A stretch of 40,198 nucleotides of DNA from Tepidanaerobacteraceae bacterium (lineage in GTDB: Bacteria; Bacillota; Thermosediminibacteria; Thermosediminibacterales; Tepidanaerobacteraceae), in the NCBI GenBank assembly GCA_024655905.1, contig JANLFP010000014.1, forward strand, positions 23,518-63,715. Direction: 5' to 3'. Position 1 is the first letter of the stretch; each line of letters begins with the position of its first letter. The position numbers were made by a program, and so were the translations under genes. Shown here piece by piece: positions 1 through 40,198 of the stretch. The notes below the pieces were generated by a model, which ran no database searches, was not told the origin of the DNA, and saw only the letters and a program-made list of their open reading frames with translations.

Positions 1-44
1 GCAATATGGATTTTAAAAGGGAACCGGGTGAAAATCCATATTGC
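1..44 (+). other. Cobalamin-riboswitch-like core inside a perfect inverted repeat
   Basis: Bases 1-14 and 31-44 are exact reverse complements, so a 14-bp stem encloses a 16-base loop. Loop and 3' arm together contain AAAAGGGAA, then CC, then GGGTGAAAATCC. The same core occurs in the bona fide cobalamin riboswitch at 20952-21126 on the other strand. The rest of a B12 riboswitch (the CCCGCCACTGT segment and the B12 box) is not seen downstream, and no plus-strand gene follows within the window. It may be a relic, a variant class cut by the window edge, or chance similarity in a hairpin. Confidence 0.35.
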
Positions 45-141
45 ATTGGATTACCTTTATCGGTGTGGTCTATTAAATTTTCACGCTGCATTGAACAGCA
101 ATATAATATAATGTGATATAAATTGGTCCTCACATCCGAAT

Positions 142-238
142 ATCCATGCCGTCAAGCAGTATAAGGAAAAATGAGTTTTAATTTAAAGTCAGCTTGGTGA
201 AAGAATTAAAACTTTATACGAATATCTATATTGCAAAA
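142..238 (+). other. Conserved AT-rich hairpin element, copy 1
   Basis: This stretch shares an ordered series of blocks with 22515-22600: CCATGCCG, AAGCAG, GAAA, a TTTTA arm, AGC, TG, TGAA, GAATTAAAA. Both form an AT-rich hairpin; here a 10-bp arm AGTTTTAATT pairs with AATTAAAACT. It has no T-run after the hairpin and no ORF. Function is unknown; a structured RNA leader or a dispersed repeat is possible. Apart from this element and the two neighbouring ones listed, nothing is recognised in the gene-free stretch 1-472. Confidence 0.4.
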
Positions 239-290
239 CGGCATTGCTGGTGACAGAACCAATTTTAATACAAACCGTCATTTTAAAACA

Positions 291-412
291 AAAAGCACCA
301 CCCTTTCAGGCAGTGCTTCCGTTGTTCGGTCGGCGCCGCTTTGATAATACCTTTTTATTGCTTGTCCATCGATTCCATTTTCTATATTATACCAAAATTC
401 GCACATTGTCAA
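291..412 (-). promoter_or_regulatory. Promoter plus conserved hairpin leader, copy 1
   Basis: On the minus strand a TTGACA (407-412) lies 17 bases from TAATAT (384-389), or 15 from an overlapping TATAAT with an upstream TG. About 45 bases further on comes GGCGCCGACCGAACAACGG (about 321-339), then a ten-pair hairpin whose right arm runs into a T-rich tract (about 286-317), which looks like an intrinsic terminator. The same block occurs at 2183-2301, with a matching promoter, and at 20603-20655. It could terminate the SLH gene ending at 473, but having its own promoter suggests an attenuated leader for a gene left of the window. Confidence 0.6.
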
Positions 413-472
413 GAAATCATTTAATAAGAGCTTTTTGTACAGTTGCCTGATGAAGTGTTAAAGCCTTATTCT

Positions 473-2089
473 CTATTCAATCCCCATATATTTCCTCAGC
501 CGAACCACCGCCCAGGAGCACTGCGCACGAGTGGCGGGCTTTTTGGCGTCAAATCCGGGCCATAAAAAGCCGTGATTCTGAGCAGCCCTGATGTATCCCG
601 CCGCCCAATCCTCTTTGCCCTCTTTGAGTGATGAGGCTTCTTCCGCGAGCCCCGCAGCCCTCACCAGCATGGCCATGAGCTGTTCGCCAGTAATGCTTTT
701 CCCGGGCGAGAAGGTTTTTTCGCCGGTGCCGCTGACAAAGCCTTTTTCCGCGCACAGCCCGATGCATCCATCCGCCCAGTGCCCTTCCGGCACGTCGGAA
801 AACAGCTTGGAGCCTTTTTTATCATGGCTCTCTTTCTTCATGCCTAGGCCGTATACCAGGTACTTCGAAAACTCCGCCCTCGTCACAGGCTGTTCCGGAC
901 CGAAGGTGCCGTCGGCCCTGCCCGATAAAACATAGTCGTAAACCAATTCCATGGTCTCGGAAAACCCAAAATCCCCAGGCTTGTAATCCGAAAACAGGTG
1001 TTTTTCCGCTTCCGGACGGTATTTTTCATGCAGCACGTCGTATGCAGCTTTCTTATTGTATGCGTCAGCCATCGCATACAGGGCTTCATATGTAGATATT
1101 CCGTTATCATATACCGGAAGGTTGTCCTCCTCGCTCAGCACATGTGAGAAGCTGCCGTCCGGGAGCTGGAACCGAAGCATGGCGCTCACCGGGTTCCCGC
1201 CGGATGGCTTTGTCCATTCCGGCCCCATGGGATCCTGGCCCAAAAGCGTCAGGGCTTGAATAACCCACGCGCAGCTTTCCGGGTTTTCGGTGCCCCATGA
1301 ATAAAATCCGCCATTGTCAAGCTGTTTTTCTTTTAAAAATTGCAATGCTCTTGCCACATGCGGATTTGACTCATCTTCCCCGAGGATGGCAAACGCCATG
1401 AGAGCCGCGGCAGTCATATCCACGTCCGAATCAACAAGATCGTAATCCGCAGGGTCGTCAAAATACTTCACGTCCCAGGTAAATCCTCCGTCCTTGTGCT
1501 GCTGATTTTCCAGCCACTGCAGGCATTTATCCCTGTTCGGTATGGGTTCGCCAGCACAATGAAGGGCTATTATTCCGAATATATGGGCGTTTACCAAGTC
1601 CTCCCCTACGGGTTCTCCGGTTTTGTTGTCGGCCACCGAGTCTGCAAAATGGCCACTTGGCAGCATCGTATTCTTTACCGTTTCAACCAAGTTTATACCG
1701 CCGAAGTTTCTTGGGTCTTTCCCAGCGGCGCACACTCCGATGATTGTGCGCTGGAAATCGGTGTTCTTTGTCTTGGAAAGCCCGACTCCGTTTTTGACCT
1801 CCTGCTCCCGCCAGTAAGCGCCGTTTTTCACGTCGGCGGTGGTCCATTTGGGGCCGCTAACATCTTCCCCGAATCCGAAAAGCCCCAGAGCAGGCCAGTC
1901 AAGCACACCTTTGAACTGCTCCTTTTTAAATGCATTGTAGTAATAATCGATGGTTTTCTGAGCGGCAGCGCGCACATCCTCCCGGGTAATACTGCTCTGC
2001 GCTGCCTGGATGCTGCCTGTATACGAGATGAAAACAATCATTGCGCACACAAGCACCATAACAGATGCTTTAAACCTTTTCTTTTGCAA
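473..2089 (-). CDS. Secreted alpha/alpha-toroid (prenyltransferase-repeat) protein with C-terminal SLH motifs
   Basis: A 538-residue exported surface protein. The start is TTG at 2089, preceded by GGGGTGAGG. Residues 1-29 are a signal peptide (KKRFK, hydrophobic core, cleavage near IQA). The middle (about 35-360) has helical repeats with QQ..DGGF and LDNGGFYSW signatures, typical of the squalene-cyclase/prenyltransferase/intrinsic-factor alpha-alpha barrel fold. From about 370 to the end are three SLH motifs (GRADGTFGPEQPVTRAEF, then LFSDVPEGHWA, then a final degenerate one), which bind secondary cell-wall polymer. No terpene cyclase active-site motif was recognised. Bacterial proteins of this fold next to DUF4430 proteins resemble halves of eukaryotic cobalamin carriers. 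A corrinoid-binding role is inference; a polysaccharide-related role is the alternative, given the neighbouring cluster. Confidence 0.85.
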   Translation of the reverse strand: MQKKRFKASVMVLVCAMIVFISYTGSIQAAQSSITREDVRAAAQKTIDYYYNAFKKEQFKGVLDWPALGLFGFGEDVSGPKWTTADVKNGAYWREQEVKNGVGLSKTKNTDFQRTIIGVCAAGKDPRNFGGINLVETVKNTMLPSGHFADSVADNKTGEPVGEDLVNAHIFGIIALHCAGEPIPNRDKCLQWLENQQHKDGGFTWDVKYFDDPADYDLVDSDVDMTAAALMAFAILGEDESNPHVARALQFLKEKQLDNGGFYSWGTENPESCAWVIQALTLLGQDPMGPEWTKPSGGNPVSAMLRFQLPDGSFSHVLSEEDNLPVYDNGISTYEALYAMADAYNKKAAYDVLHEKYRPEAEKHLFSDYKPGDFGFSETMELVYDYVLSGRADGTFGPEQPVTRAEFSKYLVYGLGMKKESHDKKGSKLFSDVPEGHWADGCIGLCAEKGFVSGTGEKTFSPGKSITGEQLMAMLVRAAGLAEEASSLKEGKEDWAAGYIRAAQNHGFLWPGFDAKKPATRAQCSWAVVRLRKYMGIE

Positions 2090-2182
2090 CCTTCCTCACC
2101 CCTTTTTCTAATATTTTGTAATATTTAAAGAATATAGTTGTTGTGTGAAAAGCTATCTTGCTGCCGGAGATGACCCTATACC

Positions 2183-2301
2183 AAAAATAAAAGCACCACC
2201 TTTTCAGGCAGTGCTTCCGTTGTTCGGTCGGCGCCGCATTAACAAAAACACAATAAACTTTTCTATATTTTTATATTATATTATAATTCGAAAATCGTCA
2301 A
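2183..2301 (-). promoter_or_regulatory. Promoter plus conserved hairpin leader, copy 2, upstream of the SLH protein gene
   Basis: TTGACG (2296-2301) lies 17 bases before TAATAT (2273-2278) on the minus strand. The transcript would then carry GGCGCCGACCGAACAACGG and a GAAGCACTGCC/GGTGGTGCTT hairpin (about 2190-2216) ending in TTTTATTTTT. The SLH gene starts about 100 bases downstream of that T-run, so the hairpin may be a conditional terminator in its leader. It lies about 125 bases after the stop of the GH18-like gene, so it could instead, or also, end that transcript. Confidence 0.65.
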
Positions 2302-2362
2302 GATTTGATATATATATATAACCGGAGCACGTCAAGTATTTTTAGGTGTTTTTTATATACGA

Positions 2363-3466
2363 TCACCTTCTCCCTGCTTTTTGACTTATAAAATTATTAT
2401 CATATTTCCTTAATATCTGCAATAAATCTAAAGTAGCATCTCCAAGCCCTCCAAGCCTCCACAGTGCTATGTTATGGTAACCGGCCAGTCTGATAGCTGA
2501 AATCCAATTTGACAGCGTAACTTCATCCCCATACCAGACCGTATGCGCTGAATTGTTTCCATCTACGTAATTAAAATATTGACTTCCGCTGTTTTTATCC
2601 CGTACCGGCAAAACACGGTGCTCTTTTGCCAATTCTACAGCCTGTTTTTCCGTTAATGAAGTAACTTTTCCCGTTTCAGACCAGTCAAAACCTCCCGTTG
2701 CAATAGCCATATACTTGTCTCCCGGTACCTGGTTAAATTTTCCTGACAATTTTAAAATGAATGGCGGGTCTGCTTTGGGACCAGGCCCGCTGTTAGTGCC
2801 GTACATATTGTAAGCCATCATGATATATATCGGTCCTTTTGGATACATCTGCTCTTTGATTGGAGCATCGGGTTCAAGCACAATTCTGAGGAATTTGCCT
2901 TTCCTGTGCAATTGTTTATAAAGTTCCGAATAAAAGTCTTTTACGTGTGACCAATCATCATTATTAATATTCTCGTAATCGATTTCTATCCCGGAAAGAT
3001 CATACCTGTCCACAATACTTAATATCTCCTCAATGTGTCTTCTGCGGCTTTCAGGGGTAGCAAGCAATTTTGCAACAATTGCAGGGTCTTTGTGAATTAC
3101 CGAGCCATCCCGATCGAATCTGTCATTGACCAGAGTTATCCCAACAGAGCCGGAATTTATGCCTTGCCTTATATCGTCAATATGCTGCAGCACCTGAAGT
3201 GCATCATCAGTAAAATAAATCCTGCCATTATCGTCCAAATAAGCTGCAAATATCTGTATATGCGAAATCCCACCCCCTGTTTTTTTTAGATCTTCGATGC
3301 CTTCCTCCCACTGCCAGTCCACTATCCATGCAGACAACTCTATTTCTGGTGCTTTCTCCCTTTTAAATATAAATATGCTTCTCAAGATTATTACCATGCC
3401 TGCAATGCAAAAAAACGCTGCGATTGCTAAAAGAATTTTAATTCTTTTATTAGTTGGCTTCATCAC
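2363..3466 (-). CDS. Membrane-anchored GH18-like glycoside hydrolase
   Basis: A 367-residue protein with one N-terminal membrane segment (about 9-29) and an extracellular TIM-barrel-like domain. The segment DLSGIEIDYENI (about 155-166) matches the family 18 signature DGxDxDxE, with Glu in the catalytic position. Downstream MMAYNMYG and ALWRLGG resemble the conserved Y-D/N strand and the last barrel strand of the spore-cortex SleL/YdhD-like GH18 group. In this operon it probably trims or processes the exopolysaccharide made by the PilZ glycosyltransferase, much as PgaB-type hydrolase domains do; that substrate is inferred from context. GTG at 3466 follows GGGGAGA by six bases, and ATG at 3463 is almost equally good. 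Confidence 0.75.
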   Translation of the reverse strand: MMKPTNKRIKILLAIAAFFCIAGMVIILRSIFIFKREKAPEIELSAWIVDWQWEEGIEDLKKTGGGISHIQIFAAYLDDNGRIYFTDDALQVLQHIDDIRQGINSGSVGITLVNDRFDRDGSVIHKDPAIVAKLLATPESRRRHIEEILSIVDRYDLSGIEIDYENINNDDWSHVKDFYSELYKQLHRKGKFLRIVLEPDAPIKEQMYPKGPIYIMMAYNMYGTNSGPGPKADPPFILKLSGKFNQVPGDKYMAIATGGFDWSETGKVTSLTEKQAVELAKEHRVLPVRDKNSGSQYFNYVDGNNSAHTVWYGDEVTLSNWISAIRLAGYHNIALWRLGGLGDATLDLLQILRKYDNNFISQKAGRR

Positions 3467-3560
3467 GCCTATCTCCCCATTATCTTGCTCAATCCTGTTT
3501 CAGAGATATCTTTCGAAAACATGATTTTCCTTCTGACAGCATCATATACGTGGCATGAAT

Positions 3561-5330
3561 TTAATATACATCAATCATCCAGTCAATCATTGAATTGAAC
3601 ATATCCTCGGCCTTTTTTACAACAGCTTGAAGGACATTTATTGTATTGCTGAACAATATGGTTTTATTACCCTTGCCTTGAGTAACTGTGGTGATTCTTA
3701 CATCCTCGAAAACACCGTCGTAAATGTTATCAATTTCATAGTCTTTATTTTTCGGCGGACTGAAAGCCGCCTCAAGCTCAATTCCACCCCGGTGAATACT
3801 TGTATCGATAATCTGATTATTGATAATTGGCTTTAAATCCACATACAGGCTTAGCCTGTCACCCTCCAATGTGATTTCCAGCTTCCGCACATTTTTAATA
3901 TTGGTAGGATATCCTTCTTCTGCAACATTTCCATCAAAGACGCGCTTTGTATACATGGTGGCCTTATTTGCTTTGTAGTCTTCCGCTTCCCATTTTACTT
4001 CATCCAGCCTTTGTTCAGCCAAAAGTTCGGGAGATTGCTCTGCTTTTTTCTGTTCCACCTTTATTTTATTATCCTCCAGCAGCACGCGTATATATGATTG
4101 CTTCTTCCTGTCATAACGCAGATAAATTGCCTGCTTTCCAACCACATTGCCGGCAAGTTTTGCCGTGAGCGTTATATCCCCGTAGTTATCGCTGTTTTTA
4201 AGATACAGCCTGCCCGATTGTGCGGGAGGCGATGTAAGTATAATCTTGTTATCAATGAATTCCGCTGCTCCGCTCAAAAGCTCCCAATGCAGTGCACGTT
4301 TTGCATCTCCTGTTACAAATTCCATTTTCTTTCCGGTATCTTTCTGTATTTTCATTAGCAGGTGATTGGTGTACCAATAGCTCTCAGCCTGAAGCCTTGT
4401 CAGATTGTACAGGCTGCTGTCCTTATCATTATATGCATTCCCCTCTCTAGCAAAATGAATTTTAAACAACTGCTTGATATATTTATCATTCGCCCGCTCT
4501 ACGAGTGGATTCATTCCTTCATACATTGCATTTGCATGCATAATCATATAAACCTGTGGCACAAAGCCCAAAGAACCCATATAAACATTCCTCATAGCCT
4601 TGTAATCCCCGCTAATTCGGGCTTCCATCTCTATCGCGTCTTCTACGGGAATCATGTTCTCATCGCGGATAAAATCCATCAGGTAATGGTTATAATAACC
4701 TATATTCCTTTTATCCTGCAATTCACTTTCATCTTTTGTGCCAATAAAGTTGCCTTCCTTGTCAAAAATATTGATGTATGCCAATCGATACCCGTTGCTC
4801 CCAAGCTCCCAATATCCGGATTTCATCAAAGATAGCATGTCTCTAGGCTGCAAAAATTTATTCCTGCCATTTCCAATATTGATAGCGTAGGAAAGAATAG
4901 TCGCTTTGTAATTATATTTTTCCAATAACGGCTGGGCAAACAGCGCAGAATCATTGCGGCCGTCTTCAAACGCAAGAAAAAGGGCTTTCTCAGGCAGCAT
5001 CTTGCCCTTGCTGTAAAAATCGATAATGTCCTGCTGTGAAATTGTAACATAGCCTTGATCATGCAGCGCTTTAAGATGGCGGTCAAGAAGCCTCTGAGAA
5101 ATCAATTTTGAGTCTCCTGAGCGGCTTACGCCAAAATAGGATATGGCTATAAATCCCTGACTATTTGACCAGCAGATTTTATCAGGCTCTTTGTATCTAT
5201 TTATAGTAAAAACCGTCTTGATAAATAATATAAACAAGGCAAGTAATACCACCCATTCCAATACGGTTCGAATGACTTTCATCCTATCTTTTCTTTTGTA
5301 ATCCAAAGCAAAATGCTGAGCCTGTATCAT
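3561..5330 (-). CDS. Membrane-anchored polysaccharide-deacetylase-like protein, probably catalytically inactive
   Basis: A 589-residue protein with one transmembrane anchor (about 23-45) and an external NodB-like domain (about 60-330), followed by a beta-rich region (about 350-550). The motif usually TFDDGxxD reads AFEDGRND, so the first Asp (general base) is Glu. In the GHEIGSHTxxH position the sequence reads YWELGSNGYRL, so the metal-binding histidines are gone. It is therefore likely a structural or polymer-binding member of the biosynthetic complex rather than an active deacetylase. The start at 5330 is supported by GTGAGG six bases upstream, 21 bases after the glycosyltransferase stop. 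Confidence 0.7.
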   Translation of the reverse strand: MIQAQHFALDYKRKDRMKVIRTVLEWVVLLALFILFIKTVFTINRYKEPDKICWSNSQGFIAISYFGVSRSGDSKLISQRLLDRHLKALHDQGYVTISQQDIIDFYSKGKMLPEKALFLAFEDGRNDSALFAQPLLEKYNYKATILSYAINIGNGRNKFLQPRDMLSLMKSGYWELGSNGYRLAYINIFDKEGNFIGTKDESELQDKRNIGYYNHYLMDFIRDENMIPVEDAIEMEARISGDYKAMRNVYMGSLGFVPQVYMIMHANAMYEGMNPLVERANDKYIKQLFKIHFAREGNAYNDKDSSLYNLTRLQAESYWYTNHLLMKIQKDTGKKMEFVTGDAKRALHWELLSGAAEFIDNKIILTSPPAQSGRLYLKNSDNYGDITLTAKLAGNVVGKQAIYLRYDRKKQSYIRVLLEDNKIKVEQKKAEQSPELLAEQRLDEVKWEAEDYKANKATMYTKRVFDGNVAEEGYPTNIKNVRKLEITLEGDRLSLYVDLKPIINNQIIDTSIHRGGIELEAAFSPPKNKDYEIDNIYDGVFEDVRITTVTQGKGNKTILFSNTINVLQAVVKKAEDMFNSMIDWMIDVY

Positions 5331-5351
5331 AATTCCTCACCCAAAAGTTTC

Positions 5352-7259
5352 TCATGAACTGTGCCAAAACGGCAGTTTGAGTTTTCTTTTTTTGTTTCTT
5401 TCACTCTTTTTTTTCTTTTCCTCAACATCTTGAGGCGTTTCTCTTGTACCCCAGGTGGATTTCCAGAAAGTAACCCATGCAACAGGCATTTGCCAGAGCA
5501 ATACAAACTCATAAAAAACAGCAAAAATTAGTCCGAAAATCCACAGCTTGCTCCTTCGAAAAAGCAAATGTGCAAAACTCATCATCAGCGCCATTAGAAA
5601 GAGCCCCATGATAAATGTTGAGGGAAACACATGATAAACCAAAGGAACATACACGAAATTAAATATCACAACAACTGGCGATGCCACAGGCACAATTAAG
5701 CCAATATAGAAGAACGCAGCCATAAATGGTTCTTTTTTCCATATAAATGTAGCAGCCCGTATCGATTCACGAAGCCATGAACGCTTCCAGCGCATCTGTT
5801 GCTTCAAAAAAACTCTCATGTTTGAAGGTACAATAGTTGAACAAATAGCCGAATCTTGATAATATGTTCTATGAGTCTTTAAAATAAAATTCGTCAAGCT
5901 TCGATCGTCGCCGAATGTGGCCGGGTGTCCCAGAAACTTTTGATGGAGCCATGATTCAGCATTTTTCAACACAAGATCCTTCCGATAGCAGGACAAAGGA
6001 CCGGAAAGACAAGTAACGCTATCGAAAAATGCTTCAGCCGCTTTCATGATACGAAAGGCTATATAATATCTCACAGCCTGCATCTTTGTAATGGAATTGG
6101 TATATTTGTTCTCCACCTCAGTGCGCCCTGACACGCCTCCCATTTTCGGATCTTGGAAAGGCTGCACAAGGTGTTTTATGGCTGTTGGCTCAAGAAAACT
6201 GTCCGAATCCACAAACGCCACCAGGTCATGCCTGGCCAACTTTACTCCATTTATAAGGGCTGACCTCTTGCCCCCGTTTTTTGGCATAAATACGGCTTTC
6301 AAACGATCTTTCGTCAGAAAACGGTCTTCCTCTTTATGAAGATCTTCAATAACCTGCTTAATCCGTTCTGCCGAATTATCTGTGGACTTGTCGTCAACCA
6401 CGATAACTTCCAGTTTGTCAATGGGGTAATCCTGATTGATGCAGCTCAATATGGTACGGTGGATCCATTTTTCCTCGTTAAAGCATGGGATTATTATGGA
6501 AACACCTGGAGTAAACTCAGGGTTTACAGGAACCTCCCTGTATAATGCACCAAAGAAATAGCGCGACAGAAGGAATATAGCAGCGATAATACTGTATAAA
6601 TATAAGCTGATATTATATTTAAAATAGATGATGCTCTCTGCCCGCATGAGCATTACAAGGGCCGTAACAACAAACAAAAAACTGCTGGCCCAATAGATGG
6701 AATATCCCCATCGCTTACGCTGCAAGTAACTCGTCAACGGCTGGGAAAACTCAAATCCCAGCATAATCTTTTGCTGTCCTTCTTTTAAGCTCCACGCCCG
6801 CCGAACCAACCTGGCATCAATATTTACAGCAAACTCAAAACCTTCAGGCATTGTTCCCGGAGGGATATTAAAGTCCATTCTGACTATATCCCCTTCAGAA
6901 AACTCATGTGACTGCTGTTCGAGTTCCACCAATATGCCTGTTGAAGAAATGTCCACTGCCCTTCCTTTCAAGGTTATCTTCTTTTGCTTCTCAGGTATGA
7001 TCAAAACGTCAAAATCCGCAAGATACCTCTGACTGAGCAGGCGTATTTTATTAATATAATAAGGATCACTGCTCTTCCCTTTTGATTCTACAGCTTTACT
7101 CCCTCTACGGTCTATTACCACACGAATCTGTTCGGGATCCGGCACGTATGGTAGTTTGCGCCTGTCTGGCTTTGGAATTGTCAAAACCTCTTCTGACTTA
7201 TTATTTTTTGTTTTTTTCAATATGCGTCTTTTTTCGTTGTGCAACGGCAAAACCCTCAC
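5352..7259 (-). CDS. PilZ-domain processive family 2 glycosyltransferase
   Basis: A 635-residue inner-membrane synthase. Residues about 45-170 form a PilZ domain with RLLSQR and DISSTG (the (D/N)xSxxG motif), which binds c-di-GMP in this family. Two membrane segments follow (about 185-235), then a GT2 domain with SIIIPCFNEE, VVDDKSTDNS, DSDS, GDDRSLTN and the QQMRWKRSW (QxxRW) motif of processive synthases such as PgaC/IcaA, cellulose and hyaluronan synthases, then four C-terminal membrane segments. It most likely polymerises and extrudes a beta-linked exopolysaccharide; with deacetylase-like neighbours, poly-N-acetylglucosamine is the best guess. The sugar cannot be read from sequence. GTG 7259 has a weak ribosome site; TTG 7244 lies eight bases after GTGAGGG and may be the true start. 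Confidence 0.85.
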   Translation of the reverse strand: MRVLPLHNEKRRILKKTKNNKSEEVLTIPKPDRRKLPYVPDPEQIRVVIDRRGSKAVESKGKSSDPYYINKIRLLSQRYLADFDVLIIPEKQKKITLKGRAVDISSTGILVELEQQSHEFSEGDIVRMDFNIPPGTMPEGFEFAVNIDARLVRRAWSLKEGQQKIMLGFEFSQPLTSYLQRKRWGYSIYWASSFLFVVTALVMLMRAESIIYFKYNISLYLYSIIAAIFLLSRYFFGALYREVPVNPEFTPGVSIIIPCFNEEKWIHRTILSCINQDYPIDKLEVIVVDDKSTDNSAERIKQVIEDLHKEEDRFLTKDRLKAVFMPKNGGKRSALINGVKLARHDLVAFVDSDSFLEPTAIKHLVQPFQDPKMGGVSGRTEVENKYTNSITKMQAVRYYIAFRIMKAAEAFFDSVTCLSGPLSCYRKDLVLKNAESWLHQKFLGHPATFGDDRSLTNFILKTHRTYYQDSAICSTIVPSNMRVFLKQQMRWKRSWLRESIRAATFIWKKEPFMAAFFYIGLIVPVASPVVVIFNFVYVPLVYHVFPSTFIMGLFLMALMMSFAHLLFRRSKLWIFGLIFAVFYEFVLLWQMPVAWVTFWKSTWGTRETPQDVEEKKKKSERNKKRKLKLPFWHSS

Positions 7260-7301
7260 TTTTTCTAAGCCGCTATCATACTTGATAATTTTTCAGCCGG
7301 T

Positions 7302-8738
7302 TTATTGTTTCAATTTAAACAAATCAGCCATTTTTACAAAATTATAACCTTTTCTCTTCAGTTTTTCCAGTACTTTCGGAAGGGCTTCCACTGTATTTGT
7401 GCCGTCGAGAATGTGCAGCAGGATAACGCTGCCGTCTTGCGTCTGCTTTAAGATATCACTCACTATATCTTCTGCACTCTTTTTTGTGTCCCAATCAAGT
7501 GCAGTCACATCATACATAACGATTACCGGATATCCAGCAGCAGCAATTGCCCTGGCAGCCGTATCATTAATTACGCCTGTAGGCGGCCTGAAGAGCATTG
7601 TCGGTTTCTGTTGAATGGCTCCCGTGAGCACCTGGTGGGCTTTTACAATATCCTCCTGCAATTCCCTGGGTGTCATAGATGTAACGTCCAAGTGCGCATA
7701 CGAATGATTGGCAACATCATGCCCACCTTCAACAATCGCCCTTGCCAGGTTCGGATTGCTCTCCACCCCTTTGGCGCGAAGAAAAAAAGTAGCCTTCACG
7801 TCATATTTGTCCAAAATATCTAGAATCCTGGTAACTGTTTTGTCGCTGGCCCAATCATCAAAAGTCAATGCGATTTCTTTCTTATCCGTTGAAGCCTTAT
7901 AAATCAACCTATATTTAGCATTTTTATAATCCGGATTAATCTTTGCCGCATCATAACCCGGAATCTCCTCAAGAGGCTTGCGTTCACCCCCTGATTTTAT
8001 CAACTGCTCCAGAGGGATAAGCTTGTAGCCGATGTTATCTGCTGCCCTGGCGATATATCGGATTGCCGGAATAATTTCGGGGTTTATATCCGTATTAAGT
8101 GCAATAATACCGCCCCTGCAAATGAATCTTTCCACATACTCCCCTATTGCTTTTGCGTCTTTCATATCCCAATCCTGCGGATTGATATTGTAGCTCACAA
8201 CCGCCTCCATGCCGGCATGTGCTGCTGCCAGAAGCACATCTTCGTTATAGTCTCCTGATTTAGTCCTCACATAGTGCGGCGTGACGCCCGTCTCCCGCTT
8301 TATAACATCATTGCATAGCTTGATTTCTTTATATATTTGCTCATAGGTGAGGCCGGTCAGGTCAAGCCGGTTAAGGGTATTATTCTCTATCTCATGCCCC
8401 CTGCCCAAGATTTCCCTAGCAATGTACGGCTCTTCAGCCACCCTCATTCCCGGAAGAAAAAAGGTAGCCTTAATCCGGTAGGCATCAAGTTCATCCAGCA
8501 GCCGTTCCATGGTCTCTTTGTCCGCCATTCCGTTAAACGTAAGGGCCAGTTCCTTGCGTGCAGTATAGACCGACTGGATGGCCTTGCATTTGTCTTTCTC
8601 ATACCGGACAATTTCCTGGCTTTTATCCGCCTTTTCTTTGATTTTTTCTTCGTGACTATTTATTTTTTCCGAGTTGCATCCCACAATCGAAGTTACTATG
8701 AGTAATATAAAAATTATTCTAAATATATACTGCTTCAT
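7302..8738 (-). CDS. Lipoprotein with tandem polysaccharide deacetylase (NodB) domains
   Basis: A 478-residue lipoprotein (signal peptide with SIVGC lipobox, Cys21), first gene of the exopolysaccharide operon. It has two NodB domains. The C-terminal one (about 280-475) keeps the catalytic motifs: TFDDWASD, HDVANHSYAH (metal His pair) and RPPTG, with LLHILD near the end. The N-terminal copy (about 60-250) has decayed: TFNG replaces TFDD and HEIENNTLN replaces the two metal histidines, so it is probably inactive and may bind or position polymer. The active domain should remove N-acetyl groups from the exported polymer or from peptidoglycan. The start is ATG preceded by GAGGGTGC. Confidence 0.85.
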   Translation of the reverse strand: MKQYIFRIIFILLIVTSIVGCNSEKINSHEEKIKEKADKSQEIVRYEKDKCKAIQSVYTARKELALTFNGMADKETMERLLDELDAYRIKATFFLPGMRVAEEPYIAREILGRGHEIENNTLNRLDLTGLTYEQIYKEIKLCNDVIKRETGVTPHYVRTKSGDYNEDVLLAAAHAGMEAVVSYNINPQDWDMKDAKAIGEYVERFICRGGIIALNTDINPEIIPAIRYIARAADNIGYKLIPLEQLIKSGGERKPLEEIPGYDAAKINPDYKNAKYRLIYKASTDKKEIALTFDDWASDKTVTRILDILDKYDVKATFFLRAKGVESNPNLARAIVEGGHDVANHSYAHLDVTSMTPRELQEDIVKAHQVLTGAIQQKPTMLFRPPTGVINDTAARAIAAAGYPVIVMYDVTALDWDTKKSAEDIVSDILKQTQDGSVILLHILDGTNTVEALPKVLEKLKRKGYNFVKMADLFKLKQ

Positions 8739-8828
8739 GCACCCTCACTCGCAAAAATCCTCAAGATATTTTAAAAAAAATAATAAAATATTTTTATTGA
8801 TTTTGTATAAAAATTTACATTAAAATTA

Positions 8829-8857
8829 ATTTTATCATGTTGGGCTTTTTGGTGCAA
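8829..8857 (-). promoter_or_regulatory. Candidate promoter of the exopolysaccharide operon
   Basis: On the minus strand TTGCAC (8852-8857) is followed after 17 bases by TAAAAT (8829-8834), about 90 bases before the tandem NodB lipoprotein start. The rest of the 187-base gap 8739-8925 is AT-rich with no further recognised signal. Confidence 0.45.
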
Positions 8858-8925
8858 CTCTCTTAAAAAGGGATAAAATAACGTCAAATATATCATATCA
8901 CCTTATCTGCGATGCCTTTGCGTGT

Positions 8926-11448
8926 TTATTGCAAAAACTTTCTTGTCCAGATATCCATGGTGAAAAACAGCAGGGCCAGCGGCAACAGTATATAGTCGAG
9001 AGGGCTTTGGCTCCAGCTTTTTTTCTGCAGGGGAAGCCGAAAGACATCCGTGTCCTTATTGGCTATGCCTCCTTTTGCAAGGAGGTACGCCGCCTGGCTG
9101 CCTTCTGTCCCTATGCTGTATTCGGGCGAGTAATCCAGATGGATTATTCGAGAGGCTTTTTTTAAAACTTTTCCATCCTTTATCAGGCTTGCTGCCAGCA
9201 AATACTCTCCCGGCTTTTCCATAGCAATGTTTCCTTCGAACTGGCCGGGTCTTATTTGAACAAGGGGAATTTTTTTCATGAATCCCTGGCTGCTTTGGAG
9301 GCTGGCTTCCGCCGATTGTCCAAGATCTGCAAGATTTGTGGCCACATATACTTGTGCATCGCATCCCCTGCGGGTGATTCTCACATCCATGCCGTTTTCC
9401 GGCTGGAAAGCCAGGCATGAGTTTACCAGTCTGCCCCATTCGCGCTGGAAGCCTTCCCACATAATCCAGTCCCTGCTCCACTGGCCGCTTAAATCAGAGG
9501 TCCATACCGCCACTTTTCCCAGGCCATAGAACCACTGCGCCAGCACCGGGTCATCGGAATCGCTTTTCAATACAAGCTCTGCTTTTTGTTTGATGCCGGT
9601 AGCCGTATACCCGTACAGCGCCGGGAGTCGTTCATTTTTAAAGAGTTCGCCCGAATCGGCTTTTTCAGGAACAAACCTGTCATTATTCAGGTATTTTTTT
9701 GTGCCGAGGTAAGTTTCTTTTATGAATAATTCGGGTATGTCGTACAAATTTTCCGCCACATAGCTTCTGCCTCCGCCCTGCTGGGCCAGGGCCCTGAGCA
9801 TGGAAGCGTCCGCATCCTTGCCGACGGCCACAGTGGAAAGGGTGATGTTTGCCCTTTTCAATCTTTCCAATATGCTTTCATACCCGCTCTTTTCCGCCTG
9901 GCCGTCGCTGAGCAGGATGATGTGCCTCACTTTCACATCAGCATCTTCAAGGGCTTCCACAGCCTTTTCCACGGCCGGAAGTATAAGCGTGCCGCCTTTA
10001 GGCGCCAGACTCTCCATCTCCTCACGGATTTTTGTCTTGTTCCCGACGGGGCCGAAAGGCACAACCCACTCCACCACATCGGAAAATCCTATCACCCCCA
10101 TTTGGTCCTCAGGCTCCAGCACCTGGGCCGCTTTTACAGCAGCCTGCTTTAACAGATCGATTTTCCTTGCGCCCGCGCTTTCTTCGTCCATGCTACCCGA
10201 GCAGTCCAGCACCAGCACCAGACCCGTATCGGGCTGCCTTTTTTTCCCCTTCGGCGTACACGATACCGGCAGCATTTTTTCCAGCAGGGTGTCTTTGTAG
10301 CCGCCGGGCGCGAATGCATTCCCGCCGCCCACCACAATTAAACCCGTGCCTTTTTCCCTCACGCAAAGCTCGAGGTTTTTTTCAAAATTTTCCGATATCC
10401 TGTCATGGGACACATCTGCCAGTATAATCTCGCTGAAGGATGAAAGAAATGTGAGAGTGTCCGGCACCATACCCGGAGCATAGGTTTTATGTTCCAAGCC
10501 CAGACTGTCGAGGAGGTGCTCGACGTTTTTGACATCTTTTTCTTCGCCGATAACCAGGACAGACGGCATGCCTTTTATTGATGGAATCAGGGTGAATGTA
10601 TTGTTTTGAGGGCAGGTGTCTTCCTGAAAGCGTATCTCCCCCTTAAAGGAGGGAACCTTTTTTCCCCCTACTTCCACATCATATTCATAGACGCTGGTGC
10701 CTTTCTGCACCCGGAGGGGCTGCTGCATTATTAAATCATCGTCTCTGTAAAGGTAAAAATAGCCTTCGGTTTCCATGTTTGAATCCAGCGTTATCTTCAA
10801 TGGCGCCTTTTCCCCGGGGTGAAGGTTTTCCGGCAGCTCTATGGACGTCAGCTGTACATCCCCGCCCTGCGAGGGATTCAAACGGTAGAGCACCGCGTTT
10901 ATCCCGCTTTGTTCCATGCTCTTCCACACCCTTGCCGCACTGCCGATGTTTTCTTTCCCGTCGGTGAAGACCACCAGCCTCTTGTTGACATTGGAAGGAA
11001 AGTAATCACGGCAAAATTCCAGTGCTTTTTCAAGATTGGTGGTTTCTTTATCTGGCGCTGCCTGCAGTTTTATTTGTCGGGGCTCGCCGGTAAAGGCCAT
11101 CTCTATCATGGGCTCTTTGGCAAAGCTTACCACCGCCACCCTGTCTCGCGCTTTTTTGTTGTTCATCTGACGGTTTATGTATTCCTCCATCTCGCTCTGA
11201 TTCTGGCTGGCGCTCAGCGAACGGTCTACCAGGAATATTGTGGCTGTAATTCTGCTCGGCATAATCAGCCTCGCCCCCGCCAGAGCCAGCAGGAGGCATG
11301 CAAGGGCGGCAAACCGGTAAGCTGCCCACAGGATGAATTTTTTTCTGGAAAAAATCCTGTAAAAAATCCCGGCACAAAAGATATAATGAAGCAGCACAGC
11401 CGAAGCTGCTGCTATTGTTATGGCATCAATCGATGAATCAAAGCTCAC
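8926..11448 (-). CDS. Membrane protein with two vWA domains, last gene of the B12-riboswitch operon
   Basis: An 840-residue protein. Two N-terminal membrane segments (about 12-32 and 40-62) are followed by a first vWA domain with DRSLSAS as its metal (MIDAS) motif. An intervening class-I glutamine-amidotransferase-like stretch comes next (about 290-390). A second, canonical vWA domain (about 395-575) has VLDCSGSM and LLSDGQ. A beta-rich region and a single C-terminal membrane segment (about 815-833) end the protein. Such proteins partner with MoxR ATPases, whose vWA clients are remodelled metal-dependently; here both vWA domains should face outside between the anchors. The start overlaps the stop of the upstream vWA gene by 11 bases, which implies translational coupling. 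The precise target is unknown. Confidence 0.85.
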   Translation of the reverse strand: MSFDSSIDAITIAAASAVLLHYIFCAGIFYRIFSRKKFILWAAYRFAALACLLLALAGARLIMPSRITATIFLVDRSLSASQNQSEMEEYINRQMNNKKARDRVAVVSFAKEPMIEMAFTGEPRQIKLQAAPDKETTNLEKALEFCRDYFPSNVNKRLVVFTDGKENIGSAARVWKSMEQSGINAVLYRLNPSQGGDVQLTSIELPENLHPGEKAPLKITLDSNMETEGYFYLYRDDDLIMQQPLRVQKGTSVYEYDVEVGGKKVPSFKGEIRFQEDTCPQNNTFTLIPSIKGMPSVLVIGEEKDVKNVEHLLDSLGLEHKTYAPGMVPDTLTFLSSFSEIILADVSHDRISENFEKNLELCVREKGTGLIVVGGGNAFAPGGYKDTLLEKMLPVSCTPKGKKRQPDTGLVLVLDCSGSMDEESAGARKIDLLKQAAVKAAQVLEPEDQMGVIGFSDVVEWVVPFGPVGNKTKIREEMESLAPKGGTLILPAVEKAVEALEDADVKVRHIILLSDGQAEKSGYESILERLKRANITLSTVAVGKDADASMLRALAQQGGGRSYVAENLYDIPELFIKETYLGTKKYLNNDRFVPEKADSGELFKNERLPALYGYTATGIKQKAELVLKSDSDDPVLAQWFYGLGKVAVWTSDLSGQWSRDWIMWEGFQREWGRLVNSCLAFQPENGMDVRITRRGCDAQVYVATNLADLGQSAEASLQSSQGFMKKIPLVQIRPGQFEGNIAMEKPGEYLLAASLIKDGKVLKKASRIIHLDYSPEYSIGTEGSQAAYLLAKGGIANKDTDVFRLPLQKKSWSQSPLDYILLPLALLFFTMDIWTRKFLQ

Positions 11449-12991
11449 GCCTGTAGACCTCCAGTTCCAGCGCCATGAAAACCATGGCTGTCAGTGCGAA
11501 CATGCGGCCGACATCCCGGGCAACGGGATTCATCCCGGCTGCACCTTTTCGAGCAGATCCCTTTCGGTCAAGGAATTCGGCTCCGGTGACGAAGGTTTGG
11601 GGGGGATTTGCTTCAAGGCTTTTCGCCATGCCTTCCGAAAGCCATTTTATAGAGCGGTGAACCAGCACAGGAAAAGCGGGGGTCATGACCATGTTGATTT
11701 TTGAAAAATCTATGGAAGAGATTATCTGCCGCCTGCCGTTTTCCTCTCCGCAGATCATGACGGGCCTTCCATCTGCCAGCAGCATGCTCTTAAAACCTTC
11801 TTTTTGCTTCAGGAAACACCCCCTGTCCGCATATATGCCTGCAAGAACAAGGCCGGACGACATGGAAGAGTTCCCCGGCTGTAAAAGTACCGCATGATCA
11901 AAAGCTTCGCCGCAGTCGCCCTCATCCGGATACAGTTTCCACACGCCGCATTCCTCCGGAAGATGCACTGTGGTCTGCTTTTGGGCCAGCACGAATATGT
12001 CGAAGGTTTTTGTTATGTCGTCGAATGACTCAGCCTTCTCGAAGTGTATCTCTGCCATGGACTTCAGCGCCGCCTCCATATATGGGTTTTCCCCTATCAT
12101 CACAACTTTTGTTTTATATTCATCCCCCAGGGGCAGCACATAGCTGTCGTCTTCAGCCAGCATGTCTGTGCCTATTATGCCCAGCCTGACCATATCCGGA
12201 ATCCGATCCAGCTCAAAGCTTATGTATTGTTCCCCTCCGGCTGGAACGTATGCCCTGCCTATTATTTTCCCGCCCCAATCATCTTCGGCCTTTACGGCAA
12301 TGGTTTTGCCTTTGTCCGAGTAATTTTTCAACCTGCACAAAAGAGTTCGGGAGTAGTAATCGAAACTTGCTCCGGTGATGCCCGCATCGTCCAGCCTGCC
12401 GCCTATTTTTACGGAAGTTGTGCCAAAGTCCAAATCCTTGTCCGTGAACACCACTTTTTCGCCGGGGTAAGTTTCCAGCACTGCTGCTGCTTTTTGCACA
12501 TCCAGGCTATCCGAGGTGCATGCGAGCGCTTGCAGCTCCTTTTGCGCCCTGCTTTTTTCCGCATCCCGCAGATATTCCTCCGCGCCGCTTTTCAGAAGCA
12601 GAAGGCTTACAGCCGCATCAGCCGGCAGGGCTTTTATATATTCCTGCGCCGCGGCCTTCGCTTCCTCAAAGCGCGTTACTCCGTTTTCCCGGGCATTCAT
12701 GGAAATGGAGCCGTCCAGGGCTATAACCACTCTTTTTTCCTGCTCGCCCTTTGTCAGCAGAGGCTTTGCGGAGGACATCACCAGCATCAGCGCGCAGACA
12801 AGCTGAATGACGAGCAGCAGGTTCTTTCGCAGGCGGCTCACGTTAAGACCCGCTTCTTCCACTATCGCTTCATCCCACATTTTTATCCAAGAAACCCTGT
12901 ATTCTGCCGCCTGCTTTTTCCTGAGATAAAAAATTGCAATAATGGCGAGGAAAATTCCGTACAAGAGGTTAAACGGCTGTGCAAAGCTCAT
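11438..12991 (-). CDS. BatA-like membrane-anchored vWA protein
   Basis: A 517-residue protein from ATG 12991, which sits in an ATGA overlap with the DUF58 stop and follows GGGGGTG at good spacing; longer upstream in-frame starts are less likely. It has the BatA-type N-terminus: a membrane segment near residues 8-22, a short cytoplasmic link, and a second segment (about 54-75, LLLVIQLVCALMLVMSSAKP). A vWA domain follows, with DGSISM as MIDAS motif. The second half is a divergent amidotransferase-like or beta region, and a C-terminal membrane segment ends the protein. It is paralogous in layout to the next gene. Its role is probably as a client or effector of the MoxR ATPase encoded two genes upstream. 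Confidence 0.8.
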   Translation of the reverse strand: MSFAQPFNLLYGIFLAIIAIFYLRKKQAAEYRVSWIKMWDEAIVEEAGLNVSRLRKNLLLVIQLVCALMLVMSSAKPLLTKGEQEKRVVIALDGSISMNARENGVTRFEEAKAAAQEYIKALPADAAVSLLLLKSGAEEYLRDAEKSRAQKELQALACTSDSLDVQKAAAVLETYPGEKVVFTDKDLDFGTTSVKIGGRLDDAGITGASFDYYSRTLLCRLKNYSDKGKTIAVKAEDDWGGKIIGRAYVPAGGEQYISFELDRIPDMVRLGIIGTDMLAEDDSYVLPLGDEYKTKVVMIGENPYMEAALKSMAEIHFEKAESFDDITKTFDIFVLAQKQTTVHLPEECGVWKLYPDEGDCGEAFDHAVLLQPGNSSMSSGLVLAGIYADRGCFLKQKEGFKSMLLADGRPVMICGEENGRRQIISSIDFSKINMVMTPAFPVLVHRSIKWLSEGMAKSLEANPPQTFVTGAEFLDRKGSARKGAAGMNPVARDVGRMFALTAMVFMALELEVYRREL

Positions 12992-13830
12992 GCATACACC
13001 CCCGGTATGCTTTTTATTAGCTTTACGGGCGGTTCTTCGCATTCAGCCATGAAATAGCCCATGCCCCTATCCATGCACATATATTTAATGCGGCTCATGA
13101 ATTCTCTCATCCGTCGCCGGTATTTTTCCTTCAGCTGCTGGGTGGCACGGATTCTCCGAACAGCGCCCGTTTCCATGTCTATCAGTTTTAAATCGCCTTC
13201 TATGGAAGGAGATATTTCCTCCTGCGCCAGGGTGTGCACCAGCACGCTGTACTGTGTGTCCTTCCCGAGGAAATCCACGGTTTTTTCAACCCATTCCCCG
13301 AAAAAATCGGAGATGACGTACGTCATAGTTGTGCTGCCGGTCATCGTCTCCATTATTCTTTCAAAATCGCTTGCCCCTTCGGGCCTTATTTCTTTCAGGA
13401 GGCACACAAGCTCGAAAAAGCCTTCAATGCCTGCCTTCTCCTGTTTGAGCACCTCCATTTTTTGTCCTGCCAGCACAAAACTCAAGCGATCACCCTGTTT
13501 TAAGGCGATATGGCTCAGTCCCAGCGATATTAGTTTTGCCGCTTCCCACTTGCACCGGCCTCCGAAACCCATGGAAGCGCTGGCATCCAGAATTATCCTC
13601 ACGTGCATTTGTTTTTCTTCGGTAAATTCTTTGACAAAAAGCTGTTCTGTTCTGGCATACGCCTTCCAGTCGATTTTTCTTATGTCTTCTCCGGGAATGT
13701 AGCCGTGGTGGCCGTAAAATTCCTGCGAATGCCCCGCTGCCGCTCCCCGGTGCACGCCGGTTCCTCCTTTGATCACTGCCGCCGGCAGGGCGAGCCTTAA
13801 CCGCCCAATTTCCCTCAGAAAATCCTCCAT
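12988..13830 (-). CDS. DUF58 protein (vWA-like partner of MoxR)
   Basis: A 280-residue soluble protein of the DUF58 family. The family signature GEDIRKIDWKAYART is at about residues 47-61 and the embedded vWA-like MIDAS sequence ILDASASM at about 80-87. DUF58 proteins are almost always encoded next to MoxR ATPases and are thought to link the ATPase to membrane vWA proteins. It starts one base after the MoxR stop (TGA, C, ATG) and ends in an ATGA overlap with the BatA-like gene, so these three are surely co-translated. Confidence 0.9.
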   Translation of the reverse strand: MEDFLREIGRLRLALPAAVIKGGTGVHRGAAAGHSQEFYGHHGYIPGEDIRKIDWKAYARTEQLFVKEFTEEKQMHVRIILDASASMGFGGRCKWEAAKLISLGLSHIALKQGDRLSFVLAGQKMEVLKQEKAGIEGFFELVCLLKEIRPEGASDFERIMETMTGSTTMTYVISDFFGEWVEKTVDFLGKDTQYSVLVHTLAQEEISPSIEGDLKLIDMETGAVRRIRATQQLKEKYRRRMREFMSRIKYMCMDRGMGYFMAECEEPPVKLIKSIPGVYA

Positions 13831-13831
13831 G

Positions 13832-14803
13832 TCACTTTATCCTCCTGAGGATTTCATCCAGAATCACGTCGGCATCGACTTTTTCCGCAGAAGCCTTGAA
13901 ATTTAGAAATATCCTGTGCCGCAGGGCAGCATATGCCATTTTTGCCACGTCTTCAAAGGACGCGTTGAATCTCCCCTCTGCCAGCGCCCTAACCCTGGCA
14001 CCCCTGAGCACAGCCTGCAGGCCGCGGGGGCTGGCGCCGCAATTCACGTACTCCTTTACAATGCTCAAGGAAGTTCTGTCGGGATGTGTTTCCATCATGA
14101 GCCTGACGGCTTTTTCCTTGACGCTGGCTGCCACAGGCACCTGCGCCGCATGGTTCTGCCAGGCAAGAATGTCTTCCCGGCAGGCCAGCTTTCTTATTTC
14201 CGGCTCTTCGCTTCTGTCAACCGTCACATCCAGTATGCGGTATATATCCTTCTCGGAGGGCAGGCTTATTTTCAGCTTGAACATGAAACGGTCCAACTGC
14301 GCTTCCGGTAGGCGGTATGTTCCCTCCATCTCCAGGGGGTTCTGAGTGGCCAGAACAAAAAAAGGCTCGGGCAGCCTGAAGGTGTTTCGGCCTACGGTGA
14401 CGGTCTTTTCCTGCATGGCCTCCAGCATGGCGCTCTGGGTTTTGGGCGTAGCCCGGTTGATTTCATCGGCCAGAATCATTGAACTGAATATGGGGCCTTC
14501 CTGAAATTCAAAGGTCAGGCCGCTTTCGCTCTTATTCACTATGTACGTGCCGGTGATGTCCACGGGCATGAGATCGGGCGTGAATTGTATCCTGGAAAAG
14601 GGCAGGTCCAGCACCCTTGCGAAAGTCTTCACCATGACGGTTTTGCCCAGGCCAGGCGCCCCTTCCATCAGTACGCTGCCGCCTGCGATAATGGCGATAA
14701 GAATATTTTTTATGATTTCGTCCTGGCCCACCACCTGTTTCTGTACCTCTTTTTCCACTCCTTCAAAGAAATTCCTGAAATTTCTCACATCGCTGCTTTC
14801 CAT
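13832..14803 (-). CDS. MoxR-family AAA+ ATPase
   Basis: A 323-residue AAA_3 ATPase. Walker A is GAPGLGKT (about 43-50), Walker B is ILADEINRA, sensor 1 is LATQNP and the arginine-finger region is PEAQLDRF, followed by the all-helical lid domain. MoxR proteins act as chaperone-like ATPases that insert metal or mature partner complexes through vWA proteins, and are relatives of the CobS and BchI chelatase subunits. Its ATG follows directly on the stop of the upstream coiled-coil gene (TGA ATG). Being inside an operon with a cobalamin riboswitch leader is unusual and suggests a corrinoid- or cobalt-related task, but that is inference. Confidence 0.93.
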   Translation of the reverse strand: MESSDVRNFRNFFEGVEKEVQKQVVGQDEIIKNILIAIIAGGSVLMEGAPGLGKTVMVKTFARVLDLPFSRIQFTPDLMPVDITGTYIVNKSESGLTFEFQEGPIFSSMILADEINRATPKTQSAMLEAMQEKTVTVGRNTFRLPEPFFVLATQNPLEMEGTYRLPEAQLDRFMFKLKISLPSEKDIYRILDVTVDRSEEPEIRKLACREDILAWQNHAAQVPVAASVKEKAVRLMMETHPDRTSLSIVKEYVNCGASPRGLQAVLRGARVRALAEGRFNASFEDVAKMAYAALRHRIFLNFKASAEKVDADVILDEILRRIK

Positions 14804-16444
14804 TCAAAGGCCCCCGTTCAGTTTGCTAAAGTATTCCAGCACCAGCGGCCTTTCTTCCGCCGGAAATTCGTATTTATCCACGTACTCCATGCCCTCGGCC
14901 AGAAATTGGCGGTATAGGGTTTTTGTGTTTGTGAATTCGCCTTTTATCTCAATTGTTCTGTCAGACTTTTTTTCTTGTATAGTCCCTCCGCTCTGCCACT
15001 GGCCTTTTACCTCCTCCGAATATACTTCTCCGGCATCGGGAAGCAGCGAGGCTGCTTCTTTCTGCACTTTCCCCATCTGCCCCTGCCTTCCGTCAACCGC
15101 TTCGCCCGACACGGCGCTGCCTCCCACCGCCTCCCGGCTGTCCGAAGCCATCATGCCCTCTCCTCCGGATGCCACCGAAGAAACGTCCTGGGTGCCGGGC
15201 TCTCCATTTTTCATTCCCTCAGTATTTCCCCCTTCGGCAAAGGCGCTGCTCTTATTCTGCTCTCCATAACCTTCAAAACCGCTGCCCGCCTTTGCCAGCA
15301 GCCTCTCCTTCAAGCTCTGCAGTTTTGTCTCCACTTTTTCGGCGTAAGACTTTTGGCTTGCGCCCGATGCCGGACGGGTGAACTGTTTTAAGAAAGAAGC
15401 CAGCAGTTTTCCGTCCAGCTCGCCTTTTTCGGCTGCTGTTTTTATTTTTTCGAGCAGCCTTTCTGCATCGCCGCCTTCTTGCAGTTTAATCCTGCCCTGG
15501 ATTTTATCTATATTTTCCAGCACTTTTTGCTGCGCTTGACGGCTGGGCGCCTTATTCTCCACAACCCGGGCCGCGCCCTCGGCATCGCCTTGCTCCAGAA
15601 GCTGCTTTCCTTCATCAAAGTCATTCCCCGCTCCGTCGAATATACCGGCAAGACCCTTAGCGCCATTTGCATCCCCGCCATATTCATGCAACCCAAGTTT
15701 TTTCTGGACCTGCGAAACATCATACACCGCCTGTTCGAAGCTCGAGCTTTTTTCCATCTTCTCCGCCAGGTCGTACAGAAGGCGCGACAATTTTTGGTCG
15801 GGCTGCGCGGCGCTGTCTCGATTCTCATCATCAGAAGTTTTTTCTATCCTTTCTGCCAGCTCTTTCAGGTTTTCAGCCTCGGCCTTCAAATCCTCGCGCA
15901 CGCTCTGCATCTGGGCAGCCTGCTCCATCCGGGGGGATGGAATCAATAATATGCCGGCCGAAATCATCAAAATCAAAAGACAGTGCCAAAGTCTTTTCCA
16001 GCAGATTGCCGCCCTGTATTTTCTTGCTGGATTGAATTTTCCAACCGCTTCCAGCACTTCTTCCCTGAAAGCTTCCAGCACATGACCGCTTTTCCCAATA
16101 CATTCCAGATATGCGGACAGCCTGTCCTGAAGCCCCGTGGCGTCTCCTGCCAGGGCTGCGGCCTTCATGCCCGGTCGGCGTAATGCACCGGCGCAAATGC
16201 CCGCAAAGGCAAACGCGGCTGCTCCGGCTTTGACTTTTTGCAGGAAATACGTGATAGCGACGAGGTGTGAGGCTGCCGCCAAAATAAATATATACCATGC
16301 CCACAGCAGCGCAGAACAGATAAGGCTGTCGGCGATGGCGCAAAACCACATCTTAAACCTTATTTTCTCTATGGAACGTATGACCGGATCTTTAACAGAA
16401 AGAAGGTTTCGGCGGGGATTTCTTATGAGTTTCACTTGTGTCAT
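14804..16444 (-). CDS. Membrane protein with long coiled-coil domain, MoxR-cluster component
   Basis: A 546-residue protein. Three hydrophobic segments are seen in the first 180 residues (about 33-55, 60-85 and 155-172, LLILMISAGILLI), then a long charged, helix-forming region rich in Glu, Lys, Ala and Gln (about 180-380) that looks like coiled coil, a Gly/Ser-rich linker and a short folded end. The layout resembles the DUF4175-type proteins found in MoxR/vWA clusters. It overlaps the upstream membrane-protein gene by four bases (ATGA). No catalytic motif was seen; a scaffold role is likely. Confidence 0.65.
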   Translation of the reverse strand: MTQVKLIRNPRRNLLSVKDPVIRSIEKIRFKMWFCAIADSLICSALLWAWYIFILAAASHLVAITYFLQKVKAGAAAFAFAGICAGALRRPGMKAAALAGDATGLQDRLSAYLECIGKSGHVLEAFREEVLEAVGKFNPARKYRAAICWKRLWHCLLILMISAGILLIPSPRMEQAAQMQSVREDLKAEAENLKELAERIEKTSDDENRDSAAQPDQKLSRLLYDLAEKMEKSSSFEQAVYDVSQVQKKLGLHEYGGDANGAKGLAGIFDGAGNDFDEGKQLLEQGDAEGAARVVENKAPSRQAQQKVLENIDKIQGRIKLQEGGDAERLLEKIKTAAEKGELDGKLLASFLKQFTRPASGASQKSYAEKVETKLQSLKERLLAKAGSGFEGYGEQNKSSAFAEGGNTEGMKNGEPGTQDVSSVASGGEGMMASDSREAVGGSAVSGEAVDGRQGQMGKVQKEAASLLPDAGEVYSEEVKGQWQSGGTIQEKKSDRTIEIKGEFTNTKTLYRQFLAEGMEYVDKYEFPAEERPLVLEYFSKLNGGL

Positions 16445-17190
16445 CCCTTCCTACGCGTTTTGGAAGCCCATATGAAAGCAGCCATGGACACCGCTGCCCA
16501 GAGTATGATGCACTGCATGAAAGGCATGTATCCCTGCTGCACGTATCCACTGCTCTGAGCGTATAAAATTCCGGCCTGGGCCAGAGCCGGCGAGAGGAAA
16601 AACTGCCATGGTATCCTTTTGTCAAAAACTGTGGTTATCACCGTCTGATTATATTCAATATAAAGGTAGGTCAGAACGGGAACGACCATGAGCACTGTGA
16701 AAATGAAAACCGCCAGAGTCAGCCCCCGCCATTTCTCATCGATTTTCAGCGCCTTCAATAAATATTTGACCGCAAGCAAAGCCATGCCCCACGATGTTTG
16801 AATGGCCAGAGGTATGGCAAAATTCACCCCTTGCAGCTTTCCCATCGCAAAAATGGCCAGCATGAGCGGCAGCTGGGAAAAAGTGAATGTCGCCGCCTGA
16901 AAACACAGTTTCACGCCTTTCATGCCTTCCCGCCCGCCCTCTGTTTCCCAGAAGGGCAATAGAATTGAAAATAGGAGGAAGGAAAAGAGGACAAAATACA
17001 TGTACCCGCGGCTGTAAAGCTCGGGATGATATCCCTCCATGCGCAGGGGCACAGCAGAAATATAAAGCGCCACTGCCGCTGAAATCATGCCCAGGTAAAC
17101 GAGCATTATTATTTGATTTTCCCTTTCGATATCCAGCAATTCTTTTATGAAAGCAAGGCACTTATTTTTTTCCATGGCTGCTGTACGCAC
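16441..17190 (-). CDS. Six-transmembrane ABC-2-permease-like membrane protein
   Basis: A 249-residue, highly hydrophobic protein with about six predicted membrane segments, after an N-terminal cytoplasmic stretch that contains ELLDIERENQ. The pattern resembles ABC-2-type permease subunits seen in MoxR/DUF58 clusters, but no ATPase of the ABC type is in this operon. GTG 17190 overlaps the upstream gene; the in-frame ATG at 17175 is an alternative, and neither has an ideal ribosome site. The end overlaps the next gene by four bases. Confidence 0.65.
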   Translation of the reverse strand: MRTAAMEKNKCLAFIKELLDIERENQIIMLVYLGMISAAVALYISAVPLRMEGYHPELYSRGYMYFVLFSFLLFSILLPFWETEGGREGMKGVKLCFQAATFTFSQLPLMLAIFAMGKLQGVNFAIPLAIQTSWGMALLAVKYLLKALKIDEKWRGLTLAVFIFTVLMVVPVLTYLYIEYNQTVITTVFDKRIPWQFFLSPALAQAGILYAQSSGYVQQGYMPFMQCIILWAAVSMAAFIWASKTRRKG

Positions 17191-19243
17191 CCTTCACATA
17201 AATCTCCGGAAAAATCACCCTTGAATCGCATTGAATTTTCATAAGCAACGGCCCTTCCGACGTGCTGTGCACCAGCCTTTCGCCCCGAAGCGTGCCGCCG
17301 TCGAAGGCTTCCCACGCAGAATCGCTCCAGTCATATATCTGAATGCTATTATACTCCGAAGGCTCGATGTAAAAATCAATCTCTTCGGCGCAAAATTCCG
17401 GCGGAAGCAGATAATACAGCATAACCTGTCCGGTATTCTGCGGCACGAACTCCTTCCGGCCTAAAGACCATGCCTCACCGCTTGCCAATGCCGCGGGTTT
17501 TATGTAACCCCACGGGAAAAGTATTTTACCGCCATCCCAGGTTAAATTCACATTAAAAACATACAGGGTGCAGGATTTGAGATTTCTCTTTCTTCCGTCC
17601 ACTTCGGCCCCGACCTGTTCCTGCCCAAAACCGAAAAGCCTGCCTCCAGTAGCCCCGTCCTCCAGATTGCCAAAATAGTATTCCAACAGCGCTCTCTCAG
17701 ATGTGCCAAGGCCCGAAAGTCTTTCAACCTCCTGCAGAAAGTTGAAATCTCCCATCCCCCTCAATCCATAATCGAGCCGGTACTTTACCTCCACTTCTTC
17801 CCTACCGTCGATGTCTCCCAGGTTGATAAAGGTATCGCCCAGCACCAGGAAACATTTGTTCAATCTGTATGGAAACGGATTTTTTATGACCCCGGATACA
17901 ATCTCCTGCCCGGCAAGCTTCAGTTCAAATTCTTCCAAATCCGAGTTTTCCGCTGAAGCGCTGAAAACATAATTGGGGCCGTCTCCTGAAAAAACCGCTC
18001 TGCCCTCGCCGGGCATGTATTCGCACGAAGCGTCCGGCGGGCACATAGCCTCCCCCGACGGTATGCCGACGGCACAGGTTTTCCCGCGGGCGGGATATAC
18101 GCCGATCAAAACGTATGATTCAGCGGTATTTTTGCTCCCCCAAAGTTTTACGGCAGCCGATGCCGCAGAGGTATCCCGCAGCCCCGCCCCCAGCGCCGCG
18201 ATGTAAAAGGCGGCGCAAAAGGCCGCTACCACCGCGGAAAAAAACCACTTGCTTTTTTTTGACAAATAAACCGAAAAACACCCCGCTGCAAGATAAAGAA
18301 GCATCAGTAACAGCATTAAATAAAACATCCTGCGCGATGGTCTAAGGCTTTCATCCACCACAGAATATAGGCTCTCTGCTCCGGCGAGTTTTTTTGAAAT
18401 GCTGCCTTTGCCCCACATTCTGCTTATCATGGGAGTTGTTAAATGCTTTTGCACAAGGCTCGCTACGTACTGCGGGTCAGCTTCTTCCAGATCCTGCTGG
18501 ACAAAAACCACCGCTCCCTTTCCCCAAGCAATGGTCGATGTCCCGGGAAACTCAAAAAGCCCTTTCAAATTTTTATAAGCGTACTTTTTCGCGCCTATCA
18601 AAATGCAATTTCCCTTTGAAACCCATCGCTTCAAAGCATTCTGCATCCCCTCATCGAGCCGGGATGCGTCGAAATCGTCAATGATTATTATGTTGAAGCT
18701 GTCCAGTGCTTCATCGGTCAAATCCTTTTCCTCGTCCAGCGCTGACATGAACGTCTTCTGCCCGCCGATAAAAGAAAAATCTGTAGAGCTCAGATAATTG
18801 TACTTTTCAGGCTCATCGCTGAGCACTCCGATGAAAACGCTGCTTTCCGGCAAAACCTCAGGTTTAACAGCCGCCTGCCCAAGAATCCGCCCGTCTTTTT
18901 CAAAGCGGGCTGAAACCTGAATGTCCGGTTTATAGACAGGCGCGAAAAAGCGGATTGTTTTCCTGCTGTCTTCCGGTATTTGCAATGAATATGCATATGA
19001 GTTCCCGCCCGCCTTCACCTTTAAAACGCCATCCGCACCGCCTTCGCCTGCCTCAACTTCCACGGCCACAGGGGTTGTGCAGCCCATTTTGCATTTTCCT
19101 TCAAAACCGGCTTTCACGGATACGCTCATGTCCGGCATTGCCCTGGCGCATGTTTGCAGCGCGGGCCAGAAAAGCACCAGCGCCGCCAGCAGGAACGCCG
19201 TGCATGAGGAAAAGCCCAGCCTTCTTGCAATATTATTCGCCAT
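17162..19243 (-). CDS. Large exported membrane protein with amidotransferase-like domain, MoxR-cluster component
   Basis: A 693-residue protein with a signal peptide (cleavage near ARA-MPD, about residue 35). An N-terminal beta-sandwich is followed by a segment (about 140-290) with NIIIIDDFDASRL and ILIGAKK, like the catalytically silent glutamine-amidotransferase fold in such clusters. Two adjacent membrane segments (about 313-365) and an external beta-rich C-terminus complete it. It begins inside the last codons of the DUF4430 gene (11-base overlap, ATGGCGAATAA), so the two are coupled. It may present the external part of the complex. No enzyme motif was seen. Confidence 0.65.
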   Translation of the reverse strand: MANNIARRLGFSSCTAFLLAALVLFWPALQTCARAMPDMSVSVKAGFEGKCKMGCTTPVAVEVEAGEGGADGVLKVKAGGNSYAYSLQIPEDSRKTIRFFAPVYKPDIQVSARFEKDGRILGQAAVKPEVLPESSVFIGVLSDEPEKYNYLSSTDFSFIGGQKTFMSALDEEKDLTDEALDSFNIIIIDDFDASRLDEGMQNALKRWVSKGNCILIGAKKYAYKNLKGLFEFPGTSTIAWGKGAVVFVQQDLEEADPQYVASLVQKHLTTPMISRMWGKGSISKKLAGAESLYSVVDESLRPSRRMFYLMLLLMLLYLAAGCFSVYLSKKSKWFFSAVVAAFCAAFYIAALGAGLRDTSAASAAVKLWGSKNTAESYVLIGVYPARGKTCAVGIPSGEAMCPPDASCEYMPGEGRAVFSGDGPNYVFSASAENSDLEEFELKLAGQEIVSGVIKNPFPYRLNKCFLVLGDTFINLGDIDGREEVEVKYRLDYGLRGMGDFNFLQEVERLSGLGTSERALLEYYFGNLEDGATGGRLFGFGQEQVGAEVDGRKRNLKSCTLYVFNVNLTWDGGKILFPWGYIKPAALASGEAWSLGRKEFVPQNTGQVMLYYLLPPEFCAEEIDFYIEPSEYNSIQIYDWSDSAWEAFDGGTLRGERLVHSTSEGPLLMKIQCDSRVIFPEIYVKGAYSSHGKK

Positions 19244-20591
19244 AAGGAATATGTATCACCTCGTTTTCTGCTATCACCGCCCCAAAACAGCCGCTTATAG
19301 ATTCGGGATGGTTGAGGATGGTGTCAAAAGCCATTTTATATCCTTCGTCATCCGTGCCGGTGACAAGCCATATGGGATTTAGGCTGCCTATGGTAGCGCC
19401 GTAGGCATAAATGGCCCCGGCCTTGTCATGGCTGCTCACCGCTTTGCCTTTGAAGTTTAAAGCCTGGAGCTTGCCGTCTTCAAATTTGGCGTAAACTCCC
19501 ACCAGCTTGTTTTTGGTATTGATATCCTTGAGATAATCATTCCCCTGAACGAGGCTGTCCCACTTGCCCAGCAAAATGTAGTATTTTTTGGGCGTCTGAA
19601 TTGCAGAAGCATCAAGCTCAGCAATATCCACCTGCTTTACTCCCTTATCTTCAAGACTTTTCTTTAATTTTTCCGCATCTTCTTTGCAACCTTCAGCATA
19701 CATAATCACTGTACCCGGATTTTTGCCACCGTATCCGCCTTTAAAGGGCTGCGGGTATGAGCCTATGATTGCCGGTATGAACATCGTCACGCTCCAGTCG
19801 TGATAATCCCACCATATGACATCGCCCGGCTGAGGCCTGTATTCCGCAACGCCAACAGGCGCCAATATGCCGTTCACCCAATAAAACCAGTCCAGCTTTT
19901 TTCTATCCTTGCCGGTGTAAAAAGTGTAATGGGACTCCAGGCCGTTGATGGCGTTTACAAACCCTCCTCCATAGGCGGTCTGTATGTCCAGGTTCCGGAA
20001 CATTACTTCCATTCCCACTTCGTCTCTAACCAGCCCCACATTTTTGGCAAAAATTTTTTTATGGCCAAAATCCCGGGTGACTATTAAATCCACTTTATAC
20101 GGGCTTTCTATATCGCCCGTCGCTTTGTATTCCCGGGAATTTTCAGACGCAGGGGTGCCCTCCTTGTATTTCACCTCTCCCTGCACCGGGCCCTTGTAGC
20201 CTTTATATATTGTTGCGGCATCAGGCTGAACCTCAGTTTTTGCTGTGGAACTGGCTTTGTTATCCGATTTTTTATCCGAGGGCTGCTCTTTATTTTGCGG
20301 TCCAGCTGGATTTTTTGAGATATCCTGTTTTTCGGGCGATTTTTGTTCTGGGGAGTCTTTCACGTCGGAATCTCGCACACCGCCTAATTCCTCGACTTCT
20401 TTTTTGTCCGAGTCCCTCAAAGTTGTTTGGCCGGGTTCAACAGCGCCTCCGACTTCGGAAGTCGCGACCCGTTCATCTTCGCCGATGTTGGTGACTACCC
20501 TGGGCCTGTCCTGCCCGCAGGCAGAAATCATCGCCAAAATCAAAAGGGAAATCAACAGAAAAGTTGAAATGCTTTTAAGCCTTTGGCTCAT
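19233..20591 (-). CDS. DUF4430 (transcobalamin C-terminal-like) lipoprotein
   Basis: A 452-residue lipoprotein. ATG 20591 follows GGAGGTGCAGTTG; nine extra residues upstream in frame overlap the leader hairpin and are rejected. The lipobox is ISAC (Cys about 25), then a low-complexity Lys/Glu/Ser/Pro stalk to about 150. A DUF4430 domain (about 175-290) has DWFYWVNG and RPQPGDVIWWDYHDW. DUF4430 is the fold of the C-terminal cobalamin-gripping domain of intrinsic factor and transcobalamin. The remaining 160 residues form an unassigned alpha/beta domain. The operon starts with a cobalamin riboswitch, so this is a good candidate surface corrinoid-binding protein. No ligand contacts can be verified from sequence. 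Confidence 0.8.
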   Translation of the reverse strand: MSQRLKSISTFLLISLLILAMISACGQDRPRVVTNIGEDERVATSEVGGAVEPGQTTLRDSDKKEVEELGGVRDSDVKDSPEQKSPEKQDISKNPAGPQNKEQPSDKKSDNKASSTAKTEVQPDAATIYKGYKGPVQGEVKYKEGTPASENSREYKATGDIESPYKVDLIVTRDFGHKKIFAKNVGLVRDEVGMEVMFRNLDIQTAYGGGFVNAINGLESHYTFYTGKDRKKLDWFYWVNGILAPVGVAEYRPQPGDVIWWDYHDWSVTMFIPAIIGSYPQPFKGGYGGKNPGTVIMYAEGCKEDAEKLKKSLEDKGVKQVDIAELDASAIQTPKKYYILLGKWDSLVQGNDYLKDINTKNKLVGVYAKFEDGKLQALNFKGKAVSSHDKAGAIYAYGATIGSLNPIWLVTGTDDEGYKMAFDTILNHPESISGCFGAVIAENEVIHIPYGE

Positions 20592-20602
20592 CAACTGCAC
20601 CT

Positions 20603-20655
20603 CCAAAAAATAAAGCACCGTCTATTTCAGACAGTGCTTCCGTTGTTCGGTCAGC
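20603..20655 (-). promoter_or_regulatory. Conserved hairpin leader, copy 3, upstream of the DUF4430 gene
   Basis: Lies between the DUF2292 stop (20661) and the DUF4430 ribosome site. It has GACCGAACAACGG as in the copies at 291 and 2183, then a GAAGCACTGTC/GACGGTGCTT hairpin and TTATTTTTT, which merges with GGAGGTG. It has TTGACA just upstream but no matching -10, so it probably acts as an internal attenuator that could lower expression of the distal genes. The stem has compensating base changes relative to the other copies, so the structure is conserved. Confidence 0.6.
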
Positions 20656-20660
20656 ATTTG

Positions 20661-20819
20661 TCAAAGTTTTATCGACTTTTTTATTTCCTCGATCCGCACA
20701 GGCTGCTTGTCCTGTATAAATATCTTGATCTCGCCGTAATTTATCTCCCGAAGAAAGCTCAGCAGCCTTTTTTCCTTGTCGGTCAGCGCACCCTTGGCCA
20801 ATTCGTCCCTATCATTCAT
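20661..20819 (-). CDS. YezD/DUF2292 family small protein
   Basis: A 52-residue protein from ATG 20819, preceded by AGAAGGG. The sequence TDKEKRLLSFLREINYGEIK, followed by IFIQDKQPVRIEEIKK, fits the short YezD-like DUF2292 family: a helix followed by a beta-hairpin with the Ile-Gln-Asp turn. Its function is not established; the family is often seen next to sulfur, metal or cofactor genes. Its ATGAATGA start overlaps the end of a 32-codon ORF. It is the second reading frame after the cobalamin riboswitch. Confidence 0.8.
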   Translation of the reverse strand: MNDRDELAKGALTDKEKRLLSFLREINYGEIKIFIQDKQPVRIEEIKKSIKL

Positions 20820-20910
20820 GGAATCCCTTCTTGCCGCAATTATGCCTTTTTCTCGGTGCGCCGCAATCCAGCAGGCTTGTTTTTTTTACATCTCTTTTCG
20901 TACATGCCAT
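20812..20910 (-). CDS. 32-residue cysteine-containing small ORF behind the riboswitch
   Basis: ATG 20910 is preceded by GGGAGGGGG at seven bases, the strongest ribosome site in the operon. The product (MACTKRDVKKTSLLDCGAPR, then a basic 12-residue tail) has Cys at 3, 16 and 25. Its stop overlaps the start of the DUF2292 gene (ATGAATGA), so translation would be coupled. It may be a leader peptide or a real small metal-binding protein. No family is recognised. Confidence 0.45.
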   Translation of the reverse strand: MACTKRDVKKTSLLDCGAPRKRHNCGKKGFHE

Positions 20911-20951
20911 TGCAAAACCCCCTCCCTATCATCCGTAGAGTTTTGAGGTGC

Positions 20952-21126
20952 AAAAAACAGGCAGGTCTTCTGGCTCGAGCTTCATCGCCCTTTCCGCCTT
21001 CCCGGTTGCCCAGTGGCGTTTTGGAAAAGAGCTCCTCTCTCACAGCGGCGGGACCGCGCGGGATTTTCACCCGACTTCCCTTTTCACTGGCCATGGCCCA
21101 ACTACCCACGCCGGCACCTGTTTTCT
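20952..21126 (-). promoter_or_regulatory. Cobalamin riboswitch
   Basis: On the minus strand the core AAAAGGGAAGTCGGGTGAAA is followed by ATCCCGCGCGGTCCCGCC, then GCTGTGA, a variable arm, GCCACTGG, and the B12 box GAGCCAGAAGACCTGCCTG near 20961-20978. AAACAGG at the 5' end pairs with CCTGTTT at the 3' end to close P1. It should bind adenosyl- or methylcobalamin and repress the operon when B12 is plentiful. A CAAAAC/GTTTTG pair near the ribosome site of the 32-codon ORF hints at translational rather than terminator control. Confidence 0.93.
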
Positions 21127-21139
21127 AAATTTCAAATAT

Positions 21140-21168
21140 ATGATATACCAACCATTTTTTGTTGTCAA
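21140..21168 (-). promoter_or_regulatory. Promoter of the cobalamin-riboswitch operon
   Basis: TTGACA (21163-21168) and TATCAT (21140-21145) with 17-base spacing on the minus strand; the transcript would start about ten bases before the riboswitch P1 stem. The gene-free interval 21171-21520 otherwise holds the plus-strand Pho box and promoter described separately. Confidence 0.8.
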
Positions 21169-21344
21169 CACATAACTCCGCCTTTATAAATGAATAACGA
21201 CTGCCGGTAACCATGGTGAAGCCTTGAAAGCAGTGAAAATCATGCCAAAACAACTCAGTAAAGCAATCCAATACCCAACATTTTTATACTTCTAAATTAC
21301 AAACAGTAATGTATTTGCTTAATAGTATCAATATGTTAAAAAAG

Positions 21345-21394
21345 TTTTAACTTAATTTTACAAACATTAACAACGGTTTAATATATTCTTAATA
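21345..21394 (+). promoter_or_regulatory. Tandem Pho box (PhoP binding repeats)
   Basis: Five hexamers in exact 11-base register: TTTTAA (21345), TTTTAC (21356), TTAACA (21367), TTAATA (21378) and TTAATA (21389). Firmicute PhoP binds TTAACA-like direct repeats with 5-base gaps. The array ends 15 bases before a TATAAT at 21410-21415, the position expected for activation. The genes behind it encode phosphatases and an importer, which agrees. Confidence 0.7.
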
Positions 21395-21409
21395 TACCAC
21401 CTGTAAAAT

Positions 21410-21415
21410 TATAAT
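21410..21415 (+). promoter_or_regulatory. -10 element of the phosphate-starvation island
   Basis: A consensus TATAAT downstream of the Pho box with no good -35, typical of an activator-dependent promoter. The leader that follows contains a hairpin, CCCGGTGCAGAAAGC with GCTTTGCTGCGGG (about 21423-21450). Confidence 0.6.
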
Positions 21416-21520
21416 CGGTGATCCCGGTGCAGAAAGCGCTTTGCTGCGGGAACTCCCCATCTCCACAGCGGTTTTTATGTCAATATTCAATCAATAAATA
21501 TAATTGAAAGGTGAATTGGA

Positions 21521-21574
21521 ATGTTAATCAGATTCGAACGGTGGTGTCTTGAAAAAATATCATGGAAAGACTAA
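21521..21574 (+). CDS. 17-codon upstream ORF overlapping the phosphodiesterase start
   Basis: ATG 21521 has a good ribosome site (GAAAGGTG, seven bases). It encodes MLIRFERWCLEKISWKD and stops at 21574, 13 bases inside the following gene in another frame. The following gene itself has a weak ribosome site, so this ORF may feed ribosomes to it. No homology is claimed. Confidence 0.4.
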   Translation: MLIRFERWCLEKISWKD

Positions 21575-22398
21575 TAATGGTGATTATGGATGGCTTGAGA
21601 TACGACGCTGCTGCGTGTTCCATGGGGTTTATGAATCATCTCATACAAAAGAATATGGCTTCGCTTTACCGTGTGGTGGCAGAAACACCCACCCTATCAA
21701 GGCCGCTTTATGAAGTGCTGCTGACGGGAACTCCCGCCCATATTAGCGGTATTGTTTCAAACAATTCGGTCAGGCTTTCCCGGCAGCGCAGCATATTTCA
21801 CATGGCTCGGGAAAATGGGTTGACTACCGCCGCCGCTGCTTACGCTTGGATAAGCGAGCTGTACAACCGCGCCCCCTTCAATCCCCTTTTGGACAGGGAG
21901 CAGGAAAGCGAGAGGCTCCCCATTCAGTACGGCCGCTTTTATTTTGAAGACAATTACCCCGATTCACATCTTTTCACTGACGCTGCTGCATTGATACAAA
22001 AGTATAATCCCGACTTTTGCCTAATCCACTCCATGGGCATCGATTTTGCGGGCCATCGCTTTGGAGGAGAATCTAAAGAATACCGTGCGCAGGTTATTCT
22101 GGCGGACAGTATGCTGGCGAATCTTTTGCCTGCATGGCAGAACTCAGGTTACCATATCCTCATCACATCAGATCACGGCATGGGAACCGATGGGCTGCAC
22201 GGCGGCTCCAGTCTTGCCGAAAGGCTAGTTCCACTTTTCGCACTGACCGACTATCTCGCACCGGGCATTTACATGGATGAAGTGCCCCAGCTTGCCGTCG
22301 CACCGCTGGCAACGCGGCTGTTGGGAATAAGGGCTTCGCAGGAAATGATGAAATATTCCTGGCCGGGTTGGATGGACGAACGAATTTACGTTTTATAG
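21562..22398 (+). CDS. Alkaline-phosphatase-superfamily phosphodiesterase / nucleotide pyrophosphatase
   Basis: A 278-residue protein without a signal peptide. It fits the type I phosphodiesterase/nucleotide pyrophosphatase group: first metal Asp in MVIMDGLR (residue 9), nucleophile Thr in TPTLSRP (about 43), second metal site in GIDFAGH, then TSDHGM, and the last His in LHGG. At 278 residues it is shorter than most NPP enzymes, lacking added caps. It probably hydrolyses a phosphodiester or a phosphonate-like compound in the cytoplasm after import by the downstream ABC system. The Pho box upstream puts it in the phosphate-starvation response. The substrate cannot be read from sequence. Confidence 0.85.
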   Translation: MERLIMVIMDGLRYDAAACSMGFMNHLIQKNMASLYRVVAETPTLSRPLYEVLLTGTPAHISGIVSNNSVRLSRQRSIFHMARENGLTTAAAAYAWISELYNRAPFNPLLDREQESERLPIQYGRFYFEDNYPDSHLFTDAAALIQKYNPDFCLIHSMGIDFAGHRFGGESKEYRAQVILADSMLANLLPAWQNSGYHILITSDHGMGTDGLHGGSSLAERLVPLFALTDYLAPGIYMDEVPQLAVAPLATRLLGIRASQEMMKYSWPGWMDERIYVL

Positions 22399-22514
22399 GC
22401 TGGCCGGCACGCAAAGCGCATGCCGAATGCAGCGAATTCCCAGAAACGCAGGAATGAACTTTAGAGCAGCAGGGCAAGCGAAGGTGCGGGGCCATCTCCT
22501 GCAGCAAAGTGGCA

Positions 22515-22600
22515 TTCTACGCTAAAATACCCATGCCGCAAAGCAGCACAATGAAAGATGAAATTTTAGTTAGCCTGTTGAAGAATTAAAATTTCATATC
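22515..22600 (+). other. Conserved AT-rich hairpin element, copy 2
   Basis: Matches the element at 142-238 in order and spacing: CCATGCCG, AAAGCAG, GAAAGATGA, TTTTA arm, TTAGCC, TGTTGAA, GAATTAAAA. An 11-base arm ATGAAATTTTA pairs with its complement. It lies in the 231-base gap between the phosphodiesterase and the binding-protein gene, where a further long-range pair (GAATGC about 22427 with GCATTC about 22511) suggests a structured leader. No known riboswitch was recognised. Confidence 0.4.
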
Positions 22601-22629
22601 AATCAAAAATGAAAAGGAGCTGTGAACAC

Positions 22630-23733
22630 ATGAAAAAACTCATGAATAGCGTTCCAAAACTCATATCGGTATTTTTACTCATATGCGCCTTGCAGCTTGC
22701 CGGGTGCGGTCATGGTAAAACCGGCGGCAAAAGCGAGGCTCCAGCCGCTCAATCTCTGGAAGAAATCATTAATCTGGCAAAAAAGGAGGGCCAAATCGTC
22801 AGTGTGGGAATGCCCGACACCTGGGCGAACTGGAAGGATACATGGAAGGACCTCGAAGAAAAATACGGTCTTAAGCACACGGATACCGACATGTCCAGCG
22901 CCGAAGAAATCGCCAAATTTGAGGCGGAGAAAAACAATCCAACTGCTGATATAGGCGACGTGGGAGTCGGTTTCGCACCGATTGCCGTTGAAAAAGGCGT
23001 AACGCAGGCATATAAAACATCTTATTGGGATGAAATCCCCGACTGGGCCAAAGACGACGAAGGCCACTGGATAGTGGGATATCAGGGGACTATGTCTTTT
23101 CTCGTGAACAAAAAGCTTGTGGATAAGGTGCCCGAGTCCTGGAAAGATCTGCTGGAAGGAAATTACAGAGTCTCCGTCGGCGACGTGATGAAAGCCGCAC
23201 AGGCTCAGCATGCCGTTCTCGCCGCTGCCATGGCCTTTGGTGGAGACGAAGGCAATATACAGCCCGGCATCGATTTTTTTGCAAATCTTGCAAAACAGGG
23301 CAAATTATCCAAAGCAGATGTTTCTCTCACCAATATTGAAAAAGGCGAAGTGGAAATCGCACTGCTGTGGGATTTTAATGCACTTGGATACCGCGAAAGA
23401 ATAGACCGGAAAAGCTATGAAGTGGTCATACCCAAAGATGGAAGCATCGTCAGCGGCTATGCCACAATTATAAACCGGTACGCGCCACATCCCAACGCCG
23501 CAAAACTCGCGAGGGAGTACATCCTGAGCGATGAAGGCCAGATAAATCTTGCAAAGGGTTATGCGCGCCCTATTAGAAGCAGTGTTAAACTTCCCGATGA
23601 CGTTCAGGCGATGCTGCTTTCTCAGGATGAATATAAAAGCGCAAAACCGATCAGGGATTTTGCAGCATGGGACAAAACCGCAAAGAGGCTGCCCGAACTC
23701 TGGCAGCAGTACGTGCTGTCAAATCTCAAATGA
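22630..23733 (+). CDS. ABC transporter substrate-binding lipoprotein (iron/spermidine/2-AEP type)
   Basis: A 367-residue lipoprotein from ATG 22630, which follows AAGGAG; an ATG seven codons upstream lies before that ribosome site and is rejected. The lipobox is LAGC (about Cys26). The body has the fold of the extracellular binding protein family that includes AfuA, PotD and the 2-aminoethylphosphonate-binding PhnS: LIVxVGMPDTWANWKDT near the start, GYQGTMSFLVNKK, PESWKDLL and YATIINRYAPHPNAAK. It precedes its two permeases and ATPase. Lying between two phosphatases under a Pho box, the ligand is more likely a phosphorus compound (phosphonate or phosphate ester) than iron. Confidence 0.85.
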   Translation: MKKLMNSVPKLISVFLLICALQLAGCGHGKTGGKSEAPAAQSLEEIINLAKKEGQIVSVGMPDTWANWKDTWKDLEEKYGLKHTDTDMSSAEEIAKFEAEKNNPTADIGDVGVGFAPIAVEKGVTQAYKTSYWDEIPDWAKDDEGHWIVGYQGTMSFLVNKKLVDKVPESWKDLLEGNYRVSVGDVMKAAQAQHAVLAAAMAFGGDEGNIQPGIDFFANLAKQGKLSKADVSLTNIEKGEVEIALLWDFNALGYRERIDRKSYEVVIPKDGSIVSGYATIINRYAPHPNAAKLAREYILSDEGQINLAKGYARPIRSSVKLPDDVQAMLLSQDEYKSAKPIRDFAAWDKTAKRLPELWQQYVLSNLK

Positions 23734-23744
23734 CGGAGGTTGCC

Positions 23745-24578
23745 ATGAAGCAAAAATCTATGCTGCCGATTGTCCTTATCTTTTTCGCTTTGATTGCAGC
23801 CTTTCTCCTGGCTCCCATAGCAATCACCATTGTTTGCAGCTTCAAGGATGCAGAAAGCCGCAACTGGGGGCCGGCGAATTATATGGCTGCAATAAAGAAC
23901 CCGTATTATCTTCAGGCTTTCCTGAACAGCTTTCTAGTGTCTTTATTCTCCAGTCTTTTTGCGCTGGCCGCATCCTTCTTTATTTGCTGCGCCCTGCGCG
24001 CCTTTTCGCCAAAGGTGCGGGAGCGACTACTGGCATTTTCAAACATGACGTCGAATTTCGCCGGTGTTCCCCTTGCATTTGCTTTTATAATCCTTTTGGG
24101 AAACAACGGTGTCTTCACGATTTTGCTCAGGAACCTCGATTTTCCTTTTTCATTCGACCTTTACTCCTGGAAGGGTTTGGCCGCTGTTTATACCTATTTC
24201 CAGCTTCCCCTGGCAGTACTCGTTATGTTCCCAGCTTTTTCGGCCATTCGCGATGAATGGAAGGAGGCTGCTGCGCTCTTGGGTGCAAATCCCTTCCAGT
24301 TTTGGCGTTTTGTTGGACTGCCCGTGCTTATGCCGTGTTTTTTGGGCACCTTCAGCCTTCTGTTTGCCAACGCCATGGGCGCTTACGCAACTGCATACGC
24401 TCTGGCCGGAAGCAGTTTCAACCTCGTCACCATCCGCATTGCCCAGCTGATCGCAGGAGATGTATTCCTGAAGCCCGAGCTTGCCAGCGCTATGGCGGTT
24501 TTGCTTGGAAGCATTCTGTGGCTTTCAATATGGCTTTATCACAAGACAATGCCTGAAACGGGGAGGGATGCCGCTTGA
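23745..24578 (+). CDS. ABC transporter permease 1
   Basis: A 277-residue inner-membrane protein with six membrane segments, start ATG 23745 after GGAGGTTGCC, 11 bases after the binding-protein stop. It carries the permease-ATPase contact motif EWKEAAALLGANPFQFWRF (EAA loop, about 180). The family is that of spermidine/iron/2-aminoethylphosphonate importers. It pairs with the next permease, which overlaps it by one base (TGATG). Confidence 0.88.
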   Translation: MKQKSMLPIVLIFFALIAAFLLAPIAITIVCSFKDAESRNWGPANYMAAIKNPYYLQAFLNSFLVSLFSSLFALAASFFICCALRAFSPKVRERLLAFSNMTSNFAGVPLAFAFIILLGNNGVFTILLRNLDFPFSFDLYSWKGLAAVYTYFQLPLAVLVMFPAFSAIRDEWKEAAALLGANPFQFWRFVGLPVLMPCFLGTFSLLFANAMGAYATAYALAGSSFNLVTIRIAQLIAGDVFLKPELASAMAVLLGSILWLSIWLYHKTMPETGRDAA

Positions 24579-25441
24579 TGAGAAAAAAAAGTGCGATATG
24601 GCATCGCATCATAACATCGGCTTTTATATCTTTCTTGCTGCTGCCGGTTGTTGCAACCTTGATTTATTCCGTTGCCGGCTCATGGCAAAACACCCTTTTA
24701 CCCGATGGATGGACCTTGAAATGGTATGCCGACCTGCTGTCAGACTCCCGTTTTCTAAAAGCGCTGAGCCGTTCTTTCACCGTTTCTTTTGCCGCCGTAT
24801 TATTGGGAGCCGCATTAATTACTCCATCGGTTTTCATTACTGCGGCATATTTCCCCCGCGTGCAGCGCCATATGCAATCTGTGGTGATGCTTCCCTTCGT
24901 ATTCCCGGGCGTCATGCTTTCCGTGGGCCTTTTGCGGATATATTCTCAGGGGCCCGTTCCTCTGGCAGGCACTTTTTGGCTTTTGCTCGGAGCTTATTTC
25001 ATCTCAATCATACCATTTTTCTATCAGGGCATTTCAAACAGCCTTCACGCCATAAATGCGCAAGAACTTTTCAATGCAGCCATAGTTCTGGGCGCAAGCC
25101 CGCTCAAAGCTTTTATAAATGTTATATTGCCGAATATTTTCTCCGGAATCGCCCTTTCCGCTCTGATGTCCTTTTCCGTATTGATGGGGGAATTTGTCCT
25201 GGCAAATCTCTTAGCTGGCGGCAGTTATGAGACCGTACAGGTTTATCTCTATAAAAAATTGAGCGAAAACGGGCATATAGCGAGCGCCATCGTGAGTTCA
25301 TACTTCGCGATGACAGGTGCAATTGCTTTGATTGTCCTCAGCACCGGCAGAAATAAACTTTCGCAAAATGCATTTGAAACCGGTCATACAAAAATTAGTG
25401 CCGTTCATATTCAGGGGAGGGAAGTCGTTGAGTTACCTTGA
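24578..25441 (+). CDS. ABC transporter permease 2
   Basis: A 287-residue permease of the same family as its upstream neighbour, with six membrane segments and an EAA loop reading ELFNAAIVLGASPLKAFINV (about 165-185). The ATG overlaps the TGA of permease 1 and follows GGGAGGG. The 3' end overlaps the start of the ATPase gene. Confidence 0.88.
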   Translation: MRKKSAIWHRIITSAFISFLLLPVVATLIYSVAGSWQNTLLPDGWTLKWYADLLSDSRFLKALSRSFTVSFAAVLLGAALITPSVFITAAYFPRVQRHMQSVVMLPFVFPGVMLSVGLLRIYSQGPVPLAGTFWLLLGAYFISIIPFFYQGISNSLHAINAQELFNAAIVLGASPLKAFINVILPNIFSGIALSALMSFSVLMGEFVLANLLAGGSYETVQVYLYKKLSENGHIASAIVSSYFAMTGAIALIVLSTGRNKLSQNAFETGHTKISAVHIQGREVVELP

Positions 25442-26465
25442 AGCAAACGATCTTTGGTTAAAACTGGGACAAAATGAAATCCTCCGCGGAGTATCCATGA
25501 GCGTTGAAAAAGGGGAAGTAATATCGATCCTGGGACCAAGCGGCTGCGGCAAGAGCACGCTTCTTCGCACAATAGCCGGGCTTCTGGAACCCCAAAGGGG
25601 CACCATATGCATAGACGGCAGGGACATCACCCGCGTCGAGCCGCAATTCAGAAACATAGGCATGGTCTTTCAATCTTATGCGCTTTTCCCGAACATGAAT
25701 GTCTTCGATAACATAGGATTCGGGCTTCGCATGAGGGGCATGGATAAAGACATGCGCAACAATCGCATTCGCGAAATGCTCGAACTCGTAAAACTGAAAG
25801 AAAGGGCTTCGCATTACCCCCATCAGCTTTCCGGAGGCGAACAGCAGCGTGCGGCGCTGGCCCGGACCCTGGCGCCCTCTCCGAAAATAGTTCTGCTGGA
25901 CGAACCGCTCAGCGCTCTTGACGCAAAGATACGCAAAGCATTGCGTCAAGAGCTCAGAAGCATATTAAAATGCGCCGGCGCCACGGCCATATTTGTCACG
26001 CACGATCAGGAAGAAGCCATGTTCATATCCGACCGCATTTTTGTAATGAACATGGGAAGATTTGAGCAAAAAGGGTCTGCAGAAGAAATATATTCCTCGC
26101 CGCAAAACCGGTTTGTAGCAAGTTTCATCGGCAACTATAATCTTTTAAGCGGCGAAGAAGCATCATTTTTCGCAGAGGATATCCCCGGGGGAAGGGACTA
26201 TGCGCTGCGGCCCGAGGCAATATCGCTATTTTCTCTGGACCATTTGAACGTTTTGAAGGGCACCGATAAGAATCTAATCCATAGCGAAGGCATAATTGAA
26301 AACAGCCATATATCAGGCAGCATCGTGCATTACCTTGTAAAAGCCGGGCCTGTCAATCTTGCCGTAGATGCGCTTTACCGCGAGGATGGCGCCAAGTATT
26401 CCAGAGGCGAACGAGTGTTGATATGCTTTTCTCGGGATGCCCTCAAAGGCATCGAGAGAAATTAA
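25428..26465 (+). CDS. ABC transporter ATP-binding protein
   Basis: A 345-residue ATPase from TTG 25428, six bases after GGGGAGGG; longer in-frame extensions overlap permease 2 too far. Walker A is GPSGCGKST, signature LSGGEQQR, Walker B VLLDEPLSALD and H-loop VTHDQEE, with a C-terminal TOBE-like domain (about 270-345) as in PotA/FbpC/PhnT. It energises the importer. Confidence 0.92.
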   Translation: MSYLEANDLWLKLGQNEILRGVSMSVEKGEVISILGPSGCGKSTLLRTIAGLLEPQRGTICIDGRDITRVEPQFRNIGMVFQSYALFPNMNVFDNIGFGLRMRGMDKDMRNNRIREMLELVKLKERASHYPHQLSGGEQQRAALARTLAPSPKIVLLDEPLSALDAKIRKALRQELRSILKCAGATAIFVTHDQEEAMFISDRIFVMNMGRFEQKGSAEEIYSSPQNRFVASFIGNYNLLSGEEASFFAEDIPGGRDYALRPEAISLFSLDHLNVLKGTDKNLIHSEGIIENSHISGSIVHYLVKAGPVNLAVDALYREDGAKYSRGERVLICFSRDALKGIERN

Positions 26466-26493
26466 AATAAAATAAATTTACGGAGGTGTTTTT

Positions 26494-28029
26494 ATGTTTT
26501 CCAAATCAAGGTCCAGGCTTGTATTAGTTTTATCCTTGCTGCTTATCCTTGCGGCGCTCACTGCTCTTATCCTTCCGCAGAATTCTTACGCTGAGGCATC
26601 TTCCCAGACAAGCAGTTCCTATTCAGGCATCAGTCCCAAGTACGTCTTTTTGTTCATCGGAGACGGCATGAGCTTCCCTCAAATCAGCGCCGCTGAGATG
26701 TATGCCGGTGCGCTTGCCAGCCCTTCCGAAGTCAAGACAAATCCGCTCGATTTTACCGGCTTTCCCGCGTCGGGCGTTGCATCCACCTATGAAAGCGATT
26801 CGTTCATCCCTGATTCCGCCTCGACAGGCACGTCTATCGCTTCAGGCTTCAAGACTGCCGACGGCATAATCAACATGGATCCCGCAAAGAAAATAAAATA
26901 CGATCCCATAACACGTCCTCTCAAAGCAAAAGGCTACAAAATAGGAATTATAAGCACAGTATCTTTAGACCACGCCACGCCTGCGGTATTTTATGCAAAT
27001 CAGGAAAGCCGCAATAATTATTACGATATCGCCCTTCAGCTCGCAAACAGCGGCTTTGACTTTTTCGGCGGCGGAGGATTCAAAGACCCGAACGGAAAAA
27101 ACAGCAGACTCCAAAATCCGGAGAATGCACTCGATGTGGCGAGAAGGAACGGTTATAAAATTGTGAACACAAAACAGGATATCCTGAACCTTACTTCCAA
27201 ATCCGGCAAAGTTATCGCCATAAACCCAGAGCTCGACCGCGATGCGGCCATGCCTTACGAAATAGACAGGAAGGCCGGGGAACTCAGCCTGTCCGATTTC
27301 GTCAGAAAAGGGATCGAAGTCCTGGACAACAACAAGGGCTTTTTCCTCATGGTTGAATCCGGGAAAATTGACTGGGCAAACCACGCAAACGACGCAGCAG
27401 CTTCCATCCACGACACCATAGAATTCAATCGCGCCATAAACGAAGCGGTCAAAGTATACAAAAAATATCCGGATAAAACCCTGATCATAGTAACGGGCGA
27501 CCACGAATGCGGCGGCCTCACAATCGGATTCGCAGGCACCGGTTATCAGACGTTTTTCAACAAGCTCCAGAAACAGACAATGTCATATTTAGAATTTGAC
27601 AAGATCGTGGAGAGTTACAGAAACAGCCGTACTCAGGACAGCGCCAGCCTTGAGGATCTTTATCCTCAGATTAAGGCCGCATACGGACTTATAAGGGCCG
27701 AAGACCCAGACGCAAAAAATTTCCCGGATATGGTGCTAACCGATGCTGAAATTCAAAGGCTTAAAGACGCCTTAAAGCGCAGCATGGTAAAAAGTTCCGA
27801 AAGAAAATTGACCAGCGCCGAACAGCTCCTGTACGGCTCATACGAACCTTTGACCGTGACACTGTCACACATACTCAACAACAAGGCGGGCCTGAGCTTC
27901 ACAACTTATTCCCACACAGGACTTCCGGTGCCGGTGTATGCAATCGGTGCAGGCAGCGAATTGTTCAACGGCTCGTATGACAACACTGACATATACAAAA
28001 AAATGGCATCAATCCTCAAGATAAAATAA
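26494..28029 (+). CDS. phoA: Secreted alkaline phosphatase
   Basis: A 511-residue exported alkaline phosphatase (PF00245 type). Residues 1-33 are a signal peptide (cleavage near SYA-EA). Conserved sites are FIGDGM (first metal Asp), DSASTGT with the phosphorylated Ser, LDHATPA, ESGKIDWANHAND and TGDHECGG, then SHTGLPVPVYAIG near the end. It releases phosphate from external monoesters. ATG 26494 follows CGGAGGTG. It is the last gene of the Pho-box island and is followed by a GC-rich hairpin. The symbol denotes the family; other alkaline phosphatase symbols (phoB) are used in some Firmicutes. Confidence 0.92.
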   Translation: MFSKSRSRLVLVLSLLLILAALTALILPQNSYAEASSQTSSSYSGISPKYVFLFIGDGMSFPQISAAEMYAGALASPSEVKTNPLDFTGFPASGVASTYESDSFIPDSASTGTSIASGFKTADGIINMDPAKKIKYDPITRPLKAKGYKIGIISTVSLDHATPAVFYANQESRNNYYDIALQLANSGFDFFGGGGFKDPNGKNSRLQNPENALDVARRNGYKIVNTKQDILNLTSKSGKVIAINPELDRDAAMPYEIDRKAGELSLSDFVRKGIEVLDNNKGFFLMVESGKIDWANHANDAAASIHDTIEFNRAINEAVKVYKKYPDKTLIIVTGDHECGGLTIGFAGTGYQTFFNKLQKQTMSYLEFDKIVESYRNSRTQDSASLEDLYPQIKAAYGLIRAEDPDAKNFPDMVLTDAEIQRLKDALKRSMVKSSERKLTSAEQLLYGSYEPLTVTLSHILNNKAGLSFTTYSHTGLPVPVYAIGAGSELFNGSYDNTDIYKKMASILKIK

Positions 28030-28044
28030 CAGGCTTGCAAATAT

Positions 28045-28103
28045 AAAAGCCGGAGCAGGCCGCGGGCAGAACACACCAAAGGCTTGCCCGGCTTTGATTT
28101 AAA
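28045..28103 (+). terminator. Hairpin after the alkaline phosphatase gene
   Basis: AAAGCCGG at 28046 pairs with CCGGCTTT ending at 28095, with further imperfect pairing inside, then GATTT. The T-run is weak, so termination may be partial. Confidence 0.45.
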
Positions 28104-28199
28104 AAACTTTAATAAAAATTATGATGTAAATCGGCAGCCAGAGATGGCGGCAAAGCAACTTTAACTTTCTACATTTTTCTATACAAAGAAGGGATATTA

Positions 28200-29387
28200 A
28201 TGCAGAACAAATGCCTGAAGCTGGTTCAATATATTAATCCGAAAAAGGATGTCCTTACATGCGCCGTTTCATTGCTGATAATCCTGATATTGCTCTTTAT
28301 CCCAACCGGCATCCCTGCGGACTGCTACCCCGACAGCTACAGGGCCTGCGCTCTAGTCACTGACACGAACGATTCCACGCTTTACAGCACCGGCATAATA
28401 CTCCAAGGAGAGCAGGTTTGCACGCTTCGCATCTTAAGCGGGCCGTTTAAGGGTCAGGAGATTCAGGGCGTAAACCGCCTGATGGGAAAGCTTGAATTTG
28501 ACAAGGTGTTTTCAAAGGGCGACAGAGCGCTTGTGGTCTTAAATACGCAGAATGGCAAAATCGTTTTTGCAAATATAATCGATCATTACCGCATCGATAT
28601 TGAAGCAATACTTTTTGCAGCGTTCGTGCTTCTACTTCTGGTATTTGCGGGATGGGTCGGCGCAAAGGCGCTTTTTTCCTTTATAATCACCGTGCTCATG
28701 ATCTGGAAAATATTGATCCCCAGCCTGCTGAAGGGCTGGAATCCCATCATAACCGCGCTGGCCGTCGTCGTGCTTCTGACGCTGATCATCATTACACTGG
28801 TCGGAGGCCTGAATAAAAAATCATTTGTAGCCGTTTTGGGTTCATTATCCGGGACAATACTGACATGCATCCTGGCCATGCTTTTCGGCAGGTTTTTTAA
28901 AATTCACGGAGCCGTAATGCCATTTTCTGAAACCCTGCTCTACTCCGGATATCCGCACCTCAAGATTACAGAAATCTTTATCGCCGCAATTTTTATCGCC
29001 TCTTCGGGAGCCCTGATGGACCTTGCCATGGATATTTCGGCAGCAGTGTATGAGCTGGTCGAAAAAAATCCTCTCATCACGCAAAGAGAAGCCATAATGT
29101 CCGGTTTCAACATCGGCCGGGCCGTCATCGGGACCATGACCACTACCCTGCTCCTCGCATATTCCGGAGGCTATCTTGCGCTTATGATGGTATTCATGGC
29201 TCAGGGAACGCCAGTCGCAAATATCCTCAATCTCAAGTACGTGGCCGCAGAAATGCTGCATACCCTGGTGGGAAGCTTTGGGCTAGTTGCCGTGGCACCT
29301 TTCACAGCAATTGCCGCGGGAATCGTGTTTACAAAACCTTGGTGTGCAGTGCATCTCAGCAAAGGAGGTCATGAGTATAATGGATAG
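28200..29387 (+). CDS. YibE/F family membrane protein
   Basis: A 395-residue membrane protein. One N-terminal segment (about 21-40) precedes an external beta-domain (about 55-125, with GPFKGQEIQGVNRL), then about seven membrane segments with SSGALMDLAMDISAAVYE and GRAVIGTMTTTLLLAYSGG, both hallmarks of the YibE/F family. Firmicutes often carry it as one gene or as a pair. Its function is not established; transport has been proposed. ATG 28200 follows AAGGGAT. It is separated from the alkaline phosphatase by 170 bases with a hairpin, so it may have its own promoter. Confidence 0.85.
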   Translation: MQNKCLKLVQYINPKKDVLTCAVSLLIILILLFIPTGIPADCYPDSYRACALVTDTNDSTLYSTGIILQGEQVCTLRILSGPFKGQEIQGVNRLMGKLEFDKVFSKGDRALVVLNTQNGKIVFANIIDHYRIDIEAILFAAFVLLLLVFAGWVGAKALFSFIITVLMIWKILIPSLLKGWNPIITALAVVVLLTLIIITLVGGLNKKSFVAVLGSLSGTILTCILAMLFGRFFKIHGAVMPFSETLLYSGYPHLKITEIFIAAIFIASSGALMDLAMDISAAVYELVEKNPLITQREAIMSGFNIGRAVIGTMTTTLLLAYSGGYLALMMVFMAQGTPVANILNLKYVAAEMLHTLVGSFGLVAVAPFTAIAAGIVFTKPWCAVHLSKGGHEYNG

Positions 29388-29472
29388 GCAACTGGCAATT
29401 TTCGGGGCATATTTGCATAATAGGAGGGTGTTATCTGGTATCATGGGGAATTTATCTATTGTCTGCAAGTGA
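29380..29472 (+). CDS. Possible 30-residue ORF at the convergent junction
   Basis: AAAGGAGGT, a perfect ribosome site, lies just before two ATGs (29371, 29380) at the end of the YibE/F gene. The frame runs 30 codons (MDRQLAIFGAYLHNRRVLSG, then ten more) to 29472 and overlaps the feoB end. It might be the stump of a second YibE/F gene or an untranslated coincidence. Confidence 0.25.
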   Translation: MDRQLAIFGAYLHNRRVLSGIMGNLSIVCK

Positions 29473-31642
29473 GCCATCTCAAATAGGTATACTGCGCAGT
29501 CGCGACAACCGGAAATCTGAATATCAAATTTAATGAGAAGCACAATGCAATCCCGGTAGCTGTATTTATCAAAAAAGCAATTAGAGGCCATTTTATGCTC
29601 TGGGTTTCTTTGTAAATTGTGAGGAGCGTCGTGCCGCATGGGAAATGATTCAGGCAAAAAAGCATGGTGCACACAGCAGTAATCCAGGTCCATCCGTTGG
29701 CCAAGAACAATTGGCGCATGGAATTTAAGCTGTCCAGTTCAACCATGTGGCCGTAAGACATGTAACTCATAATGAGAATGGGAATCACTATTTCATTGGC
29801 AGGAAAGCCCAGTATAAAGGCTGTAAGAATAAAACCATCTAGGCCAAGCATGCGGGCAAACGGGTCCAGAAAAGTGGCGCAATGATGCAGCAGACTGGCG
29901 TCGCCCGCATAAGTATTGGCCAGAATCCATGTTATCAGCCCTGCCGGTGCAGCGACCATTACAGCCCTGCCCAGGACGAATATAGTCCTGTCATAAATTG
30001 AGCGAACAATAATCCTTCCTATTTGAGGTTTTCTGTAAGGAGGCAATTCCAAAGCAAAAGTCGAAGGCAAACCTTTCAGCATGGTCGCGGACAAAATCTT
30101 TGACACAAAAAGGGTAATTATTATCCCCAGGATAATTACCCCTATGATCGATATGGCTGCAACCACTGCCCTGTACTTTCCCTCACCACCTGCGATAAAG
30201 ATCATCGCCATAGCTATTAGAGTAGGGAATCTTCCGTTGCAAGGCACATAGTTATTGGTCAGAATTGCTATGAGCCGTTCTCGCGGGGAATCAATTATCC
30301 TGCAGGCAATTACTCCAGCAGCATTGCATCCAAAGCCCATGCACATGGTAAGTGCCTGTTTTCCATGAGCGCAGGCTTTTTTAAAAAATTTGTCAAGATT
30401 AAAAGCCACCCTCGGAAGATAACCCAAATCCTCCAGTATAGTAAAAAGAGGAAAAAATATTGCCATCGGCGGCAACATCACCGAAACTACCCAGGCTGTT
30501 GTGCGATACATGCCAAGGATCAGTGCCCCATGAAGCCATTCTGGCAGGGCAGTCCATGCAAAAAATTCCGTCAGGCGGGATTCTATCCAGAAGAGCCATG
30601 AGGACAATACCTCCGAAGGATAATTGGCTCCTTGAAGAGTAATCCAGAAAATACATCCGAGCAAAAGAATCATAACGGGAATGCCAAAGGTGCTGGAAGT
30701 AAGGATATTGTCTATTTTGCGATCAAAATGATTATACTGCACATCTTCAAACACTACAGATGCTCTGCAAATTTCTTCAGCCTTTTTTACAATGCTCGCT
30801 ACAATTCTGTCCAGAACTTCTTCTTCAATACCATTTTGTTTTAAGTATTGTTCTGTTTTTTCCATGGCACAGCAAATGTCGTCATTTTCTTCCAAAATTT
30901 GTCCAATATATTTTTTAAACGAATCAAGAACGGTTTTGTCTTTTTCAATCAACCTCAAAGCAAGCCATCTACTGTTAATTTCTGGCATTATATTTTTTTC
31001 TATATATGGTTGAATTAGCCGGACCGCGCCTTCCACAACATCATCATAAACAACTTTTACGGGATTGACTTTAATTATGCCGGCAGCCATTTTGTACATC
31101 GCATCCTTCAGCTGCTCCATGCCGCGCCCATCCCTCGCATTTGTACCTACCACAGGCACGCCGAGCAATTCTGACAATTTATTCAAATCAATATGAATTT
31201 TTTTTCTTTCGGCTTCATCCAAAAGGTTCACACAAACTATGACATCGCCTGTAATTTCCAGTATTTGCAGGACCAGGTTCAAATTCCTCTCAAGGCACGT
31301 CGCATCGACAACTGCCACCACTGCGTCCGGCATGCCAAAGCAGATAAAATCTCTTGCCACCTCTTCTTCCGAAGAATTGGCACAAAGAGAATAAGTTCCG
31401 GGCAGGTCTACCAATGTGAAATTGCAATTGTTATGAGTAAATCTGCCTCGGGCATTCGTTACTGTCTTGCCAGGCCAGTTTCCAGTATGCTGGTTCAAGC
31501 CTGTAAGGCTGTTGAAAACCGTGCTTTTGCCGGTATTTGGATTGCCTGCCAGTGCAATAACAAAATTGCCAGGCGATTTAATCTGATCCAGCAATATTTC
31601 TTTCATCAGCTCAAGCCCTGTGGACTGATGAGTCAGACCCAT
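29456..31642 (-). CDS. feoB: Ferrous iron transporter FeoB
   Basis: A 728-residue protein from ATG 31642, eight bases after GAGGGGAG; the upstream in-frame ATG 31663 has no room for a site. The N-terminal G-domain has GNPNTGKST (G1), a G3 DLPG and a G4 NLLD; a helical insert follows (about 170-300). The C-terminal half is the membrane permease with two Gate motifs, including PCNGRFPT and LPPYRKPQIGRI. It imports Fe(II) in a GTP-dependent way. feoA lies immediately upstream. Confidence 0.95.
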   Translation of the reverse strand: MGLTHQSTGLELMKEILLDQIKSPGNFVIALAGNPNTGKSTVFNSLTGLNQHTGNWPGKTVTNARGRFTHNNCNFTLVDLPGTYSLCANSSEEEVARDFICFGMPDAVVAVVDATCLERNLNLVLQILEITGDVIVCVNLLDEAERKKIHIDLNKLSELLGVPVVGTNARDGRGMEQLKDAMYKMAAGIIKVNPVKVVYDDVVEGAVRLIQPYIEKNIMPEINSRWLALRLIEKDKTVLDSFKKYIGQILEENDDICCAMEKTEQYLKQNGIEEEVLDRIVASIVKKAEEICRASVVFEDVQYNHFDRKIDNILTSSTFGIPVMILLLGCIFWITLQGANYPSEVLSSWLFWIESRLTEFFAWTALPEWLHGALILGMYRTTAWVVSVMLPPMAIFFPLFTILEDLGYLPRVAFNLDKFFKKACAHGKQALTMCMGFGCNAAGVIACRIIDSPRERLIAILTNNYVPCNGRFPTLIAMAMIFIAGGEGKYRAVVAAISIIGVIILGIIITLFVSKILSATMLKGLPSTFALELPPYRKPQIGRIIVRSIYDRTIFVLGRAVMVAAPAGLITWILANTYAGDASLLHHCATFLDPFARMLGLDGFILTAFILGFPANEIVIPILIMSYMSYGHMVELDSLNSMRQLFLANGWTWITAVCTMLFCLNHFPCGTTLLTIYKETQSIKWPLIAFLINTATGIALCFSLNLIFRFPVVATAQYTYLRWLTCRQ

Positions 31643-31665
31643 CGCAAAATCTCCCCTCTCCATGC

Positions 31666-31902
31666 TTATGGAAGTTCGACCAATATTTTTGACGCTTCCT
31701 CGGAGCGAAGTGCTATCACTGCGCCCCGAATTTCATAAGCCACCGGGTCCCCTGCAGGGCTTTTCCTCAACGCTTTGACTTTTGTATCACATACAAGCCC
31801 CAGGTCCATCATTCTTCTCCTGATATTGCCGCAGGCAGTCAGTTTGCGGACTTTCCCGAAGCTGCCGATCGGCAGGTTATTCAAAGGAATCAAGTTTTCC
31901 AT
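31666..31902 (-). CDS. feoA: FeoA-domain protein
   Basis: A 78-residue SH3-like FeoA protein from ATG 31902, six bases after GAGGTGA; GTG 31911 is an alternative. It shows LPIGSFGKVRKL, RRRMMDLGLV and ALRSEEASKILVE, the usual FeoA pattern. FeoA associates with FeoB. It starts 42 bases from the 43-bp palindrome. Confidence 0.93.
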   Translation of the reverse strand: MENLIPLNNLPIGSFGKVRKLTACGNIRRRMMDLGLVCDTKVKALRKSPAGDPVAYEIRGAVIALRSEEASKILVELP

Positions 31903-31943
31903 AATGCTCACCTCTTAAAAGTCATATTTCTCGGATTCATAAA

Positions 31944-31986
31944 ATAAGTTAGGAGTGAGAAAAAATTTTTCTCACTCCTAACTTAT
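31944..31986 (+). promoter_or_regulatory. Perfect 43-bp palindrome between feoA and the DtxR-family gene
   Basis: Arms of 21 bases (31944-31964 and 31966-31986) are exact reverse complements around one A. Each arm contains TTAGGAGTGAG or its complement CTCACTCCTAA, resembling the TTAGG/CCTAA half-sites of DtxR-type operators but further apart. It sits in the shared promoter region, so a double operator for the divergent regulator is likely. An RNA hairpin is the alternative; it lacks the tail of a terminator. Confidence 0.6.
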
Positions 31987-32045
31987 GATGAATCTATTCT
32001 ATTTGTTACACCTGCAGGACTCGGCATGAAAGGCAGGGGCTTATA

Positions 32046-32549
32046 ATGGAAAGCAATAATGAATTTCATACGGTCAGAGGATACGAAATCCTCAAAAAAA
32101 GCAAAAAAAATCTTACGCCCAGCATGGAAGACTATCTCGAGATGATATACAGAAGTTGTTCTGCAGAGGGTTATGCGCGCATCAACCAACTGGCAGAACA
32201 ACTCAACGTCAAGGCTTCTTCCGCATCAAAAGTTGTCCAAAAACTTGCCCAAATGGGATATCTTGCCTATGAAAAATACGGCATAATTCAGATGACGCGA
32301 AAAGGCAAGACTTTGGGCAGTTTTCTGCTGAAGAGGCATAAGACCGTAGAAAAATTCTTAACGAATCTCGGAGTCAAAGATACAGTCCTGGCCGATACTG
32401 AAATGATCGAACATCACATCAGCATGGATACCCTCGAAAAAATAGAAATATTGAATGATTTCTTAAATGCAAATCCTGAGATAGCTGAAAAACTTCGTCA
32501 ATTTGATAAGAATTGCAATAACGATGAAAATGATTACAAAATAACATAA
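32046..32549 (+). CDS. DtxR/MntR-family metal-dependent regulator
   Basis: A 167-residue regulator. The winged helix-turn-helix (about 22-85) has SMEDYLEMIY and INQLAEQLNVKASSASKVVQ, then a wing. The dimerisation domain has RHKTVEKFL and DTEMIEHHIS, which carry the Glu and His metal ligands of the MntR/IdeR family. It is short, without an SH3 domain, as in MntR-like members. It probably represses feoAB when iron (or manganese) is plentiful by binding the 43-bp palindrome. Start ATG 32046. Confidence 0.9.
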   Translation: MESNNEFHTVRGYEILKKSKKNLTPSMEDYLEMIYRSCSAEGYARINQLAEQLNVKASSASKVVQKLAQMGYLAYEKYGIIQMTRKGKTLGSFLLKRHKTVEKFLTNLGVKDTVLADTEMIEHHISMDTLEKIEILNDFLNANPEIAEKLRQFDKNCNNDENDYKIT

Positions 32550-32585
32550 ATGGTTTAGGAAAGTTTATGACATAAAAAAATAAAT

Positions 32586-32626
32586 GCCTCTTCGCTATAA
32601 ATATGTGTATAGCGAAGAGGCTTTTT
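32586..32626 (+). terminator. Intrinsic terminator after the DtxR-family gene
   Basis: GCCTCTTCGCTATA and TATAGCGAAGAGGC form a 14-bp perfect stem with an 8-base loop and a T-run on the plus strand. Confidence 0.85.
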
Positions 32627-32708
32627 AGCGGGGAAGCCTTTGTTATGGATTTCATGATATGAAGCCAGCAATAACTTATAATGTACAATTTATATCTACA
32701 TTAATGAG

Positions 32709-32927
32709 TCATTTTTTAATTTTCTTCATTTGAATGCATTTGCATGAAGAATGCATATTAGCGCAAATCCCGCCAAAGATGGAAAACAAACCCCAGAATA
32801 ATGGCTTAGTTAATATTCCTATTGGTGATGGTTCGCTCACAGGCAGCAGATAAATTCCCCATGATATCAGATAACATCCTCCTATTATGCAAATATGCCC
32901 AAAAATTGCAAGTTTCTTTTCTAACAC
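32709..32927 (-). CDS. Small two-TM hypothetical membrane protein
   Basis: A 72-residue protein from GTG 32927, eight bases after GGGAG (GTG 32936 is an alternative). It has two hydrophobic stretches (about residues 6-28 and 42-58), a proline-rich turn with SEPSPIG between, and a Cys- and Lys-rich tail (SSCKCIQMKKIKK). No family is recognised. It ends toward the iron locus and has no close partner. The 300 bases between it and the CRISPR array (32937-33233) show no gene or clear signal. Confidence 0.5.
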   Translation of the reverse strand: MLEKKLAIFGHICIIGGCYLISWGIYLLPVSEPSPIGILTKPLFWGLFSIFGGICANMHSSCKCIQMKKIKK

Positions 32928-34033
32928 CTTCATCACTCCCTATTATATCCATTTAATTCTTATTTTTATCATTATTCATAAATTGCAATCACTTAGACTT
33001 TTTTGTCTCTAGAAAACGTTTGACCAATAACAATATTACATTAATATTGAGTCCTCGTAAACCTATACCGAAAATATAAATATAAAGAAATATTTTCATT
33101 GTCTGTCGGTGAAGGGTTTTGCGTCATGAACGTCTACACCAAATATAACAAACTTCATTCAAAACTATTCAAAACCAGCTCAACTATCATTAAGGTCCAT
33201 TACCCAGAATGGAAACGAAGGACAGCATGAGCGGTTTCAATTCCTCTTAGGGAGGCTAAAAACGCTTCTGGGAAGAAACAATACCGGAGTTCATTACTTG
33301 TTTCAATTCCTCGTAGGGAGGCTAAAAACCCTTGTCTATAAACTCCTGATACGGCAGCTTCTCCGCGTTTCAATTCCTCGTAGGGAGGCTAAAAACAGAA
33401 TCTCCGCCAGGTAATTTACGAAATCCAACTGAGTTTCAATTCCTCGTAGGGAGGCTAAAAACCTGCCGCAAAAGGGAAAAAGATATTATTCATATCCCGG
33501 TTTCAATTCCTCGTAGGGAGGCTAAAAACCCTTGGGAAGAAAAACGATGCATCGGGCGTCTTTGCTAGTTTCAATTCCTCGTAGGGAGGCTAAAAACTTT
33601 GAAGAGTTGTACTTAGCCCATTATAGTTGTAGCTGTTTCAATTCCTCGTAGGGAGGCTAAAAACTTTACCCAATTAATTTTCGGTGTTTGCCAAGCCATC
33701 GTTTCAATTCCTTGTAGGGAGGCTAAAAACTTTCCAGCGTGGAAGCGTATACATATAACCCGCCCTGTTTCAATTCCTCGTAGGGAGGCTAAAAACGGGG
33801 GGAGTGTCTTAAATTGTTGCGTTCTCCACATAGTTTCAATTCCTCGTAGGGAGGCTAAAAACAAATGTATCATGCTTTTGTTGCTTTTTCCAAAGAGGTT
33901 TCAATTCCTCGTAGGGAGGCTAAAAACTCCGTCTGCACTCGCATATCTACATGGACTATTTATGCTTTCAATTCCTCGTAGGGAGGCTAAAAACCTTAAA
34001 TTGATGTCTATGTGACGCCATAAGTATATAAAA

Positions 34034-34197
34034 CTTTCAATTCCTCGTAGGGAGGCTAAAAACGCCATTGGGGGAGCCATGCTTCGGGGTTTGATATACC
34101 TTTCAATTCCTCGTAGGGAGGCTAAAAACCATGCTGCACGGCTTATATTGCGGTTACACGGCAGGCCCTTTCAATTCCTCGTAGGGAGGCTAAAAAC
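34034..34197. repeat. Two-spacer block duplicated at 34499-34662
   Basis: Repeat-spacer-repeat-spacer-repeat from 34034 to 34197 is identical to 34499-34662, offset 465 bases (seven units). Both spacers (34064-34099 and 34130-34167) are exact copies. Confidence 0.95.
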
Positions 34198-35251
34198 TTC
34201 TTTTGACTTTTCTTGCCCAACATATTCATCATCCTTTCAATTCCTCGTAGGGAGGCTAAAAACATATCGCCGCCAGTTCCGCCGCGTTTTCTTCTGCTTC
34301 TTTCAATTCCTCGTAGGGAGGCTAAAAACTGAAAGCATACTGGATTTGCAAATAATGATTGGCGTCTTTCAATTCCTCGTAGGGAGGCTAAAAACGTAAA
34401 AATATAATAGTTACTGCTCAATTAAAAGACGTCTTTCAATTCCTCGTAGGGAGGCTAAAAACGTGAGCATAAGCCACCACCTAAAAGATTGAATAAAACT
34501 TTCAATTCCTCGTAGGGAGGCTAAAAACGCCATTGGGGGAGCCATGCTTCGGGGTTTGATATACCTTTCAATTCCTCGTAGGGAGGCTAAAAACCATGCT
34601 GCACGGCTTATATTGCGGTTACACGGCAGGCCCTTTCAATTCCTCGTAGGGAGGCTAAAAACACATGCAAAGCTCGCCGCAAAACAGGGAGATCCTACTT
34701 TCAATTCCTCGTAGGGAGGCTAAAAACTCTTAACTGGAGTCTGGAGCTGTATCAACAAGCCAACTTTCAATTCCTCGTAGGGAGGCTAAAAACTTCTGAT
34801 AGGTTGATAATATAATCTTGCAAAAAAGGCTTTCAATTCCTCGTAGGGAGGCTAAAAACGAAAAAATTGTAAAAAAGATAGCCGAAAAGGTAATCTTTCA
34901 ATTCCTCGTAGGGAGGCTAAAAACAATGAAATTAGATGCTCAAAAATTACTGCTTGAAACTTTCAATTCCTCGTAGGGAGGCTAAAAACCCCAAACAAGA
35001 GCCTTTAACCGGTGTGTTCGGTATACTTTCAATTCCTCGTAGGGAGGCTAAAAACCTGCAGCTTACGCAAGATATTCCAGCGATAATCAGCTTTCAATTC
35101 CTCGTAGGGAGGCTAAAAACAGTATTGCAACCTGCTGCTCAAGCTGAGATTTTAGGCTTTCAATTCCTCGTAGGGAGGCTAAAAACCTCCTGGAGGCCTT
35201 CGCCATCTTCTATCCTGCGCCCTTTCAATTCCTCGTAGGGAGGCTAAAAAC

Positions 35252-35288
35252 GGGATTCGAACCCCTGACCCTCTGATTGCGAATTAGG
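35252..35288. other. CRISPR spacer matching part of a tRNA
   Basis: Read in crRNA sense the spacer has AGGGGTTCGAATCCC, a T-arm with TTCGAAT loop, preceded by a GGGTC variable loop and TTCGCAATCAGA, an anticodon loop reading CGC. The 5' half of the anticodon stem does not pair well (CCTAA). It is a spacer inside the array, not a tRNA gene. Confidence 0.75.
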
Positions 35289-38200
35289 CTTTCAATTCCT
35301 CGTAGGGAGGCTAAAAACGGATGGACCTGACGGAACAGATGTTATCACAACGGGCTTTCAATTCCTCGTAGGGAGGCTAAAAACGCGAGTGGTTGCGGGA
35401 CCGTGACGCGTACAGTGCCGACTTTCAATTCCTCGTAGGGAGGCTAAAAACAGCTCCAATAACATACGGATTTTTGATATTTTTCTCTTTCAATTCCTCG
35501 TAGGGAGGCTAAAAACGACCGGCGTCAATTGGCGAATCACTAACAGCCTCGCTTTCAATTCCTCGTAGGGAGGCTAAAAACTTCTTCCTTTTTCTTCCAG
35601 GGAAGAAGCAGAAGAAACTTTCAATTCCTCGTAGGGAGGCTAAAAACTTTGCTTTCGGTCAATCCCCATATAGTCCGCCCCCTCACTTTCAATTCCTCGT
35701 AGGGAGGCTAAAAACTTGGAAGTAAGGATGAAAGGAGGGGAGGGGAATGTCTTTCAATTCCTCGTAGGGAGGCTAAAAACCCGGAAGGAACCTTGCCGCC
35801 AAAAACTTTATTGTTTGTTTCAATTCCTCGTAGGGAGGCTAAAAACTTTGGGTTTGTTGTGTCCCACCTGTTTTGTCACCTCCAGGTTTCAATTCCTCGT
35901 AGGGAGGCTAAAAACGGCCGGATATGCTCTGCCTGGAAGATACGGCAATGGGTTTCAATTCCTCGTAGGGAGGCTAAAAACTTGCGCTGCATAAGGGCTT
36001 TTTTTATAGCTATCAAAGTTTCAATTCCTCGTAGGGAGGCTAAAAACTCGGTATCTAGTTTTTTGAAAATGCCTTTCGCTTCGGGTTTCAATTCCTCGTA
36101 GGGAGGCTAAAAACGCTGCGTGGTTGACAATCAGTATCTCAGCGCCAAAGAGTTTCAATTCCTCGTAGGGAGGCTAAAAACTTTCTCGGCGTTCCTCCAT
36201 CCGCAGTAGGTATGATTCGTTTCAATTCCTCGTAGGGAGGCTAAAAACTGACAGGGGTGCATCCCGATATAGGATTCCATACAGTTTCAATTCCTCGTAG
36301 GGAGGCTAAAAACCCAGGGCAGCCGTAATATGCTTCCTGCTGGCAAACGAGTTTCAATTCCTCGTAGGGAGGCTAAAAACTTTCTCCGCATTTTTTACAT
36401 CTTACAAAGAATTCTTCGTTTCAATTCCTCGTAGGGAGGCTAAAAACAAGGACATGGGTTACAAGTCACACGACACAGACACGTGGTTTCAATTCCTCGT
36501 AGGGAGGCTAAAAACGTGGGCTCATGGCTGCATCCGGAGGTCAGTGAGCTTCGTTTCAATTCCTCGTAGGGAGGCTAAAAACTCCACCTCTCTGAGCCAC
36601 TCGGTGTCGGGTGTCTCTTGTTTCAATTCCTCGTAGGGAGGCTAAAAACTATACTGTTTGGCTTTCTACACCAAACAGTTCCTCGTTTCAATTCCTCGTA
36701 GGGAGGCTAAAAACATAGTTCTTCAGCCCATTCAGGCTTATATTCAGATAGTTTCAATTCCTCGTAGGGAGGCTAAAAACCTTTTGAGGATTGCGGGGCG
36801 GTAATATGAAGGGTTTTGTTTCAATTCCTCGTAGGGAGGCTAAAAACCGACCGGAGCTAAGCCTCACGTCCTGGTCGCCATCGACGTTTCAATTCCTCGT
36901 AGGGAGGCTAAAAACCGTCATAGAGGCGGGAAGGCCCTGAATAACCCCCCAGGTTTCAATTCCTCGTAGGGAGGCTAAAAACTCTGCCACGCTATTTCGT
37001 GTACATCTGTCGGGAAGGTTTCAATTCCTCGTAGGGAGGCTAAAAACTTGAAATAAACGATAGCTGCTCTGATATGTTCTCTGTGTTTCAATTCCTCGTA
37101 GGGAGGCTAAAAACCCCAGGACAGCGCTTGCAGGTCTTCCGCAGAAGACCGTTTCAATTCCTCGTAGGGAGGCTAAAAACGGTATGGAGTAGAACTCCGG
37201 GTCCGGCTTGTACCCAGTTTCAATTCCTCGTAGGGAGGCTAAAAACTTCAAGGATACGGAGTACTTTTACCCGTCATCCTTGGTTTCAATTCCTCGTAGG
37301 GAGGCTAAAAACCATGCCCTGGGAGTTCGTTAATTTGATTATGCCATGTTTCAATTCCTCGTAGGGAGGCTAAAAACGCAGCGTGACGCTGACAAGCCGA
37401 CCTGATGAGGGCAAGTTTCAATTCCTCGTAGGGAGGCTAAAAACTGCGGGTGTCTTTGTTGTACTCCTCTTCGGCAACAGGTTTCAATTCCTCGTAGGGA
37501 GGCTAAAAACACTTGCCCTGTAAATTTTGGATTCTCTTTGCAACTAGTTTCAATTCCTCGTAGGGAGGCTAAAAACTAGAAAAAGCTAGTGTTATTAAAA
37601 CAAGAGAGAAAGGTTTCAATTCCTCGTAGGGAGGCTAAAAACTGGATACTGTTCCATGTGGTAACGAAAAATCCAACAAGTTTCAATTCCTCGTAGGGAG
37701 GCTAAAAACCTTACTTCAGCTAACAAACCGTTCTTATCATGGGTGTTTCAATTCCTCGTAGGGAGGCTAAAAACGACCCAACCGAAGCAGATACACATCA
37801 AATGGGCTGGGTTTCAATTCCTCGTAGGGAGGCTAAAAACTTTTTGGGGTTTGGTATGGTTACCGGTCAAAGCCTGTTTCAATTCCTCGTAGGGAGGCTA
37901 AAAACTTTTGTATCAGCTCCCAGTCGCTGGTCTTCGTAAATGGTTTCAATTCCTCGTAGGGAGGCTAAAAACCAGAGAGAAATCCCCGCTCCGCTCAACC
38001 TAAATTTGTTTCAATTCCTCGTAGGGAGGCTAAAAACCCCGGGCCTTCCGGGCGGCCTTCTTCCATTCATCGGTTTCAATTCCTCGTAGGGAGGCTAAAA
38101 ACGGCTTCTGCGCGGGCGGCAGCCATTGCGTCTTGGGCGTTTCAATTCCTCGTAGGGAGGCTAAAAACTGCCCCCTCCTTCAACTTTTTTTATATCCTCA

Positions 38201-40198
38201 TCGGGTTTCAATTCCTCGTAGGGAGGCTAAAAACCGGTATATACGAAATACATAGCTGAGAAGGCCCCGGTGTTTCAATTCCTCGTAGGGAGGCTAAAAA
38301 CAGTGCTTGCCGACGCAAGTGCAGACCGTTTGGGGCAGGTTTCAATTCCTCGTAGGGAGGCTAAAAACCCAAAAGAGTTTGTTGACAAGTTCATAGCAGA
38401 AAAGGTTTCAATTCCTCGTAGGGAGGCTAAAAACCTACAGGGGAATCAACCTCCAGTATTATTTGAAGAGTTTCAATTCCTCGTAGGGAGGCTAAAAACT
38501 GAGAACTTCATTACAGCCGCATAGATCCATGCTTGTTTCAATTCCTCGTAGGGAGGCTAAAAACTATATATCCGGCCTGGCCTCACTAAAATCCATCAGG
38601 GGTTTCAATTCCTCGTAGGGAGGCTAAAAACCATGGGAGGAAGTGTTTTTATCATTCAATTGCTGCGTTTCAATTCCTCGTAGGGAGGCTAAAAACTGCA
38701 GCGTAAATCGCCCGACAGGAACTATCCTCTCCAGTTTCAATTCCTCGTAGGGAGGCTAAAAACCTACTATGTGTAACTGTGTCTGTTATAGCTAATGCAG
38801 TTTCAATTCCTCGTAGGGAGGCTAAAAACCATATTCAGATACATCAATATCCGCAAGAAGTTATTTGTTTCAATTCCTCGTAGGGAGGCTAAAAACGCGT
38901 GCAGGGCGGGTTAGAAATCCCCGTATCTAGTGGTTTCAATTCCTCGTAGGGAGGCTAAAAACTTCGTCTTATTCCTGCAAGTATCTTGCCAAGTTCTGGT
39001 TTCAATTCCTCGTAGGGAGGCTAAAAACCGAGGGGAAGTTTTCGAGTTCTATTTCTACTTCATTGTTTCAATTCCTCGTAGGGAGGCTAAAAACGAATGT
39101 CCAAGAATTATGAAACGTGGTGCGTCTTTATGTTTCAATTCCTCGTAGGGAGGCTAAAAACACCACACCATCTATAGGTTTCTGTCCTATCTTGTATGGT
39201 TTCAATTCCTCGTAGGGAGGCTAAAAACCAGTTACCAAAATCAGTCATCTTATAGAGCCTGCGTGGTTTCAATTCCTCGTAGGGAGGCTAAAAACTATCT
39301 CCCCCTGCCCGGCGTAGTGCTTCTTTCGCCAGTTTCAATTCCTCGTAGGGAGGCTAAAAACGGACGCAAATATTATGAGGTGATAGCTCGAGGTGCCTGT
39401 TTCAATTCCTCGTAGGGAGGCTAAAAACGGGGTGAAAATTTTGGCCGAAACAATAAAAGGCATGTTTCAATTCCTCGTAGGGAGGCTAAAAACGAAAAGC
39501 TTATGGATTATTAGAAGCAGCAATTGTAAGTTTCAATTCCTCGTAGGGAGGCTAAAAACAAACAGGTAATAGTGATACATTTGGATATTATTTGTGTTTC
39601 AATTCCTCGTAGGGAGGCTAAAAACAAAGTATGGGATGCTGCAAAAGAGGCAGGTTACAAGTTTCAATTCCTCGTAGGGAGGCTAAAAACATTTTTCGAC
39701 AACAGCAGGACTTCCTTCCCGAACGTGTTTCAATTCCTCGTAGGGAGGCTAAAAACTCCAGGAGCCGCTTCGTGCACCGGTCCATCTCACGCGTTTCAAT
39801 TCCTCGTAGGGAGGCTAAAAACGTATGGCCGAAGTAATCCAGTGCCCTGCATGCTTGCAGGTTTCAATTCCTCGTAGGGAGGCTAAAAACTTCGAAATAT
39901 ACGTAAAACATTCGATGATTGCTTTATAGTTTCAATTCCTCGTAGGGAGGCTAAAAACAGACGGTAGCGGCCCCCGAAGAAAAACGTATGTCAGTTTCAA
40001 TTCCTCGTAGGGAGGCTAAAAACATACAGATGTGCGTTTGTATCTATATTTTTCTTCCAGTTTCAATTCCTCGTAGGGAGGCTAAAAACTTTTTATGCAA
40101 CGCTTTGCTTTTTATGTATCCTATAGTTTCAATTCCTCGTAGGGAGGCTAAAAACCCATACACAGGGCGAGGATGTATATGTCTATCGTCGTTTGAAT

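What the first reader, a model, noticed from the sequence alone, without database searches (positions are those of the whole stretch)
291..2301. A conserved leader with an intrinsic terminator occurs three times (291-412, 2183-2301, 20603-20655)
GACCGAACAACGGAAGCACTG is kept almost unchanged, while the stem that follows varies with compensating changes and always runs into T-rich sequence. Copies 1 and 2 also share a promoter with -35, 17-base spacer and TAATAT. Conserved bases outside the stem exceed what a plain terminator needs. It precedes the SLH toroid gene, the DUF4430 gene, and possibly a gene left of the window, so it looks like a regulated attenuator linking surface genes. I do not recognise it as a known riboswitch class.
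Basis: seen in the sequence. Interest (0 to 1): 0.72.

Follow-up and report, generated by a model that had tools for sequence, protein, structure and literature searches.

The report
RNA antiterminator switch paired with DUF2292
The three repeated leaders are real copies of an undescribed RNA switch, found across Bacillota next to genes for the small unstudied protein DUF2292 (YezD), which probably grips the RNA to stop early transcription termination of vitamin-B12-uptake or sulfur-assimilation genes.

Summary
Three copies of GCYGACCGAACAACGGAAGCAC plus an intrinsic terminator lie on the minus strand (285-336, 2183-2234, 20605-20657); no others exist in the genome. They are outlying members of a widespread element that matches no Rfam family. 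Its core is a 25-nt hairpin: P1, a GA/A internal loop, P2 and an A-rich loop. Both stems covary. The 3' strand of P1 is also the 5' arm of the terminator (86 of 87 copies), so the two structures exclude each other.

The element co-occurs with DUF2292 (YezD, PF10055), a small protein of unknown function. In Bacillales, all 39 genomes with a clear element have DUF2292, against 27 of 111 others; in a wider sample the split is 23 of 28 against 22 of 271. Half the copies lie directly 3' of the DUF2292 gene; the rest stand elsewhere. A metabolite riboswitch often precedes the DUF2292 gene: SAM in sulfur operons, cobalamin here.

Best explanation: DUF2292 binds the hairpin as an antiterminator and relays the riboswitch signal in trans. 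Structure and association are shown computationally; binding and direction are inferred.

The parts
285..336 (-). Element copy 1: conserved core GCGCCGACCGAACAACGGAAGCAC (336-313) and terminator hairpin with U-run (320-291)
384..412 (-). Promoter of copy 1, TTGACA-17-TAATAT
   Evidence: consensus scan only
1..109 (-). Part of a cobalamin riboswitch (RF00174, 58.9 bits) that begins here and continues left of the window (L004 12398-12627). It is interrupted by 10 N and an inverted piece. A DUF2292 gene and a variant element (window about -485 to -510) follow further left
2183..2234 (-). Element copy 2 with terminator (2218-2189), in the leader of the SLH/toroid gene
2273..2301 (-). Promoter of copy 2, TTGACG-17-TAATAT; no riboswitch match between it and the gene
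473..2089 (-). Target gene: alpha-alpha toroid (prenyltransferase/terpene-cyclase-like) protein with S-layer homology domains
20605..20657 (-). Element copy 3 with terminator (20640-20612), between the DUF2292 gene and the DUF4430 gene
20661..20819 (-). DUF2292 (YezD-like) gene, 52 aa; the proposed trans-acting antiterminator; its stop codon lies 3 nt before copy 3
   Evidence: PF10055, E 1.5e-7
20943..21136 (-). Cobalamin riboswitch (RF00174, 119.5 bits) upstream of DUF2292
21140..21168 (-). Promoter TTGACA-17-TATCAT of the riboswitch-DUF2292-DUF4430 operon
   Evidence: consensus scan only
19233..20591 (-). Target gene: DUF4430 (transcobalamin C-terminal-like domain) protein
   Evidence: ATG start read

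Best explanation
The element is a transcription attenuator with two mutually exclusive forms. In one form, a hairpin (P1 of 3-5 bp, an asymmetric GA/A internal loop, P2 of 3-4 bp, an A-rich loop) sequesters the 5' arm of the terminator, so RNA polymerase reads through. Otherwise the more stable terminator forms and transcription stops before the gene. DUF2292 (YezD), a small alpha-beta-beta protein, most likely binds and stabilises the hairpin and so acts as an antiterminator. In this genome a B12-sensing riboswitch would allow production of DUF2292 when B12 is low. DUF2292 then opens copy 3 in its own operon and, in trans, copy 2, which has a promoter but no riboswitch, and copy 1. The toroid and DUF4430 surface proteins, probably cobalamin-capture proteins, are thereby switched on together. 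In sulfur operons of other Bacillota the same module often follows a SAM riboswitch, or a promoter with a CymR-like box. Shown by computation: the RNA structure, its competition with the terminator, the association with DUF2292 and the riboswitch context. Inferred: binding by DUF2292, antitermination rather than termination, and the relay.
For: (1) RNA: among 67 distinct sequences 90.5% of paired cells are standard; 7 of 9 pairs have double-sided changes; the covariation score is 0.421 against 0.222 in shuffles (0/500), and slid versions reach at most 0.198. P2 occurs as CCAG/CUGG, CCGG/CCGG, CUGG/CCAG, CUAG/CUAG, UCAG/CUGA, UCGG/CCGA, UUAG/CUAA and GCAG/CUGC. (2) A U-run follows in 87 of 87 examined copies, and the 3' strand of P1 is part of the terminator stem in 86 of 87 (shuffled downstream sequence: mean 40, maximum 54). 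(3) DUF2292 association: 23 of 28 genomes with R2 E<=1e-4 have PF10055, against 22 of 271 others; without the six seed genomes 17 of 22; independent Bacillales set 39 of 39 against 27 of 111, p = 1.5e-18. In the window's class only G000, G001 and G005 have DUF2292, and these are the genomes with credible elements. (4) Placement: 43 of 87 copies lie directly 3' of a DUF2292 gene, usually within 30 nt; 44 stand elsewhere, as expected of a regulon. Of 29 Bacillales loci picked by DUF2292 alone, 25 have it near the gene. (5) A riboswitch precedes DUF2292: cobalamin or SAM (9 of 20 loci). (6) Conservation is in the hairpin, not in the terminator loop, so the hairpin is probably the recognised form.
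Against: No experiment shows that DUF2292 binds RNA. Its predicted structure is of low to moderate confidence (single domain pLDDT 62; tandem protein about 80-86 in the folded part), and no solved fold supports RNA binding. Three genomes with a convincing element lack a DUF2292 hit (G105, G227, G268; in G227 and G268 the element lies near a contig end). About half of the DUF2292-positive genomes in the wide sample show no strong element, among them the 6-7 Mb genomes of family f27. In copies 1 and 2 P1 is weak (a C-A mismatch at its inner pair). Copy 2 has no riboswitch of its own.
Confidence: 0.65

Rival explanations
1. The element is a small-molecule riboswitch (for a sulfur metabolite, or a corrinoid in this lineage), and DUF2292 is merely one of the genes it travels with.
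For: Its genes are metabolically coherent (Sat, CysK, CysH, AprA, sulfonate-type ABC transporters, MetK). The HMP-PP riboswitch shows that very small terminator-embedded aptamers exist (PMC6478431).
Against: The element is nearly absent from genomes without DUF2292. DUF2292 usually lies upstream of the element and so is not under its control. The target pathways differ (sulfur against cobalamin) while the hairpin stays alike. Many operons already carry a SAM or cobalamin riboswitch. A 25-nt hairpin with a 4-5 nt loop is small for an aptamer.
Confidence: 0.15
2. DUF2292 binds the leader but promotes termination, giving negative autoregulation.
For: The geometry alone does not show direction; in nzgw226 one copy lies upstream and one downstream of DUF2292.
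Against: The conserved, covarying part is the structure that competes with the terminator; the terminator itself is variable. A protein that recognises the conserved hairpin would be expected to antiterminate.
Confidence: 0.1
3. Ribosome-mediated attenuation: translation of the DUF2292 ORF and its stop codon next to P1 decides between hairpin and terminator.
For: In 37 of the 43 adjacent copies the stop codon lies within 28 nt of the element, sometimes overlapping it.
Against: 44 of 87 copies, including window copies 1 and 2, have no DUF2292 ORF directly upstream. DUF2292 is a conserved protein domain, not a variable leader peptide.
Confidence: 0.04
4. Another RNA-binding factor (ANTAR, CAT/BglG or LoaP type) uses the element.
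For: All are known antitermination systems acting on leader hairpins.
Against: LoaP uses a UNCG-type hairpin (PMC12691694). ANTAR motifs are dual hexaloop hairpins with A1 and G4 (PMC8934654), not seen here; no ANTAR match in the own genome, though the search control rang nowhere. A PRD regulator is encoded at L004 311-2488, but no CAT domain was reported in it. None of these would explain the tie to DUF2292.
Confidence: 0.04
5. A plain terminator or repeat element that was duplicated.
For: Copies 1 and 2 share promoter sequence and look duplicated.
Against: The 21-nt core is kept in unrelated MAGs while stems differ; stems covary across 67 sequences; position relative to DUF2292 is conserved.
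Confidence: 0.02

Closest known systems
BglG/SacY/LicT antiterminators with RAT hairpins
   Same: A short leader hairpin with an asymmetric internal loop overlaps the 5' arm of an intrinsic terminator; [quoted passage not shown]
   Different: The RAT stem has two asymmetric internal loops, and CAT is fused to PRD domains that sense the PTS. Here there is one GA/A loop, and the proposed partner is a stand-alone 42-90 aa protein (or a tandem of two domains) without a sensor domain. No sequence relation was found.
ANTAR/EutV dual-hairpin attenuators
   Same: Protein-dependent antitermination; EutV systems also work beside a B12 riboswitch.
   Different: ANTAR motifs have hexaloops with A1 and G4 in dual hairpins (PMC8934654); here a single hairpin has a 4-5 nt A-rich loop.
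LoaP and the dfn hairpin
   Same: A leader hairpin recruits a protein that overcomes terminators.
   Different: UNCG-type hairpin, NusG paralogue, acts at several terminators (PMC12691694).
thiS motif (HMP-PP riboswitch)
   Same: A small conserved motif overlaps a terminator stem and is often found in tandem with another riboswitch (PMC6478431).
   Different: Senses a thiamin precursor and sits at thiamin genes; no trans-acting protein.
Cobalamin (RF00174) and SAM (RF00162) riboswitches
   Same: Found in the same leaders and operons.
   Different: They are separate elements; the present element matches no Rfam family.

Membership tests
Rfam families (any known riboswitch or leader) | Score above the family's gathering threshold | tested here: not met
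   No match to a known regulatory RNA at the three copies or at related elements, even with E up to 5-10
Intrinsic-terminator attenuator | Two mutually exclusive structures, one an intrinsic terminator with a U-run | tested here: met
   86 of 87 copies share the P1 3' strand with the terminator stem; the stems covary
BglG/LicT RAT elements | Stem interrupted by two asymmetric internal loops | tested here: not met
   One internal loop, GA/A, in the 25-nt hairpin; definition from PMC3369936
BglG/LicT family proteins | CAT RNA-binding domain fused to PRD domains | tested here: not met
   DUF2292 proteins match only PF10055; fold comparison was inconclusive
ANTAR targets | Dual hairpins with hexaloops, A1 and G4 | tested here: not met
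   Single hairpin, 4-5 nt loop; definition from PMC8934654
LoaP targets | UNCG-type hairpin | tested here: not met
   Loops are AAAA, ACAA, ACCA, AACAA and similar; definition from PMC12691694
DUF2292 (PF10055) | Match above Pfam's gathering score | tested here: met
   window 20661-20819: 31.3 bits against cut-off 22
RNA-binding antiterminator proteins | Direct binding to the leader and read-through activity | not testable with these tools
   Needs purified protein and transcription assays
thiS motif / HMP-PP riboswitch | Association with thiamin (HET-P) genes | tested here: not met
   Downstream genes are mainly sulfur assimilation or DUF4430/toroid; one ThiS-like protein (L103) among them

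The most novel reading that the evidence does not exclude
DUF2292/YezD is a new class of minimal stand-alone antiterminator. A metabolite riboswitch (SAM or B12) controls its synthesis, and it relays that signal in trans to many operons that carry only the 25-nt hairpin, so a cis-acting riboswitch becomes the head of a regulon.
Probability: 0.55. Interest if true: 0.88.

Novelty: new variant of a known kind. Interest (0 to 1): 0.8.

Why it matters
It would assign a function to DUF2292 (YezD), for which only two mentions and no functional study were found in the open literature searched. It would add a family of protein-dependent antiterminators that spans Bacilli and Clostridia and governs sulfur assimilation and, here, cobalamin capture. 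It would also show a simple way for a cis-acting riboswitch to control distant operons. The pieces are very small, so the idea is easy to test.

Tried and rejected
Cobalamin riboswitch variant: Rfam matches only the separate neighbouring riboswitches, not the element. ANTAR, LoaP and RAT elements: motif definitions do not fit. Early idea that the element itself senses cobalamin: dropped when related copies proved to sit mostly at sulfur genes. Element in phages: no match to copy 3 or to the G005 DUF2292 in the phage collection. Solved-structure and fold searches with DUF2292: no sequence relative, Foldseek no E below 0.001, VIA-align rows with Z below 5 (mostly ATP-grasp enzymes) that look like a common arrangement. 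Weak R1 hits in own genome (L017-L019, not inspected further) and in G017 (core absent) were set aside as ordinary terminators. Hits L094, L129 and L131 were left out of the structure counts because they show no terminator and appear to lie in coding sequence. Pattern hits in Neorhizobium, Paeniglutamicibacter, Virgisporangium, a Rhizobiaceae and a Planctomycetota MAG score weakly or not at all and were taken as chance. Extending the test to Pseudomonadota was not possible.

Full report
WHAT IS IN THE WINDOW. The three copies are real and all read leftward (minus strand): 285-336, 2183-2234 and 20605-20657. The 21-mer GACCGAACAACGGAAGCACTG is identical in all three and occurs nowhere else in the 3.2-Mb genome with up to 3 mismatches; the reversed control finds nothing. 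Each copy runs into a hairpin and a U-run.

SURROUNDINGS. Copy 3 lies in an operon: promoter 21168-21140, cobalamin riboswitch 21136-20943 (119.5 bits), a 52-aa DUF2292 gene 20819-20661, copy 3, then the DUF4430 gene. Copy 2 stands between its promoter and the SLH/toroid gene, with no riboswitch. Copy 1 is followed by a second cobalamin riboswitch that begins inside the window and continues to its left, a second DUF2292 gene and a variant element, GCCGACCGGACCACCGGAGGC. The left riboswitch carries 10 N and an inverted piece here; in the sister species an intact riboswitch follows one of the corresponding elements. DUF4430 occurs at the C-terminus of vertebrate transcobalamins (PMC4350170), which together with the riboswitches suggests a cobalamin-capture function; this is inference.

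RELATIVES WITH THE SAME CORE. A sister species has four copies in the matching cluster. The same 21-nt core, with different stems, is present three times in MAG A05DMB11 and three times in Peptococcaceae MAG nzgw226, in loci that also hold cobalamin riboswitches, DUF2292 and, in A05DMB11, DUF4430 and toroid genes.

THE DUF2292 LINK. Several copies sit right after a DUF2292 gene. In the class, only G000, G001 and G005 have PF10055, and these are the genomes with credible elements. Looking 3' of DUF2292 genes in other families showed a general form of the element, UGACC(A/G)GA-A/C-AAC(U/C)GGAGGC plus terminator. A model of it (R2, 8 sequences) was run on 299 phylum genomes already scored for PF10055. 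Of 28 genomes with E<=1e-4, 23 have DUF2292, against 22 of 271 others (p = 2e-17); without the six seed genomes the split is 17 of 22 against 22 of 271 (p = 6e-13). In a separate set of 150 Bacillales genomes, all 39 with E<=1e-3 have DUF2292, against 27 of 111 others (p = 1.5e-18). Related genomes are not independent, so the p-values are only a guide. Of 29 Bacillales loci fetched by DUF2292 alone, 25 carry the element, many followed by a CysH-like gene (read by eye).

STRUCTURE. Sixty-seven distinct sequences fit P1 - GA/A internal loop - P2 - A-rich loop. 90.5% of paired cells are standard; 98 cells have changes on both sides (shuffles 37.8); the covariation score is 0.421 (shuffles 0.222, 0 of 500 as high; best slid version 0.198). 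The window type is a variant with a 3-bp P2 (CCG-AACAA-CGG) and, in copies 1 and 2, a weak P1. In 86 of 87 examined copies the 3' strand of P1 is part of the terminator stem (shuffled downstream mean 40, maximum 54; the criterion is lenient). Hairpin and terminator therefore exclude each other.

REGULON. 43 of 87 copies follow a DUF2292 gene, mostly within 30 nt; 44 do not. Downstream genes include sulfate adenylyltransferase, cysteine synthase, CysH, a probable APS reductase, sulfonate-type ABC transporters, MetK, PdxS, threonine-synthase-like and nitrogenase-like proteins (some named by eye from sequence). SAM riboswitches precede DUF2292 in 9 of 20 loci tested, and Cytobacillus spongiae shows SAM riboswitch-YezD-element-CysH-transporter-Sat-CysC. 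CymR-like boxes near other DUF2292 promoters were seen by eye only.

MECHANISM. The simplest reading is that DUF2292 binds and stabilises the hairpin, preventing the terminator. Riboswitch control of DUF2292 would then be passed on in trans to copies without a riboswitch, such as copy 2. Shown: RNA structure, competition, association, context. Inferred: RNA binding, direction, relay. AlphaFold gives a helix-strand-strand unit, repeated in tandem proteins at moderate confidence; no known fold matched.

NOVELTY. No Rfam family matches. In the open-access library only two papers mention DUF2292 and none was found that assigns YezD a function. Supplementary motif lists and subscription papers could not be checked. 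Protein-dependent antitermination at a leader hairpin is a known kind; this RNA and this candidate protein make it a new variant.

Noticed in passing
window 20812-20910 (-): A 32-aa ORF with three Cys (MACTKRDVKKTSLLDCGAPRKRHNCGKKGFHE) sits between the cobalamin riboswitch and DUF2292 and overlaps the DUF2292 start; possible small protein or leader peptide.
   Followed up: no
L023/L070 (G005, same family): A DUF2292 gene and the general element occur in a phage-like region; the element directly precedes a phrog_36-type transcriptional regulator, as if a phage used the switch.
   Followed up: partly
L067, L099, L101, L102, L103: Proteins with two DUF2292 domains in tandem share a conserved C-terminal tail ending GDGI or GEGI.
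   Followed up: partly
window 1-109 and L004 about 12398-12627: The left cobalamin riboswitch is interrupted by 10 N and contains an inverted stretch; probably an assembly gap.
   Followed up: partly
left of the window, L004 11750-12010: The DUF4430 gene that follows the variant element in the sister species (L012 5732-6538) is missing here; an SNF2-type helicase gene follows instead.
   Followed up: partly
window 2363-8738: GH18, PgaB-like, PilZ-glycosyltransferase and polysaccharide deacetylase genes lie between copy 2 and the VWA gene; in the sister species (L013) the toroid gene is directly next to the VWA gene, so this block was inserted or lost.
   Followed up: no
window 33234-33927 and 35817-40155: Two CRISPR arrays with the same repeat (RF01315), together more than 70 repeats, separated by 1.9 kb.
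   Followed up: no
G077 (L140, L141), G157 (L136): Nitrogenase-like and FeMo-cofactor-type proteins follow the element in otherwise sulfur-related regulons; they may be methylthio-alkane reductase-type sulfur-salvage systems.
   Followed up: partly
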